From: Cryobacterium roopkundense
GTDB taxonomy: Bacteria; Actinomycetota; Actinomycetes; Actinomycetales; Microbacteriaceae
Assembly: GCF_014200405.1 (NCBI RefSeq)
Contig: NZ_JACHBQ010000001.1
Coordinates: forward strand, 2,728,001 to 2,792,000
Length of the DNA stretch: 64,000 nt
Reading direction: 5' to 3'
In this document: one piece after another, positions 1-64,000 of the stretch
Numbering within the stretch: the first letter of the stretch is position 1
How the letters are laid out: each line of letters starts with the position of its first letter
The notes under the pieces: generated by a model
What the model was told of the DNA's origin: nothing
The model's input: the letters and a program-made list of their open reading frames with translations, nothing else
Databases searched by the model: none
Program-made: the position numbers and the translations under genes

Positions 1-235
1 CCTGGTCGACGATGATGCTCTCGGGCAGGTCCTCGGCCACGAGAGCGGCGAGGCGGTCCCGCTCGTGGCGCACCACGGTGATGACGTGAGCGGCGTCGAG
101 CGCGCGCGCCGTGGCGAGCACGTGGCTCACGATCGGCTGGCCGGCGAGCGGATGCAGCAGCTTCGGGAGGCTGGACTTCATTCGGGTGCCCTGGCCGGCG
201 GCGAGCACAATGATGGCGAGGTGGGCGTCTGTCAC
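1..235 (-). CDS. glmU: Bifunctional GlmU, N-terminal fragment (cut by window edge)
   Basis: GlmU makes UDP-N-acetylglucosamine for peptidoglycan: it acetylates glucosamine-1-phosphate and then uridylylates it. Only the first 78 residues are present, read leftwards from a GTG start, and the gene leaves the window at position 1. The nucleotidyltransferase signature [11 protein letters not shown], followed by [14 protein letters not shown], is clear and typical of the uridyltransferase domain. The acetyltransferase half lies outside the window. The GTG start is chosen because the motif normally begins about ten residues from the N-terminus, and a GAGGAC stretch upstream could serve as a weak ribosome binding site. 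A tRNA gene follows on the same strand upstream. Confidence 0.9.
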
Positions 236-272
236 GGGGGTCCTCTTTACGTAATTGCGTACTCAATGAGTG

Positions 273-344
273 CTCCGCCGCCAGGACTCGAACCTAGACC
301 TAACAGCTCCAAAGGCTGTCGTGCTGCCATTACACCACGGCGGA
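273..344 (-). tRNA. tRNA-Gln (anticodon TTG)
   Basis: On the minus strand a 72-nt cloverleaf can be folded. The seven-base acceptor stem pairs TCCGCCG with CGGCGGA, the anticodon loop is CTTTGGA with anticodon TTG, and the T arm carries GGTTCGAGTCC. The discriminator base is G and CCA is not encoded. It lies between glmU and a divergent MarR gene. Confidence 0.95.
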
Positions 345-436
345 AAGCGCCGACCAAGAGCCGACGACACCTTCAAGTGTGCCAGATCCCAGCGGCCTGC
401 ACGCTCCCTTGCTCCCTCGCACGGGATAATGGAGCA

Positions 437-928
437 ATGCCTGGCCATGATGAAGTCGACCGAATTGTAGATTCCTGGTTACGCGAACGTCCGGATCTTG
501 ATTTCGCCCCTCTCCAGGTACTCTCCCGCGTGGCCCGACTCGCCAAGCATCTCGATCGCGCCAGACGCACCGCGTTCTCCCGCTCCGAGCTGCAATCGTG
601 GGAGTTCGATGTGCTCTCCGCCCTGCGCCGGGCAGGCTCGCCCTATGAGCTCAGCCCCAAGTCGCTGCTCCAGCAGACGTTGGTGTCGAGCGGAACAATG
701 ACGAACCGCATCAACGGGCTCGTGGAGCGCGGACTTGTCACGCGCCACACCGATCCGCACGATGGGCGCGGCATCCTGGTGGGCATGACGCCCGCAGGGC
801 TCACCCGAGTCGATGCCGCGATCACCCGCCTCGTCGACGCAGAGGCCGAGTTGCTCGGCACCCTGACCACGAGCGAGCAGGACCGGCTGTCGAACCTGCT
901 TCGCAAGCTCAGCCTCAACTTCGACTGA
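437..928 (+). CDS. MarR-family transcriptional regulator
   Basis: A 163-residue winged-helix protein of the MarR family, which usually binds palindromic operators as a dimer and releases on binding a small phenolic ligand. The helix-turn-helix and wing are visible around residues 70-115 (SPKSLLQQTLVSSGTMTNRI, then LVERGLVTR and DPHDGRGILVGMT). The frame is open further upstream, but that part runs through the antisense of the tRNA-Gln gene, so the ATG at 437 is chosen; the resulting length is normal for MarR. The ligand is unknown. A convergent MFS exporter lies downstream, and MarR proteins often control such pumps, but no operator was identified. Confidence 0.85.
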   Translation: MPGHDEVDRIVDSWLRERPDLDFAPLQVLSRVARLAKHLDRARRTAFSRSELQSWEFDVLSALRRAGSPYELSPKSLLQQTLVSSGTMTNRINGLVERGLVTRHTDPHDGRGILVGMTPAGLTRVDAAITRLVDAEAELLGTLTTSEQDRLSNLLRKLSLNFD

Positions 929-957
929 CTGCCCGACCCGCCTCAGTCTCGCCCGCC

Positions 958-1006
958 CTCGCTGGTCGAGCAGCGCCGTCTACGGCGCGTGTCGAGACCC
1001 CGCACG
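958..1006. repeat. Interspersed palindromic repeat, copy 1
   Basis: A roughly 49-bp unit of the form GCTGGTCGAG, CGCCGTCTACGGCG, GTCGAGACCCCGC. It contains the inner palindrome CGCCGTCTACGGCG and outer arms GGTCGAG and GTCGAGACC. A close relative is found at 58017-58066. This copy sits between the convergent MarR and MFS genes, where it could act as a bidirectional terminator or a REP-like element. Confidence 0.7.
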
Positions 1007-1013
1007 CCAATCC

Positions 1014-2219
1014 TCAGACCCGCCTGACCGTTCTTCTTCGAAAGACCGCCCTGACTATGACTGCACAGACGACGAACAGAGCTCCGCTCGCCAGGAACGG
1101 AGCAGACAGCCCCGCCGACGCGGCAAGCAAACCGCCGAGAACCGCTCCCACGGTAAGGCCGACGAGACCCAACACCTTGCTCGAAGCATTCACACGCCCG
1201 CGCAGGGCGTCGGGAACGAGGCGTTGCCGCAGCGAACTCACGCAAATACCCCACACAACGGCGTGCAGGATGTACACCGCAAGCAGCACGGCCGCGAGCC
1301 AGACCGACTCAACAACGGCGAGGGCGAACATCGACACGGCTCCGAGCGCAAGGCTGGCGGCAATCGTGCCGCCGTAGCCGAGCCGAGCCCGCAGGGCGGC
1401 CGTGCCGAGCGACCCGACGAGTCCGCCCAGCGCCGACACCGCGAGAATGGCCCCGTACCCGGCGGAATCCAGCCCGAGCGTCTGCTGCGAGTACAGCACC
1501 AGCACCGAGAAGGGCATCATGTAGGCCACGCTCGCGAGGCCGCCAACCACGGCCAGCCAGCCCAGCAGGCGATGCCCGCGCAGCCAGACTGCACCGTCGA
1601 GCGCCTCTCGATACACCGACCGGCGCGGGAGCAGCGGCCGGCCGGCGCCTCCACCTGCTCGTCTTGACAGGGCCAGGAAGAATATGCCCGCCGCGGCATA
1701 GAAGCCACCGGCTGCGAAGACCGGTAGCGCGGCGGCGGCCGCGAACAGGAGACCGCCGAGCGGCGGACCCACGAATTCGTCGGCCACGAGCTGTGCCGCG
1801 GACACGCGGCCGTTGGCCCGGTCGAGCTGACGACCGGGCACGATCGACGGCAGGATCGAGAGTGCGGCGTTATCCGCTGCCGTTTCCAGTACGCCGATTC
1901 CAGCAAACACGACGTACAGCAGGGTCAGCGAGCCGTTCCCCGTCGCGAACAGCACAGCCAGCGTGAGCAGGAGCACGGCCCTGGCCGCATTCGTGACCCA
2001 CAGAATGGTGCGTCGGTCGAGACGATCCACGTAGACCCCGACCGGAACCACCACGAGCAGTCTGACGGCAGAGTAGACGGCGGCGAGCCCCGCGATGAGA
2101 AGGGCGTCGCTGGTCAGGGACGTGGCCAGCAGCGGAATCGCCACAAACACAATGCCGTCGCTGAGATTGCCCGCGGCATTTCCCGCCCACAGTCGCCTGA
2201 ATCCCCGCCCGAGCCCCAT
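1014..2219 (-). CDS. MFS transporter (probable drug/metabolite exporter)
   Basis: A 401-residue integral membrane protein with about twelve hydrophobic segments, typical of the major facilitator superfamily. The loop between helices 2 and 3 carries the family pattern (VGVYVDRLDRRTIL, residues about 60-75), and a basic central loop (SRRAGGGAGRPLLPRRS) separates the two halves. It resembles the enterobactin-exporter-like (MFS_3) group, but the substrate cannot be read from the sequence. The ATG at 2219 is preferred to the GTG six bases earlier because AGGG lies seven bases upstream of the ATG. It converges with the MarR gene across a palindromic repeat. Confidence 0.85.
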   Translation of the reverse strand: MGLGRGFRRLWAGNAAGNLSDGIVFVAIPLLATSLTSDALLIAGLAAVYSAVRLLVVVPVGVYVDRLDRRTILWVTNAARAVLLLTLAVLFATGNGSLTLLYVVFAGIGVLETAADNAALSILPSIVPGRQLDRANGRVSAAQLVADEFVGPPLGGLLFAAAAALPVFAAGGFYAAAGIFFLALSRRAGGGAGRPLLPRRSVYREALDGAVWLRGHRLLGWLAVVGGLASVAYMMPFSVLVLYSQQTLGLDSAGYGAILAVSALGGLVGSLGTAALRARLGYGGTIAASLALGAVSMFALAVVESVWLAAVLLAVYILHAVVWGICVSSLRQRLVPDALRGRVNASSKVLGLVGLTVGAVLGGLLAASAGLSAPFLASGALFVVCAVIVRAVFRRRTVRRV

Positions 2220-2292
2220 GCTCACACCCTAGCTGCGCCCTCCATCTGCCCAGCGTCGGGGCCGCACTCGGTGCCATCGCTGTTCCCGGCAC

Positions 2293-2380
2293 ATAGCTCC
2301 TGCAGATTCTGGGCTGGCCACTAATCGGTCCCGGAATCACGCGGCCGTCTGGCCAGACCGTGCCGATCTGCAGGAGTTAT
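2293..2380. repeat. Long-spaced inverted repeat with 15-bp arms
   Basis: The arms ATAGCTCCTGCAGAT (2293-2307) and ATCTGCAGGAGTTAT (2366-2380) are complementary with one mismatch and lie 58 bp apart. They fill the intergenic space between the MFS gene start and the 3' end of the oxidoreductase gene. The role is unknown; a transcription terminator or the ends of a tiny non-autonomous element are possible. Confidence 0.6.
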
Positions 2381-2387
2381 GCGCGAG

Positions 2388-3440
2388 TCAGGACGGTAGG
2401 AGCACGATCTTGCCGATGTGGCGGCGGGTCAGAAATTCGCTCTGGGCTTCCGCGATCTCGGTGAGGTCGAAGGTGCTGCTGATCTGCGGGTGCAGACTCC
2501 CGCTGCGCGCGAGGTCGACGAGGCGACGAAAGTGCACGCGGGTGTGCATGGACGACCCGATCAGCTGCACGTTGTGCAGGTACAGGCGACGCAGGTCGAA
2601 GTCGATCACCGGCCCCGCCACGGCGCCCGCGATGACCCACCGTCCTCCGGTGCGCAGGAGGGGCATGAGGGTCGACACTCCGGCGCCGCCCGCGATATCA
2701 GCCACCACGTGAAGCCCGTCGGGCACGGCAGCGGCGACCTGCGCGGCCACGTCCCCCGAATCCCGGTTGACGACAACGGATGCTCCCGCCTCCATGACGG
2801 CGCCGCCCTTCGCCCCGCTCGTGATCGCCACGACGCGAGCGCCCAGCGCCGCTGCGAGCTGCACGAGGGCGAGTCCCACGCCGCCTGACGCCCCGGTGAC
2901 CAGCACGGTTTCCCCTGCCCGCAGGTGCGCCCGATCGAGCATGGCCCGTGCTGTTCCGAACGCCACGGGGAGGCAGGCCAGCTGCGCGTCCGACAGGGGC
3001 GACGCCGTCACGTCGTGGGCATGGCTCGCGGTGACGGCCACGTACTGCGCGAACCCGCCGTCCGCTTCGCTGCCGAGGTAGCCGACCGGCGTGGCATCGT
3101 CGTCGTCGGCCCCGTAGATCGCCGGGTCTACGAGCACCCGCCGCCCGATCAGGCCGTCGGACACGCCGGCGCCGACCTCCGCCACAGTGCCCGCCACGTC
3201 TCCGCCCTGGATACGCGGAAACGCGAACTCACCGAGCCAGCCCGCCTTCGCGTCGGGGTCGTTGGGCAGCCCGTAGGCTCCCTCCCTGGTCCAGATATCG
3301 GTGTTGTTCACTGCGGCGGCGGTCACCCGCACGAGCACCTCGCCGGGCCGGGGCTTCGGCCGGGGCCAGTCGCGCCGCACCTCGAGCACGTCGGGTGCCC
3401 CAAACCTGGTGAGCACGGCCGCCGTCATCGTGTCTGTCAT
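2388..3440 (-). CDS. Zinc-binding alcohol dehydrogenase family / quinone oxidoreductase-like protein
   Basis: A 350-residue medium-chain dehydrogenase/reductase. The N-terminal GroES-like fold holds the conserved stretch EVLVRVTAAAVNNTDIWTRE (about residues 33-52), and the nucleotide-binding fold has the motif VTGASGGVGLALVQLAAALG (about 181-200), which fits NADPH use. The structural zinc cysteines of true alcohol dehydrogenases are not evident, so a quinone or enone reductase is more likely than a zinc alcohol dehydrogenase. No substrate can be assigned. The gene ends shortly after the inverted repeat and stands alone next to the island-disrupted gene. Confidence 0.85.
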   Translation of the reverse strand: MTDTMTAAVLTRFGAPDVLEVRRDWPRPKPRPGEVLVRVTAAAVNNTDIWTREGAYGLPNDPDAKAGWLGEFAFPRIQGGDVAGTVAEVGAGVSDGLIGRRVLVDPAIYGADDDDATPVGYLGSEADGGFAQYVAVTASHAHDVTASPLSDAQLACLPVAFGTARAMLDRAHLRAGETVLVTGASGGVGLALVQLAAALGARVVAITSGAKGGAVMEAGASVVVNRDSGDVAAQVAAAVPDGLHVVADIAGGAGVSTLMPLLRTGGRWVIAGAVAGPVIDFDLRRLYLHNVQLIGSSMHTRVHFRRLVDLARSGSLHPQISSTFDLTEIAEAQSEFLTRRHIGKIVLLPS

Positions 3441-3685
3441 TCGTCAAGTCTGACCGCACCCGCAGAGAAAGCCAAAGGTTGGCCCGCACGGGAAGGCACA
3501 ACTGAGCATGCACCGATCAGGAGAACACCTACCCCGCCTCTGTGCCGACCGCCCCGGTGGCGATTTCAGAAGATCGGCCACGCCCGGGCGTAACTTCCGC
3601 ACTGGTCCGCGAGCTAGGGCATCCGCTCGGGCCGGATTTCCTGAATTCGCCACAGGAAGATCGCGCGAAGAATGCCGCGCGCGGG

Positions 3686-3862
3686 CTACTGCGGGCCGGC
3701 GTCGAGGGCCGCCTCGAGGCGCTCGACCTTGCCGGTGAGCTCACCGACGTGGCCGGGACGGATGTCGGCCTTCAGAACGAGGGAGACCCGCGGCCCGAAG
3801 GCACCGACTGCCTCGGTGGCCGCCTTGACCACGGCGAAGACCTCGTCCCAGTCGCCCTCGAT
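3686..3862 (-). pseudogene. Thiamine-binding protein (MTH1187 family), C-terminal half cut off by the island
   Basis: Read on the minus strand from the junction core, this frame gives 58 residues, beginning IEGDWDEVFAVVKAATEAVG and containing RVSLVLKADIRPG and VERLEAAL before a TAG stop. This is the second half of the small (about 100-residue) MTH1187/YqgV-type thiamine-binding protein. The first half is at 13236-13380 on the same strand. Joined at the shared ten-base core they give a 103-residue protein. This half has no start codon or promoter of its own and is presumably non-functional. Confidence 0.9.
3853..3862. other. Predicted left attachment site core (island/chromosome junction)
   Basis: The decamer CGCCCTCGAT occurs here and again at 13236-13245 in direct orientation, exactly where the two halves of the thiamine-binding gene break. 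Sequence to the left continues the native gene; to the right comes AGGGGTTAT (3872-3880), then the recombinase start. The decamer is taken as the crossover core of a serine recombinase. The exact crossover dinucleotide cannot be determined by eye. Confidence 0.8.
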
Positions 3863-3889
3863 GGTGAAGTTAGGGGTTATCGTAGGTTT

Positions 3890-5329
3890 ATGAGAGTTAT
3901 TGGCTACACCCGCCTGTCGAGGGCCTCCCGCGAGGAAAGCACGTCAATCGTGCGACAGCGCGAGATCATTCGGAAAACGTGCGACGCCCGCGAGTTCGAG
4001 CTTGTCGAGATTGTCGAGGACGTCGACGTCTCCGCAACACGCTCCCGACTGGACCGGCCCGGCCTCAACGAGGTCCGCCGACGCATAGCCGCAGGCGAGG
4101 CTGATGCCGTCATGGTCTGGCGACTGGACCGGCTGGTCCGCTCGGTCGTCGACGTTGGCGTATTGCTCGACGACGGCCTCCAGATTATCTCGGCGACGGA
4201 GAACCTAGACACGACCTCAATTATGGGTCGGGCGATGATCGAGATTCTTCAAGTGTTCGCGAGCATGGAAGCTAAAACAATAGGCATCCGCGTCTCGGCG
4301 TCCCAAGCGCACCTGCGGCAGATCGGTCGCTGGCCCGGTGGCGTCCGCCCCTACGGCTACCGTTCAGTGCTTCACCCCGACGGAGTGGGTCGGGCACTGG
4401 AGCCCGACCCCGACGAGTCCGCCATCGTCCGGCGAATGGCCGACGAGGTCCTCGGTGGGTCCTCCGTGTACGCCGTCGCTCAACGATTGAACATCGAGGG
4501 AATCGCTCCGCGCCGCTCGGCAACCTGGAGCCCCACGTCGATTCAGCGCATTCTCCGCTCCGACTCGGCTCTCGGGCGAGTGAAGATCAACGGCGAGCTA
4601 CTGCGCGACGATGTGGGCCTCCCCGTCACAGCCTGGACGCCGTTACTGGCTCTCAGCGAAGTCGAGCGCCTCCGCGAAATCACAGATTGGACCCCCACGC
4701 CGGGACGTTCCGCCGAAACAAAGGAGGGGCTTCGCAAGAGAGCCACGCGCCTACTATCTGGCCTACTCGCTTGCCCGGGCTGCGGCGGTCCCCTCGTCGT
4801 CAAAAGCCGCAAAGGTTCGACCGGCAAGCCAATCTATGCGTGCCAGGCCGCCGCCCGAGGCCAAGTCTGCTCGCGGGGCGTCGCCGTGGAGTGCGAGCGC
4901 GTCGAGGGCGAGGTCACGCGCCAGTTCCTCGCCGTCGTCGGCACCTTCGGAGTCGTCGAGGCTCGTTCCTCCATCCGCGAGGTTGCGGGCCTAGCGGGCG
5001 TCGAGGAAGCGATCAGAGATACAACCGAGCGCCTCCGCACGGCGGACGCCGACCTCCCAGTCCTATTCGAACGCCTGATGCTGCAACGTGCAGAGCGCGA
5101 GAGATTGGCAGCACTGCCCACGGAGCCAGTCGTCGAAATGGTAGACACTGGCGAGACCTTCGCCGAAGCATGGGCGCGCGAGGACATCACTGGTCGGCGG
5201 CGGGTTCTTCGCACCTCCGGCGTCGAGATCAATCTCGCCCCAGCCGCGCGCCGGGGCTATTGGGACCCGACGCGGGTAACCCTCGACTTCGCCGCCCAAG
5301 AGCGTGCTGCCGCCGAACGTGAACACTAG
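3890..5329 (+). CDS. Large serine recombinase (probable island integrase)
   Basis: A 479-residue site-specific recombinase. The resolvase catalytic domain (residues 1-145) begins GYTRLSRAS with nucleophile Ser10 and carries the arginine motif WRLDRLVRS (about 77-85). A recombinase DNA-binding domain follows (about 150-270, with GGVRPYGYR), then a zinc ribbon with Cys295, Cys298, Cys318 and Cys327, and a charged C-terminal helical part (about 360-420). The frame is open upstream to 3542, but that part is antisense to the native thiamine-binding gene, so the ATG 27 bp inside the junction core is chosen. Its position beside the left junction strongly suggests it integrated the island. A related, dead fragment exists at 11571-11693. 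Confidence 0.9.
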   Translation: MRVIGYTRLSRASREESTSIVRQREIIRKTCDAREFELVEIVEDVDVSATRSRLDRPGLNEVRRRIAAGEADAVMVWRLDRLVRSVVDVGVLLDDGLQIISATENLDTTSIMGRAMIEILQVFASMEAKTIGIRVSASQAHLRQIGRWPGGVRPYGYRSVLHPDGVGRALEPDPDESAIVRRMADEVLGGSSVYAVAQRLNIEGIAPRRSATWSPTSIQRILRSDSALGRVKINGELLRDDVGLPVTAWTPLLALSEVERLREITDWTPTPGRSAETKEGLRKRATRLLSGLLACPGCGGPLVVKSRKGSTGKPIYACQAAARGQVCSRGVAVECERVEGEVTRQFLAVVGTFGVVEARSSIREVAGLAGVEEAIRDTTERLRTADADLPVLFERLMLQRAERERLAALPTEPVVEMVDTGETFAEAWAREDITGRRRVLRTSGVEINLAPAARRGYWDPTRVTLDFAAQERAAAEREH

Positions 5330-5516
5330 GCAGACCTGCGCAGGAGGCTAAGCGCCCCAACGCGCCCACGAAGAACCTCTCCATGCCCCCACAAGGCCTC
5401 ACTGGGGTCGTAAAGCGATGTTTGGCCCTACACGGCACTCATGCATGTTTGAGCGACGAATGCGCCCATTGCCTGCGTGTGACCCCTCAAGCACAGAGCG
5501 ACGCCGGTGACGCCGA
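5330..5516. other. Non-coding stretch downstream of the recombinase
   Basis: No supported gene is visible between the recombinase stop and the nested dyad. Close to the dyad the short phrase CCGGTGACG appears twice (near 5504 and 5517). With the dyad and its right flank, the non-coding interval runs from 5330 to 5684. Confidence 0.5.
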
Positions 5517-5624
5517 CCGGTGACGAAGTGACGGAACTTGCGTCACTTCCCTATTCCAGTATAAAGAGCTCTCTCTCTTCTAAAGAATAGTGAAGTGACG
5601 TTAGAACCGTCACTTCGTCACCGG
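5517..5624. repeat. Nested inverted repeat (18-bp perfect outer arms, 15-bp inner arms)
   Basis: The outer arms CCGGTGACGAAGTGACGG (5517-5534) and CCGTCACTTCGTCACCGG (5607-5624) are perfectly complementary. Inner arms at 5541-5555 and 5586-5600 are complementary with one mismatch. The octamer GAAGTGAC or its complement occurs four times. The centre is AT-rich with GAGCTC and a CT run. The structure lies in a non-coding part of the island and could be a protein-binding region, an origin for an excised circle, or a regulatory dyad. No direct functional evidence exists in the sequence. Confidence 0.85.
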
Positions 5625-5684
5625 AATGCACCCGAGCGCCCACGAGGCATGCGGCGAGCGCCGCCGCTCGAGCCCAGTGCGCGT

Positions 5685-6401
<717 letters not shown>

Positions 6402-6504
6402 CTATCGAACCGCCAAGGCCGGGTGTTCCGGTGCCAAGTCGCTTGCACGCTTCGTCTTGGCCGTACAGGTTTGCTTGCAAAGGTGTACGGCTTAAGATTG
6501 TGGC

Positions 6505-7185
6505 ATGACGAAAACGCCCGATCCCGCCCCTCTCGCGCTGCTCTACGTTCGGGTATCGACTGGTCGACAAGCGAAGACCGGGCACAGCGTCGACAGCCAG
6601 CCCATCATCCTGCGAACCGCCGCCGAGAAGGCCGGATACGTCGTCGAAGTCATCACGGAAACCGGATCAGGGCGCAATGCGGCACGCCCGGCGCTCGCCG
6701 AAGCCATGAGCCGCCTCAAGTCTGGCAAGGCTCAGGCTCTCTACGCCGTCGATATCGACCGGCTCGCCCGAAGCACTCAGCATCTTCTTGAAATCGCTAC
6801 CGCGTCGACCAAACAGGGGTGGCGGCTCGTGGTCACTACAACGGACGTGGATACCTCGACCCCCGCTGGAGTCATGTTCTTCACCATGTGCGCCGCGTTC
6901 GCCCAGTACGAGTCCGGCATGATTTCGCAGCGCGTGAAGCGCCAACACGAGGCGCGCCGAGACCGGGGCGTCGTCTGGGGCAAGGACGAGGGTCGGCGTT
7001 CGGCGCTACCCGCCGCGACCGTGGCACGCATTCTCAGCCTCCGCGCCGAGGGTCGGACCTTGCAAGCAATCGCCGACACGCTCACCGGTGAAAACGTGTC
7101 CACGGCGGCGGGTGGCAAGTGGTATCCCTCAACCGTCGCCAAGACCTTGAACAGCCCGGCCAACCGCCCGACTCTCGCCGCCTGA
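6505..7185 (+). CDS. Small serine recombinase (resolvase/invertase family)
   Basis: A 226-residue protein with a complete resolvase domain: LLYVRVSTGRQ with nucleophile Ser18, the arginine motif YAVDIDRLARS (about residues 75-85), and a long helix ending near FAQYESGMISQRVKRQHEAR (about 130-150). The C-terminal part (about 165-215) has a helix-turn-helix-like stretch (ATVARILSLRAEGRTLQAIA). It lacks the zinc ribbon of the large recombinase at 3890. It could resolve element dimers, invert a segment or act as a second integrase. It starts 112 bp from the divergent lipoprotein gene, and the IS21 element inserted 66 bp beyond its stop. Confidence 0.88.
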   Translation: MTKTPDPAPLALLYVRVSTGRQAKTGHSVDSQPIILRTAAEKAGYVVEVITETGSGRNAARPALAEAMSRLKSGKAQALYAVDIDRLARSTQHLLEIATASTKQGWRLVVTTTDVDTSTPAGVMFFTMCAAFAQYESGMISQRVKRQHEARRDRGVVWGKDEGRRSALPAATVARILSLRAEGRTLQAIADTLTGENVSTAAGGKWYPSTVAKTLNSPANRPTLAA

Positions 7186-7510
7186 CCCTGTGGCGTTGCT
7201 GCGCTCGCCGTGGCCTTGCGTTGGAGGGGTGGGGAGGCACCCCCGGGGTGGTGTGTGTGATCAACTCTTTGTAGGCCGTTTCGGCGCTGGAATCCTGCCA
7301 AGTTAGCGGCTGGTTTCCTGCCAAAAGAGCGCTAAGAATCAGGCCAGGCAATTCCCCGCCAAGACGTTGGTTTGGGGAATGCGCCGAGACAGTGATCACC
7401 GGTGGCCGAGGCCCTTCTCCCGTGCGCGGAGACATGGGCCCGCCACCCCAGATATGTTCCTTACGGCGTAGCTACTGCCAAGCGGTCGCGCCGGAAGGAA
7501 CAGAAAGCAG

Positions 7511-9004
7511 ATGACGGTACCCATGTCCGTGCAAGAAAATATCAGAACTCTCGACTCCCACGGAATCGCGGGCCGAGAGATCGCCCGCCGACTGGGCGTC
7601 AGCCGCGACGCGGTAACGAAATACACCGGCCAGCTGGACTACTCGCCCAAGCCACCGTCGCCGGTGCCTCGGCCGGCCGGGTCGGTGTTGACAGGGTTCG
7701 AAGACACCATTGAGTTGTGGTTGGGCGAGGACCAGCGCCGGCCGCGCAAGCAACGCCACACGGCCAAGCGCGTCTTTGACCGCCTCGTCGTCGAGCAGGG
7801 CTACTTCGGCAGTTATTCGCCGGTGCAACGCTTCGTCGCTAAATGGAAGACCCGCCACCGCCAGGCCGGGGAGGGATTCACCGAACTGGTCTGGCCGGCC
7901 GGCACGGCGCAGGTCGATTTTGGGCAGGCCGAGGCCATCATCGCGGGGGTCCGGCAGGTCCTACATATCTTCGTCGTCACGTTCCCGTTCTCGAACATGC
8001 GCTTCGTGCAGGCTTACCGGGGCGAAACATCCGAGTGTGTCTGCCACGGCCTGCGGACTGTGTTTGATCACATCGGTGCGGCACCTCGGCACTTGGTCTT
8101 TGACAACGCGACCGGGATCGGGCGGAGAGTGGGGGCCAAGGTCGTCGAGACGAAACTGTTCAGCGCATTCAAACTGCATTACCGCTCGGAGTCTCGGTAC
8201 TGCAACCCGTACTCCGGCAATGAGAAAGGCAACGTGGAGAACGCGGTCGGGTTCCTCCGCCGGAACCTGATGGTCCCCGAGCCGGAGGCGGCCACGTTGC
8301 AGGGCCTCAACGACGTGTTGTTGGCGCGGTGCCTGGCGTTGGCTTCGACGGTGCACTATCGCAAGGGCCTGCCCGTGGGTGAGCTCTTTACCCAGGACGT
8401 CGCCGCGAGTCTCGCGCTGCCCGGGGTCGGGTTTGACCCGGTGCGTTATGAGTCCCGCACCGCCGACAAGACCGGGAACCTCCTCATCGACGGGAACACC
8501 TATGCGGCCGGGTCTTCCTTCCATAGCCGCACCCTGACAGTGGGGTTACGACACGATGTGGTCGAGATCCTCGATGAGCAGGCCACGCCGGTGCGGTCAT
8601 TCCCTCGGGCGTTCGGACGACAGACCGAGACGATCTTCGAACCCGCGTCGCTGCTGCCGTTGCTGGTGACCAAGCCCGGCGCTTGGGGTCACTCCCAACT
8701 GCGCCCCCTGGTCCCAGATCCGGTGCGGCAGTGGCTCGATACGGCCACCGCCACCAACCGGCGGCGACTCCTCAGCGCCGTGGATGCCGCCAGCGGTTCG
8801 GCCGGTTTCGACGCCGCAATCGGCGCCGCCGACATGCTGATCCAGCGTGGGGACACCCCCGATATCGCCGCGCTGAGCATGCTCGCCCGGCGCCTCGCCG
8901 ACGGCACGGCCCCGGCGGCGGAGAACGTGGACCTTAGCGTTTATGACATCTTCACCGCCGACGCCTTCACCACCGTGAACACGCTGACAGGAGAGATCGC
9001 ATGA
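7511..9004 (+). CDS. istA: IS21-family transposase IstA
   Basis: A 497-residue transposase. The N-terminus has a helix-turn-helix (IAGREIARRLGVSRDAVTKY, about residues 19-38). The catalytic DDE core is visible as AQVDFGQAE, LVFDNATG and NEKGNVEN, spanning about residues 135-245, and the length is typical of IstA. The C-terminal part is presumably used for contacts with IstB and the element ends. The gene overlaps istB by four bases (ATGA), the usual coupling in this family. A second ATG at 7523 is an alternative start. Confidence 0.95.
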   Translation: MTVPMSVQENIRTLDSHGIAGREIARRLGVSRDAVTKYTGQLDYSPKPPSPVPRPAGSVLTGFEDTIELWLGEDQRRPRKQRHTAKRVFDRLVVEQGYFGSYSPVQRFVAKWKTRHRQAGEGFTELVWPAGTAQVDFGQAEAIIAGVRQVLHIFVVTFPFSNMRFVQAYRGETSECVCHGLRTVFDHIGAAPRHLVFDNATGIGRRVGAKVVETKLFSAFKLHYRSESRYCNPYSGNEKGNVENAVGFLRRNLMVPEPEAATLQGLNDVLLARCLALASTVHYRKGLPVGELFTQDVAASLALPGVGFDPVRYESRTADKTGNLLIDGNTYAAGSSFHSRTLTVGLRHDVVEILDEQATPVRSFPRAFGRQTETIFEPASLLPLLVTKPGAWGHSQLRPLVPDPVRQWLDTATATNRRRLLSAVDAASGSAGFDAAIGAADMLIQRGDTPDIAALSMLARRLADGTAPAAENVDLSVYDIFTADAFTTVNTLTGEIA

Positions 9005-9732
9005 GCCTGATCACCGTTCAAAACATCATCGAGACCGGCCGGCAGGCCTCCCTGACCAATACCGTGCTGGCCGAGTGGGCCGAGAAAGGCACCCCGAAGC
9101 AACGCGAATACCTGCACGGAATGCTCACGGCCGAGCACGAATCCCGCCAAGCATCTCGCCGCCAACGACTGCTGACAGCGGCCCGGTTGCCGGCGTTGAA
9201 GTCACTCACGGGTTTTGACTACTCGAGCGTGAAGTTCCCCGAGGACTACGGCCGTGACGAGCTGACCTCGCTGGATTTCATCGACCGGGCCGAGGACCTT
9301 GTCTTCTACGGTGACGTCGGCACCGGGAAAACCCACCTCGCCAGCGCGCTGGTCGCCGCCGCCTGCCGCGAGGGAATCCCGGCACGTTTCTTCACCACCT
9401 CGTCGCTGGTGATGCAGCTGCGCCGCGCCAAAGACGAAGGGCGCCTCGATCGGGAGCTGGCCTCCATAGCCAAAAATCGGCTCGTGGTGATTGACGAATT
9501 TGGCTACTTACCAATCGATACCGAAGGCGCCCGGCTCCTGTTCCAGGTCATTGCGGACGGTTATGAAAAAAGAAGCCTGGCCATAACCACAAATTTGGAA
9601 TTCTCCCGCTGGGGAACCGTGTTCGGCGACGACAACATGGCCGCTGCCGTCATCGACCGCATCGTGCACCACGGCCGGCTCCTGCAATTTCGTGGCGAGT
9701 CCTACCGAGTTAAACACGCCCTCATGAAATAA
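9001..9732 (+). CDS. istB: IS21-family helper ATPase IstB
   Basis: A 243-residue DnaA/DnaC-like AAA+ ATPase that assists IstA in target choice and transposition. The Walker A motif is GDVGTGKTHL (about residues 103-112) and Walker B is VIDEFGYL (about 163-170). The preceding helical stretch and the segment ITTNLEFSRWGTVFGDD are typical of IstB. Its start overlaps the stop of istA. The right end of the IS lies about 160 bp downstream. Confidence 0.95.
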   Translation: MSLITVQNIIETGRQASLTNTVLAEWAEKGTPKQREYLHGMLTAEHESRQASRRQRLLTAARLPALKSLTGFDYSSVKFPEDYGRDELTSLDFIDRAEDLVFYGDVGTGKTHLASALVAAACREGIPARFFTTSSLVMQLRRAKDEGRLDRELASIAKNRLVVIDEFGYLPIDTEGARLLFQVIADGYEKRSLAITTNLEFSRWGTVFGDDNMAAAVIDRIVHHGRLLQFRGESYRVKHALMK

Positions 9733-9890
9733 CCCCCGCACCACCCCAGCCGACGGCCGCGCTGGCCGAGAATGCTGGAACGACGCCGAAAACCGGCCAT
9801 TCTGACCACCGTGCTCAACTGGCCGGAAACCACGCCGCACTGGCAGGTTTTTAATCGCTCAAATGGCCGGCTTCAAGTTGACAAAACACA

Positions 9891-10113
9891 GGTGGGGAGT
9901 CTTCTCGTACCGAGGCGGCAGGGCGTCTCGCTGTGCGCGTGAGTCTGGAGGCTTGGGTCGTTCACGTCCGGCGTTGGGCTCCGCAACCTGCAATCCCTCC
10001 TGCCCGAGCCAAGCGCGCCGAAATGGACCAACGGTTCCACGACGTCGCCAATTTCATCGCCCATTCGCACGACGCCCCCACCGCTGAGCCACCGTTGAGC
10101 ATGAGAGGCACTA
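9891..10113. other. Spacer between IS21 and the TIR-like gene
   Basis: Together with the IS right end (9733-9890) this gives 381 bp without a confident gene. A plus-strand frame from GTG 9933 encodes protein-like residues (RAEMDQRFHDVANFIAHSHD) up to about 10100 before running out of frame over the TIR-like gene. It could be a frameshifted upstream extension of that gene or chance. AGAGG at 10104-10108 is the likely ribosome binding site for the TTG start at 10114. Confidence 0.4.
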
Positions 10114-11139
10114 TTGGAAGAGTCCGAAGTCCGCAAGCGATACGCTCCGAACATGGGCAAACTCAGCGCGAATCTATTTGGCATCAGGCTAGACGACACG
10201 ATCGTCTCGCGCATGAAAGCCCTTCTGGAGAACGTAGTCCTCACAGAAGTGCAAAAAATGGATATTCCAACGGGCCGCGCGTGGGTTGAAACAACCGCTG
10301 AAGGGTGGCGGGAGTACTACTCGCTTATGGCTGACCGACTTGAGTCAATCCTCGAGAATGGATCGGCAAAGGGCACCATCCGCGCGGAGGTATCCCAGCA
10401 AACTCTGCACGGCCGAACATGGTCTGCTGGGCCTGCGAATCCCCATCTTGATTGGCGGACACCTAGGCCCGACGCCAATCTCGACAAGTTCTCACCGGAT
10501 TACGAAGGAATCACATTCGAGTTCGCGGAAAATGGCTTCATCATAAATCTAGGCATGAGGAATAGAACCGGTATCGTCGGCCCCGTCACTCTGACTTCGA
10601 CTAGTGGAGGCCTGACACAGATCGTTATCGACGATCCCGACAATAACAGCGAAGCGATCCTGTCCGCGGTCGAAGAGCTTGTGCTGAGCTATCGCGTCCC
10701 GGAAGCCCCACCAGAGCCAGCGTCGTTCAGGGTCTTTATGGGTCATGGTGGGGATACCCAATGGAAGACCCTCAAGCTGGCTTTGGAAGCCACTCACGGT
10801 TTCGCCGTCGAGGCCTTCGAGTCAGAGGACCGAACATCGACGGCCACAGTGGACACCGTCGTCAACATGATTAGGTCAGCCAACGCCGCAGTAGTTGTGA
10901 TGACTGGAGCCGACACCATGCTCGACGGAACCGTCCGAGCTCGTGAGAATGTCATCCACGAACTTGGCCTTTGCCAGGGAATTCTTGGCGTCCACAGCAC
11001 CATCATCGTCTTGGAAAATGGCGTCACGGAGTTATCCAACATCGCCGGAATAACGCAAGTCCGATTCCCGAAGAACGACGTCATGAGTTCGGCACTTGCT
11101 GTCGCGGGAGCTCTTGAAAATCGAAAGAGAAACGCCTGA
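10114..11139 (+). CDS. TIR-like nucleotide-binding domain protein (PF10137 type), candidate defence effector
   Basis: A 341-residue protein. The C-terminal part (about residues 204-322) matches the TIR-like predicted nucleotide-binding domain: FRVFMGHGGD at the first strand, AAVVVMTGAD in the middle and RARENVIHELGLCQGILG (275-292), where Glu283 sits at the position expected of the catalytic acid. Related domains act as NADases in CBASS (Cap12-like) and similar abortive-infection systems. The first 200 residues are not recognised and may sense or oligomerise. The TTG start is supported by AGAGG upstream and by in-frame stops just before it; ATG 10153 is the alternative. No cyclase partner gene lies beside it. 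Confidence 0.75.
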   Translation: MEESEVRKRYAPNMGKLSANLFGIRLDDTIVSRMKALLENVVLTEVQKMDIPTGRAWVETTAEGWREYYSLMADRLESILENGSAKGTIRAEVSQQTLHGRTWSAGPANPHLDWRTPRPDANLDKFSPDYEGITFEFAENGFIINLGMRNRTGIVGPVTLTSTSGGLTQIVIDDPDNNSEAILSAVEELVLSYRVPEAPPEPASFRVFMGHGGDTQWKTLKLALEATHGFAVEAFESEDRTSTATVDTVVNMIRSANAAVVVMTGADTMLDGTVRARENVIHELGLCQGILGVHSTIIVLENGVTELSNIAGITQVRFPKNDVMSSALAVAGALENRKRNA

Positions 11140-11232
11140 CCTGATCACGCCCGCTGCCGCTATCGGCCGCGTCCCCCCGAGACGCCACCGCGGCGCTAAG
11201 TGGCGAGCGCGAAACACGGGCAGAATGGGCAC

Positions 11233-11538
11233 ATGCTAGTAGCCTTCTCAGTTGCCCCCAGCGGTACCGGACGCGTCGACGGCTCCGTTCACGATGCCGT
11301 TGCCGCCGCCGTGCGCATTGTTCGAGAGTCCGGTCTCCCCAACCATACAGACTCGATGTTTACGACCATCGAGGGCGACTGGCCCGAAGTGTTCGAGGTC
11401 ATCCGGCGGGCGACCGAAGCCGTCGGCGAGTACGGCTCGCGGGTCTCGCTTGTACTGAAAGCCGACATTCGACCGGGCTTCTCAGGGGAAATGAACGGGA
11501 AGATTGAACGCCTAGAGCAGGCTCTCGGCGACAACTAG
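11233..11538 (+). CDS. Thiamine-binding protein (MTH1187 family), intact island-borne copy of the disrupted gene
   Basis: A complete 101-residue protein beginning [11 protein letters not shown], with the family core [20 protein letters not shown] (about residues 35-54) and VSLVLKADIRPGFSGEMNGK. These proteins form small tetramers and bind thiamine or a related compound in the cytosol. The same protein, at about two-thirds identity, is encoded by the split native gene at 13380-13236 and 3862-3686. The copy lies on the opposite strand to the native gene, is diverged in DNA, and keeps the ten-base core ATCGAGGGCG (11368-11377). It probably replaces the function lost on integration. No strong ribosome binding site precedes the ATG. 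Confidence 0.9.
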   Translation: MLVAFSVAPSGTGRVDGSVHDAVAAAVRIVRESGLPNHTDSMFTTIEGDWPEVFEVIRRATEAVGEYGSRVSLVLKADIRPGFSGEMNGKIERLEQALGDN

Positions 11539-11544
11539 CTTGTT

Positions 11545-11571
11545 TACACGCCTGAGCGCACAATAACCCCT
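11545..11571. other. Possible former recombinase arm site after the intact gene copy
   Basis: ATAACCCCT at 11563-11571 is the exact complement of AGGGGTTAT beside the left junction (3872-3880), and a weaker relative with CCCCT lies at 13214-13222 beside the right junction. The preceding phrase GTTTACACG is shared with the right end (13196-13204). It is interpreted as the arm of an old attachment site whose core has been lost. Confidence 0.5.
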
Positions 11572-11693
11572 GGCAGTGCGGGTGCGAATCGCCGCAGGCG
11601 AGGCAGACGCCGCCATGGTGTGGCGCCGAACTAACAACGTGCAGTCCGCCGTCGACGTCGAAACCCTCCCTGACGACGGTATTGCTTTTCGCA
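11571..11693 (+). pseudogene. Remnant of a second large serine recombinase
   Basis: The plus strand encodes RIAAGEADAAMVWRRTNNVQ and SAVDVETLPDDGI, which line up with residues 62-99 of the intact recombinase at 3890 (RIAAGEADAVMVWRLDRLVR, SVVDVGVLLDDG). DNA similarity is obvious across about 110 bp. The catalytic RLDRL motif has become RRTNN and both the nucleophile region and the C-terminal domains are missing, so the fragment cannot be active. It directly follows the intact thiamine-binding copy and an arm-like motif. Confidence 0.85.
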
Positions 11694-11760
11694 GAGACGG
11701 CGAGCCCCCATCGTTTCGATCTGGCACGTGATCGAACGCGCGAGAGACTGACGTCGGCGG

Positions 11761-11928
11761 CTACTCGTCCTGGTTCGAGGCGCTATCCGATGCGCCGGAC
11801 GCCCCCGAGGGACCAGTCTGAGGCTCAGAGACAAAATTCATCGGGACAGCACTCTCGCGAATTTCACGTTGGATACCCGCGCTTCCGAGCAGAACCTTTT
11901 CGTCTGCCTTGTCGACTTGTTCACTCAT
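11761..11928 (-). CDS. Small acidic protein of 55 residues, unknown function
   Basis: An open frame starting ATG with AGGAG eight bases upstream, reading MSEQVDKADEKVLLG and ending in a Ser/Ala/Gly-rich tail (SGASGASDSASNQDE). There is no membrane segment or recognised domain. It begins 19 bp after the stop of the DUF6338-like membrane protein on the same strand, so [13 protein letters not shown] or co-transcription is likely. The good ribosome binding site and spacing support a real gene; composition alone cannot give a function. It might be a small partner or antitoxin-like regulator of its neighbour, but this is inference. Confidence 0.55.
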   Translation of the reverse strand: MSEQVDKADEKVLLGSAGIQREIRESAVPMNFVSEPQTGPSGASGASDSASNQDE

Positions 11929-11947
11929 TATTTGCTCCTATCGCTCG

Positions 11948-12625
11948 TTACTTTGGAACGCCGATCCACTCGACGACGCATTTGTCCGATATTGAAACCC
12001 AGAGACCCTGCGAATTCTCCAGCTTGCTGAGGAACTCACCTTTCGCGCCCATGCGCCATTGTGACTCGATGAAGATATCGCGAGGTTGTGGGTATGTCGA
12101 CATCAACGACTTTCGGGAGTACCAGCCGCCGTAGTAGACGCCGTTCTCCAGACGAACGCGAACGAATCGGCCACTCCCCATCGTCAACGCATTGTTATCC
12201 CAGGCAGAAGGCACCGATCGAAAGTTGCTCAGCAGGACCACTTTCTTGCGCTGCTTTCCCTTATTCGTCGTTCTTTGGGTTCCGTCCGATTCCGTGCTTG
12301 AGGCGACCCGCAGCGAGAGTAAAACTGGGACCAGTGCAGGCACACCGACAAGAAGCCCTAATGCCAGCAGAGTCGGCCAGAAGGGCTCGCTGAGGAGTTG
12401 CGCACCGCTGTCTTGAAAAGACTCAACTACTAAGCGACCGAAAACAAGTAGATAAACTGCGTCGAACAGTACGCCTACGAAGAGTGCCTCGAGTATCCGC
12501 GCACCGGCACTCGTGTCCACGGCCCGGTGGCCACGCAACGCAACTCTGACTGTCCCGAAAGCGATGCCTGGAACAATAAAGAATACGAAGAGGGACAGCT
12601 GAGCAAGTGACTCCGGAACTGTCAA
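11948..12625 (-). CDS. DUF6338-like membrane protein (island cargo)
   Basis: A 225-residue protein. Hydrophobic helices at about residues 5-27 (LAQLSLFVFFIVPGIAFG), 43-65 and 82-105 form an N-terminal membrane part. After a Lys/Thr-rich linker (TTNKGKQRKK) comes a cytosolic beta-rich end with RFVRVRLENGVYYGGWYS and a final strand VVEWIGVP. This layout fits the DUF6338 family, whose function is unknown. The start is TTG, directly after an in-frame stop, and the first helix requires it; the binding site GGTGAAG is weak. It follows a 92-residue frame by 32 bp and precedes a 55-residue gene by 19 bp. Confidence 0.7.
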   Translation of the reverse strand: MTVPESLAQLSLFVFFIVPGIAFGTVRVALRGHRAVDTSAGARILEALFVGVLFDAVYLLVFGRLVVESFQDSGAQLLSEPFWPTLLALGLLVGVPALVPVLLSLRVASSTESDGTQRTTNKGKQRKKVVLLSNFRSVPSAWDNNALTMGSGRFVRVRLENGVYYGGWYSRKSLMSTYPQPRDIFIESQWRMGAKGEFLSKLENSQGLWVSISDKCVVEWIGVPK

Positions 12626-12657
12626 TCTTCACCGTCCCACTCTGGGGAACGAGTATT

Positions 12658-12936
12658 TCACGCGAGCGGGCCGACCGCGGTAGACCACCCGTCGCTCGAG
12701 TTCCCTCTCCACGCCGCGGACCCGCGATACCCAACGCCCACTCCGTTGAGCCTCGGGCCAACGTGATCTAGCCCTGCGGCGAGTCTTTCGCTCTGATTGT
12801 AAAAGTCAGAGAACGGCGGTAAAACCCATCTCCACAACTCGCTCCCACTTGAATCGAAGATGCGCAGCTCCCAGTCACCTAGAGTGCTTTTCTTGGTCAC
12901 GGTAGCTCGCACCGCGTTCGGATAACTCATGCCCAT
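12658..12936 (-). CDS. Hypothetical protein of 92 residues
   Basis: The minus-strand frame begins MGMSYPNAVRATVTKKSTLG and contains an alternating aromatic pattern (WELRIFDSSGSELWRWVLPP) suggestive of beta strands, then AAGLDHVGPRLNGVGVGYRG. No family is recognised and no ribosome binding site is obvious. It is first in a possible three-gene group with the DUF6338-like gene (32 bp downstream) and the 55-residue gene. The aromatic and glycine spacing looks like a real protein, but chance remains possible in high-GC DNA. Confidence 0.5.
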   Translation of the reverse strand: MGMSYPNAVRATVTKKSTLGDWELRIFDSSGSELWRWVLPPFSDFYNQSERLAAGLDHVGPRLNGVGVGYRGSAAWRGNSSDGWSTAVGPLA

Positions 12937-13030
12937 ACGCAGAGCGTACCGGCACGGGCCAGCGTTGTCCTCCCTTTCAACTCATGGGTGGTTCATCTCC
13001 CGTTCCCTCTCTACCCTGGCCTTGACCCCG

Positions 13031-13192
13031 GAGAGAGTGGACCCGGGTAAAGGCCATCCAACGGGCGACCCAAGACATCGTCGAGTATGGCTCGCGGTCT
13101 CGCTGGTACTCAAGGCCGATATTCGACGGGACTTCTCGGGGGAAATGACCGGGAGGTTGAACGCCTAGAGCGGGCTCGGGGCGACAACTAGA
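13031..13192 (+). pseudogene. Decayed C-terminal copy of the thiamine-binding protein gene
   Basis: DNA here is plainly similar to the intact copy at 11371-11538: the shared phrases include the run [10 protein letters not shown] SLVLKADIR, GGGGAAATGA, TTGAACGCCTAGAGC and GGCGACAACTAG. A one-base loss in the CGCGG/CGCGGG stretch shifts the frame and there is no 5' part. Similarity continues past the stop into GTTTACACG and CCCCT, so flanking DNA was duplicated as well. The fragment begins about where the core lies in the target gene and ends about 45 bp before the right junction. Confidence 0.8.
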
Positions 13193-13235
13193 GCGTTTAC
13201 ACGGCTCAGGGCTATGTCCCCTAGCGGTACTTATG

Positions 13236-13245
13236 CGCCCTCGAT
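13236..13245. other. Predicted right attachment site core (island/chromosome junction)
   Basis: A second direct copy of CGCCCTCGAT. To its right the native thiamine-binding gene continues (complement reads into SMFTTIEG); to its left lies island DNA with the arm-like CCCCT at 13218-13222. It pairs with the copy at 3853-3862. Confidence 0.8.
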
Positions 13246-13380
13246 CGTGGTGAACATGGAGTCGGTGTGGTTGGGCAGGCCGGAGTCGCGCACCACCTTG
13301 ACGGCGGCGGCCACGGCGTTGTGCACGGAGCCGGCGTCGTCCTGCGCGCCGGAGGGGGCAACCGAGAATGCAACGAGCAT
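13236..13380 (-). pseudogene. Thiamine-binding protein (MTH1187 family), N-terminal half cut off by the island
   Basis: The first 48 residues of the native gene: [17 protein letters not shown] through [16 protein letters not shown], reading leftwards from ATG 13380 with AGGAG eight bases upstream. The frame then leaves the native gene at the junction core. It begins eight bases after the stop of the GT87-like gene on the same strand, so the native gene was second in that operon. The rest of the protein lies at 3686-3862. The truncated product would lack half the fold. Confidence 0.9.
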
Positions 13381-13388
13381 GAGAACTC

Positions 13389-14612
13389 CTAGGTCTGAAG
13401 CGAATTGGTCAGCGAACGTTCGCCCCTGCGATCGTACGACCACAGCTCACGCACCGCCCAGCCGAGCAGCACGAATTCCAGAAGGTTGCGCACTGAGAGT
13501 ACGAATACGAGCGTGGGATCGGCCACGAGCAGCCAATCATAGAAATACGGGTAGACCAGTTGGGTCAGGGCTGCGATCACGAGCGCGAGCGTCGCGGGCG
13601 TACGCCACGCCGCACCGTGCCAGACGAGTCCGAGGATGATCGGTGCCGCAAGCCAGGCCATGAACTGCGGCGAGCCCACCTTATTGAAGGCGATGAGAGT
13701 CACGGTGAGTGCGAGTACGAGCGGCGGGAACACCGTGACAAACGCCGCGCCCGCCCGCGTCGCCCGCGCGCCCAGCAGCACCACGCAGATCGCCATGAGC
13801 GCCATCAGCGGTGTCATGAGAGCGCTCGCGACGTCGACTCCGGGGCCGGCCACCTGAAAAGTCAGAATGTCCCTGTCGTAGTAGAGCGAACTGGCGGGCA
13901 CCCGCAACGCGGTGAGCCACATCCAGAATCCGGCCACCGGCGCCTCGATCTGGATTCCGCGCGCGGTCTGCGCCGTCACGAAGCTGACGACGTTGCGACC
14001 GCTGCCGAGAACCAGGGCGACCACGACGATGCCGAGGCTGATCGCGGAGGCGAGCAGCAGCATCCGCCAGCGCTGCGGCCACACCACAAAAAGCGCGGCA
14101 ATCACGGCGGCGGGCCAGATTTTCACCCAGGTGGCGAGAACAAGCAGCGCCGTTCCCCAGAACGGCCGACTGCCGAGCCACAGCAGGCCGATGATCGTCA
14201 CCGGCACCGTGATGGAATCGATGCGAGCGAGCGCGATCGGTCCGAGCAGAAGTTGGAACAGCAGCCACCACCACGCGACGCGAACGCGATGCGGGTGCAG
14301 TCCGCGCACAAGCATGAAGAATGCTGCCGCGTCGCACAGGGTCACGAGCAGAAACCACGTGTACAGATACAGCGCATCGCCGAGCGCGAGGGCGGCGCTG
14401 ATCGGCAGCATGGCGAGAATCGGGTACACGAAGGGGGCATCGATTCCCACAATCGTTCCGTTGCGCAGTCCGTCGGCCCAGCCGCGATACACCACGGCCA
14501 CGTCGCCGAGCGGGTTTCCGGGCCCATACAGCGCAAGCAGCACGATGACGACGTGAACCAGGACGAACGCGCCCCACAGCAGGGGCGCTCGCTGGGAGGG
14601 GGGTCGTGACAC
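13389..14612 (-). CDS. GT87/DUF2029-type membrane glycosyltransferase
   Basis: A 407-residue multi-pass membrane protein with about ten hydrophobic helices. The first external loop reads [17 protein letters not shown], placing an aspartate soon after helix 1, as in polyprenol-phosphate-mannose-dependent mannosyltransferases of family GT87. Later parts ([31 protein letters not shown]) also fit the family. The frame is open further upstream, but the GTG at 14612, giving [10 protein letters not shown] before the first helix, is the sensible start. It probably adds a sugar to a cell-envelope glycolipid or glycan at the outer membrane face. It was followed by the thiamine-binding gene in one operon before the island inserted. 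Confidence 0.75.
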
Positions 14613-14647
14613 GTGCTTACTGTAGCCGCACAGCGCCCCCGCGAGGC

Positions 14648-15529
14648 CTAGTGCTTGCCCTCCGCCGCAACCGCAAGCAGTGCCCGCATCACGGTGGGCA
14701 CGGCTTCTGCCACGTCGAGCGCGGTGATCGGCCCGCCGGCGGATGCGAGTTCCGCCGCGCGGGCATGCACAAGCGCCGCGGTCGCGGCGAGGGCCGCGAG
14801 GGCGTCGGTATCCGTTTCGATGCGGGCGGAGTTCGTGGCCAGCAGGGCGCCGAGGATACCCCCGAGCACGTCCCCGGAACCGGCCGTCGACAGCCACGCC
14901 GGAGAGCCGGAGACCGTGAGCCTGGCTCCGGTAGGAGACGCGATGCGCGTGACGCTGCCCTTGAGCAGCACCGTGACGCCGAGCAGGCGCGCGGCGCGAA
15001 CGGCGGCCTCGGCAGGAGCGGCCGCGATCTGCTCCGCGGTGGTCTGTTTGGCCTTCGGCAGGCCGTTCAGCAGGGCCGCGAGTTCACGGTAGTGCGGGGT
15101 GATCACGACCTGGCTGGCGGCCTCCGCTTCAGGCAGGCGCAGCCTGTCAAGCACCCCGGCGTCGCAGACCGTTGGCAGGCCCGCGGCGAGCGCCTCGTCA
15201 AGCTCGCGCGTCACCTCGGCCCCGCGCGTGGCTGCGTTGATTCCGGACCCGAGCAGCCAGGCCTGTACCCGACCGGACACCAGCACGACTTCGGGGCGGC
15301 GCTGCAGCACGAGCGTGCCCGCCCTGCCAGGACCGAGGTAGCGCACCATGCCCACCCCCGTGCGGGCCGCGGCCTCGACGCCGAGCACGGCCGCACCGGG
15401 GTAATCCTTCGATCCGGTCATCACTCCGAGCACGCCGCGGGTGTACTTGTCGTCCGCCGGTCCCGGCACGCGGATCCACCCGCGCGCCTGCTCGGTGTTC
15501 CATTCCAGCCATCCCCGGGGTTTTGCCAT
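14648..15529 (-). CDS. nnrD: ADP-dependent (S)-NAD(P)H-hydrate dehydratase
   Basis: The enzyme repairs damaged NADH or NADPH by removing water from its hydrate at the expense of ADP. The 293-residue ribokinase-like fold shows GVLGVMTGSKDYPGAAVLG near residue 35, the substrate motif VITPHYRELAALL and the phosphate-binding motif STAGSGDVLGGILGALLA (about residues 215-232). The epimerase domain found in the longer two-domain forms is absent. ATG 15529 (MAKPRGWLEW) is chosen over an upstream start at 15571, which would run towards the divergent gene. It lies just downstream of the GT87 gene start region and is divergent from the Old Yellow Enzyme gene. Confidence 0.9.
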   Translation of the reverse strand: MAKPRGWLEWNTEQARGWIRVPGPADDKYTRGVLGVMTGSKDYPGAAVLGVEAAARTGVGMVRYLGPGRAGTLVLQRRPEVVLVSGRVQAWLLGSGINAATRGAEVTRELDEALAAGLPTVCDAGVLDRLRLPEAEAASQVVITPHYRELAALLNGLPKAKQTTAEQIAAAPAEAAVRAARLLGVTVLLKGSVTRIASPTGARLTVSGSPAWLSTAGSGDVLGGILGALLATNSARIETDTDALAALAATAALVHARAAELASAGGPITALDVAEAVPTVMRALLAVAAEGKH

Positions 15530-15594
15530 GTGCCCACGATAGATTGTTTCCATCAAAGTCGATGAACCCATTTGTTCACACCCGGGGGAAACAC

Positions 15595-16689
15595 GTGTCC
15601 GCTCTCTTCGAACCTCTCACCGTGCGCGGGGTCACCATGCGCAACCGCCTCTGGGCGGCTCCCATGTGCCAGTACGCCATCGAGAACCGCGACGGCGCTC
15701 CCGCTGACTGGCACCTGATGCATCTGGGCTCCCTCGCCACGGGAGGCGCCGGCCTCGTGATCGCCGAAGCGACCGCGGTGAGCCCCGAAGGGCGCATCTC
15801 CGACAAAGACACCGGCCTCTGGAATGACGAGCAGGGCGAAGCCTGGGCGCACATCGTCGAATTCATGCACACTCAGGGTGTGCGCGCGGGCATCCAGCTC
15901 TCCCACGCCGGCCGCAAAGCATCCGTCTGGCCCGCCTGGGGCACCGACCGACGCGGCACCATGTCGCCGGTCGACGGCGGGTGGCCCACCCTATCGGCTT
16001 CGGCCCTTCCCTTCACCGGTTACGCCACCCCCACCGCCCTCGGCTTCTCGGGCATCAAGCAGGTCGTCGCCGACTTCCGGGCAGCCGCACGCCGGGCCGT
16101 CGACGCCGGCTTCGACGTGATCGAGATCCACGGCGCCCACGGATACCTCGTGCACCAATTTCTCTCGCCGCTGAGCAACCAGCGCACCGACGAATTCGGC
16201 GGGTCGCTCGAAAACCGCGCGCGCCTGCTCATCCGCATCATCGTGGCCGTGCGGCAGGAGATCGGCGAGGAGCGGGCGCTCTTCGTGCGATTCTCTGCCA
16301 CGGACTATGCAGCGGGCGGCTGGGACGAAGAACAAACAGCCACTGTCGCGGGTTGGGCCGCCGCCGCCGGGGCCGACTTCTTCGACATCTCGACCGGAGG
16401 CAATGTGGCAGGCGCGACCATTCCGCTCTCGCCCGGCTATCAGGTGCCGTTCGCGCGCTTTGTGAAGGAGCAAGCGGATGTAGCGGTCAGCGCCGTCGGG
16501 CTCATCACGTCTGCGGAGCAGGCGGAACAGATCGTGGCCTCCGGCAGCGCCGACGCCGTCATGCTCGCGCGCGAACTGATGCGCAACCCGCGTTTCCCGC
16601 TGCAGGCCGCGCACGAGCTCGGCGTCGACCTCGACTACTGGCCGCCACAGTACGCCCGCGCCCGCTGGCCCGCCGAGCCGGTGCGCTAG
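15595..16689 (+). CDS. Old Yellow Enzyme family NADH:flavin oxidoreductase (YqjM-like)
   Basis: A 364-residue FMN enzyme with a TIM barrel that reduces activated C=C bonds using NADPH. The family marks are clear: LFEPLTVRGVTMRNRLWAAP at the N-terminus with MCQY just after it (the Cys that tunes FMN in the YqjM class), HGAHGYLVHQFLSP with the two substrate-binding histidines preceding, and the final strand DAVMLARELMRNPRFPL. The GTG start at 15595 is chosen with GGGGGA upstream; the frame is open 24 codons earlier. The natural substrate is unknown. It is transcribed away from nnrD. Confidence 0.9.
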   Translation: MSALFEPLTVRGVTMRNRLWAAPMCQYAIENRDGAPADWHLMHLGSLATGGAGLVIAEATAVSPEGRISDKDTGLWNDEQGEAWAHIVEFMHTQGVRAGIQLSHAGRKASVWPAWGTDRRGTMSPVDGGWPTLSASALPFTGYATPTALGFSGIKQVVADFRAAARRAVDAGFDVIEIHGAHGYLVHQFLSPLSNQRTDEFGGSLENRARLLIRIIVAVRQEIGEERALFVRFSATDYAAGGWDEEQTATVAGWAAAAGADFFDISTGGNVAGATIPLSPGYQVPFARFVKEQADVAVSAVGLITSAEQAEQIVASGSADAVMLARELMRNPRFPLQAAHELGVDLDYWPPQYARARWPAEPVR

Positions 16690-16699
16690 ACGCGGCACG

Positions 16700-17737
16700 T
16701 CAGTCGCGGCGGGTGGCGTCCTGCACTTCGCCCACGAGCTCCTCGATGATGTCCTCGAGAAAGAGCACCCCGGTGGTCTCACCCAGTTCGGTGAACGACC
16801 GGGAGAGGTGCGCGCCCGAGCGGCGCATGGTCGCGAGAGCGTCTTCCAGGTCGGTCTCTTCAAAGATCGACACCAGCTGACGGATGCGCTTGCCGGGAAT
16901 CGGGTCTTTGTACACCTCGGATTCCAGGTCGAGCACATCCTTCAGGTGCACGTAACCGGTGGGATCGCCAGCCTCGTTCACGAGCACGAACCGCGAGAAT
17001 CCGTGACGCGTCACGGCTTTCTCCACGTCCGCGGGCGTCGCCGTCTCCGGCAAGCTGATGATGCCGGCCATCGGCACGGCCACGTCTCTCACCTTGCGGG
17101 TGGTGAATTCGAAGGTCGCGGTGAGGGCGCCGGTGCCGTCGAAGAGCACACCCTCCTTGGTGGACTGCGTGATGATCGTGGCGACCTCATCGAGTGTGTA
17201 CGTGCTCGTGGCCTCATTTTTGGGCTGCACGCCGAACAGCCGCAGCACGCCGTTGGCGGTGGCGTTGAGCGCCACGATCACCGGCGAGAAGATGCGGCCT
17301 ATGAACACGAGCGGCGGGGCCAGGATCAGCACCGCCTGGTCGGGAACGGAGAACGACAGGTTCTTCGGCACCATTTCGCCGAACACCACGTGCAGGTACG
17401 ACACGAGCACGAGGGCAATGAGGAATGCAATCGTGCTGATGACCTCCGGCGAGAGCCCGGTGAGCCCCAGGGGGACCTCGAGCAGGTGGTGAATCGCCGG
17501 CTCCGAAACGTTCAGGATGAGCAGTGAGCACACCGTAATGCCCAACTGCGTGGTGGCGAGCATGAGCGTGGCGTGTTCCATCGCCCACAACGCCGTCTTG
17601 GCACTGCGTTTGCCCGCTTCCGCGAGCGGTTCGATCTGCGAGCGTCGCGCGGAGATCACGGCGAATTCGGCGCCCACGAAGAAGGCGTTGGCGGCGAGAA
17701 GCACCACGAGCCAGGCTATTCCTGCCCAATCACTCAT
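16700..17737 (-). CDS. CNNM/CBS-domain membrane protein (hemolysin-C-like), short paralogue
   Basis: A 345-residue member of the CNNM/CorC-like family, implicated in magnesium or cobalt transport and resistance. The DUF21 membrane domain (about residues 1-180) has [19 protein letters not shown] and [12 protein letters not shown] and the signature [15 protein letters not shown]. Two CBS repeats follow (about 200-330; [11 protein letters not shown] and [17 protein letters not shown]). The C-terminal CorC_HlyC domain of the longer paralogue is missing. It overlaps the end of the upstream paralogue by four bases, so the two are one operon and may form a complex. Confidence 0.88.
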
Positions 17738-19080
17738 GGTTTCTTCACCTCGCTCGTCATGTCGGTTTCAGTATCGGTTTCGGTCTCCGGGGTGAATCTC
17801 AGCCGATCGATACGCCGCCCGTCCAGTCGTTCCACGCGCAGGGTGCCCCCGTCGATCGGCACAGTGTCTCCCACCGCTGGCAGGCGTCCGAGCTCGCTCA
17901 TCACGAATCCGGCCACGGTTTCGAACGGTCCGTCATCGGGCACCCGCAGCCCTGCCCGCTCGAGCAGTTCGTCGGGCCGAAGCATTCCGGGAAAGGTCAG
18001 CGAATCCGGGGACCGCACAACGCCCGCGCGGGTGCGGTCGTGTTCGTCGGCCACCTCGCCCACGATCTCCTCCACGAGGTCTTCGAGAGTGGCCACGCCC
18101 GCCGTTCCACCGTATTCATCCACGACAATGGCCATCTGGTAGCCGCGGCCGCGCAGTTCGCTGAGCAGGCCGTCGAGTTTCATGGTTTCGGGAACCCGAA
18201 CGGCCTCGGTTTGCAGTCCCGAGACCGGCACGGTGGCGCGGCGATTGCGCGGCACGGCCACGGCCTGTTTGACGTGCACGATACCCACGACATCGTCGGC
18301 GCTCTCGTCGATCACCGGAAAACGGGAGTAGCCGGTCTGGCGGGTGAGGTCGATTACGGCCTGGGCGGATGCCGTTCGCGAGATGACGGCCACACGCGGG
18401 CGGGGCGTCATGACGTCGGAGGCGGTGTGGCCCGAGAACAGCAGCGTGCGGTGCAGCAGCGTCGCGGTGTCTTTTTCCAGCAAGCCGGCGCTGGCCGAAC
18501 GCCGCACGAGCGAGGACAACTCCTCGGCGGAGCGGGCCCCCGAGAGCTCTTCCTTGGGTTCGATGCCCATTGCACGCAGCAGCCCGTTCGCGCTCCCGTT
18601 GAGCACGAGAACGGCGGGCTTGAACACCATCGTGAACACGGTCTGGGCCGGAATCACAAGCTTCGCGGTCTGCACCGGCAGCGCGAGGGCGAAATTCTTC
18701 GGCACGAGCTCGCCGATGATCATCGACAGCAGGGTAGCCACCACCACGGCGGCGGTCGTGGCGATCGCCGGAACAGCGGATGCCGGCAGCCCGGCACTCG
18801 TGAGCGGCCCTGTCAGCAGCGTGGTGATCGCCGGCTGCATGGTGTACCCGGTGAGCAGGGTGGTGAGGGTGATGCCGAGCTGTGCGCTCGACAGGTGCGT
18901 CGACGTGATCTTGAGCGCCGAGATGGTGAGGCCGAGGCGGGTCTCGCCGCGATCCCGGCGAGCCTCGAGTTCCGTACGGTCGAGGTTGACCAGGGCAAAC
19001 TCACTTGCCACGAACAGTCCGGTGCCAATGGTCAGCAGCAGGCCGAACCCGAGCATGACCCACTCAAACATGGCCACCAC
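17734..19080 (-). CDS. CNNM/CBS-domain membrane protein with CorC_HlyC domain, long paralogue
   Basis: A 448-residue protein of the same family as its downstream neighbour. The DUF21 membrane part (about residues 1-190) shows [20 protein letters not shown] and [18 protein letters not shown]. The CBS pair lies at about 215-330 ([44 protein letters not shown]) and a CorC_HlyC domain at about 350-430 ([20 protein letters not shown]). This is the full-length form. The frame starts with GTG 19080; ATG 19071 is also possible. It is first in a two-gene operon and its stop overlaps the next start. Confidence 0.9.
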
Positions 19081-19197
19081 CGGCGTTCAGCAGGGCTAGC
19101 GGCGAACGTTTATGACTGCGTGATTGTGCCGTTGGGGGGTCGTCCATTATTCCTCCCACTATAGCGGAAGGCCCTGCACCGAGCGGGTGCGGCGCAC

Positions 19198-20637
19198 CTA
19201 CCAGGAGACCGGAAGTGCCTTGCCTTCGTCGTAGCCGGCCGCGGACTGCAGTCCGACTCTGGCCTTCTCGTGGAAGTCGCTCACCGAGGTCGCCCCGGCG
19301 TAGGTGAAGGAGCTGCGCACGCCCGATGTGATCATGTCGAGCAGGTCTTCTACGGAAGGACGCAGCGGGTCGAGGTAGATCTTCGAGCTCGAGATCCCCT
19401 CGGCAAAGAGGGTTTTGCGGGCGAGCTCGTAGGCGTCGAGACGGTCGAACCGCCCCTGCACGGCCTTGGTCGAGGCCATTCCCCAGCTTTCCTTGTAGAG
19501 CCGGCCGGCGGCATCCGCTTGGAGGGTTCCCGGCGCCTCAGTGGTCCCGGCGAACCAGGAACCGATCATGACGGATGCCGCGCCGGCGGCGAGCGCGAGC
19601 GCCACGTCCCGGGGGTAGCGCACGCCGCCGTCCGCCCATACGTGCGCGCCGAGTTCGGCGGCCGCGGCGGCGGTTTCGAGCACTGCGGAGAATTGTGGAC
19701 GCCCGACCGCCGTCATCATGCGGGTCGTGCACATGGCTCCGGGGCCCACTCCCACTTTCACAATGGTGGCCCCGGCTGTGACGAGGTCGCGCACGGCCTC
19801 TGCCGTCACCACATTCCCGCCCACGATCGGCAGCCCGAGGTTCAGATCGGCCACGGTCTTGAGAGCGTTGATCATGCCGTCCTGGTGGCCATGGGCGGTG
19901 TCGATCACGAGCACGTCGACGCCAGCTGCCGCCAGCGCCCGGGCCTTCGCGGCGACATCTCCGTTGATTCCGATAGCGGCGGCCACCTTGAGTCGGCCGT
20001 GCGCGTCGACGGCTGCGTCGTAGAGCGTGGAGCGCAGGGCGCTCTTTCGGCTGAGGGTGCCGACGACCAACCCGTGGTGCAGCACTGGAGCGAAGTCCAG
20101 GTCGGCTTCGGTCATCAAATCGAAGGCGCGACGGGGTCCGTCCACGTCGTCGGCGTCGAGGGCTGCCATCGAGCCGTGCAGCAAGTCCCCGAGGACAGCG
20201 TCACCGAGCGCGGTGCGAAGGCGCGAGGCCACGATGCAGCCGAGGTACTCGCCCGTGCTGTCATGGATCAGGATTCCCTGGCCGTCCACGGGCGGAACCT
20301 GCCGCAGCGCCATTTCGACGGTGTCGTCTGGGCCGAAAACGAACGGGGTGTCGAATCGTACGGATTGGGCCTTCACCCAGCGAATGGCTTCGTCGAGGTC
20401 CTGCAGGTGCATGTCCTGGGGAAGAACTCCGAGGCCGCCCCTGCGGGCGAGGGTGGCCGCGAGCCGGGGGCCGGTGACCGAGTTCATGTTCGACGAGACG
20501 ATGGGGAGAGTGGCCCCAGTGCCGTCCCCCGGAGCGAGGGACACGTCCATGCGACTGTGAATCGCCGACTGCCCTGGCACGAGAAAAACATCGGAGTACG
20601 TCAGGTCGCTGGTGGGAGTCGTTCCATAGAACCGCAT
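19198..20637 (-). CDS. guaB1: GuaB1-type IMP dehydrogenase-related protein / GMP reductase
   Basis: A 479-residue TIM-barrel enzyme with a CBS pair inserted at about residues 90-210. The catalytic loop reads VGVGPGAMCTTRMMTAVGRP with the active cysteine. The N-terminus (YSDVFLVPGQSAIHSRMDVSL) and phosphate site (ALAAGAASVMIGSWFAGTTE) fit the actinobacterial GuaB1 group, which in mycobacteria reduces GMP to IMP with NADPH rather than making XMP. It would therefore serve purine salvage in the cytosol. It is divergent from kgd and stands alone. Confidence 0.9.
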   Translation of the reverse strand: MRFYGTTPTSDLTYSDVFLVPGQSAIHSRMDVSLAPGDGTGATLPIVSSNMNSVTGPRLAATLARRGGLGVLPQDMHLQDLDEAIRWVKAQSVRFDTPFVFGPDDTVEMALRQVPPVDGQGILIHDSTGEYLGCIVASRLRTALGDAVLGDLLHGSMAALDADDVDGPRRAFDLMTEADLDFAPVLHHGLVVGTLSRKSALRSTLYDAAVDAHGRLKVAAAIGINGDVAAKARALAAAGVDVLVIDTAHGHQDGMINALKTVADLNLGLPIVGGNVVTAEAVRDLVTAGATIVKVGVGPGAMCTTRMMTAVGRPQFSAVLETAAAAAELGAHVWADGGVRYPRDVALALAAGAASVMIGSWFAGTTEAPGTLQADAAGRLYKESWGMASTKAVQGRFDRLDAYELARKTLFAEGISSSKIYLDPLRPSVEDLLDMITSGVRSSFTYAGATSVSDFHEKARVGLQSAAGYDEGKALPVSW

Positions 20638-20768
20638 ACCAGAACGCTATCCCCTGGCGGGGGTGATCGCGGCCGCTGGTTATGGGATTAGGCTTGATGC
20701 GCAGACCGACCCGGCGACGTCTTCGCCAGGGACATCCAACATCAACGCGGAGAGTGGGCGATCGGACG

Positions 20769-23700
20769 GTGTCAAGCCAGGTAACCGGTGGAGCTTCAGA
20801 CGAAAAAACGTCAGGCGAATTCGGAGCGAACGAGTGGCTCGTAGACGAGCTGTACGAACGATATCTCGTCGATAAAGATTCAGTTGACGAGTCCTGGTGG
20901 CCCGTGCTGGAAAGCTACCACCAGACAGCAAATGGTCCCGCGTCCGAGACGACGCCGGAACAGGCCCCAGCGGCACAGGCGCCGGCAGCAGCAGCGCCTG
21001 CAGCAGCAGCAGCACCGCAGGCGGCCCCCGCGGCAGCCCCGACAGCCCCCGCACAGCCCACGGCGCGCACCACCTCCCTTGCACCGAAGCCCGTTCCGGT
21101 TCCCGCCGACGCGCCTGTGACGAGCCCGATGCAGGTCGTAGCGGATGCCACGACCCCCGTCGTGGAAGACAAGATCACACCCTTGCGCGGCATGGGCAAG
21201 GCCCTCGCCGCGAACATGGCCACGAGCCTCACCGTGCCGACCGCGACGAGCGTGCGCACCATTCCGGCGAAGTTGCTCATCGACAACCGCATTGTCATGA
21301 ACAACCACATGAAGCGTGCTCGCGGCGGAAAGGTGTCGTTCACGCACCTCATTGGCTGGGCCCTGATCCGTGCGCTCAAGATGTTCCCGAGCCAGAACGT
21401 CTACTACGACGAGGTCAACGGCAAGCCCTCCGTGATCGCCCCCGCCCACGTGGGCATGGGCCTCGCAATCGACATGCCGAAACCCGACGGCACGCGTGCC
21501 CTGCTGGTTCCCACCATCAAGCGCGCCGACACGATGACCTTCGGTGAGTTCCTCACCGCCTACGAAGACCTCGTGGCCCGCGCTCGCCTGAACAAGCTCA
21601 CAGCGGATGACTTCGCCGGAGCGACGCTGTCGCTCACCAACCCGGGCGGCATCGGCACAGTGCACTCCGTGCCGCGCCTCATGAAGGGCCAGGGCTGCAT
21701 CATCGGCGCCGGCGCCCTCGACTACCCGGCCGAGTTCCAGGGCGCGAGCGTCAAGACGCTCACCAACCTGGCCATCTCGAAGACCATCACCCTCACGAGT
21801 ACCTATGACCACCGCGTCATCCAGGGCGCCGGTTCCGGTGAGTTCCTCAAGATCGTGCATGAGCTGCTCATCGGCCAGCACAACTTCTACGAGGACATCT
21901 TCTCGGCTCTGCGCATCCCGTACGAGCCCATCCACTGGGCACCAGACATCAGCGTGGACCTCGCGAGCGCCGTCGACAAGACCGCCCGCGTGCAGGAGCT
22001 CATCAACTCGTTCCGGGTGCGCGGCCACCTGATGGCCGACATCGACCCTCTCGAGTACAAGCAGCGCTCGCACCCCGACCTCGACATCGCCAACCACGGC
22101 CTCACCTTCTGGGACCTCGACCGGTCCTTCGTGACCGGCGGCTTCGGCGACAAACGCCTCATGCTGCTGCGGGACATCCTCGGTGTGCTCCGCGACTCGT
22201 ACTGCCGCACGACCGGCATCGAGTACATGCACATCCAGGATCCGGCCCAGCGCAAGTGGGTGCAGGAGAAGATCGAGAAGAGCTACGTCAAGCCGAGTCA
22301 CCTCGAGCAGATGCGTATTCTCGGCAAGCTCAACGAGGCAGAGGCCTTCGAGACCTTCCTGCAGACCAAGTACGTGGGCCAGAAGCGCTTCAGCCTCGAA
22401 GGCGGCGAGTGCACGATCCCGCTGCTCGACTCCATCCTGCAGAGCGCAGCGGAACAGGGCCTCGACGAGGTCGCCATCGGCATGGCGCACCGCGGTCGCC
22501 TGAACGTGCTCACGAACATCGCCGGAAAGACCTACGGCGAAATCTTCCGTGAGTTCGAGGGCACGCAGGACCCCCGGACCGTGCATGGCTCCGGCGACGT
22601 GAAGTACCACCTCGGCACCACGGGCACATTCCGCGGCGAAGACGGTGCGGAGATCCCGGTGTCCCTCGCCGCGAACCCCAGCCACCTCGAGGCTGGCGAC
22701 GGCGTGCTCGAGGGCATTGTGCGCGCCAAGCAGGACCGCAAGCCGATCGGAACGTTCTCCACACTGCCGATCCTGATCCACGGCGACGCGGCAATGGCCG
22801 GCCAGGGCGTTGTGCTCGAGACGCTGCAGATGTCCCAGCTCCGCGGCTACCGCGTGGGCGGCACCATCCACATCGTTGTGAACAACCAGCTCGGCTTCAC
22901 GACGACGCCCGGCGACGCTCGCTCCTCCGTGTACTCCACTGATGTCGCCAAGACCATCCAGGCGCCCATCCTGCACGTGAACGGCGACGACCCCGAAGCC
23001 GTGGTGCGCGCCGCCGAGTTCGCGTTCGCGTACCGCCAGGAGTTCAAGCGTGACGTGGTCATCGACCTCATCTGCTACCGCCGCCGTGGCCACAACGAGG
23101 GCGACGACCCCTCGATGACGCAGCCGCTCATGTACAACCTGATCGAGGCCAAGCGCTCCGTTCGCAAGTTGTACACCGAGGCTCTCGTCGGACGTGGCGA
23201 CATCACCGAGGAGGAATACGAGGCCGCCCACCGCGACTTCCAGGACCGCCTCGAACGCGCCTTCATGGAGACCCACGCCGCGCAGACCGCATCGATCCCC
23301 ATCATCACCCCGGAGATCGCCGCGAAGGCGCATGCCGAGAAGCGCGCGATCGACGAGGAGGCTGCTGCCGGGGAGCCGGCCACGACCGGCGTCGCCGAGT
23401 CCGTGATCCACCTCATCGGTGACGCGTTCAACAACAAGCCCGCCGGCTTCACCGTTCACAACAAACTGCAGCAGCTGCTGCAGAAGCGCCTCGATATGAG
23501 TCGCAACGGCAACATCGACTGGAGCTTCGGTGAGCTTCTCGCCCTGGGTTCCCTCCTGCTCGAAGGTACGCCGGTTCGTTTTGCCGGCCAGGATGCCCGC
23601 CGCGGCACGTTCGTGCAGCGCCACGCCGTGCTGCACGACCGCGTCAACGGCCAGGAATGGCTGCCGCTGGCCAACCTCAAAGACAACCAGGCGCGCTTCT

Positions 23701-24533
23701 GGATCTACGACACCCTGCTGAGCGAGTACGCGGCGATGGGCTTCGAGTATGGCTACTCCGTGGAACGCGCCGACGCGCTCGTTCTGTGGGAGGCCCAGTT
23801 CGGCGACTTCGCCAATGGCGCGCAGACCATCATCGACGAGTTCGTGTCGTCCGCCGAGCAGAAGTGGGGCCAGCGGTCATCCGTTGTCTTGCTTCTCCCG
23901 CACGGCTACGAGGGTCAAGGCCCCGACCACTCTTCGGCCCGCATCGAGCGCTTCCTGCAGCTGTGCGCAGAGAACAACATGACGGTCGCCCGTCCGTCGA
24001 CGCCCGCGTCGTACTTCCACCTGCTGCGCCGCCAGGCGTACATGCGCCCGCGCCGTCCGCTCGTGGTCTTCACCCCGAAGTCGATGCTGCGCCTGCGCGG
24101 TGCCACGAGCTCGGTGGCCGACCTCACGAGCGGCAAGTTCGAGCCGGTCATCGACGATGCCCGCATCAGCGACAAGGGCGCGGTCAAGCGTGTTCTGTTC
24201 CTCGCCGGCAAGCTGTACTACGACCTGTTGAACGACCTCGAGAAGAACCCGAACCCGGAGATCGCGCTCGTGCGTGTGGAGCAGTACTACCCGCTCCCCG
24301 GCGTCGAGCTCAAGCACGTGGCTGACCAGTACCCGAACGCCGAACTCGCCTGGGTGCAGGACGAGCCGGAGAACCAGGGTGCCTGGCCGTTCTTCTACCT
24401 TGAGACGAACAAGCTGGGCCCGCGCCCGGTACGTCTGTTCTCGCGGGCGGCGTCGGCCTCACCGGCCGCGGGTTCCGCGAAGCGTCATGCCACGGAGCAG
24501 GCAGCGTTGATCCACGACGCGCTGACCCTGTAG
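20769..24533 (+). CDS. kgd: Multifunctional 2-oxoglutarate decarboxylase / dehydrogenase E1 with E2-like domain
   Basis: A 1254-residue fusion found in actinobacteria. After a short N-terminal helix (WLVDELYERYLVDKDSVDES) and an Ala/Pro-rich linker (about residues 60-110) comes an acyltransferase-like domain (about 120-350) with LSLTNPGGIGTVHSVP and TYDHRVIQGAGSGEFL. The thiamine-diphosphate E1 part follows (about 400 to the end), with GDAAMAGQGVVLETLQMSQ and YRRRGHNEGDDPS. No lipoyl domain is visible. It produces succinyl-CoA with the shared E2/E3 complex, or succinic semialdehyde, in the TCA cycle. GTG 20769 is chosen with GGAGAG upstream; the open frame begins 29 codons earlier. Phosphorylated GarA regulates homologues. 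Confidence 0.92.
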   Translation: MSSQVTGGASDEKTSGEFGANEWLVDELYERYLVDKDSVDESWWPVLESYHQTANGPASETTPEQAPAAQAPAAAAPAAAAAPQAAPAAAPTAPAQPTARTTSLAPKPVPVPADAPVTSPMQVVADATTPVVEDKITPLRGMGKALAANMATSLTVPTATSVRTIPAKLLIDNRIVMNNHMKRARGGKVSFTHLIGWALIRALKMFPSQNVYYDEVNGKPSVIAPAHVGMGLAIDMPKPDGTRALLVPTIKRADTMTFGEFLTAYEDLVARARLNKLTADDFAGATLSLTNPGGIGTVHSVPRLMKGQGCIIGAGALDYPAEFQGASVKTLTNLAISKTITLTSTYDHRVIQGAGSGEFLKIVHELLIGQHNFYEDIFSALRIPYEPIHWAPDISVDLASAVDKTARVQELINSFRVRGHLMADIDPLEYKQRSHPDLDIANHGLTFWDLDRSFVTGGFGDKRLMLLRDILGVLRDSYCRTTGIEYMHIQDPAQRKWVQEKIEKSYVKPSHLEQMRILGKLNEAEAFETFLQTKYVGQKRFSLEGGECTIPLLDSILQSAAEQGLDEVAIGMAHRGRLNVLTNIAGKTYGEIFREFEGTQDPRTVHGSGDVKYHLGTTGTFRGEDGAEIPVSLAANPSHLEAGDGVLEGIVRAKQDRKPIGTFSTLPILIHGDAAMAGQGVVLETLQMSQLRGYRVGGTIHIVVNNQLGFTTTPGDARSSVYSTDVAKTIQAPILHVNGDDPEAVVRAAEFAFAYRQEFKRDVVIDLICYRRRGHNEGDDPSMTQPLMYNLIEAKRSVRKLYTEALVGRGDITEEEYEAAHRDFQDRLERAFMETHAAQTASIPIITPEIAAKAHAEKRAIDEEAAAGEPATTGVAESVIHLIGDAFNNKPAGFTVHNKLQQLLQKRLDMSRNGNIDWSFGELLALGSLLLEGTPVRFAGQDARRGTFVQRHAVLHDRVNGQEWLPLANLKDNQARFWIYDTLLSEYAAMGFEYGYSVERADALVLWEAQFGDFANGAQTIIDEFVSSAEQKWGQRSSVVLLLPHGYEGQGPDHSSARIERFLQLCAENNMTVARPSTPASYFHLLRRQAYMRPRRPLVVFTPKSMLRLRGATSSVADLTSGKFEPVIDDARISDKGAVKRVLFLAGKLYYDLLNDLEKNPNPEIALVRVEQYYPLPGVELKHVADQYPNAELAWVQDEPENQGAWPFFYLETNKLGPRPVRLFSRAASASPAAGSAKRHATEQAALIHDALTL

Positions 24534-24556
24534 GCATCCGCTTCCTCCGCCTACAA

Positions 24557-24602
24557 GACAGCCCCTCCCGCGAACTTCGGTTCGAGGGAGGGGCTGTCTC
24601 GT
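24557..24602 (+). terminator. Strong hairpin terminator after kgd
   Basis: The arms GACAGCCCCTCCC (24557-24569) and GGGAGGGGCTGTC (24586-24598) are perfectly complementary over 13 bp with a 16-nt loop. The stem begins about 23 bp past the kgd stop. It may also stop the convergent rsrA-sigH message. Confidence 0.9.
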
Positions 24603-24614
24603 TGCTCCCCTGCA

Positions 24615-24693
24615 AAATCGACGGAGAGTTCGGAGGTTTCGAGCGGGGATCCCGGCGATTCACGGGCCCAAGACCCGGAATCTCCGTCGATTT
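24615..24693. repeat. Inverted repeat with perfect 13-bp arms
   Basis: AAATCGACGGAGA (24615-24627) and TCTCCGTCGATTT (24681-24693) are perfect complements separated by 53 bp, placed between the kgd terminator and the rsrA stop. A second terminator or a tiny mobile unit is possible. Confidence 0.6.
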
Positions 24694-24719
24694 CGCGAGG
24701 CCGACGGCTGGCGGAGCGG

Positions 24720-24962
24720 CTAGTGGGTGGACTGGATCGAGCGCAGGCGCAGCAAAACCTGGTCGCGCAGGTCTTCTGGGGTCGTTTCCTTGCACGCGCG
24801 CTGCACGGCATCCGTCAGGGTGAGTCCCACGAGGTGCTCGCTGCTGCAGTCGGTGCAGGTCTCGAGGTGCTCCCGAATGTCCGCGGCCTCTTCCTTGCGC
24901 AGTTCGTTGTGCAGGTATTCCTCGAGTTCAGCCTTGGCCCGCTCGCATCCACAATCGGTCAT
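24720..24962 (-). CDS. rsrA: Zinc-containing redox-sensing anti-sigma factor (RsrA/RshA type)
   Basis: An 80-residue ZAS-family protein that holds SigH inactive in reducing conditions and lets go when its thiols oxidise. The zinc motif is present as H-x3-C-x2-C (HLETCTDC, about residues 32-39), preceded by the [19 protein letters not shown] helix. Its ATG overlaps the stop of sigH by four bases, so both are made together at similar levels. The order sigH then rsrA is the usual one in actinobacteria. Confidence 0.92.
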
Positions 24963-25669
24963 GATTTTGTCCTCCCGGACTTCAGGCTCGGGCCGGTGCT
25001 GAGTCCTCGTTCACTCGCATACTCGGCCAACAGCTCGCGAAGCAGACGCCGGCCACGGTGCAGGCGACTCATCACGGTGCCAATGGGTGTTTTCATGATT
25101 TCGGCGATCTCCTGATAGGAGAAGCCCTCGACGTCGGCGAAGTACACGGCCAGCCTGAAATCCTCAGGGATCGACTGCAGGGCGTCCTTGACGGCACTGT
25201 CGGGCAGGTGGTCGATGGCCTCGGCCTCGGCCGAGCGTCCCGACATGGCCGTGGTCGACTCCGCGCCGCCCATCTGCCAGTCCTCGAGTTCGTCGATGGT
25301 GCCCTGGTACGGCTCGCGCTGCTTCTTGCGATACGCGTTGATGAACGTGTTCGTCAGGATGCGGTAGAGCCACGCCTTGAGGTTCGTGCCCTGTTCGTAC
25401 TGCGCGAAGGCGGCGAAAGCCTTTACGAAGGTCTCCTGCACGAGGTCCTGCGCATCAGACGGATTACGCGTCATGCGCATGGCCGCCGCGTAGAGCTGGT
25501 CGATAAAGGGAAGGGCCTGCTCTTCGAACAGGTTTCGGTTCTTTTCGCGCGCTTCATCCGGCGTTTCCACCGGAGGGGTGCCCACGGGCGTGTCTGAAGT
25601 CATCACCGGCAATTGTAAGCCGTTGAGTGTGAGACTGCTGGGTCGCTCCAGGAGCGTCGACACCGCCAT
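24959..25669 (-). CDS. sigH: ECF sigma factor SigH/SigR (thiol-oxidative and heat stress)
   Basis: A 236-residue ECF sigma factor. Region 2 (about residues 55-125) contains [20 protein letters not shown] and [20 protein letters not shown]; region 4 (about 165-215) contains [20 protein letters not shown] and the helix-turn-helix [20 protein letters not shown]. It directs RNA polymerase to thioredoxin, mycothiol and protease genes after thiol stress. ATG 25669 is supported by AAGGA five bases upstream and by a SigH-type promoter 39 bp further upstream. It is divergent from aroA and overlaps the start of its anti-sigma gene. Confidence 0.92.
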
Positions 25670-25707
25670 AGAATCCTTCCGTCACGTCATATCCCGACTA
25701 TTCTGAT

Positions 25708-25733
25708 AACCGATGTTGATCTCGAGATATTCC
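25708..25733 (-). promoter_or_regulatory. SigH/SigR-type autoregulatory promoter
   Basis: On the minus strand GGAAT (25733-25729) and GTT (25710-25708) are separated by 18 bases, matching the GGAAT-N18/19-GTT consensus of SigR and SigH. It points into sigH with about 30 bp to the start codon, implying autoregulation. The -35 element lies inside the first codons of aroA on the other strand. Confidence 0.75.
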
Positions 25734-27071
25734 AAGCCGGAGTTTGACCCTTACGGCGACAATGTTCCCGTCGAAACGGATGCCTGGTGGCCGGCCCCCA
25801 CGGCGTCCGGCCCCTTGGCGTGCACGGTCTCCCTCCCCGGGTCGAAGTCACTCACCAACCGGGAGCTCGTGCTGGCTGCTCTGGCGGACGGCCCGTCGCT
25901 CCTGCGCGCCCCCCTGCACTCGCGTGACAGCGACCTGATGGTCGATGCGCTGCGCCAACTCGGCACCACCATCGAGAAGGTCCCAGGTGCCGGCTCCTTC
26001 GGCCCCGACCTGCGCATCGTCCCCGGCGAATTGCTCGGCTCCACCACCGTGGACTGCGGCCTCGCCGGAACCGTCATGCGTTTTCTGCCGCCGCTGGCGG
26101 CGCTGGCGCTCGGCCCCACGACGTTCGACGGTGACGCCGGCGCCCGCCGCCGCCCCATGTCGACCATGATCACCGCCCTGCGCGACCTCGGCGCCGACAT
26201 CAACGACGACGGCCGCCGCGCCCTGCCCTTCACCGTGCACGGCCGCGGCGCCCTTCCCGGCGGCGAGGTCACGATCGACGCCGGAGCCTCAAGCCAGTTC
26301 GTCTCCGGCCTGTTGCTCGCCGCGTCCCGCTTCGAGAACGGACTGCACCTGCGCCATTCCGGCGAGCGCCTGCCGAGCCTGCCGCACATCGAAATGACCA
26401 TTGCCACCCTCGCGGCACGCGGCGTCACTGTGCAGAGTCCCGCTGTGGGCGAGTGGATAGTCGAGCCCGGCCCCATCGCGGGTGCGGAGGTCGACATCGA
26501 GCCTGACCTCTCGAACGCGGCACCGTTCCTCGCGGCGGCCCTCGTGGCCGGCGGCAGCGTCACCATCTCCGGCTGGCCCACCAGCACCACCCAGGTCGGC
26601 GCCGATCTCCAGACGCTGCTCCCGCTCTTCGGCGCCACGGTCACCCTCGTGGGCGATCGCCTCACGGTGAGCGCGGGCAGCGGCATCCGCGGCGTTGAAC
26701 TGGATCTCTCGACCGGTGGAGAACTCGCTCCCACGCTCGTGGCCCTCGCGGCCCTCGCAGATTCACCGAGCACGATCACCGGCATCGGGCACCTGCGCCA
26801 CCACGAGTCGAACCGGCTCGAGGCCCTCGCCACCGAGATCAACCGGCTGGGCGGCAACGTCACCGAGCTGCCCGACGGCCTGCACATCGTGCCGCAGCCG
26901 CTCACCGGTGGCGAATGGCTCAGCTACGACGATCACCGGATGGCCACGGCCGGCGCCCTGATCGGGCTCGCCGTTCCCGGCGTGTTCGTGGAGAACATCG
27001 CGACCACCGCCAAGACCCTCCCCCAGTTTCCCGAGCTCTGGCACGGCATGATCCCGGAGGCCACGCTCTAG
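25713..27071 (+). CDS. aroA: 3-phosphoshikimate 1-carboxyvinyltransferase (EPSP synthase)
   Basis: A 452-residue enzyme of the shikimate pathway, joining phosphoenolpyruvate to shikimate-3-phosphate. The substrate site LPGSKSLTNRELVLAALADG (about residues 44-63) and the AGTVMRFLPPLAAL motif (about 119-132) are clear, and the C-terminal half has YDDHRMATAGALIGL. The start at 25713 overlaps the promoter of the divergent sigH. The stop is followed without a gap by rsgA, so the two are an operon, an arrangement seen in many actinobacteria. Confidence 0.95.
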   Translation: MLISRYSKPEFDPYGDNVPVETDAWWPAPTASGPLACTVSLPGSKSLTNRELVLAALADGPSLLRAPLHSRDSDLMVDALRQLGTTIEKVPGAGSFGPDLRIVPGELLGSTTVDCGLAGTVMRFLPPLAALALGPTTFDGDAGARRRPMSTMITALRDLGADINDDGRRALPFTVHGRGALPGGEVTIDAGASSQFVSGLLLAASRFENGLHLRHSGERLPSLPHIEMTIATLAARGVTVQSPAVGEWIVEPGPIAGAEVDIEPDLSNAAPFLAAALVAGGSVTISGWPTSTTQVGADLQTLLPLFGATVTLVGDRLTVSAGSGIRGVELDLSTGGELAPTLVALAALADSPSTITGIGHLRHHESNRLEALATEINRLGGNVTELPDGLHIVPQPLTGGEWLSYDDHRMATAGALIGLAVPGVFVENIATTAKTLPQFPELWHGMIPEATL

Positions 27072-28145
27072 ATGCCGGCACGCGACGCGGACGGCCAGGC
27101 CGACACCTGGTGGTCGACGCCCGACGAAGACGAACCGCAGTACGACGAGTCTGACGTGCGCGTGCGCGCCGGGCGCAAGGGCACGAAGCCGCGCTCGAAG
27201 ACCCGGCCGCAGCACGAGAACGCCCTCACCGGGCGCATCCTCACGGTCGATCGCGGGCGGTACACCGTGATGCTCGACGAGAACCTGCCCAGCGAGCGGC
27301 GCGTCACCGCGGCACGCGCGAGCGAACTGCGCAAGAAGGCGGTCGTCAACGGCGATCGCGTGGACATCGTGGGCAACACCTCTGGCGACGAGGGCACCCT
27401 CGCGCGCATCGTGCGCATCGTCGACCGCGACACTCTGCTGCGCCGGAGCGCGGACGACACCGACGCCGTGGAGCGGGTGATCGTGGCCAATGCCGACCAG
27501 ATGCTGATCGTGGTCGCCGCCGCCAACCCTGAGCCACGCATCCGCCTGGTGGATCGCTACCTCGTGGCCGCCTACGACGCCGGGGTCTCCCCCATTCTCT
27601 GCATCACCAAGACCGACCTGGCCGACCCGGCCGAGTTCCTGGCCAACTTCGCCGGCCTCGACCTGCCCGTGTTCCAGAGCAGCGAGGGCGAGATGCCCAT
27701 CGAAGCCATCTCTGCGGCTCTGGTGGGCCACGACACTGTTTTCGTGGGGCACTCCGGCGTGGGCAAGTCCACCCTCGTGAACGCGCTCGTGCCCGGCACC
27801 AACCGGGCCATCGGCGTAGTCAACACCGTCACCGGGCGCGGCCGGCACACGTCCTCGTCCACGGTGTCACTGCGGCTCGAAACTGATGCCGGCCGCGGCT
27901 GGGTGATCGATACCCCCGGCGTGCGGTCCTTCGGTCTCGGCCACATCGACACCGACAACATTCTGAAGGCATTCACCGACCTCGCCACCATCGCCGAGCG
28001 TTGCCCGCGCGGCTGCACCCACCTGCCCAATTCGCCCGACTGCGCCATCATCGAGGCCGTCGCCGCCGGGGAACTCGGCGAGACCGGTCGTGTGCGCCTC
28101 GATTCCCTGCAACGCCTGCTCGCCACCTTCGCGCCCGCCCGCTGA
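27072..28145 (+). CDS. rsgA: Ribosome small-subunit-dependent GTPase RsgA
   Basis: A 357-residue circularly permuted GTPase that helps mature the 30S subunit. The N-terminus is charged, then comes an OB-fold (about residues 50-120). In the permuted order the G4 motif (CITKTDL) precedes G1 (GHSGVGKSTLV) and G3 (VIDTPGVRSFGL), as expected. The zinc-binding end shows ERCPRGCTHLPNSPDCAI. The start directly follows the aroA stop, which suggests [13 protein letters not shown] coupling. It ends 22 bp before the VOC-protein gene. Confidence 0.95.
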   Translation: MPARDADGQADTWWSTPDEDEPQYDESDVRVRAGRKGTKPRSKTRPQHENALTGRILTVDRGRYTVMLDENLPSERRVTAARASELRKKAVVNGDRVDIVGNTSGDEGTLARIVRIVDRDTLLRRSADDTDAVERVIVANADQMLIVVAAANPEPRIRLVDRYLVAAYDAGVSPILCITKTDLADPAEFLANFAGLDLPVFQSSEGEMPIEAISAALVGHDTVFVGHSGVGKSTLVNALVPGTNRAIGVVNTVTGRGRHTSSSTVSLRLETDAGRGWVIDTPGVRSFGLGHIDTDNILKAFTDLATIAERCPRGCTHLPNSPDCAIIEAVAAGELGETGRVRLDSLQRLLATFAPAR

Positions 28146-28167
28146 CGGGCGGCGACATACTGGAGAC

Positions 28168-28605
28168 ATGAGTTCTACTTCGAGCGCGGCCGCCATCTTC
28201 CCAGGGCTCGTGCCGGAACTTCTCGTCACCGACCTCGAGGCGAGCCTCGCGTTCTGGGTAGGACTATGCGGTTTCGACGTACTCTACGACCGGCCGGCCG
28301 AGCGGTTCGCCTACCTCCAGCTCGGTTCGGCGCAGCTCATGCTCGAGCAGGTCGGGGTGAGCCGCAACTGGGTGACGGGCGCGCTCGAGGCACCGCTCGG
28401 CCGCGGGGTGAACTTCCAGATCTCAGTTCCGGCGATCGAACCCGTGGTCGAACGCCTTGCTCACGCGGGCTGGCCGCTCTTCATGGCCCCGGAGACCACG
28501 TGGTACGAGACCGGCCCCACACGATCCGGCGTCAGCCAGTTCTTGGTGCAGGACCCCGACGGGTACCTGCTGCGCCTCACCACTCCCCACGGCGTGCGTG
28601 CTTAG
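28168..28605 (+). CDS. VOC-superfamily (glyoxalase/bleomycin-resistance-like) protein
   Basis: A 145-residue protein with the paired beta-alpha-beta-beta-beta modules of the vicinal oxygen chelate fold. The first module begins LVPELLVTDLEASLAFWVGL and the second ends QFLVQDPDGYLLRLT, the usual final strand with the Glu-like ligand position replaced. It may be a drug-binding or metal-dependent enzyme; the substrate is unknown. ATG 28168 has GGAG upstream. It overlaps the start of the following lipoprotein gene. Confidence 0.85.
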   Translation: MSSTSSAAAIFPGLVPELLVTDLEASLAFWVGLCGFDVLYDRPAERFAYLQLGSAQLMLEQVGVSRNWVTGALEAPLGRGVNFQISVPAIEPVVERLAHAGWPLFMAPETTWYETGPTRSGVSQFLVQDPDGYLLRLTTPHGVRA

Positions 28606-30028
28606 CCGGTCCCGCCTTCGCGGCACGGGCCTCGCGGCGCTTCTGGCGCTGGCAACGGCCCTCACCGGCTGCAGCCTGATCGAGCCTCCGCCGCCCGACA
28701 ACGTCGTGAACTCCGTGAACCGCGCCGTCGACGCCATCCGCGCGACCGACGGGGTCGACGAGGTGTCCGCCACGATTTCACGTCGAGAACATGTGGCCGT
28801 GCCCCTGAACGAACTCTGGACGGCGAGCATCGAGGTACGCGCCGAAGCGGATGTCGCGGGCTTCGGGCCGCTCGCCGAGGCCGTTGAGCGCCACGTCGAA
28901 TCCGCTCGCGACATCGTGTTGGCGACGGCAACCGTGCGGTTGCCCGCAGACGACGCCGGCGCCGAGGTCGCGCTCGACGTCCCCTCCGGCGCGGCCGGCG
29001 ACATTGCCGACGCGACCGTCTCCCTGCGGCAGATCGAGCACGCCACGACGGTGCACGTGGAGAGCCACCAGTCCCTGGCCACAGTCACGGTGAACTCGCC
29101 AGAGGCCCTGATCCAGGCGATCGCCGACCTGCGCGCTCTCCCCTCATTCGGGCAGGGCGCGCTGACCGCCGTCACCGTCGAAGCAACGGCGCCCTCAGGC
29201 GGCACCAGGCGTCTGACCACATCGGCACTCTCACCGTCCGCCGATCTCCTACCGTTCCTCGGCGAACTTGCCCCCCGCGCCGATATCGGCGCTTTCTTCT
29301 ACAACGGGCAGCGCGCCGATGAACCGATCGGCGAAGCATCCGTCTGGCGCCCCTCGTTGCGTGTGGAGGCCACCTCCCCGCGGAGCGCACGAACGATTAC
29401 GGGGCTCCTCACCGGGCTCGAGCCGGCAGTGGCGAGTGAATCCGGCGTGCCCCGCGCGTCGTTCTCGGTGTATACGCCGGCCGACGGGAGCGCGTTCGAG
29501 CGGAGCGGCTTCTTGGGACTCGCACTGGATTCGCCGGCGCCCGACGACTACGTCGATGCCCCGCGGGCGGACGCCACCGACGCCGACCTGTACGGCGGCC
29601 TCCCGGAGACCACCGACGCGGACCGGGGAGAATCGCCGGACGCGATGTCCCTCGATCCGGCGGCCGCGGCGCTTCAGCTCGGGTCCGACCTGCGGCGGGT
29701 GACGGCGCTCCTCGAGGAGGCCGGCGACACCGCCGGTATTCGCGGTCCGGCAACCGTCGAGGTCTCGGCGTGCGACAGCGGTGTGGGCCAGCACGTGCGC
29801 GGGTACGTGATACTGCCGATCTTCGAGATCGTCGACAGCCCCATGGCACCCTTCGACGCCGTCAGACGGTCCTGGAACCGCCAGGGATTCATCACAACCG
29901 ACCGGGCGATGGGCACCGACCTGTATACCCAGCAGGACCCGTCAGATTCCCTGCGGGATCTCACGATCCGCGGCACGTCAGCGGGGCTGTCCCTCAGCGC
30001 GACGTCAACCTGCGTCGTCTCCGGCTGA
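28598..30028 (+). CDS. Predicted lipoprotein, 476 residues, function unknown
   Basis: A secreted lipoprotein with a clear signal: basic RSRLRG, hydrophobic TGLAALLALATAL and lipobox LTGCS with the cysteine at about residue 26. The mature part is Asp-, Ala- and Thr-rich, with repeated strand-like stretches (TATVRLPADDAGAEVALDV, ATVTVNSPEALIQAIADL). No family is recognised. The GTG start overlaps the end of the VOC gene by eight bases. It is followed 38 bp later by bcp. It is probably an envelope protein anchored outside the cytoplasmic membrane. Confidence 0.75.
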   Translation: MLSRSRLRGTGLAALLALATALTGCSLIEPPPPDNVVNSVNRAVDAIRATDGVDEVSATISRREHVAVPLNELWTASIEVRAEADVAGFGPLAEAVERHVESARDIVLATATVRLPADDAGAEVALDVPSGAAGDIADATVSLRQIEHATTVHVESHQSLATVTVNSPEALIQAIADLRALPSFGQGALTAVTVEATAPSGGTRRLTTSALSPSADLLPFLGELAPRADIGAFFYNGQRADEPIGEASVWRPSLRVEATSPRSARTITGLLTGLEPAVASESGVPRASFSVYTPADGSAFERSGFLGLALDSPAPDDYVDAPRADATDADLYGGLPETTDADRGESPDAMSLDPAAAALQLGSDLRRVTALLEEAGDTAGIRGPATVEVSACDSGVGQHVRGYVILPIFEIVDSPMAPFDAVRRSWNRQGFITTDRAMGTDLYTQQDPSDSLRDLTIRGTSAGLSLSATSTCVVSG

Positions 30029-30066
30029 GGCGCGGCGGCGTGCCCGCGAGCGGCTAGCGTGGAGTC

Positions 30067-30546
30067 ATGACGGATTCCACACGGCTCGCGGCCGGCGACA
30101 CGGCCCCCCAGTTCACCCTGACCGACCAGGATGGCGCACCCGTTTCGCTCGCCGACTTTGCCGGCAGCAACGTGGTCGTGTACTTCTACCCGGCCGCGAT
30201 GACCCCGGGCTGCACGAAGCAAGCCTGCGACTTTCGCGACAACCTCGGTTCCCTGAAGTCCGCGGGCTACCAGGTGCTCGGCCTGTCGAAAGACACCCCC
30301 GCCAAGCTCAAGAAGTTCCAAGAGCACGACACCGTGAATTTTCCACTGCTCAGCGACACCGAACTAGACGTGCACCGCGCGTACGGGGCCTGGGGCGAGA
30401 AGAACCTCTACGGCAAGGTCGTGACGGGCGTGCTGCGCTCCACGTTCGTGATCGACGAGGCCGGAATCATCCAGCTCGCCCTCTACAACGTGAAGGCCAC
30501 CGGCCATGTGGCGAGCCTGCGCAAGAAGCTCGGCCTCGACGCCTGA
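30067..30546 (+). CDS. bcp: Thioredoxin-dependent thiol peroxidase (Bcp/PrxQ family)
   Basis: A 159-residue peroxiredoxin that reduces hydroperoxides using thioredoxin. The catalytic motif MTPGCTKQACDFRD holds peroxidatic Cys49 and resolving Cys54, five apart as in the PrxQ group. The stretch YQVLGLSKDTPAKLKKF and the C-terminal strand fit the family. It is a soluble cytosolic enzyme. It ends 13 bp before a convergent membrane-protein gene, leaving no room for a long terminator. Confidence 0.95.
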   Translation: MTDSTRLAAGDTAPQFTLTDQDGAPVSLADFAGSNVVVYFYPAAMTPGCTKQACDFRDNLGSLKSAGYQVLGLSKDTPAKLKKFQEHDTVNFPLLSDTELDVHRAYGAWGEKNLYGKVVTGVLRSTFVIDEAGIIQLALYNVKATGHVASLRKKLGLDA

Positions 30547-30559
30547 TCGGGGCTCGCGG

Positions 30560-31009
30560 CTACTCGGTGGGGTGGCTCGTGGCCGCCACGATCTTCGGTG
30601 TGAAGGCGAGAACGATCACGACGAGCGACGGCAGCAGCAGCGCCCAGCCCACGTCCGGCCGGGCATACAGCCCTTGGAAGCAGCCGACGGCAACCATGAT
30701 CTGCACGAGCTGCCAGGTGACGGCGCCGCCGCGGATCCAGGGACGCCGCCGCACCGCACCGATGGTGATCGCGCTCACCCAGACCGCCGCAATCACGGCG
30801 AGTGCGAGTATGGCCAGTCCTCCACCGAGCGATGCCGGGCGCTGCGTGAGCAGCTCGATCACGAGCCAGCCGGCCACCAGCCAGAGCACCACCGCTTCGA
30901 GGGCCAGGAGCGCCACGAAGACGACCATTCCGGGCACGCGAACCAGCTCGCGCGCCTCGGCCCGCAGGCGCGTCCACGGGTGCTGATCTGGTTCTTCTCG
31001 CTGACTCAC
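30560..31009 (-). CDS. Hypothetical four-helix membrane protein
   Basis: A 149-residue protein with about four hydrophobic segments ([19 protein letters not shown] near residue 30; [20 protein letters not shown] near 65; two more near 95 and 120). The N-terminus is polar and charged ([20 protein letters not shown]). No family is recognised. It is divergent from whiB1, with about 185 bp between the starts. Confidence 0.7.
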
Positions 31010-31193
31010 AGGTATATTCCATCCAAAACTATTGATTTGACACCCCTATTATGGGACGATATTTGAGGTCCGGTTGACGCTCACAGGGACGTGAGCTTAT
31101 CTAGCGTGTTTAGATCTGAGCTTTTCCTGCAACGGACCATACCCTGCAACTCTGGCCAATCGGCCGTGCACCCCGCAATAAAGGAGCATCTCT

Positions 31194-31442
31194 ATGGACT
31201 GGCGCGATAAAGCTGCCTGCCTCACCGCCGACCCGGAACTTTTCTTTCCGGTTGGAAACACCGGCCCCGCGGTGGACCAGATCGAAAAGGCAAAGTCGGT
31301 GTGTGCACGTTGCAACGTCACCGAGGTCTGCCTCCAGTACGCACTTGAGACCGGTCAGGACTCTGGAGTCTGGGGCGGCCTCAGCGAAGACGAGCGTCGT
31401 GCCCTCAAGCGCCGCGCCGCACGCGCCCGTCGGGCGTCCTAA
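31194..31442 (+). CDS. whiB1: WhiB-family iron-sulfur transcription regulator (WhiB1 type)
   Basis: An 82-residue protein that binds a [4Fe-4S] cluster through Cys9, Cys37, Cys40 and Cys46, the same spacing as mycobacterial WhiB1. The GVWGG turn and the basic tail RRALKRRAARARRAS for DNA contacts are present. WhiB1 senses nitric oxide and works with the primary sigma factor. A hairpin terminator follows, and a convergent PdtaS-like kinase lies beyond it, matching the mycobacterial neighbourhood. The long upstream leader of about 180 bp suggests regulation, but no operator was identified. Confidence 0.92.
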   Translation: MDWRDKAACLTADPELFFPVGNTGPAVDQIEKAKSVCARCNVTEVCLQYALETGQDSGVWGGLSEDERRALKRRAARARRAS

Positions 31443-31464
31443 GCCGCCAGACACGTTCCGCACG

Positions 31465-31512
31465 AGCCTGCAGCCTCCGGATATTACCGGCTGGCCGCAG
31501 GCTCTTGTTGTA
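31465..31512 (+). terminator. Hairpin terminator after whiB1
   Basis: GAGCCTGC (31465-31472) pairs with GCAGGCTC (31498-31505) over eight bases, with CCGG/CCGG pairing inside, and TTGTTGT follows. It begins about 22 bp after the whiB1 stop. The rest of the 220-bp gap to the kinase gene has no supported gene. Confidence 0.7.
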
Positions 31513-31665
31513 TCCGCCGGGGTTGCGCCCGGCCGGCGCCAGCGTGGGCCACCGCTCTGGCGCCGCGCTATCGCCCCAGCGCCAGCGCGCGGCCGTACCA
31601 GTAGCGCCCGCGCCACAACCCGGCCGCCGGAGCAACCGAGACGCGACGCGCAGACGGGCATGGCT

Positions 31666-33165
31666 TCAGGTTTCCCGCATGAAGCGCAGCGGGATCTCGA
31701 TGGTGACTTCGGTACCGCTGCCCATCATGGTGTGCCAGTCGATCGTGCCGCCAAGCTCCCCTTGGATGAGAGTGCGTACGATCTGGGTGCCGAGCCCGGA
31801 GCCCACCTTGCCCTCCGGCAGTCCCGAACCGGTGTCGCGTACCATCACGGTGAGCGTTTCCTCATTGCGCTGCGCCTCGATCGACACCTCGCCCTCGCGC
31901 CCGGCGAGGCCGTGCTCCACGGCATTGGTCACCAACTCGGTGAGCACGAGCGCGAGCGGCGTGGCATAGGCGCTCGGCAGGGTACCGAAGCTGCCCGATG
32001 ACTTCGGGTGAACCGTGGTGTTGTGAGCGGATGCCACCTCCACGGTGAGCAGGAGCACGCGCTCAAAGACAGCGTCGAAGTCCACGATCTGGCTCAGTCC
32101 CTCTGAGAGGGTGTCGTGCACGACCGCGATGGCGGCGACCCGTCGCATGGCCTGGGTCAGCGCCTCGCGCGCACGGTCGGACTGGGTCCGGCGAGCCTGG
32201 ATACGCAGCAGCGACGCGACGGTCTGCAGGTTGTTCTTCACCCGGTGGTGGATCTCCCGGATCGTCGCATCCTTTGTGATGAGCTCGCGTTCCTGGTGCC
32301 GCAGCTCCGTCACGTCGCGACACAGCACGATGGCGCCGATGCGTTCACCACGATTGCGAATCGGGATCGCGCGCAGGGACACCGTCACGCCACGGGCCTC
32401 GATGTCGGTGCGCCACGGCGCGCGCCCCGTGACAACGAGCGGCAGCGACTCGTCAACCACGGCCGTGCCGGTACCGGCCAGCAGGCTCGTGGTGACTTCG
32501 GCGAGAGACTCGCCCTCGAGTTCGTCCTCGAATCCCATTCGGTTGAAGGCCGACAGGGCGTTCGGGCTGGCAAAGGTCGTTATCCCGTCGACGTCGACGC
32601 GAATGAGCCCGTCGGAGGCGCGGGGTGCCCCGCGCCTGGGCCCCGTGGGTGCGCCCAGGTCGGGAAAGTCGCCAGAGGCGATCATGTCGAAGAGATCGCT
32701 CGCGCAATCGTTGAACGTGAGTTCCTGACGGCTCGGCGAACGAGCCTCGCTGAGGTTGGTGTGCCGGGTCAGCACGGCGATGGGAACGGGCGCCACCTGG
32801 GTACCGGAGACGCTCAGGCGACGCAGCACTGGAATCGCGCGCACCCGCGTGGGGGTTTCCTCGTACCAGTCGGGGGCCGTGGTATCCACGATCTTCGCGG
32901 TCTCGAAGGCTTCTGTCACCTGGGTGCGCCACTCCACCTTGATGTTCTGCCCCACGAAGTCGCGGTAGAAGAGGGTTGCGGCGCTGGAGGGGCGGGCGTG
33001 AGCGACCGCGACAAAGCTACCGCTCTCGGTCGGCACCCACACGACGATGTCGGCGAAGGCAAGATCGGCCAGCAGCTGGCCATCCGCAACCAGCATATGC
33101 AGCCAGTCCACGTCCTCAGCGCTGCTGCGGCCCTGGGCAAGTACGAGTTCACTTAGCGTCGACAC
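31666..33165 (-). CDS. pdtaS: Sensor histidine kinase of the PdtaS type
   Basis: A 499-residue soluble kinase. The N-terminal sensor (about residues 1-170) looks like a GAF domain, followed by a PAS domain (about 180-290) and the HisKA_2 motif EIHHRVKNNLQTVASLLRIQ with the phospho-histidine (about residue 305). The HATPase domain ends with GSGLGTQIVRTLIQGELGG. No membrane helices are seen. In mycobacteria PdtaS signals to PdtaR, an RNA-binding antiterminator; a PdtaR gene is not in the window. It is convergent with whiB1, as in Mycobacterium. Confidence 0.9.
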   Translation of the reverse strand: MSTLSELVLAQGRSSAEDVDWLHMLVADGQLLADLAFADIVVWVPTESGSFVAVAHARPSSAATLFYRDFVGQNIKVEWRTQVTEAFETAKIVDTTAPDWYEETPTRVRAIPVLRRLSVSGTQVAPVPIAVLTRHTNLSEARSPSRQELTFNDCASDLFDMIASGDFPDLGAPTGPRRGAPRASDGLIRVDVDGITTFASPNALSAFNRMGFEDELEGESLAEVTTSLLAGTGTAVVDESLPLVVTGRAPWRTDIEARGVTVSLRAIPIRNRGERIGAIVLCRDVTELRHQERELITKDATIREIHHRVKNNLQTVASLLRIQARRTQSDRAREALTQAMRRVAAIAVVHDTLSEGLSQIVDFDAVFERVLLLTVEVASAHNTTVHPKSSGSFGTLPSAYATPLALVLTELVTNAVEHGLAGREGEVSIEAQRNEETLTVMVRDTGSGLPEGKVGSGLGTQIVRTLIQGELGGTIDWHTMMGSGTEVTIEIPLRFMRET

Positions 33166-33236
33166 GATTTACAGCCTAGGCCAGCGGATGCCCCACAAAT
33201 GCCGTCTGGGCACGCAGGGTGGGCCATCATGGGAGC

Positions 33237-33701
33237 ATGAGCGAGAAACCTGCCCGGACCGATCGAACCCTGCTCGTGATTGTCGGAGCCGTCGTCATCA
33301 TCGTGATCGTTGCCTTGGCCGTCGTGTTTTCCCGCGGGGCCCCGCAGCAGCTCGACGGTGCAACACCGGAGGGCACCGTGCAGCGCTACGCGACGGCGCT
33401 GCTGGAGGGGGACGAGGCTACCGCTGCCCTCTATCTCAGCCCCGCCGCCCTCGCCTCGTGCGAGAGGACCGATCGCTCATCCACCGGCCGCGTCAGCGTC
33501 AGCCTTGTGTCAACGACGGTGCGCGACGATACGGCCGACGTCACGGTCTCCATCACGACCTCGTACGAGGGTGGGCCGTTCGGGTCGTCCGACTACGAGA
33601 CCGAGGGAGTGGTCGACCTGGTCAAGACCGACGGCGCCTGGCGTATCGACAGCGCCCCCTGGGAACTCACCGTGTGCCCGAACCCGAAGGTGGACAAATG
33701 A
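33237..33701 (+). CDS. Hypothetical single-pass membrane protein, secreted C-terminal domain
   Basis: A 154-residue protein with one helix near the N-terminus (LLVIVGAVVIIVIVALAVVF, about residues 12-31). The outer part contains TPEGTVQRYATALLEGDEAT and a C-terminal segment (KTDGAWRIDSAPWELTV) that resembles the NTF2-like fold of envelope lipoproteins. ATG 33237 is chosen although a GTG 18 bp upstream is in frame. The stop overlaps the next gene's ATG by four bases, so the two are an operon. Function unknown. Confidence 0.75.
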   Translation: MSEKPARTDRTLLVIVGAVVIIVIVALAVVFSRGAPQQLDGATPEGTVQRYATALLEGDEATAALYLSPAALASCERTDRSSTGRVSVSLVSTTVRDDTADVTVSITTSYEGGPFGSSDYETEGVVDLVKTDGAWRIDSAPWELTVCPNPKVDK

Positions 33702-35395
33702 TTCTCAGCATCGTCGTCATCGGTCTGATTCTCCTGATCGGCGCCGGCATTGTCATCGGCGTTCGCGCATCATCCCGAGTCGATCAGGCTGGTCCCGTCA
33801 CGACGGCCCAGCCCACGGCACGCCGCGTTGTCGTCTTCGTCCTGCTGTTCGCCCTGGTAGTGATCGCCGCGATCGGGCTCAGCGGACTGCTCGGCCGATT
33901 GCTCGACTCCGGCAGCACGCTGGCCTCGAACGACGTGTCAGGACTCGCCCTCTCCCTCGCGTTCACTCTGATCGCCGGTCCGTTCGCCGCGGTGCTCTGG
34001 TGGGTGCAGTGGCGCCGGATCGGCGGCTCCGAGCGGGACTCGGTAGCCTGGGGCCTCTATGTGGCAGCGATGAGCACCGTTTCGCTTGTCACGTTCAGCA
34101 TCGCGTTCCTCGCCGCCGCAGCCGTACTGGTGCGCGGCGACGGTCAACCGCGCGTGCTCGCCACGGGGGTCGTGTGGGCCGGCGTGTGGGCCTGGCATCG
34201 ATGGATGAGCGGGAACGCGCACAAGAGCCCCACGCAGCTGGTCACTCTCGCACCGGTGCTCGGATGGGTCTTCGGGCTGGTACTCGGCCTCGGCGGTGCC
34301 ATCACAGCTCTGGGTTCACTCATCGACGCTGCAGTGAGCACCCTCACATCGAGCGCCTTCGTTGGGGAGCCGTGGTGGTATTCCACACTGCAGGCCCTCA
34401 TCTGGTGCCTCGGCGGCGTGGCTATCTGGTGGTGGCACTGGATCCACGACGACGCCCGCGGCCTGCGCGGTGGCCTGGCCGACGTGGCCCTCGTCGTCGT
34501 CGGCATCGCCGTGGCCTGCGCCGTCACACTCTCCGGGGCTGTCCTGACGCTCTTCGTGCTCCTTCGCCTGGCCTTCGACCGATCGGAGCCGGTGACACTC
34601 CTGCTCGAGCCGCTCAGCGTGGCTGTCGGAGCGGCGGGCTTCGGAGCCCTCGTCTGGCAGTACCACCGCGGGCGGAGCCGCCTGCGCTCACCCTCGACTC
34701 AGCTTGCCGCCCGCCTCGTCACCTCCGGCGCGGGGCTCATCACAGCGGCCTCAGGCCTGGGAGTGATCGTCAACGCCCTCCTCGCGAGCCTCGTCCCAGT
34801 TTTCGTCGCCTCCGATGCCCGCACTCTGCTGCTCGCAGGTATCAGCGCGCTCGTGGTGGGCGGTCCGGTGTGGTGGCTGGCGTGGAATCCGGCTGCGGCC
34901 GTCGATACCGCAGAAGCTGGCAACACTGGCCGCAGGCTCTACCTCATTCTGGTGTTCGGCGTGAGCGCCGTGGTGGCGATCATTACCCTGATTGTGATCG
35001 GCTATCGCCTCTTCGAATTCGTTCTCGGAGACACGACAGGGGCGAGCGTCATCGAGCGGGTCAGGGCACCGCTCGGCCTACTCGTGGCCACCGGACTGGT
35101 CGCGGGCTATCACTTCGCCGTCTGGCGCCGGGACAGATCGACTGCGCCGCCCAAACCGGAGCGCCCGATCGGCCGGATCATCCTCGTCACGAGCGCCGAG
35201 TCGGGGCCCGTGCCACAGGCCATCACCCACGTGACCGGTGCCCCCGTCACGGTCTGGCGGCGTTCGGGCCCGGCGAGCGCGGCAGAACCCACTGCTGACG
35301 AGCTCAGCGCCGCCCTCGCCGGCATTCAGGCGAGCCGAGTGCTCGTCATCACCGGCACGAACGGCCAAGTGGAGGTCATCTCGCTGCAGGACTGA
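33698..35395 (+). CDS. Polytopic membrane protein, DUF5671-like
   Basis: A 565-residue protein with about twelve to fourteen hydrophobic helices, arranged in repeated four-helix blocks (VVVFVLLFALVVIAAIGLSG; then FTLIAGPFAAVLWWVQWRRI, LVTFSIAFLAAAAVLV and similar). The recurring WWxxW-like turns (PFAAVLWWVQW, VAIWWWHWIHDDARGLRGG) suit the DUF5671 family, whose function is unknown. The open frame extends far upstream, but ATG 33698 overlaps the previous stop (ATGA), giving a sensible start. The C-terminal 70 residues are soluble. Its end overlaps the convergent ABC ATPase gene by 20 bp inside a tandem duplication. Confidence 0.8.
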   Translation: MILSIVVIGLILLIGAGIVIGVRASSRVDQAGPVTTAQPTARRVVVFVLLFALVVIAAIGLSGLLGRLLDSGSTLASNDVSGLALSLAFTLIAGPFAAVLWWVQWRRIGGSERDSVAWGLYVAAMSTVSLVTFSIAFLAAAAVLVRGDGQPRVLATGVVWAGVWAWHRWMSGNAHKSPTQLVTLAPVLGWVFGLVLGLGGAITALGSLIDAAVSTLTSSAFVGEPWWYSTLQALIWCLGGVAIWWWHWIHDDARGLRGGLADVALVVVGIAVACAVTLSGAVLTLFVLLRLAFDRSEPVTLLLEPLSVAVGAAGFGALVWQYHRGRSRLRSPSTQLAARLVTSGAGLITAASGLGVIVNALLASLVPVFVASDARTLLLAGISALVVGGPVWWLAWNPAAAVDTAEAGNTGRRLYLILVFGVSAVVAIITLIVIGYRLFEFVLGDTTGASVIERVRAPLGLLVATGLVAGYHFAVWRRDRSTAPPKPERPIGRIILVTSAESGPVPQAITHVTGAPVTVWRRSGPASAAEPTADELSAALAGIQASRVLVITGTNGQVEVISLQD

Positions 35396-36221
35396 CGCTC
35401 GCTGCAGGACTGACGAGCGAAGCGGGTCCAGTGTGGGGCGCCTCGTGCACCAACCGGGCGATGTCGCGCTTAACGGCGTTGAACTCCGGCGACGTCACGT
35501 CTCGGTCGGCGCCGAGAGAGACATCCACGATGTGCCGGATGTGCCCGGGCACACCGTGGGCCGCTCCCCCCGTCATCACGACGACACGATCGGCCAGGAA
35601 CACCGCTTCCTCAATGCTGTGGGTGACGAACACAACGGTCGTTCGGGTTTCCCGGCGGATGCGCGCGAGCTCGACCTGCAGGTCGCCGCGGGTCAGGGCA
35701 TCCAGGGCACCGAAAGGCTCGTCCATGAGGAGCACGGCGGGGTCGTTGGCGAGCACACGGGCGAGGGCCACGCGCTGCTGCATGCCCCCCGAGAGCTCCC
35801 CGGGGTAGCGGTCCGCAACCCTGGTGAGGCCCACCATCAGCAGGAAGCGCTCACTGATGACAGTGGCGTCCACGCGGGCGACTCGGTGCTGCCGCGGCCC
35901 GTACATCACGTTTTCCCGCACCGTGAGCCAGGGAAAGAGTCCGTAGTCCTGAAACACGACCCCGCGATCGGAGCCGGGACCGGTGACGGGAATTCCGCCC
36001 ACGCTCACGGTGCCCGACGTCGGTTTCTCGAAACCGGCCAGGATACGCAGCAGCGTGCTCTTACCGCATCCGCTCGCACCCACCACGGCGACGAACTCAC
36101 CAGACGCCACCTCCAGGTTCAGGTCGGTCATCGCCGTGACCGCGCCGCCGGCCGTGTGATAGCTCTTGCACAGGTTGCCCACCCGGATGTCCGAGAGCGG
36201 GCGGGCACTGGTCGCGTTCAC
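35376..36221 (-). CDS. ABC transporter ATPase, nitrate/sulfonate/taurine type
   Basis: A 281-residue ATPase of the SsuB/TauB/NrtD group. Walker A is GASGCGKSTLLRILAGF (about residues 49-65), the Q-loop is VVFQDYGLFPWLTV, the signature is LSGGMQQRVALARVLANDP and Walker B is VLLMDEPFGALDAL. It drives uptake through the permease encoded just upstream, whose stop overlaps by four bases. The last residues (LVSPAASVSPAAR) repeat because the DNA holds an 18-bp tandem duplication at this end. The transported compound is not determined. Confidence 0.92.
   Translation of the reverse strand: MNATSARPLSDIRVGNLCKSYHTAGGAVTAMTDLNLEVASGEFVAVVGASGCGKSTLLRILAGFEKPTSGTVSVGGIPVTGPGSDRGVVFQDYGLFPWLTVRENVMYGPRQHRVARVDATVISERFLLMVGLTRVADRYPGELSGGMQQRVALARVLANDPAVLLMDEPFGALDALTRGDLQVELARIRRETRTTVVFVTHSIEEAVFLADRVVVMTGGAAHGVPGHIRHIVDVSLGADRDVTSPEFNAVKRDIARLVHEAPHTGPASLVSPAASVSPAAR
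35381..35415. repeat. 18-bp tandem duplication at overlapping gene ends
   Basis: TCGCTGCAGGACTGACGC occurs at 35381-35398 and is repeated (17 of 18 bases) at 35399-35415. The first unit contains the DUF5671-like stop codon, and both units encode the tail of the convergent ABC ATPase. Confidence 0.85.
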
Positions 36222-37075
36222 AGATTCTCCGGTCCTGTCAGCAGGGGACGCCCGCGGAACGCGAGCCGCAGGGTCCAGACCAGAACCCGATCGGACAGGA
36301 AGCCGGCGAGGCCGATGCAGATCATGCCGACGACGACGAGGTCGGTGCGCACGATGTCGCGCGCGAGGCTGATGGTGGCACCGAGACCGACCCGAACGCC
36401 CGCTGTCTCACCGAGCACGAGCACCACCCACGCCAGCCCGAGCCCGATCCGGAGTCCATTCACGATCGCCGGCACGGACGCCGGGATCACGACAGTGTAG
36501 AGAATACGAAACGGCGAGCTGCCGAGCATCTGCGCGGCCTCGATCAGCCGGGGTGCAACCTGCCGGGCACCGCTGATGGTTCCGAGCACGATGGGGAAGA
36601 ACGCCGACAGGGTGATGAGGAAGATCGTGGCCTGGTCGCCGATACCGATCAACAGAGCCACGAGCGGCACCCAGGCGGTGGCTGGAATCGGGCGCAGCAG
36701 GCTGATTGTGGCGTCGAACAGGGAGTTGACCGTGTAGTAGCGGCCCATGAAGATGCCCAGGGGGATGGCGATCACGGCTGCGAGCAGAAAGCCACCCGCC
36801 ACTCGGGCGAGGCTCGCGCCGAGATTCACCCAGAGCTGCCCGCTGAAGGCGTCGTTCCGCACCCCGCCGACGGCGAAGTCCACGAGAGTCGTTGCGACAT
36901 CCGTCGGGTAAGGCAGAAATCCCATTCGGATGCCGAACGGCAGCTCCCAGGCATTGGACACACCGAAGTGCCACAGCACGAGCAACAGCACCGGAACGGG
37001 CACCCCGAGCAGCGCCGTCGTGAACCACGTGCGGCGTAACCGGGTGCGGGGAGGCCGAATCACCAGCAGACTCAC
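36218..37075 (-). CDS. ABC transporter permease, nitrate/sulfonate/taurine type
   Basis: A 285-residue inner-membrane permease with about six helices. The cytoplasmic coupling loop carries the EAA-like motif EAAQMLGSSPFRILYTVVIPASVPAIVNGLRI (in parts: EAAQMLGSSP, GLAWVVLVLGETAG), as in SsuC and TauC. It partners the ATPase downstream and the binding protein upstream, each overlapping by four bases, so the three form one operon. The substrate is unknown. Confidence 0.92.
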   Translation of the reverse strand: MSLLVIRPPRTRLRRTWFTTALLGVPVPVLLLVLWHFGVSNAWELPFGIRMGFLPYPTDVATTLVDFAVGGVRNDAFSGQLWVNLGASLARVAGGFLLAAVIAIPLGIFMGRYYTVNSLFDATISLLRPIPATAWVPLVALLIGIGDQATIFLITLSAFFPIVLGTISGARQVAPRLIEAAQMLGSSPFRILYTVVIPASVPAIVNGLRIGLGLAWVVLVLGETAGVRVGLGATISLARDIVRTDLVVVGMICIGLAGFLSDRVLVWTLRLAFRGRPLLTGPENL

Positions 37076-38031
37076 GGCGTCGGGAGACCGTCCACGAACC
37101 TGGCGTCTGCGAGATCGTCAGCGGCCGGCGCGGACTCGATCAGGCCGAGGTCCTTCATTTCCGTGGCGAGCACCCCGAGCTGTCCCACGTATTCCGCCGA
37201 CAGGTCCGACCGAAGCCAGAAGTTGTCGAGGGCCGTGCTGAAAATCTTCTGGTCGCCGCCGAAGGTCGTGACCATCTCGGTCAGCCAGACATCCTGGTTG
37301 TCCACCATGTAGTCGACGGTCTTACGGTGCGTGTCGACGACACTCTGCACGAGCTCCGGATCGGAGGTGATCAGCGCTCCGGTCGTGACCAGGCCGATGT
37401 TCACCCTGCCGATCGGCGTGGAGTAGGCGTCGGCAATGAGGTGTCCGCCATTCTGCAACGCGATGGAGGCACCGATCTCCACTCCGAAGAAGGCGTCGAT
37501 GCTGCCGGTTTTAAAGGCATTGGCCATATCGGGCACAGGGACCACGACGAGGTCGAGATCGGCGGGGTCAATCCCGGCGTCCACAAGCACGAGGCGCAGG
37601 GCCACTTCCTGTGCGCTGCCCTGGATGTAGCCCACGGTCTTGCCCACGAGGTCGTCGAGGCTGGTGATCGAGTCGTTGCCGACGAAGCCGCTTCCGCCGT
37701 CGGCCGCCGCCGCGACGATCGTGAGGTCCCTGCCCTGGGCGATCGAGGAAATCGTGGGCGTGACACCGGTCACAGCGAAGTCCACGGAGCCGCTGACGAG
37801 CGCGTCGTTGAGGGCCGGAGTTGTATCGAGGGCGATCACGTCGAAGACCACGCCCTCCGGCGCGAAATCCTGATAAAGGAACGGCTGATAGAAGTGCGGT
37901 TGGCCCCGCAGAGTGCCAATCGTGATGGTGGTCGTGTCGGTGCTTGACGCCGACGCCGCACAACCAACGAGGCCCAGGCCAATTGTGGAAAGAAGTGTTC
38001 CCACGAGTACCACTGTTCTCATTCTGGACAT
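37072..38031 (-). CDS. ABC transporter substrate-binding lipoprotein (NMT1/SsuA-like)
   Basis: A 319-residue secreted binding protein. The signal peptide (RTVVLVGTLLSTIGLGLVGC) ends in a lipobox, so it is a lipoprotein. The mature part has the two-lobe periplasmic-binding fold with GQPHFYQPFLYQDFAPEGV and GSVDFAVTGVTPTISSIAQG early and DAFFGVEIGASIALQNGG later, typical of nitrate, sulfonate or thiamine-precursor uptake proteins. Thiamine-precursor or aliphatic sulfonate are possible ligands, but no binding residue settles it. ATG 38031 is chosen; the frame is open further upstream. It is the first gene of the transporter operon. Confidence 0.85.
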   Translation of the reverse strand: MSRMRTVVLVGTLLSTIGLGLVGCAASASSTDTTTITIGTLRGQPHFYQPFLYQDFAPEGVVFDVIALDTTPALNDALVSGSVDFAVTGVTPTISSIAQGRDLTIVAAAADGGSGFVGNDSITSLDDLVGKTVGYIQGSAQEVALRLVLVDAGIDPADLDLVVVPVPDMANAFKTGSIDAFFGVEIGASIALQNGGHLIADAYSTPIGRVNIGLVTTGALITSDPELVQSVVDTHRKTVDYMVDNQDVWLTEMVTTFGGDQKIFSTALDNFWLRSDLSAEYVGQLGVLATEMKDLGLIESAPAADDLADARFVDGLPTP

Positions 38032-38145
38032 CAACGTGTGCCTTCCCGCTGAGTCACGGTGCCGCCGGCACCGAGTCCTCGAAGTATGGCGCAGCGCTGT
38101 TTCGGGCAAGTTTCGGGCATTCGGGGGTGTGGGGGCCTCGGCCGC

Positions 38146-39429
38146 TCAGAAGTCCGCGGCCCCGGAGGCGCGCGGCCGCACAGTCTGGGGCCTGAAGAAC
38201 GGGGCCGCCCGCCGCGCCCGCCGCGGGGCCTCGACGGGTGCGACCACGAGAGCTGCCATGACAAACCGACGGATGCTGGCCCTCGCCGGAGATTTCGCTG
38301 CGGTATCGCGCAGCGTGCGTCCGGTCAGCACAGCCGCGTCGAGTGCCTCGGAGTCCTGGGGGACCAGCACCGGGGACTCGATCGCGCCGAAGCGGCGAAG
38401 CGCCCCGATCACCTGCCCGGCCGGGTCGAGTCCGACCGCGCTGGCCCGCACCCGATTCATCAGAACGCTCACGGGTGTGTCGGTGATGATGTCCGTGAGG
38501 TCTGTCCAGGAACGCAGGAACCGGGCCATCCCCACCGGATCGGCAAGCCCGACGGCCACGACATGATCGGCGGAGGCCAACGCCGTCACCGTGGCGGCAT
38601 TGCGCCGCGGCGCAAACAGGTCGCTCGACAGTTCCTCGTCGCTCTCGAGGTTGAACCCGGTATCGATCACGACGTAGTCTGCCCATTGCCGAAGCGCCTC
38701 GATGGTTCTCTTCACCCGATCAGCTGACAACTCGGGCCAGCGCGAGGGCCGGCCGATTCCGGTGAGCACCCAGAACGGGCCCTGGGGCGAGTTGTAGCGC
38801 TGAGCGATGCGCTCGAATTCGGACTGGGTCAGGCTGTCCGAGCCCGCCAGCCGGCAGGCCGCGGCGAAACCGGGCGCCTCGTCGAGCATGCCCAGGCTCG
38901 CCGCCACCGAGCCGCTGTAGGTGTCGGCATCGGCCAGAACCACCGAGTGGCCGCAGGCTGCTATCTCGGCGGCGATGTTGATGGCGAGCGTCGTACGCCC
39001 CGGCGCGCCGGTGGGGCCCCAGACGGCCACAACTGTGCTCGATCGCCGGGCGCCAACCGAGCGATTTCGGTCGCCGACGCGCAGCGGAACGACGACCCCG
39101 GCATGCACGAGCGCGTCGATCTCGGGCCAGCCCACAGCGCCGTCGATCACCTCAAGCAGCCCGAGGGTGGCCGCGTACCGGCGGTCCCGATCTGTGGCGG
39201 CCAGGGCGATCACGCGAATGCCCCTCGTATCGCACGCGGCGATGACCTCATGGTTCAGGGTCTCCCGCTTCGCGCTCACGATCACGACGTCGACTCGCAA
39301 TCCCGGTAGGGCCAGCAGGAGTTCAGCGGCCGATCGCAGCTGGGCCGGGATCGAGTGACCGTGCTCGACGATGTCGACGAGTAGACGCTCTTCGGTGTGA
39401 CGCTCGACGACGAGCGCGATCGCAGCCAC
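38146..39429 (-). CDS. CpaE-like MinD/ParA-family ATPase with deviant Walker A
   Basis: A 427-residue protein. The first 120 residues resemble a degenerate receiver domain. The P-loop reads GPTGAPGRTTLAINIAAEIA (about residues 139-158), with Arg where the catalytic lysine of KT is normal, and the other ATPase segment YVVIDTGFNLESD (about 252) fits the MinD fold. CpaE proteins place tad/flp pili. The C-terminus is basic and disordered (RRARRAAPFFRPQTVRPRA). The SAF-domain gene just upstream on the same strand (two bases) fits a CpaB partner, but no other pilus genes are seen nearby. Confidence 0.75.
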   Translation of the reverse strand: MAAIALVVERHTEERLLVDIVEHGHSIPAQLRSAAELLLALPGLRVDVVIVSAKRETLNHEVIAACDTRGIRVIALAATDRDRRYAATLGLLEVIDGAVGWPEIDALVHAGVVVPLRVGDRNRSVGARRSSTVVAVWGPTGAPGRTTLAINIAAEIAACGHSVVLADADTYSGSVAASLGMLDEAPGFAAACRLAGSDSLTQSEFERIAQRYNSPQGPFWVLTGIGRPSRWPELSADRVKRTIEALRQWADYVVIDTGFNLESDEELSSDLFAPRRNAATVTALASADHVVAVGLADPVGMARFLRSWTDLTDIITDTPVSVLMNRVRASAVGLDPAGQVIGALRRFGAIESPVLVPQDSEALDAAVLTGRTLRDTAAKSPARASIRRFVMAALVVAPVEAPRRARRAAPFFRPQTVRPRASGAADF

Positions 39430-39431
39430 GT

Positions 39432-40073
39432 TTACTTCGCCCCTGCCACGGGCGCATCGACGGCCACCACCGAGACCGCATCGCCGTTCGCCACGGATTC
39501 GAGCACGGCCCCAACCATGCCCTTTGGCAGGAGAATCTCCACAGACTGGCCGTCAGTCGTTGCCATCAGACCCGTGTCCGCGATGATACGCACCACAGAG
39601 GCGGCCGGCACCAGCACGCCCGGTGGGGCAAACTGCGAGCTGCCCGTCTTCTTCGCGGCCCACACATCGACAGCGGAGCCGGCGACAACCGACGCCGCGA
39701 GCGTCGGCCGAACAGACACGACAATGCTCGTCACCGACTCCCCAGCCCTGGTGCCGACGGCGCCGAGGGGAATCAGCTCTCCGGCCTGCACGGTGCGGGT
39801 CACCAGCAGGCCTTCTCGAGGCAGGCGGGCCGGAGTCACGTAGCGAGCCTCCGAGCCGCCGAGGCGCACATGTTCGAGGTTCACGTCTCCCACATCGATG
39901 TGGTCACCCACCACGAGCGTCGATCGGGCCACATACACGCCGCTCGTGCGATCTGCCGTCGTAACAATGGCGGCAACCCCCACGACGGATGCCACGACGA
40001 GCGCGATTCCGATGGCGAAGCGGGGGTCAAACCACGATCTGGTTCGCGTGCTCTTCTCGGCCAATTTCTTCAT
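39432..40073 (-). CDS. SAF-domain protein (CpaB-like)
   Basis: A 213-residue protein with one helix near the N-terminus (FAIGIALVVASVVGVAAIVT) and a SAF domain (about residues 40-100; YVARSTLVVGDHIDVGDVNL, and VTRTVQAGELIPLGAV). SAF domains are found in flagellar P-ring chaperones and in CpaB, the Flp pilus assembly protein. ATG 40073 is preferred to 40100 because GAGGA lies five bases upstream. Its stop lies two bases before the CpaE-like start, so the two are co-expressed. The usual Tad pilus cluster is not present here. Confidence 0.8.
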   Translation of the reverse strand: MKKLAEKSTRTRSWFDPRFAIGIALVVASVVGVAAIVTTADRTSGVYVARSTLVVGDHIDVGDVNLEHVRLGGSEARYVTPARLPREGLLVTRTVQAGELIPLGAVGTRAGESVTSIVVSVRPTLAASVVAGSAVDVWAAKKTGSSQFAPPGVLVPAASVVRIIADTGLMATTDGQSVEILLPKGMVGAVLESVANGDAVSVVAVDAPVAGAK

Positions 40074-40145
40074 GCGCTTCCTCACGTGTGACCTGCCCAT
40101 TGACTGGCTCGCTCCATGGTGCCCGGGTTTTCTTGGGCGAGCGAG

Positions 40146-40169
40146 TTATCCACAGGGCAGTTATCCACA
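40146..40169 (+). promoter_or_regulatory. Pair of perfect DnaA boxes
   Basis: TTATCCACA occurs at 40146-40154 and again at 40161-40169, fifteen bases apart start to start, in the same orientation. Both match the consensus. They sit between the divergent SAF gene and the BldC-like gene (start 40219). A third box is at 41269-41277. They may let DnaA regulate the adjacent gene or take up free DnaA. Confidence 0.75.
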
Positions 40170-40218
40170 GCAGCCACCTTTCCGACCCAAACACCCCGGC
40201 AGGGCGCATAATCGACGC

Positions 40219-40530
40219 ATGGACGATTCCGCGCCAGCCAAAGACCTGGGCCGTTTTCTGACCCTGGCCGACACAGCAGAAATCCTGGCGATCACGCCAG
40301 CCGAGGCGCTCGACCTCGTGCGCACGAACGAGCTTCCGGCGATTCGTATCGGCTCGTCCCACGCCTGGCGCGTGGAGAGGGTGGTGCTGGAATCCTACAT
40401 CGACGTGAAATACGAGGAAGCCCGACGCCGGGCGCTCTGGGAGCAGTCCGATTTCGCGAGTATTGCCGAATTCTCCGGCGGGCGCCTGAGGCGGGCGCGG
40501 CCTATGGACCCGCCGCAGCCGACGGGCTGA
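40219..40530 (+). CDS. BldC/excisionase-like helix-turn-helix protein
   Basis: A 103-residue protein with an N-terminal MerR-like/excisionase DNA-binding fold: FLTLADTAEILAITPAEALD, then LVRTNELPAIRIGSSHAWRV and LESYIDVKYEEARRRALWEQ. The C-terminal 30 residues are unlike the family and end in a Pro-rich tail. In actinobacteria BldC relatives regulate development and gene expression. ATG 40219 is inside the frame and is the first sensible start. Two DnaA boxes lie 50-73 bp upstream. It is divergent from the SAF-CpaE pair. Confidence 0.8.
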   Translation: MDDSAPAKDLGRFLTLADTAEILAITPAEALDLVRTNELPAIRIGSSHAWRVERVVLESYIDVKYEEARRRALWEQSDFASIAEFSGGRLRRARPMDPPQPTG

Positions 40531-40556
40531 ATGGCTGGAGCCACCCCCGTGTCGCC

Positions 40557-41231
40557 TCAGTCGAGGGTGACGAGCAGGATGTGTGCCAGCGGAACGACTC
40601 GGTACTGGTAGACGTCCGGCGTACGACGAAGCGTTCCCGGCGGGTGCACGGCGAGATCGAGGTGGTCCCGTCCTACGCGGTCGATCGTGCCGTTCACCAT
40701 CCCGGCCGGCATACGCAGTTCGATCGCGGCGCGACGGCGGCACAGGTCTCGCAGCACGAAAGGCAGCCCGATCCGCTCGGACAGCCGAGATGCCGACGGG
40801 GACTCTGCCTCGTCGCCGAGCGACCGTTCCATCTGGTGCGCCGTCAACACGATCCCTGCGATGGCCGAGAAGGGCAGCACACACTGCGGGGTTGCCCGGT
40901 CAGAGCGGCGCATACCCGCCCCGCTCTCGCGTTGTTGCCGGTGCGCAGCGTCCCCGGGTGGCTCGCGAGACTCGTCGGGGCCGATCAGGTCGGCGGCGAG
41001 CCAGTCGCGCCCCAGGGTTGTGGGACGCACGACGATGGCGTCTCCGCTGCTGAGTTCCACCCGGAAGACGGCGGGGCCGGTCGGGCCGAGCGTCAGGCTC
41101 ACGAGCCGCGTGCGGATGGTCAGCCGCCCCAGCCGCTGCCTTTCCTCTTCGGCGCGCAGGTCACGCTCCTCGGCGTTCAACTCGCGTTCGAGCTGAACTT
41201 CGAGGTCGTCAAATAAATTGTCCCAGCGCAC
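40557..41231 (-). CDS. Hypothetical protein, two beta-rich halves
   Basis: A 224-residue acidic cytosolic protein. The N-terminal 90 residues begin with a charged coiled-coil-like helix (RWDNLFDDLEVQLERELNAEERDLR, in parts) and then strand-forming segments. A middle Arg/Gln-rich linker (AAHRQQRESGAGMRRSD) separates the C-terminal half (PFVLRDLCRRRAAIELRMPA and PDVYQYRVVPLAHILLV). No family is recognised. It lies between the BldC-like and Rv3235 genes and is conserved in this neighbourhood in related actinobacteria, though the role is unknown. Confidence 0.65.
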   Translation of the reverse strand: MRWDNLFDDLEVQLERELNAEERDLRAEEERQRLGRLTIRTRLVSLTLGPTGPAVFRVELSSGDAIVVRPTTLGRDWLAADLIGPDESREPPGDAAHRQQRESGAGMRRSDRATPQCVLPFSAIAGIVLTAHQMERSLGDEAESPSASRLSERIGLPFVLRDLCRRRAAIELRMPAGMVNGTIDRVGRDHLDLAVHPPGTLRRTPDVYQYRVVPLAHILLVTLD

Positions 41232-41268
41232 ATGTCGAAACTAGCCCGGCCCACGCGTTGGCGTGGGG

Positions 41269-41277
41269 TTATCCACA
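41269..41277 (+). promoter_or_regulatory. Third perfect DnaA box
   Basis: TTATCCACA upstream of the Rv3235-family gene, about 118 bp before its start. It has the same orientation as the pair at 40146-40169. Confidence 0.6.
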
Positions 41278-41395
41278 GGCCATAAAAACGCTGGACACCG
41301 GGCTGCGTCGCTGGTTGAGTGAGCACCCGTACACCCACGCCCCGCAGCTGTACCCGTCGCTTCATCCCCGGCACGATTCTCACATCGGAGTTGAC

Positions 41396-41797
41396 ATGAG
41401 TCTCGCAGCACACGTTCACCACTCGGAGCAGGAGGCCCCGCTCTGGGAAGCACTCGGCATGCCCGACCCTGCACCGATGGCCAGGAATCTGGCCCGCTGC
41501 GCTGTCGAAGCCCTGGCTGGAGCGCGCGAGCCCGAAGAACTGGCACGCTGGGTCACGGATGCGGTCTATCACCGCATCCTGCACCGAGCATTGATCTCAG
41601 CACGCGCGCGGGCGATGACCGGACGGCCCGCGGGGCGCCCCGTGATCGGCATGGGCAGTGTGTGGTTGTGCGAGCCCCGTCCTGGCATCGTCGAAGCCAG
41701 TGTCGTTGTGCACACCTCGAAGCGAGTGCTCGCCGTCGCCCTGCGCATCGAAGCCACCGGTACACGCTGGCGAGCGAGCGTGATCGGAGTCCTGTAA
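41396..41797 (+). CDS. Rv3235-family protein (DUF6459-like)
   Basis: A 133-residue protein with a core of two helices and a beta sheet (ARCAVEALAGAREPEELARW, VTDAVYHRILHRALISARAR, then SVWLCEPRPGIVEASVVVHT). It fits the uncharacterised Rv3235 family, which lies next to secA in mycobacteria too. The ATG at 41396 has GGAG six bases upstream; an in-frame TTG at 41258 would add 46 residues and cannot be excluded. The function is unknown. It is convergent with secA across a strong hairpin. Confidence 0.8.
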   Translation: MSLAAHVHHSEQEAPLWEALGMPDPAPMARNLARCAVEALAGAREPEELARWVTDAVYHRILHRALISARARAMTGRPAGRPVIGMGSVWLCEPRPGIVEASVVVHTSKRVLAVALRIEATGTRWRASVIGVL

Positions 41798-41833
41798 AGT
41801 TTCGGCTCGCGCGGCTACCGGACGACGTGAAAA

Positions 41834-41874
41834 GGCCGCCGTTGCCTCCCGCCCAGCGGGAGACAACGGCGGCC
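41834..41874. terminator. Bidirectional hairpin between the Rv3235-family gene and secA
   Basis: GGCCGCCGTTG (41834-41844) and CAACGGCGGCC (41864-41874) are perfectly complementary over 11 bp, with an inner CCCGC/GCGGG pairing. It lies between convergent genes and can stop both. Confidence 0.85.
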
Positions 41875-41893
41875 ACGTGGCAGTGCGGCGGAA

Positions 41894-44695
<2,802 letters not shown>

Positions 44696-44820
44696 GAATG
44701 CACTCCATATAGTCGTCACGGCACTTGCATGCACCTGGTGAGAAACGGCGCAGGCAAGCACCTGTCGTCCGGCCGGACGCCGAGGCCGACCTAGCCGGCA
44801 ACTATAGCAATGCTACTTGG

Positions 44821-45537
44821 TCAGTTGCCGCGAACGCCGGCAGCCGCCGGGGCCTCCCGCAATTCCTCAGCGGAATCGTCGAGTTCGATGACTCCGTAGT
44901 CCCAGCCCTTGCGACGGTAGACGACGCTCGGCCTCTTCGTCTCGGCGTCCTGAAACAGGTAGAAGTCGTGCCCGACGAGTTCCATGAAGTAGAGAGCATC
45001 GTCAACCGTCATCGGTGCCGCCGCGAAAACCTTACGGCGGATGACCACGGGGCAGTAATCTTCTTCGACTTCGACCTCCGCTTCTGCCTCGACGGCCGGG
45101 GCCGCGACGATCGGGATGGCACCTGTCCGCACCCGTTCCAGCGTTTCGCCCGATGCCGGAACGATGTCAATAACGCTGAAGGCGACGGATGACGCCTCCT
45201 GCAGTGATGTCGGTCGGTGGGCACCCCCACGGTGCACCTTCTTGCGGTCCTTCGCGCGACGAACCCGCTCGAGCAATCGCCCCAGTGCGATGTCGAAAGC
45301 CGCGTACTTGTCTGAGCCGTCCGCTTCGGCTCGCACCAGGGGACCTTTACCGATCAGAGTCAGTTCGACCCGATCTTTTCCGGCAGCCGCACCATTCTTC
45401 TCGTGGTGACGGCTGACCTTGATCTCCAGTGCGAGAGCCTTATCGGCGAGACCGGCAATCTTTTCGGCCTTCTCCGTGGCGTATTCCCGAAAGCGATCAG
45501 TGATCCCTAGGTTTCGTCCAACGATGTTAGTTTCCAT
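44821..45537 (-). CDS. hpf: Ribosome hibernation promoting factor, long form
   Basis: A 238-residue long-form HPF. The N-terminal domain (about residues 1-110; METNIVGRNLGITDRFREYA) blocks the decoding centre, and the C-terminal domain (about 170-230; RKVFAAAPMTVDDALYFMEL and VGHDFYLFQDAETKRPSVVY) dimerises 70S ribosomes into inactive 100S particles. ATG 45537 has AGGAGG eight bases upstream. It is followed by secA, and comF lies upstream; this order is common in actinobacteria. Confidence 0.95.
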   Translation of the reverse strand: METNIVGRNLGITDRFREYATEKAEKIAGLADKALALEIKVSRHHEKNGAAAGKDRVELTLIGKGPLVRAEADGSDKYAAFDIALGRLLERVRRAKDRKKVHRGGAHRPTSLQEASSVAFSVIDIVPASGETLERVRTGAIPIVAAPAVEAEAEVEVEEDYCPVVIRRKVFAAAPMTVDDALYFMELVGHDFYLFQDAETKRPSVVYRRKGWDYGVIELDDSAEELREAPAAAGVRGN

Positions 45538-45637
45538 GACGACCTCCTGATCTGGCGGATCGCCCGGTATGTGGGCGATCATTGCGCGCCTGTGTCTCCC
45601 ACCGTAGCCGCGCAAACTGGATATGTCACAGCTTTTG

Positions 45638-46336
45638 TCAACGAGTTTTGGCTGAACGGTGCGTGGACGGAAGAAGACGCCGTCTTTCCGCGAGTGCGGC
45701 CATCCCAGCAACCACTCCCCCGGCCGCCAACACGGCGCGGCGAGCCTCGAGAAGCGTGGCCCCTGTCGTCAACACGTCGTCCACGATGATGCAGTGAAAC
45801 CCGACGAGGGGCCGAACGGCCGTGAGCGATCCGCGGCGGTTGTCGCTCCGGGCGGCCCGGTCGAGTCCCACCTGGTCCACGGACGCACGAACCGGGCGCA
45901 GCGCCCGCGTGGGCGCCAACCCGGCACGCCTGAGCAGCAGCTCCACAGGGTGGTATCCGCGCACCCGCCAGGCGCGCCGTGACGACGGGACAACCACGAT
46001 GTGTAGGTCCGCCATGGCGGATGCCGGCACCGAGTGGAGTGCGGCAGCCACCGCCACGCGCAGGGGCACGGCCAACGCCGCTGCGGCATCAATCCGCCCG
46101 CCGTCTTTGAACGCGCCGATCACCCGCCTGACCGCCCCGGAGTAGTCGAGTGCGCACCACACGGCGATCCCGTCGCGGGTGGCTTCGTGCGCATCGGCCT
46201 GCAGCGCCGCCCGGCAGGTGAGGCACAGTGCCCGGTCCGGCGCTCCGCACCCGCTGCACTCCGTGGGCATGAGCGCCGCCCAGGCGTCGAGCAGCGCCCG
46301 GCGCAGTGCCGCAGCGCTCAGAGGCTCAGGTGACAT
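45638..46336 (-). CDS. comF: ComF-family phosphoribosyltransferase-like protein
   Basis: A 232-residue protein of the ComF/GntX family. A zinc-like cluster near the N-terminus (TECSGCGAPDRALCLTCRAA, about residues 22-41) is followed by the phosphoribosyltransferase fold with the PRPP loop FHCIIVDDVLTTGATLLEAR (about 178-197). In naturally competent bacteria it acts in DNA uptake, but in actinobacteria its role is unclear. ATG 46336 fits the family length; the upstream frame is not ComF-like. It lies between lpqB and hpf on the same strand. Confidence 0.9.
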   Translation of the reverse strand: MSPEPLSAAALRRALLDAWAALMPTECSGCGAPDRALCLTCRAALQADAHEATRDGIAVWCALDYSGAVRRVIGAFKDGGRIDAAAALAVPLRVAVAAALHSVPASAMADLHIVVVPSSRRAWRVRGYHPVELLLRRAGLAPTRALRPVRASVDQVGLDRAARSDNRRGSLTAVRPLVGFHCIIVDDVLTTGATLLEARRAVLAAGGVVAGMAALAERRRLLPSTHRSAKTR

Positions 46337-46427
46337 GCACTCATGATGGCCGCGCTCGCACATCCGCTGGCGGCTCGTGCCCAAACTGTGCGCCCAGGCC
46401 GCCGCGACAGAGGTGTTGAGGAGGCGC

Positions 46428-48125
46428 CTACCCGGTAATGCCCTGCTGGGTGGCGAGGAGCGAGACCTCGTCGAGGCGTTTCTGCCAACCCACCCCGCGC
46501 TGCACATGCAGGCCGCCACTCGAGGTGAGGGCGCGCAGGTCGCGCAGCGAGTTGCTGCCCGCGAGCGCCACGGCGTCGGGTGGCGACTCGAGTTCGCTTC
46601 GCACGCCACCGATCTCCTGAGCCGTGATCTGTCTCGTGCCGTCAGCGATGGTGCTGAGCGACGCCACGCTGAGTTCGTCGATCCAGGCCGCGTCGAGAGG
46701 AGCACCGATGTCGCCCGTCAGCTGCAACGGTGCTCCGAGCTCGACCGGCACCCCGTCCTGGCGCTTGATCCCCGCCACGGCCATCCGTGCTTCGGCGCCG
46801 ATCGTGTACACCACCAGCAGTCGGGTGCCATCGCGGGACACCTTCATCGTCTGGATAGAGGTGGCCTCTGGCCACGGGGTCAGCACCGGGATCGCCTCGG
46901 TCGTCGACCCGAAAACCAGAAGTTCGCTCGGACGGCTCGCCGGCACGGACCAGCTGTACCCCTCACTGTCGAGGGACGGCGCGATCAGTCCCGGCCGCGA
47001 ATCGACCAGGGTGGGTTCATTGCCGGCTCGCACTCGATAGACGCCGTCGGGAGTCAGCACCACCGCCACCCGCTGCCCTGACCCCAGGGTGACGGCCGTG
47101 GGATTCAGAGCGACGACGGCATCGCTGATACCGTCCACCGGCGTGACGGTCTGCCCGCTGGCAGCGAGAAAACCGAACGCGCCATCGCGCAGAATCAGCG
47201 CCCTCGCGTCAACGCGGGGGTTGACGGCCAGATCGCCCGCACCCAGATCCTGGATGTTCTGAGCATTCTGGTCGATCGTGATTTCCACCTGCATTCCGGC
47301 AGGCAGGCTGGCTGTGAGCTGTGCCTTCATCCGCTGCAGGGTGAGGCGGTCGGCATTGAGCGCCTCGGTGTTGAGATCGACCATGGCGTCACGACCAACA
47401 ACCTGCACGGCATCCGCCGTCAGGGCAGTGCCCTCCGGGAAGGTCGTTGCGACGGCCCCGACGAGCCAGGCGCTCGGACCGCTCAACACGGCGTTGACGA
47501 TCTTCGTGGGAGCGGATGCCCCACGCGGGAACCAGCGCAGGTCAGGCACGAGCGTGCGGAATCCGGGGTCGAAAAAGTACAGTGACGAGGCGCTGAACAC
47601 GTCGTTGAACGTTGTCTCGTCGATGACGGTGCCGTTCGGTGCCGCGCTGATGCGCCACTGGCCATCAACCTGGCGGAACTGGTAGTCGAGGGTGACGGGG
47701 ATGGGATCGACCTCGCGGAACTCTCCCCTCGCGCTCACCTCCGCCGTCGGAGTCAGCGTCACCTCGATGTTCTGCGCGTCGATCTCGGTCGCGACGCGCC
47801 CGGCGCCGTCATCCACCGTGACGCCGGCCGTGGGATCCCAGGAGGAGCTGAAATCACTCGTGAGAAACTCCCGGGCGATGGCGTAGTTGCTCTCCGGGCT
47901 CGACGCGGCGTCGACGAAGCCCAGCAGGATGGACTGCGCGCTGGCGTCTTTCTGTGGCCGCGACGGGAGAAAAACCTGCGCCGGACTTTCGTCGATGATG
48001 TCGGGCTGTCCCGCCCGCACACCGCCCTCACGCGGGATTCCCGCACAGCCGCTGAGTACGAGGGCTGCTGTCAGCACTGTGACGACAGCGCGGCCCGCTC
48101 GGGTCATGAGCGCGCGGCTACGCAT
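46428..48125 (-). CDS. lpqB: Lipoprotein LpqB (partner of MtrAB)
   Basis: A 565-residue lipoprotein with the signal AVVTVLTAALVLSGCAG and lipobox SGC. After a Gln-rich segment (SRPQKDASAQSILLGFVDAA) comes a GerMN-like domain (about residues 190-300; SAWLVGAVATTFPEGTALTA) and a beta-propeller-like C-terminal half. LpqB binds MtrB and tunes the MtrAB two-component system, which controls cell division and osmotic response. Its start overlaps the mtrB stop by eight bases, so the three genes form one operon. Confidence 0.95.
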   Translation of the reverse strand: MRSRALMTRAGRAVVTVLTAALVLSGCAGIPREGGVRAGQPDIIDESPAQVFLPSRPQKDASAQSILLGFVDAASSPESNYAIAREFLTSDFSSSWDPTAGVTVDDGAGRVATEIDAQNIEVTLTPTAEVSARGEFREVDPIPVTLDYQFRQVDGQWRISAAPNGTVIDETTFNDVFSASSLYFFDPGFRTLVPDLRWFPRGASAPTKIVNAVLSGPSAWLVGAVATTFPEGTALTADAVQVVGRDAMVDLNTEALNADRLTLQRMKAQLTASLPAGMQVEITIDQNAQNIQDLGAGDLAVNPRVDARALILRDGAFGFLAASGQTVTPVDGISDAVVALNPTAVTLGSGQRVAVVLTPDGVYRVRAGNEPTLVDSRPGLIAPSLDSEGYSWSVPASRPSELLVFGSTTEAIPVLTPWPEATSIQTMKVSRDGTRLLVVYTIGAEARMAVAGIKRQDGVPVELGAPLQLTGDIGAPLDAAWIDELSVASLSTIADGTRQITAQEIGGVRSELESPPDAVALAGSNSLRDLRALTSSGGLHVQRGVGWQKRLDEVSLLATQQGITG

Positions 48126-49797
48126 GGGTGTCCTCCGTCATGCCGTGGTTCGGTCCGAGTTCGCCGAGCGCCTCCGTGGCGTCGACCGGGGGCAGCGGGA
48201 TCGGGGACACCGTGAGCGTCGCCCCGGCGAGCCGTGGGAGGGTGAGCCGAAAACAGGCGCCGTGGCCGGGCGTCGACCAGACCTGGAGCCAACCGCCGTG
48301 CACCGTGGCGTCTTCGCGGGCGATAGACAGGCCCAGCCCCGTGCCGCCGATTGTTCTCTTTCGGCTCGGGTCGGCGCGCCAGAAACGGTCGAACACGTGC
48401 GCCACCTCGGACTGGCTCATCCCCATGCCATAGTCCCGCACGGCGATCGCCACCGAATCCGCGTTGCTGTCCACCGAGATGACAACGGGCTTGCCGTCCC
48501 CGTGCTCGATGGCGTTGCCGACGAGATTGTGCAGGATACGACGGATGCGACGTGGATCGACGTCCGCGTTCAGGTACCCGCCCGGGGCCACCAGCCGCAG
48601 GTCTGTTCCCTTGGACTCCGCCAGGGCGCGCAGCCCGTCGATGGCGTCCTCGGCAAGGTGCACGAGGTTCGTCGGCTCGCTCTCGAGCTCGACAGAGCCG
48701 GCGTCGTACCGGCTGATTTCCAGCAGATCGCTCAGCAGCACCTCGAAGCGTTCGACCTGGGTGTGCAGGAGTTCGGCCGTGCGGCCGGTAGCCGGCGGAA
48801 AACTCGCTCGCTGGTCGTACAGCACATCGCCGGCCAGCCTAATTGTCGTGAGCGGCGTGCGCAGCTCGTGGGACACGTCCGACACGAATCGCTGTTGCAC
48901 CTCCGAGAGGTCGGCGAGTTTCTGGATCTGACTCTGCAGGCTATCGGCCATGCCGTTGAACGAGCGGGCAAGCGTGGCGATGACGTCCTGGCCCTTCTCG
49001 GGGATGCGCACCTCGAGATCTCCCGAGGCGAGCTTTTCGCTCGTCTCGGCGGCGACACGAATCGGGGTCACGACAAACCGCACGATCACCCAGCTCACAC
49101 CACCGATCAGGAGCACGAGGGCTAGCCCGGCGAAGCCCAGAGTCTGCTGAACGAACAGCAGGGTGGACTCGGCGTCCTGCAGGCTGTACCCGATGTAGAG
49201 CTCGTACGTTCCCGCGACGGGAACGGTCATCTGCGAGCCCACGACAATTCCGGGGATGCTGGTGCCGGTGTCGTCCGTCAGCGTGACGGACTGCCAGAAT
49301 TGTTCGTCGGAACTGGCCTGCACGGACCGGCGCAGCTCGTTGGAGACGACGCCGCCAGAGTCGCCGAATGTCGAGGAGTCCTGCGGGGCCACCGTCGATG
49401 ATTCCTGGTTGGGTACCCGGAGCACGGCGATCAATCGGCTCGACGACGCGGCGGTTATAGATGTGCGCGCCGAACCGAGCAGGGCCTGCACCTGCACGCG
49501 GTCGACGGCGTCGGAGGCATCCAGGATCCCCTGAGCGGTGTTCGTCGCCCGGTTGGAATCGAGCAGCACCTGGCTCAGGCGCGACTGAAACAGATCGTTG
49601 CCGATGCTGGCCGACATATACACGCCCACGACAAGGATTGCGGCCCCGGAGAGCAGCACGGAGATCGTTACGGTGCGAAAGTGCAGTGAGGCGCGCCACG
49701 ACGTGGAGACCGCCCCCGGCCAGGAACGCCAGTATCTCCAATTGCGCCAGCGCAGCCGTGAGCGCCACGTCACATCCGCTCCCGATCGAAGTGCCAT
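48118..49797 (-). CDS. mtrB: Sensor histidine kinase MtrB
   Basis: A 559-residue kinase with two membrane helices (about residues 44-65 and 225-250) around an extracytoplasmic sensor. A HAMP domain follows (VRFVVTPIRVAAETSEKLAS), then the phospho-acceptor motif FVSDVSHELRTPLTTIRLAG with the histidine, and the ATPase motifs NLVGNAIEHGDGKPVVIS and GGTGLGLSIAREDATVHGG. It phosphorylates MtrA. Its stop overlaps lpqB, and its start is six bases after the mtrA stop. Confidence 0.95.
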   Translation of the reverse strand: MALRSGADVTWRSRLRWRNWRYWRSWPGAVSTSWRASLHFRTVTISVLLSGAAILVVGVYMSASIGNDLFQSRLSQVLLDSNRATNTAQGILDASDAVDRVQVQALLGSARTSITAASSSRLIAVLRVPNQESSTVAPQDSSTFGDSGGVVSNELRRSVQASSDEQFWQSVTLTDDTGTSIPGIVVGSQMTVPVAGTYELYIGYSLQDAESTLLFVQQTLGFAGLALVLLIGGVSWVIVRFVVTPIRVAAETSEKLASGDLEVRIPEKGQDVIATLARSFNGMADSLQSQIQKLADLSEVQQRFVSDVSHELRTPLTTIRLAGDVLYDQRASFPPATGRTAELLHTQVERFEVLLSDLLEISRYDAGSVELESEPTNLVHLAEDAIDGLRALAESKGTDLRLVAPGGYLNADVDPRRIRRILHNLVGNAIEHGDGKPVVISVDSNADSVAIAVRDYGMGMSQSEVAHVFDRFWRADPSRKRTIGGTGLGLSIAREDATVHGGWLQVWSTPGHGACFRLTLPRLAGATLTVSPIPLPPVDATEALGELGPNHGMTEDTHA

Positions 49798-49803
49798 CTG
49801 GCG

Positions 49804-50484
49804 CTAGCCCACCGCGCCGGCCCGATAGCCGACACCGCGAACCGTCATCACGATCTTGGGGTTGTCGGGATCTTCCTCAACCTTGGCGCGCAGCCGCTGC
49901 ACGTGCACATTGACCAGCCTGGTGTCGGCCTTGTAGTGGTATCCCCACACCTGTTCGAGCAGCATCTCGCGGGTGAAAACCTGCTGGGGCTTGGAGGCAA
50001 GCGCGAGAAGGAGATCGAATTCGAGCGGTGTGAGGTTGATGGTCTGGCTGCCCCGCCGGACCTCGTGACCGGCCGCGTCCACGACGACGTCGCCGATCTG
50101 CAGGCTGACGGTCGAGGGCGCCGGGGCCGGCCGCAGTCTGGTGCGGATGCGCGCGACGAGTTCCTTGGGATTGAACGGCTTCACCATGTAGTCATCGGCG
50201 CCCGACTCGAGTCCGCGCACAACGTCCGTCGTGTCGGTTCGCGCCGTCAGCATGATGATCGGCGTGCCTGATTCGGCACGGATCAGACTACAAACCTCGA
50301 TGCCGTCAAGGCCGGGCAGCATGAGGTCGAGCAGCACGAGGTCCGGTTTGACCGTGCGGAAGGCCTCGAGGGCCAGCGCCCCGTCCGCGCAGAAGCTCGG
50401 TTCGAACCCCTCGTTGTGCAAGACGATGCCGATCATCTCGGACAGGGCGGTATCGTCGTCGACAACCAAAATTCGTGCAGTCAT
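49804..50484 (-). CDS. mtrA: Response regulator MtrA
   Basis: A 226-residue OmpR-family regulator. The receiver domain (residues 1-120) has acidic residues VVDDD (9-11), the phospho-acceptor Asp53 in LVLLDLMLPG and the switch Thr in MLTARTD. The DNA-binding winged helix lies at about 130-226 (LTPLEFDLLLALASKPQQVF and VWGYHYKADTRLVNVHVQRL). It controls cell-envelope and division genes, including dnaA in mycobacteria. ATG 50484 gives the usual MTARILVVDD start; an earlier in-frame ATG is also possible. It is the first gene of the mtrA-mtrB-lpqB operon. Confidence 0.95.
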   Translation of the reverse strand: MTARILVVDDDTALSEMIGIVLHNEGFEPSFCADGALALEAFRTVKPDLVLLDLMLPGLDGIEVCSLIRAESGTPIIMLTARTDTTDVVRGLESGADDYMVKPFNPKELVARIRTRLRPAPAPSTVSLQIGDVVVDAAGHEVRRGSQTINLTPLEFDLLLALASKPQQVFTREMLLEQVWGYHYKADTRLVNVHVQRLRAKVEEDPDNPKIVMTVRGVGYRAGAVG

Positions 50485-50663
50485 ATTTCTCTCTTTGCCA
50501 TTCATCGTGCTCTGCCATCCAGCGTGCACCGTGTCGTGCTTCGACGTATGATGTCGCCCCGTCACGCTACGTATTGCCCGGTGAGTAGTGCATTCACTGC
50601 GTCAAGAATAGTCGAGACAGGCTGTAAGCGCGCGAGCGGTCGAGGTGTGCCAGCATTGAAGAC

Positions 50664-51812
50664 GTGACAGACCGACAAAACTGGAGCCCACCGACCTTCG
50701 GCGTGTCCGGAGGTGCCCACGAGGAACCCCCGTATGGCCCGCCCGGTTCGGGACCACAACCGGCCGCGACGCCTCCGGCCTGGACGCCGCCACCCCGGCC
50801 CGGCCTCATTCCGCTTCGCCCCCTGGCCTTCGGCACTCTCCTCTTCGCGCCCTTCACCGTGCTGCGACGCAATCCCCGGGCCACCTTCGGCAGCGCCCTG
50901 CTCGTGCAGGCCGCCGTGGCCCTCATGACGTTCCTCGTGGTGGGACTCGTCACGTTCTGGGCGCTCGGCCGAATCGACAGCGCGCCGCTCGACGAACAGG
51001 GCGAGGTCGAGGCCGGCGCTCTCGTCACAATCGTGCTTTCTGCCCTCGTGCCGCTCGCTCTCAGCGTGATCGCGTCCGCCCTGCTGCAGGGGGTGATCGT
51101 CACTGAGGTCGCAAGAGCAACGCTCGGTGAGAAACTGCGTCTCGGCCAGCTCTGGCGCACAGTTGCCCCCCGACTCTGGACGCTCGTGCTCTGGACCCTC
51201 CTCCTGGGCGCGGTCTCGCTCATCGCGGTGGGCGTGCTGACTGTCATCGTGGTACTTTTCGTGGTCGTCGCCGGCGGGACCGGGATTGCGGTGGGTATCG
51301 GCATCGCGATTGTCGGTTCGCTCGGCCTCGTCGTGGCCGGAGTCTGGCTGTATACCAAGACCAGCGTCGTTCCCAGCCTCATCGTGCTCGAACGCCGGGG
51401 ACTGTGGGCCGCCGTTCGACGGTCCTGGTCGCTGACGGGAGGGTACTTCTGGCGCACCTTCGGAGTTCAGGCCCTCGTCGCCCTGATCGTGAGCACGGTC
51501 GTGCAGATCGTGACGACCCCGTTCACTCTCGTCGCCGGCTGGCTGTTGTCGCTCGTCGACCCGAACGCCGCCGTCGACGCCTACATCCCGGCCATCATCA
51601 GCTATATCATCGTCATCTGCGTGTCCCTCGTGTTCGGCGCGATCGCCGCCGTGGTGCAGTCGGCGACGATCGCCCTGATCTACATCGACCTCCGCATGCG
51701 CAAGGAAGGCCTCGATCTCGAACTCGCGCGCTTCGTCGAGTCCGGGCAGTCGGGCGGGCGTGTCACGGACCCGTATCTCGTCGCCGATCGCGGCGCCACT
51801 CCCACAGCATGA
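50664..51812 (+). CDS. Multi-pass membrane protein (glycerophosphodiester-phosphodiesterase membrane-domain-like)
   Basis: A 382-residue protein with a Pro-rich N-terminal tail (about residues 1-45) and six or more hydrophobic helices (for example LLVQAAVALMTFLVVGLVTF and WTLLLGAVSLIAVGVLTVIV). The pattern SWSLTGGYFWRTFGVQAL (about residue 255) is typical of the membrane domain placed before such enzymes, but no phosphodiesterase domain is present. It lies first in an operon with DUF4129, DUF4350, MoxR and DUF58 genes; the next ATG overlaps its stop. Function unknown. Confidence 0.8.
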   Translation: MTDRQNWSPPTFGVSGGAHEEPPYGPPGSGPQPAATPPAWTPPPRPGLIPLRPLAFGTLLFAPFTVLRRNPRATFGSALLVQAAVALMTFLVVGLVTFWALGRIDSAPLDEQGEVEAGALVTIVLSALVPLALSVIASALLQGVIVTEVARATLGEKLRLGQLWRTVAPRLWTLVLWTLLLGAVSLIAVGVLTVIVVLFVVVAGGTGIAVGIGIAIVGSLGLVVAGVWLYTKTSVVPSLIVLERRGLWAAVRRSWSLTGGYFWRTFGVQALVALIVSTVVQIVTTPFTLVAGWLLSLVDPNAAVDAYIPAIISYIIVICVSLVFGAIAAVVQSATIALIYIDLRMRKEGLDLELARFVESGQSGGRVTDPYLVADRGATPTA

Positions 51813-52462
51813 CGATTCTGTCCGTTCCCGTCGTGCCCGACGCCCCAGAGGCGCAGCGCTGGTTGCAGGAAGAACTCGCGAAGCCCCCGTACGAAGCCGC
51901 ACGGCCCACCTGGTTCGACCGGCTGTCCCAGGCCTTCTTCGATTGGCTCGGCTCGCTGCAGGCGCCCGGCGGGAGCAGTTGGAGCGGCTGGGTCCCTCTG
52001 CTCGTGGTCGTTCTGCTGCTGGCCGCCGGGGTGGCCGCGTGGCTCATCTACGGCTCGCCGCGCCGCAATCGCCGGGCGCGGGCCGCGGTCGAGATGTTCG
52101 GGACGAACGATCGGCGCAGCGCGGACGACATGCGCCGGGCCGCGCAGTCCGCCGCCCAGTCAGCACACTGGAGCCTCGCGAGCGAGGAGATCTTTCGCGC
52201 CCTCGCGGCGGACCTGTTCGAACGCACCATCCTCACGGTCACCCCGGGCACGACGGCGCACGGCTTTGCCGAGCGAGCCGCATCCGCCTTCCCGACAGCG
52301 GGTACCCGGCTTCGAGAGGCGGCCGATGTGTTCGACCGCGTACGCTACCTCGGTGTCGCCGGCGCGGAGAGCGACTATCGCACCCTGGCCGCGCTGGAAG
52401 GCGACCTGCGGGGCCAGACGCCCACGACCCTCGAATCGCTGTCGCAAGCGGTGCGCCCGTGA
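51809..52462 (+). CDS. DUF4129-domain membrane protein
   Basis: A 217-residue protein with one helix (WVPLLVVVLLLAAGVAAWLI, about residues 50-69). The soluble C-terminal part (SAHWSLASEEIFRALAADLF, TVTPGTTAHGFAERAASAFP) matches DUF4129, which often accompanies MoxR and transglutaminase-like genes. The start overlaps the previous stop and the stop overlaps the next start (GTGA), so it sits in the middle of a tight operon. Confidence 0.85.
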   Translation: MTILSVPVVPDAPEAQRWLQEELAKPPYEAARPTWFDRLSQAFFDWLGSLQAPGGSSWSGWVPLLVVVLLLAAGVAAWLIYGSPRRNRRARAAVEMFGTNDRRSADDMRRAAQSAAQSAHWSLASEEIFRALAADLFERTILTVTPGTTAHGFAERAASAFPTAGTRLREAADVFDRVRYLGVAGAESDYRTLAALEGDLRGQTPTTLESLSQAVRP

Positions 52463-53754
52463 GGCGCCTCACCGAGGCGAGCGGTACGCATCCGCTGTCT
52501 TCGGGCGACGCCTCCCGCAACGCCCCGTCGATCACCCCGACCCTGCGCACGTCTGTGCGCCGCTCGCTGTTCTGGGTTGTCGCGGGCGTCGGCGTGCTCA
52601 TCGTCGCTCTCGTCTCGGCGGCCGTCCTCGGCGGGCAGTCCGCCGGGCGCCCGCTCGCCTCCGACAGCGCGGCGCCCACCGGAGGCCAGGCGCTCGCCGA
52701 GGTGCTCCGGCAACAGGGCGTCACGGTCGTGCCGGTGGACAGCCTCACCGAAGCACGCGCCGCCCTGTCGGCAGCGGATGACGCCACTGTGTTCTTCTCG
52801 GACGCGGACGGGTTTCTGGATGCACAGGGACTCACCGAGCTGGCCACGCTCGCTCCGCGCACCGTCGTGGCGGCTCCCGATTTTCTCGCCCTGCAATCCC
52901 TCGCCCCCGAGGTGGGTTTCGGCGGCGTCGGAAACAAGTCCCCGGTGCCGGCCGACTGCACCCTGCCGGCCGCTCTGCGGGCAGGTTCGCTCTCGCCCGA
53001 CGGGGACACCCTGCGGATCCCCGCCGGATCGGCCGGCTCCGCAACCCTGACCGGATGTTTTCCCAGCGACGACGGAGCCTACTCCGTGGTCGACCGCGTC
53101 GAGGGCGGCCGAGACGTGACTCTTGTCGGCGACGCCGCCGTGTTCAGCAACGACCAGATTGCCACCTACGGCAACGCCGCCTTGGCGCTCAACCTGGTTG
53201 GCGCGAGCGACACTGTGGTGTGGTATCTGCCGACCCTGGCCGATGTGGCCCGCACCGGTGTGCCGTCGATGGGCGAGCTGACGCCTGGTTGGCTGACGCC
53301 CACGCTCCTGCTGCTCGGCCTCGTTTTCGCGGCCGCCGCCATCTGGCGCGGGCGTCGCTTCGGACCGTTGGTAGCCGAAAACCTCCCCGTGACGGTCAAA
53401 GCGAGCGAAACCATGGAGGGGCGCGCGCGCCTGTACGCCCGCGGCAACACCCGGCTGCGCGCCCTCGACGCGCTCCGCATCGGTGCGACCCAGCGACTCG
53501 CCGTCATGGTCGGACTCGGCAGGGGTGCCGGGCTCAGTGAGATAGTGCTCGCCGTCGCGGCCCGCACCGGCGTACCCAGCGACCAGGTTCGTGCTGTGCT
53601 CGTGCAGGAGCAGCCGGTGGGCGACTCAGATCTCATGCGGCTGTCCGCCCGACTCGAACAACTCGAACGAGACACCCGCGCCGCAACCCACACTGTCGTG
53701 CGCAACCCCTCGACACCGAACGACACCGCGCCACACGGCAGAATGGACTCATGA
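52459..53754 (+). CDS. DUF4350-domain membrane protein
   Basis: A 431-residue protein. After a polar leader there is a helix (SLFWVVAGVGVLIVALVSAA, about residues 37-56), then an extracellular part resembling DUF4350 (TGGQALAEVLRQQGVTVVPV; ATVFFSDADGFLDAQGLTEL), and a second helix near 275-295 (LTPTLLLLGLVFAAAAIWRG). The start is GTG inside the previous stop and the end overlaps moxR by four bases. It is probably part of the same MoxR-associated envelope system. Confidence 0.85.
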   Translation: MRRLTEASGTHPLSSGDASRNAPSITPTLRTSVRRSLFWVVAGVGVLIVALVSAAVLGGQSAGRPLASDSAAPTGGQALAEVLRQQGVTVVPVDSLTEARAALSAADDATVFFSDADGFLDAQGLTELATLAPRTVVAAPDFLALQSLAPEVGFGGVGNKSPVPADCTLPAALRAGSLSPDGDTLRIPAGSAGSATLTGCFPSDDGAYSVVDRVEGGRDVTLVGDAAVFSNDQIATYGNAALALNLVGASDTVVWYLPTLADVARTGVPSMGELTPGWLTPTLLLLGLVFAAAAIWRGRRFGPLVAENLPVTVKASETMEGRARLYARGNTRLRALDALRIGATQRLAVMVGLGRGAGLSEIVLAVAARTGVPSDQVRAVLVQEQPVGDSDLMRLSARLEQLERDTRAATHTVVRNPSTPNDTAPHGRMDS

Positions 53755-54728
53755 TCACTCCCGACATCGACACCAGCACCGATTCGCTGCGCCAGTCCCT
53801 CACCCGGGTTCGCGCCGAGGTCGGCAAAGCTGTTGTAGGCCAGGACGGCGCCGTGACGGGCCTCATCATCGCACTGCTGGCGCGCGGCCATGTGCTGCTC
53901 GAGGGGGTGCCCGGTGTCGCCAAGACGCTCCTGGTGCGCACACTCAGCCACGCTCTCAGCCTCGACACCAAGCGCATCCAGTTCACGCCGGACCTGATGC
54001 CCGGGGATGTGACGGGTTCGCTCATCTACGATGCCAAGTCCGGGGAGTTCGAGTTTCGCGCGGGTCCCGTGTTCACGAACATTCTGCTCGCCGACGAGAT
54101 CAACCGCACACCGCCCAAGACGCAGTCGGCTTTGCTCGAGGCCATGGAGGAGCGCCAAGTCAGTGTCGACGGGGCGTCCCGGGAACTCCCCCGCCCCTTC
54201 ATCGTGGCCGCGACCATGAACCCCATCGAATACGAGGGCACGTATACGCTTCCGGAGGCGCAGCTCGACCGGTTCCTGCTCAAGCTCGTGCTCGACGTGC
54301 CGGGCAGGGACGAAGAGGTCGAGGTGCTTCGACGCCACGCGGCGGGTTTCAATCCGCGCGACCTATCCGGAGCCGGTGTGACACCCGTGCTGGGAGCAGC
54401 CGAGCTTGCGGCGGCACAGGCGGCGGTCGCATCCGTCGGCTCGAGCGCCGACTTGCTGGCGTACATCGTGGACCTGGCGCGCGCCACGCGTAACAGCCCG
54501 TCTGTGCGGCTTGGGGTGAGCCCGCGAGGCACGACTGCCCTCCTCGCCGCGACGAAGGCCTGGGCGTGGCTGAGCGGCTACGATTCGATCACCCCCGACC
54601 ACGTGCAGGCCATGGTGCTCCCGGTCTGGCGTCATCGCATTGTGCTGCAGCCGGAGGCCGAGCTCGAGGGCGTGTCGGTGGATGCCATCCTGCGGGCCGT
54701 GCTCCAGCAGGTGCAGGTACCGATCTAG
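53751..54728 (+). CDS. MoxR-family AAA+ ATPase
   Basis: A 325-residue AAA+ protein. Walker A lies in LLEGVPGVAKTLLVRTLSHA (about residues 46-65), Walker B in NILLADEINRTPPKTQSALL (about 110-129), and sensor residues follow (AATMNPIEYEGTYTLPEAQL). MoxR proteins act as chaperones that load or activate von-Willebrand-type proteins, here probably the DUF58 protein encoded next. It overlaps the DUF4350 gene by four bases. Confidence 0.92.
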   Translation: MITPDIDTSTDSLRQSLTRVRAEVGKAVVGQDGAVTGLIIALLARGHVLLEGVPGVAKTLLVRTLSHALSLDTKRIQFTPDLMPGDVTGSLIYDAKSGEFEFRAGPVFTNILLADEINRTPPKTQSALLEAMEERQVSVDGASRELPRPFIVAATMNPIEYEGTYTLPEAQLDRFLLKLVLDVPGRDEEVEVLRRHAAGFNPRDLSGAGVTPVLGAAELAAAQAAVASVGSSADLLAYIVDLARATRNSPSVRLGVSPRGTTALLAATKAWAWLSGYDSITPDHVQAMVLPVWRHRIVLQPEAELEGVSVDAILRAVLQQVQVPI

Positions 54729-54736
54729 GCCTGCCC

Positions 54737-56044
54737 ATGACATTCACCGGTCGTTTCGTCGCCCTGCTCGCTCTCGGCATGATTCCCGTCGTGCTCTTGG
54801 GCGGCACAATCCCTCGCGCCTTTGCCGTGCTCGGGCTGTGGCTGCTCATCGTCGTGCTGCTCGGGAGCCTCGACCTGATTCTCGCGGCGTCGCCGCGCAA
54901 CGTGGTGCTCGAACGCTCGCTGCCGGCCCGGGTGCGCCTGGGCGAAACGGTGACAAGCCAACTCGCCATCACCAACACCGGAACCCGCCGGCTGCAGGCC
55001 GTGGTGCGGGATGCCTGGCAGCCCTCGGCCGGTGCCGGCAACAACCGCAGTGTGGTGTCGATCCTCCCGCGGGAGAGGCGCCTCGTGCTGCTCACCCTCA
55101 CACCGTTTCGACGCGGCGAGCGTCGCACCCGCCAGGTGACAGTGCGCGCCAGGGGCCCGTTGGGCCTCTGGACTCGTCAGGCCACACTCAGCGCGCCGGG
55201 AATCATCCGGGTGCTCCCGCCGTTCCGTTCCCGCAAACACTTGCCTTCACGCATCCGTCGGCTCAAGGAGCTCGATGGACGCACGAGCGTCATGGTGCGT
55301 GGTCCCGGTACCGAGTTCGACTCCCTGCGCGAATACGTTCGCGGGGACGACGTGCGTTCCATCGACTGGCGGGCGACTGCGCGCCGCAACGACGTGATGG
55401 TGCGCACCTGGCGCCCGGAACGAGACCGCCGCGTCGTGATTGTCATCGATACCGGCCGTACGTCCGCAGCCCGGATCGACGACGAGCCACGCCTCGACAC
55501 CGCCTTCGAGGCCAGTCTGCTCCTCGCTGCCCTGGCGGAGCCGGCCGGGGACAGGGTTGACGTCCTCGCGTTCGACCGCCGCGTGCGCGCACGCGTGCAG
55601 GGAGCAAAAGGCGCCGCCCTGCTCTCGCGCATGGTCGACGCCATGGCCCTGATCGAGCCGGAACTCATCGAAACCGACTGGGCGGCCGTGCCGGCGCAGG
55701 TGCGCGGCATTACCGGACAACACGCCCTCGTCGTGATCATCACCTCCATCGATGCGGCGGGGGCGTCCACGGCTCTGCTGTCGATGCTGCCGCAACTCAC
55801 TCAGCGCCACACCGTGGTCGTGGCCTCCGTCACCGACCCTGCGGCACTGCAGGCCGCTCGAGAGCGAGGATCCATCGACGAGGTGTATCGCGCGGCGGCG
55901 GCCGAGCGGGCCCTGCTCGACGTGGCACGGGTATCCGCTGCCATCCGACAACTTGGCGGCGACGTTGTCACCGCCTCCCCCGCGGACCTGCCGCCCGCCC
56001 TCGCGGACCGCTACATCCTGCTCAAGGCGGCCGGGCGCCTCTAG
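54737..56044 (+). CDS. DUF58-domain protein (MoxR partner)
   Basis: A 435-residue protein with one or two hydrophobic segments near the start (FVALLALGMIPVVLLGG and LGLWLLIVVLLGSLDLILAA) and a DUF58 region (about residues 170-260) with the motif EFDSLREYVRGDDVRSIDWR, followed by a von-Willebrand-like fold (RDRRVVIVIDTGRTSAARID). These proteins are the usual partners of MoxR ATPases. ATG 54737 is eight bases after the moxR stop. It is the last gene of the five-gene operon and its stop directly meets the convergent SpoIIM-like stop. Confidence 0.9.
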   Translation: MTFTGRFVALLALGMIPVVLLGGTIPRAFAVLGLWLLIVVLLGSLDLILAASPRNVVLERSLPARVRLGETVTSQLAITNTGTRRLQAVVRDAWQPSAGAGNNRSVVSILPRERRLVLLTLTPFRRGERRTRQVTVRARGPLGLWTRQATLSAPGIIRVLPPFRSRKHLPSRIRRLKELDGRTSVMVRGPGTEFDSLREYVRGDDVRSIDWRATARRNDVMVRTWRPERDRRVVIVIDTGRTSAARIDDEPRLDTAFEASLLLAALAEPAGDRVDVLAFDRRVRARVQGAKGAALLSRMVDAMALIEPELIETDWAAVPAQVRGITGQHALVVIITSIDAAGASTALLSMLPQLTQRHTVVVASVTDPAALQAARERGSIDEVYRAAAAERALLDVARVSAAIRQLGGDVVTASPADLPPALADRYILLKAAGRL

Positions 56045-57040
56045 TCAGCTCGAGTAGATTCGGGTGCTGCCAGCCTCGAACTCGCCCAGATCTCCCGTCT
56101 CACCCAGCCGCGTCGCGCGTCGTCCCACCACGATCATGTAAAACAGGAAGGCCACCAGACCCAGCGACCCAATGCCGATCTTGATCGGCCAGGGCCACGG
56201 GGCCGGGGTAACGAAACCTTCGATGATTCCCGACACCAGCAGCACAATCACCAGACCGATGGCGACGGAGAAGAGTGCACGACCGTCTTCCGCGAGGGCC
56301 TGGCCTCGGGTTCGCGCACCCGGGGCAATCCAGGCCCAAAAGATGCGCAACCCCGCCGCGGCTGCCACGAAAATCGCCGTCAACTCGAGCTGCCCATGTG
56401 GGGCGATGTACAGGAAGAACACGTCGCCCTTGTCGTAGGAGAACATCACAGCGGCTGTCATTCCGAGCCCCTGGGCATTCTGAAACAGCACGAACGGAAC
56501 ATACACACCCACGATGCCGAACGCGATGCACTGCGCGGCGATAAAGGCATTGTTCGTCCACACCAAGCCGGTGAACGAGGCGGCCGGATTGGACGAGTAG
56601 TAACCCACGAAATCCTCATTGGCGACCTGCGCCAACTGCTCCTCAGTGCCCATGTTCGCGAGAACCTGGGGATTGCCGAGAGCCCACACCGCGTACAGGG
56701 CGGCAACCACGATTGTGAATAGCGCCACGGCGAGGGTCAGCCAGCGGAGTCGGTACAGGGCGGCCGGAAGCTGCAGCACGAAGAACCGGGGCAGCATCGA
56801 CAGCAGATTCGCGCTCGTTCCCGTGAAACGCAACCGTGCCCTGGACAATCCCACGGATAACCGATCACCCTGCACCGTCGACCCCGCAGTGGTCTTCATG
56901 GCCGAAAGCTGCGTGGCGCCGGCCTGATACCGCTCGATGAGTTCATCGGATTCGGCGCCCGAAAGCTGCCGCCGGGAGCCAAGCTCCGTCAGGCGGTCCC
57001 ATTCTTTCTTGTGTGCTGCCGTGTAGGCGTCAAGATCCAT
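56045..57040 (-). CDS. SpoIIM-family (stage II sporulation protein M-like) membrane protein
   Basis: A 331-residue protein with an N-terminal helical cytosolic part (about residues 1-90) and about five to six membrane helices. The family marks are the stretch NNAFIAAQCIAFGIVGVYVP and FLYIAPHGQLELTAIFVAAA (about residues 165-225). In non-sporulating actinobacteria these proteins occur with RDD and MoxR genes, as here. ATG 57040 is chosen; a TTG nine bases upstream is in frame. It is divergent from the RDD gene with 17 bp between starts. Confidence 0.88.
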   Translation of the reverse strand: MDLDAYTAAHKKEWDRLTELGSRRQLSGAESDELIERYQAGATQLSAMKTTAGSTVQGDRLSVGLSRARLRFTGTSANLLSMLPRFFVLQLPAALYRLRWLTLAVALFTIVVAALYAVWALGNPQVLANMGTEEQLAQVANEDFVGYYSSNPAASFTGLVWTNNAFIAAQCIAFGIVGVYVPFVLFQNAQGLGMTAAVMFSYDKGDVFFLYIAPHGQLELTAIFVAAAAGLRIFWAWIAPGARTRGQALAEDGRALFSVAIGLVIVLLVSGIIEGFVTPAPWPWPIKIGIGSLGLVAFLFYMIVVGRRATRLGETGDLGEFEAGSTRIYSS

Positions 57041-57057
57041 CTGCTTCAATAGTAGAC

Positions 57058-57918
57058 ATGGTGCAGTCGGTGCAGAACACAGATCCGGTGTCGTCCGAAG
57101 CGGATGCGTCGCCCACCGATGAACTTCTCACGGGCGAAGCGGTGGCCCTCGACGTGCGTCCGGCTAACCTCATCCTGCGGGGCGCCGGCGCCATCATCGA
57201 TGCGATCACCTACCTCCTCTTCTTCCTCCTCATGCTGTTCCTGTCTTTTGTCGTGTTCGGAACCACCGACCAGGCACTCATACAGGCGCTGACCGTCGCC
57301 GCTCTCGTGATGGCCATCGTGATCACCCCGATGATCGTCGAGACCGCCACCCGAGGCAGGTCCCTCGGCAAACTCGCCATCGGTGCCCGCATCGTACGCA
57401 CCGACGGCGGCGCCATCTCCCTCCGCCACGCCTTCATACGTGCGCTCACCGGTGTCCTCGAGATCTTCATGACGCTCGGCGGACTCGCAGCGACCGTTGC
57501 CCTGCTCAACAGCCGCAGCCAGCGTTTCGGAGACCTCCTCGCCGGCACCTACAGCCAGCACGAGCGAGTGCCGCAGCACAAGGTTCCCGTCCTCGGCGTT
57601 CCAGGCCCGCTCCATGAGTGGTCGAAGACCGTGGACATCGCACGCCTGCCGGACGCCCTCGGGCGTCGCGTGGCCCAGTTCCTCCGCCAAGCCGACCGGC
57701 TGACGCCCGAGTCGCGCCAACGACTCGCTGTCTCCCTGGCAACCGAGGTGGAGCCCTTCGTCTCCCCCCTCCCCACGGCACCTGCCGAGCCGTTCCTGCA
57801 GGCCGTGGCCGCCGTGCGCCGCGACCGCGAGTATGCAGCGCTCCTGCTTGAGCAGGAACGCCTGTCGCGCCTCGCACCGGTGCTGCACGGTCTTCCCCAC
57901 CAGTTCCCGAACCGCTAG
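57058..57918 (+). CDS. RDD-family membrane protein
   Basis: A 286-residue protein. The RDD domain (about residues 35-170) has three helices: LRGAGAIIDAITYLLFFLLM, VAALVMAIVITPMIVETATR and a third near 130-150, with the family Arg and Asp residues (GRSLGKLAIGARIVRTDGG). The C-terminal 110 residues are soluble and rich in charged residues. The start shares a short leader region with the divergent SpoIIM-like gene. It is the last protein gene before the rRNA operon. The function of RDD proteins here is uncertain; ion transport has been suggested for some. Confidence 0.85.
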   Translation: MVQSVQNTDPVSSEADASPTDELLTGEAVALDVRPANLILRGAGAIIDAITYLLFFLLMLFLSFVVFGTTDQALIQALTVAALVMAIVITPMIVETATRGRSLGKLAIGARIVRTDGGAISLRHAFIRALTGVLEIFMTLGGLAATVALLNSRSQRFGDLLAGTYSQHERVPQHKVPVLGVPGPLHEWSKTVDIARLPDALGRRVAQFLRQADRLTPESRQRLAVSLATEVEPFVSPLPTAPAEPFLQAVAAVRRDREYAALLLEQERLSRLAPVLHGLPHQFPNR

Positions 57919-58016
57919 CCAGGCGGGGTCGAACCCCACACGCTGGTCATGCCCGTCGAGCTGAGGAGGCGCTTCGCGCCATCGGGGGATGCGGAATGCG
58001 TCGCGATTTCCCCCCT
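57919..58016. other. Spacer before repeat copy 2
   Basis: No gene is visible. Together with the repeat and the rRNA terminator, the gap between the RDD and 5S genes is 343 bp. Confidence 0.5.
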
Positions 58017-58126
58017 CCGCTGGTCGAGGAACGCCGTCTACGGCGTGTCTCGAGACCCCGCGAGCCGAATCTGAGAGTCGGCTTGCGCGGTCTCGAGCCG
58101 CTCGTGCCTCGCTCCTCGACCAACGG
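58017..58126. repeat. Interspersed palindromic repeat, copy 2, with inverted partial copy
   Basis: 58017-58066 is closely similar to 958-1006, with the same GCTGGTCGAG, CGCCGTCTACGGCG and CGAGACCCCGC parts. A shorter inverted relative follows (GGTCTCGAG at 58089-58097 and CTCCTCGACCAACG near 58112), so the whole forms a dyad of about 110 bp resembling a bacterial interspersed mosaic element. Confidence 0.65.
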
Positions 58127-58217
58127 GATGGGGAACACGATGCGCTTCCCTCGTAGGCCTCGTGTGCCGGTCTCGCAAGGTGGCTCGCGAGGTCCAGCGG
58201 TAGGGGGGTTAACGCAG

Positions 58218-58243
58218 GAAAGCCACCCCGTGGGGTGGCTTTC
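58218..58243 (-). terminator. rRNA operon terminator hairpin
   Basis: GAAAGCCACCCC (58218-58229) pairs with GGGGTGGCTTTC (58232-58243) with a two-base loop, directly downstream of the 5S gene on the minus strand. Confidence 0.85.
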
Positions 58244-58261
58244 TGCTTGTTTCTAAGTTAA

Positions 58262-58379
58262 GTCCGGCGGTGTCCTACTCTCCCACAGGGTCCCCCCTGC
58301 AGTACCATCGGCGCAAAGAGTCTTAGCTTCCGGGTTCGGAATGTGACCGGGCGTTTCCCTCTTGCTATAGCCGCCGAAA
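58262..58379 (-). rRNA. rrf: 5S ribosomal RNA
   Basis: The minus strand begins GTTTCGGCGGCTATAGC and ends near GTAGGACACCGCCGGACT, the terminal stem of a 5S rRNA of about 118 nt. It is the last gene of the operon. The ends are approximate to a few bases. Confidence 0.93.
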
Positions 58380-58492
58380 CATCTTTCGATGGTTCGAACA
58401 AACTCATACAAATAGTATTTAGTTGTTGTTCTCGACCGTACATCGAGAACCACATAGTGGACGCATAGCAGCTTCTTCAAACTGAGTGTTAT

Positions 58493-63587
<5,095 letters not shown>

Positions 63588-63906
63588 TGTTTGAATAGCT
63601 CCCGAATCCATATAAATACAAACACGGTGCCCATCTAGTGCAATAACCAGCCGGAATAGGCCAAGAAACTGCAAGTTTGAAACTGACAGAACAAATCATT
63701 ACTGACTTGCTTTGTTTGTTTGCGTGATCGAAACCACGACTTTCAATTGTTATTCCAAAGGAATCTCAATGGCTGCTACCCGCTAGAAACGGGACCACAA
63801 CCACGAGGTTTTTGGCATTTGACATTGTGCACGCTGTTGAGTTCTCAAGGATCGGACGCACCCAGCCGCCGGCCGTTTCAGGCTGTCGCTCTGGGGCAAC
63901 TTATCT
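63588..63906 (-). promoter_or_regulatory. 16S leader region
   Basis: About 320 bp of transcribed leader. The element CTTGAGAACTCAACAGCG (minus strand, near 63850) is followed by an antiterminator-like region; a related element is in the spacer. No gene is seen in it. Confidence 0.6.
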
Positions 63907-63935
63907 AACTTACCCATCCGGTGAATGGCTGTCAA
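63907..63935 (-). promoter_or_regulatory. rRNA operon promoter
   Basis: On the minus strand TTGACA (63935-63930) and TAAGTT (63912-63907) are 17 bases apart, a near-consensus primary-sigma promoter for the rRNA operon. Confidence 0.8.
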
Positions 63936-63957
63936 ATCGAGTAATTCGCGCGATTTG

Positions 63958-63975
63958 AGCGTGCCGAGGCACGCT
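63958..63975. terminator. Hairpin upstream of the rRNA promoter
   Basis: AGCGTGCC pairs with GGCACGCT over eight bases with a two-base loop. It probably ends transcription from a gene lying to the right of the window. Confidence 0.55.
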
Positions 63976-64000
63976 GCAAATCCCACGACTCTGATGATCA

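Follow-up and report, generated by a model that had tools for sequence, protein, structure and literature searches.

The 64,000-nucleotide stretch of the Cryobacterium roopkundense genome analysed here (the window) very probably harbors a member of a family of mobile elements that target the gene for a PF01910 protein, in which integration destroys the gene and a diverged copy carried by the element replaces it, mostly in line with the host promoter and inverted in Cryobacterium. According to the scheme we propose, serine-integrase elements, comprising temperate phages and small islands, would have their attB at two codons, for E and G, that are conserved in the PF01910 gene of actinobacteria. 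Integration would break this native gene, and the element would supply a complete, diverged replacement. In four of six integrants the copy is oriented on the same strand downstream of the truncated host gene, as it would be in the carrier phages once integrated; in three integrants, and in the phages by prediction, the host open reading frame crosses the attR arm and stops on or beside the ATG of the copy. Both Cryobacterium islands, that of the window and that of strain PH31-L1, have an inverted copy and an immediate stop in the arm, so that another promoter would be needed. Binding of thiamine, or of a precursor, by the PF01910 protein is a putative function taken from the family annotation.

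In the window, an island of 9.4 kb with a serine integrase separates the halves of the native gene (Table 1). The two junctions have a 10-bp repeat in common, CGCCCTCGAT, at positions 3853 and 13236, and some 30 bp of island sequence separate the left junction from the start of the integrase gene. With its N-terminal Resolvase domain followed by Recombinase and zinc-ribbon domains, a short core, an element lying between the target halves and attP beside the integrase gene, the island has the features of large serine recombinase elements; its active integration and excision are putative. Positions 3700–7183 are 93% identical to the island of Cryobacterium sp. PH31-L1 (L054), and past this stretch from the integrase to the resolvase the cargo of the two islands differs. 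No phage structural domains were found in a Pfam scan of the eight proteins of the window island. The first gene of the IS21-type pair shows a weak match to a Mu-transposase C-terminal domain, below the cut-off, and is called istA after its neighbor istB. TIR-domain genes occur in the cargo of the window, adjoining the PF01910 copy, and of L055 (13335–14306, a weak TIR_2 match below the cut-off), suggesting defence cargo. Between the integrase and DUF2511 genes lies an inverted repeat of about 108 bp (5517–5624; 78% self-complementary), matched also in L054 (11423–11528) and L055 (11479–11580), which may serve the islands as an origin or control site.

Table 1. Features of the PF01910-splitting island and its target gene in the window
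Feature	Position	Strand	Basis
Native PF01910 gene, 3' part	3686..3859	-	profile 30-91, E 4.2e-12
Left junction core GCCCTC (GAGGGC in gene direction)	3854..3859		shared repeat; same core in phage attP
Large serine integrase, 479 aa	3890..5329	+	Resolvase, Recombinase and Zn ribbon domains
DUF2511 protein, island backbone	5685..6392	-	Pfam scan; within stretch shared with L054
Second, short serine recombinase, resolvase type, island backbone	6505..7185	+	Pfam scan; also in L054
IS21-type pair (istA 7511-9004, istB 9001-9732)	7511..9732	+	istB PF01695 E 1.2e-64
Cargo gene, CAP12/Pycsar TIR domain, putative defence	10114..11139	+	PF10137 E 1.3e-19
Intact carried copy of target gene, PF01910	11233..11538	+	open 101-aa frame, full-profile match
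Second integrase gene remnant (older tandem island)	11576..11683	+	67% over 36 aa to integrase residues 62-97, E 3e-10
DUF6338 protein	11948..12625	-	PF19865 E 2.8e-43
Decayed 3' end of second carried PF01910 copy, next to attR	13051..13193	+	83% nucleotide identity to 11396-11559
Right junction core	13237..13242		shared repeat
Native PF01910 gene, 5' part with native start codon	13243..13380	-	profile 1-45, E 2.7e-9

An earlier note, made from the sequence alone, had claimed that the island carries an intact, diverged 101-residue homologue of the very gene it splits. This claim is confirmed. The copy has an open frame and matches PF01910 over its whole length in two profile searches (E 7.6e-26 and 1.4e-26), scoring 92.7 bits against a curated cut-off of 24.9, which places it in the family, and both native halves lie on the minus strand. 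A profile search of the genome found PF01910 matches at three places, all within the window. When rejoined, the native halves give a clean frame of 103 residues; as they stand, the frame of the 5' part closes with GAG GGC GCA TAA at the junction. Over the 48 N-terminal residues of the native protein, the copy shows 81% identity, and comparison with the rejoined native gene gives a dN/dS of 0.17 at a dS of about 1.2, indicating an old divergent homologue rather than a recent duplicate. Between 10900 and 11600, no sigma-70-like promoter was found near the copy (0.1 expected), and its homology to the L054 copy begins only about 23 bp upstream of the ATG. No riboswitch scored above Rfam thresholds near the native or carried gene in positions 1–20000, where the search returned only a tRNA.

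The integrase remnant at 11576–11683 and the copy remnant at 13051–13193 show that the window holds two islands in tandem. The copy remnant aligns over 164 bp with single-base gaps, is frameshifted, and occupies the junction-side place where relatives keep their copy. The gene for the DUF6338 protein is probably cargo of the older island, to which it is assigned by position. The intact copy lies 1.7 kb from the right junction because this second, decayed island intervenes. A position well away from the junction, which the earlier note had pointed out as unusual, holds for the window and not for the family: four of the five other integrants (L054, L055, L072, and L073) have their copy no more than about 50 bp from the split point, and in L103, the remaining one, a single cargo gene stands between the two.

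The arrangement recurs in six integrants, the window and five others from several genera of Microbacteriaceae, each with a split native PF01910 gene and an intact carried copy. All five integrants found via the integrase (at least 59% identity) have both: the window; L054 (genome G036, NZ_JASISM010000009.1); L055, a Curtobacterium MAG from a scan of GTDB contigs with integrase patterns that reaches close relatives only; and L072 and L073 (genomes G444 and G369), from an integrase search of 398 Microbacteriaceae genomes drawn. The sixth, L103 (genome G436), was found by the PF01910 search and not by its integrase, which has undergone a frame change and is cut to some 103 residues of its N terminus; its PF01910 copy is intact. 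The frameshift might be an assembly error, the genome being 90% complete; the loss of most of the integrase gene could not. Each of the five integrant genomes that were searched whole, a set with the L055 genome outside it, contains exactly one full PF01910 gene. On an IMG/VR contig, L082, an integrase of 64% identity adjoins a native 3' half, but the other end lies outside the contig and the case was left unscored. A draw of 396 genomes at the level of the order yielded, beyond the window genome, only four integrases, of 35–42% identity.

All 57 Cryobacterium genomes, that of the window included, contain PF01910; the split and the copy occur in two of them, the window genome and PH31-L1, and each of the other 55 has one match. 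These two genomes are also the only ones among the 57 with the integrase at 99–100% identity (99% in PH31-L1), and 16 further genomes have distant matches only. The earlier note had allowed that relatives might hold the copy at a fixed chromosomal place unrelated to any island. What we found is different: in G003 and G017, the two sister genomes opened, the sole PF01910 gene adjoins nnrD and a glycosyltransferase gene, which is the native locus and not the place of the island copy.

In a survey of the 398 Microbacteriaceae genomes at an E value threshold of 0.001, which would miss halves too short or too diverged, PF01910 was matched in 307 genomes and in two or more pieces in nine, all of which we opened. 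Match coverage is known among the matches listed, and a gene split with one half undetected looks like a single match in this survey. Five of the nine genomes have the split gene and an intact copy, and an insert-split gene without a copy occurred in none of the nine. The remaining four are of different kinds. G286 (L104) has a 5' half and a copy and no 3' half that we could find, and lies outside the six counted. G088 and G457 (86% and 89% complete) were rejected as splits, since they have one base fewer in the G run of the core and are likely assembly errors. G270 was not counted as an integrant: its PF01910 gene is intact at the native locus, and a similar, duplicated 3' half that begins with the att core follows some 0.7 kb further downstream (L105, 4316–4519 and 5157–5450), possibly the trace of a past integration.

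The same gene is found in phages. A tblastn search with the window integrase returned 48 phage records under 38 names, all Arthrobacter phages, with integrases 60–80% identical, those of Arthrobacter cluster AZ at about 66–71%. Eight of the 38 named phages carry the PF01910 gene (Asa16, Niobe, Elezi, Eraser, London, Iter, Ascela, and Nitro), and 30 have the related integrase without it. The eight carriers are close relatives and do not represent eight separate events. In every one of them, the gene lies 54–64 bp from the integrase gene and is divergent from it, with the attP core in between. When the copy itself was used as the tblastn query, ten records of the phage collection were returned, namely nine records of the eight Arthrobacter phages and MT835505.1 ("Bacteriophage sp.", faecal); the latter was dropped as a phage case, its neighbors looking chromosomal when the ORFs were inspected by eye. 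The gene is annotated as hypothetical in eight of the nine records and as a putative thiamine-binding protein in one Elezi record. The attP core, GAGGGC, predicts an attB in the PF01910 gene for most AZ phages read, noncarriers included, and the phages presumably use this site in their host. Their attB is not named in the London paper (PMC10652945) or in the portions available to us of PMC8758107 and PMC9119123; the portion of PMC8758107, which describes cluster AZ, mentions neither attP, attB, nor thiamine. After integration, the phage copy would follow the host 5' half directly and on the same strand, as in L055, L072, and L073. The cluster AZ phages (Azeevirinae) thus resemble the island in their related integrase, in an attP core that is identical in most, and, in eight of them, in PF01910 beside attP, but they are complete phages of about 42–46 kb, whereas the window island measures 9.4 kb and shows no phage structural domain among its eight scanned proteins.

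We followed the host frame across the core and on into the arm of the element, the phage cases being predictions from attP. In L055 and L073 the frame continues for 12 codons past the core and ends at the start of the copy, as TAATG and TGATG, respectively. In L072 it also runs for 12 codons, and in the sequence ATGCTAG the stop starts one base past the ATG of the copy; in all eight carrier phages the predicted frame of nine codons ends with ATGA at the copy start. A stop that overlaps or abuts the downstream start, as in coupled gene pairs, is therefore found in these three integrants and predicted for the eight phages. It is absent from the window and L054, where the copy is inverted and the frame stops one codon past the core, and the overlap is not exact in L104, with 14 codons and a stop 12 bp upstream of the ATG, or in L103, where by eye the frame stops after eight codons and a same-strand cargo gene precedes the copy. 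Past the core, the attR frame stops within 1–12 codons in the five tabulated integrants. In L103, the host 5' half, the cargo gene (5005–5940), and the copy share a strand, an arrangement that would suit joint expression of cargo and replacement from the host promoter.

Since the host ORF ends at the ATG of the copy, the host promoter would drive the replacement, probably with coupling. The random-arm chance of a stop between −2 and +4 of the ATG, a range chosen after a strict overlap test had missed L072, is 0.20 for the phages, 0.19 for L072, 0.019 for L055, and 0.018 for L073. Taken alone, the meeting of the frames stands out in L055 and L073, but not in L072 or the phages. The noncarriers provide a further comparison, based on 20 sequences (17 of the 30 named phages and three IMG/VR contigs, one equal in size to phage Yang). 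In 17 of the 20, the host frame stops after one codon; in Berrie it stays open for 21 codons without a gene; and in Liebe and MaGuCo the core is GGGGGC, which our script left unscored and which by eye is followed by GCG TGA. Among sequences with the GAGGGC core, the frame is open in eight of eight carriers and one of 18 noncarriers (Fisher 6e-6, ignoring kinship). Although the carriers are relatives, this contrast carries more weight than does any of the overlaps on its own. Wiring to the host promoter, which did not figure in the interpretation of the earlier note, is likely.

The carried copies evolve under purifying selection. The dN/dS between copies is 0.049 for the window and L054, 0.043 for L055 and L073, and 0.060 for the window and L072, and it is 0.19–0.23 for three pairs of phage copies (Niobe, Eraser, and London were left out of the dN/dS and codon tests and of the tree). 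Comparisons with the L103 and L104 copies give about 0.09–0.13 at dS values above 1.3, near saturation, and natives compared with natives give 0.14 and 0.25. The copy survives the loss of the integrase in L103, and in the window an older copy has decayed and the newer one is intact. Together, the six integrants, the gene at attP in phages with related integrases, and the purifying selection support the suggestion of the earlier note that islands combining PF01910 with a serine recombinase form a family. We infer that the carried gene is expressed, its product taking the place of the native protein, and it would thereby offset a putative cost of integration.

Alternatively, the copy could be ordinary passenger cargo that happens to be homologous to the target, the loss of the native gene being tolerated. 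We consider this improbable, even though 30 of the 38 phages with related integrases do without a copy, among them Powerpuff, for which stable lysogens are reported (in the part of PMC8758107 available to us). Provided that Powerpuff integrates at the attB proposed here, its host survives the disruption of the native gene, and these lysogens argue against a strict need for a substitute in that host. Furthermore, 91 of the 398 family genomes, some of them incomplete, have no PF01910 match at E 0.001, from which it follows that the gene is dispensable in some lineages. Passenger cargo would not, however, be expected in all six integrants in which both halves were found, nor beside the att site in eight carrier phages and four of the six integrants. 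In the one pair of islands compared, the window and L054, the cargo differs while the copy stays, and purifying selection on the copies likewise speaks for replacement of the native gene.

The copies also differ from the natives at the attB site. Immediately ahead of the core stands a Phe codon that reads TTT in 10 of 12 copies and in none of 33 natives (Fisher p 2e-8, ignoring relatedness), and the other Phe codons of the copies are TTT in 7 of 21 cases (p 0.01 against the attB codon). The 12 copies are seven chromosomal ones, L104 included, and those of five of the eight carrier phages; a fragment, L027, was left out of the codon counts and of the tree. In L055 and L073, the copy has an additional codon right after E-G, next to the crossover. 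Synonymous recoding over the whole attB window was also considered and showed no excess (20 of 42 codons versus 172 of 338 elsewhere); only the attB Phe codon stands out, and shared ancestry may explain part of this. In trees of 42 sequences, which do not include the later found L103 and L104, the ten copies fall into at least two groups, one of the window, L054, and L072 and another of L055 and L073 with the phages nearby; a single clade of all copies is not rejected (AU p 0.089 for protein and 0.093 for DNA). The recoded attB would fit a copy that escapes its own integrase, and recoding may well shield it.

Those same differences in attB positions, together with the codon inserted in L055 and L073, would also be expected if the copy chiefly benefited the element, restoring the function while removing attB and so excluding competitors with the same integrase. 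This is very improbable in our judgment: splitting the native gene removes attB by itself, as the noncarriers do likewise; the remains of two tandem elements in the window indicate that exclusion is not absolute; and the recoding is equally explained by avoidance of cutting by the element's own integrase. That a host paralogue predated the island, which then landed beside it, is next to excluded, as nothing was found in favor of it, the gene stands beside attP in free phage genomes, 55 of 57 Cryobacterium genomes have a single match, and the copy travels with the element across several genera.

Within the replacement of the target gene by a carried copy, a more specific mechanism has, in our estimate, an even chance of being correct: integration would switch on a promoterless spare through a coupled two-gene operon driven by the host promoter, and this spare, recoded at attB and so unrecognised by the integrase of the element, would become the host's only copy. 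If so, loss of the element would be costly, and the element would be stabilised after its integrase has decayed.

The attB sites of serine integrases often lie within protein genes, which are then described as disrupted. Other elements rebuild one end of the protein gene they enter, such as SXT at prfC, SCC at rlmH, and phage 21 or e14 at icd. A Bifidobacterium example is formed by the dnaJ2 prophages, whose att core restores the missing gene end (PMC6109161, seen in part). Such elements share with the PF01910 elements integration into a protein gene whose function is kept, presumably so in the PF01910 case. In the PF01910 elements, in contrast, neither junction restores the gene, the host frame stopping soon past the core, and a whole second gene is brought. 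Serine-integrase prophages disrupting an ORF at attB, Bxb1 at groEL1 and MabI and MabJ of M. abscessus (PMC8092301), are alike in having a serine integrase, a very short core, and an attB inside the disrupted protein gene; they differ in that no replacement gene is mentioned in the part of that paper available to us. For SpyCI islands in mutL of S. pyogenes, expression was rescued from island sequence in one strain, according to the accessible part of PMC3430984, the rescue coming from a cryptic promoter in a broken integrase gene as opposed to the spare gene of the PF01910 elements.

The closest precedent is tRNA-dependent lysogeny, in which the host gene entered by the phage is not rebuilt and the phage genome supplies the lost gene in full (Guerrero-Bustamante & Hatfull 2024, PMC10865867, available to us in part). 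Common to both is a complete substitute for a target that is not rebuilt, found here at the level of sequence in six of six integrants and eight of 38 phages. In that system the integrase is a tyrosine integrase, target and substitute are tRNA genes, and the requirement has been proven experimentally (PMC10865867, same part). The PF01910 elements, known from their genes, combine a serine integrase with a protein gene and a substitute beside attP, mostly in line with the host promoter; the window island, having neither a tRNA attB nor a tyrosine integrase, falls outside the definition of tRNA-dependent lysogeny, and the PF01910 elements are its protein-gene, serine-integrase version. We found no description in the open-access literature of a gene-splitting element that carries a whole replacement as here.

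Judged from their sequences, these elements would constitute a lineage in which some serine-integrase elements repay the disruption of their target with a whole gene, and, if this is true, tRNA-dependent lysogeny extends to protein genes. Others might be found by searching for integrase-bearing elements that, in addition, encode a homologue of the gene they split. Carriers and noncarriers that share one integrase would form a natural set for measuring the fitness cost of target disruption.
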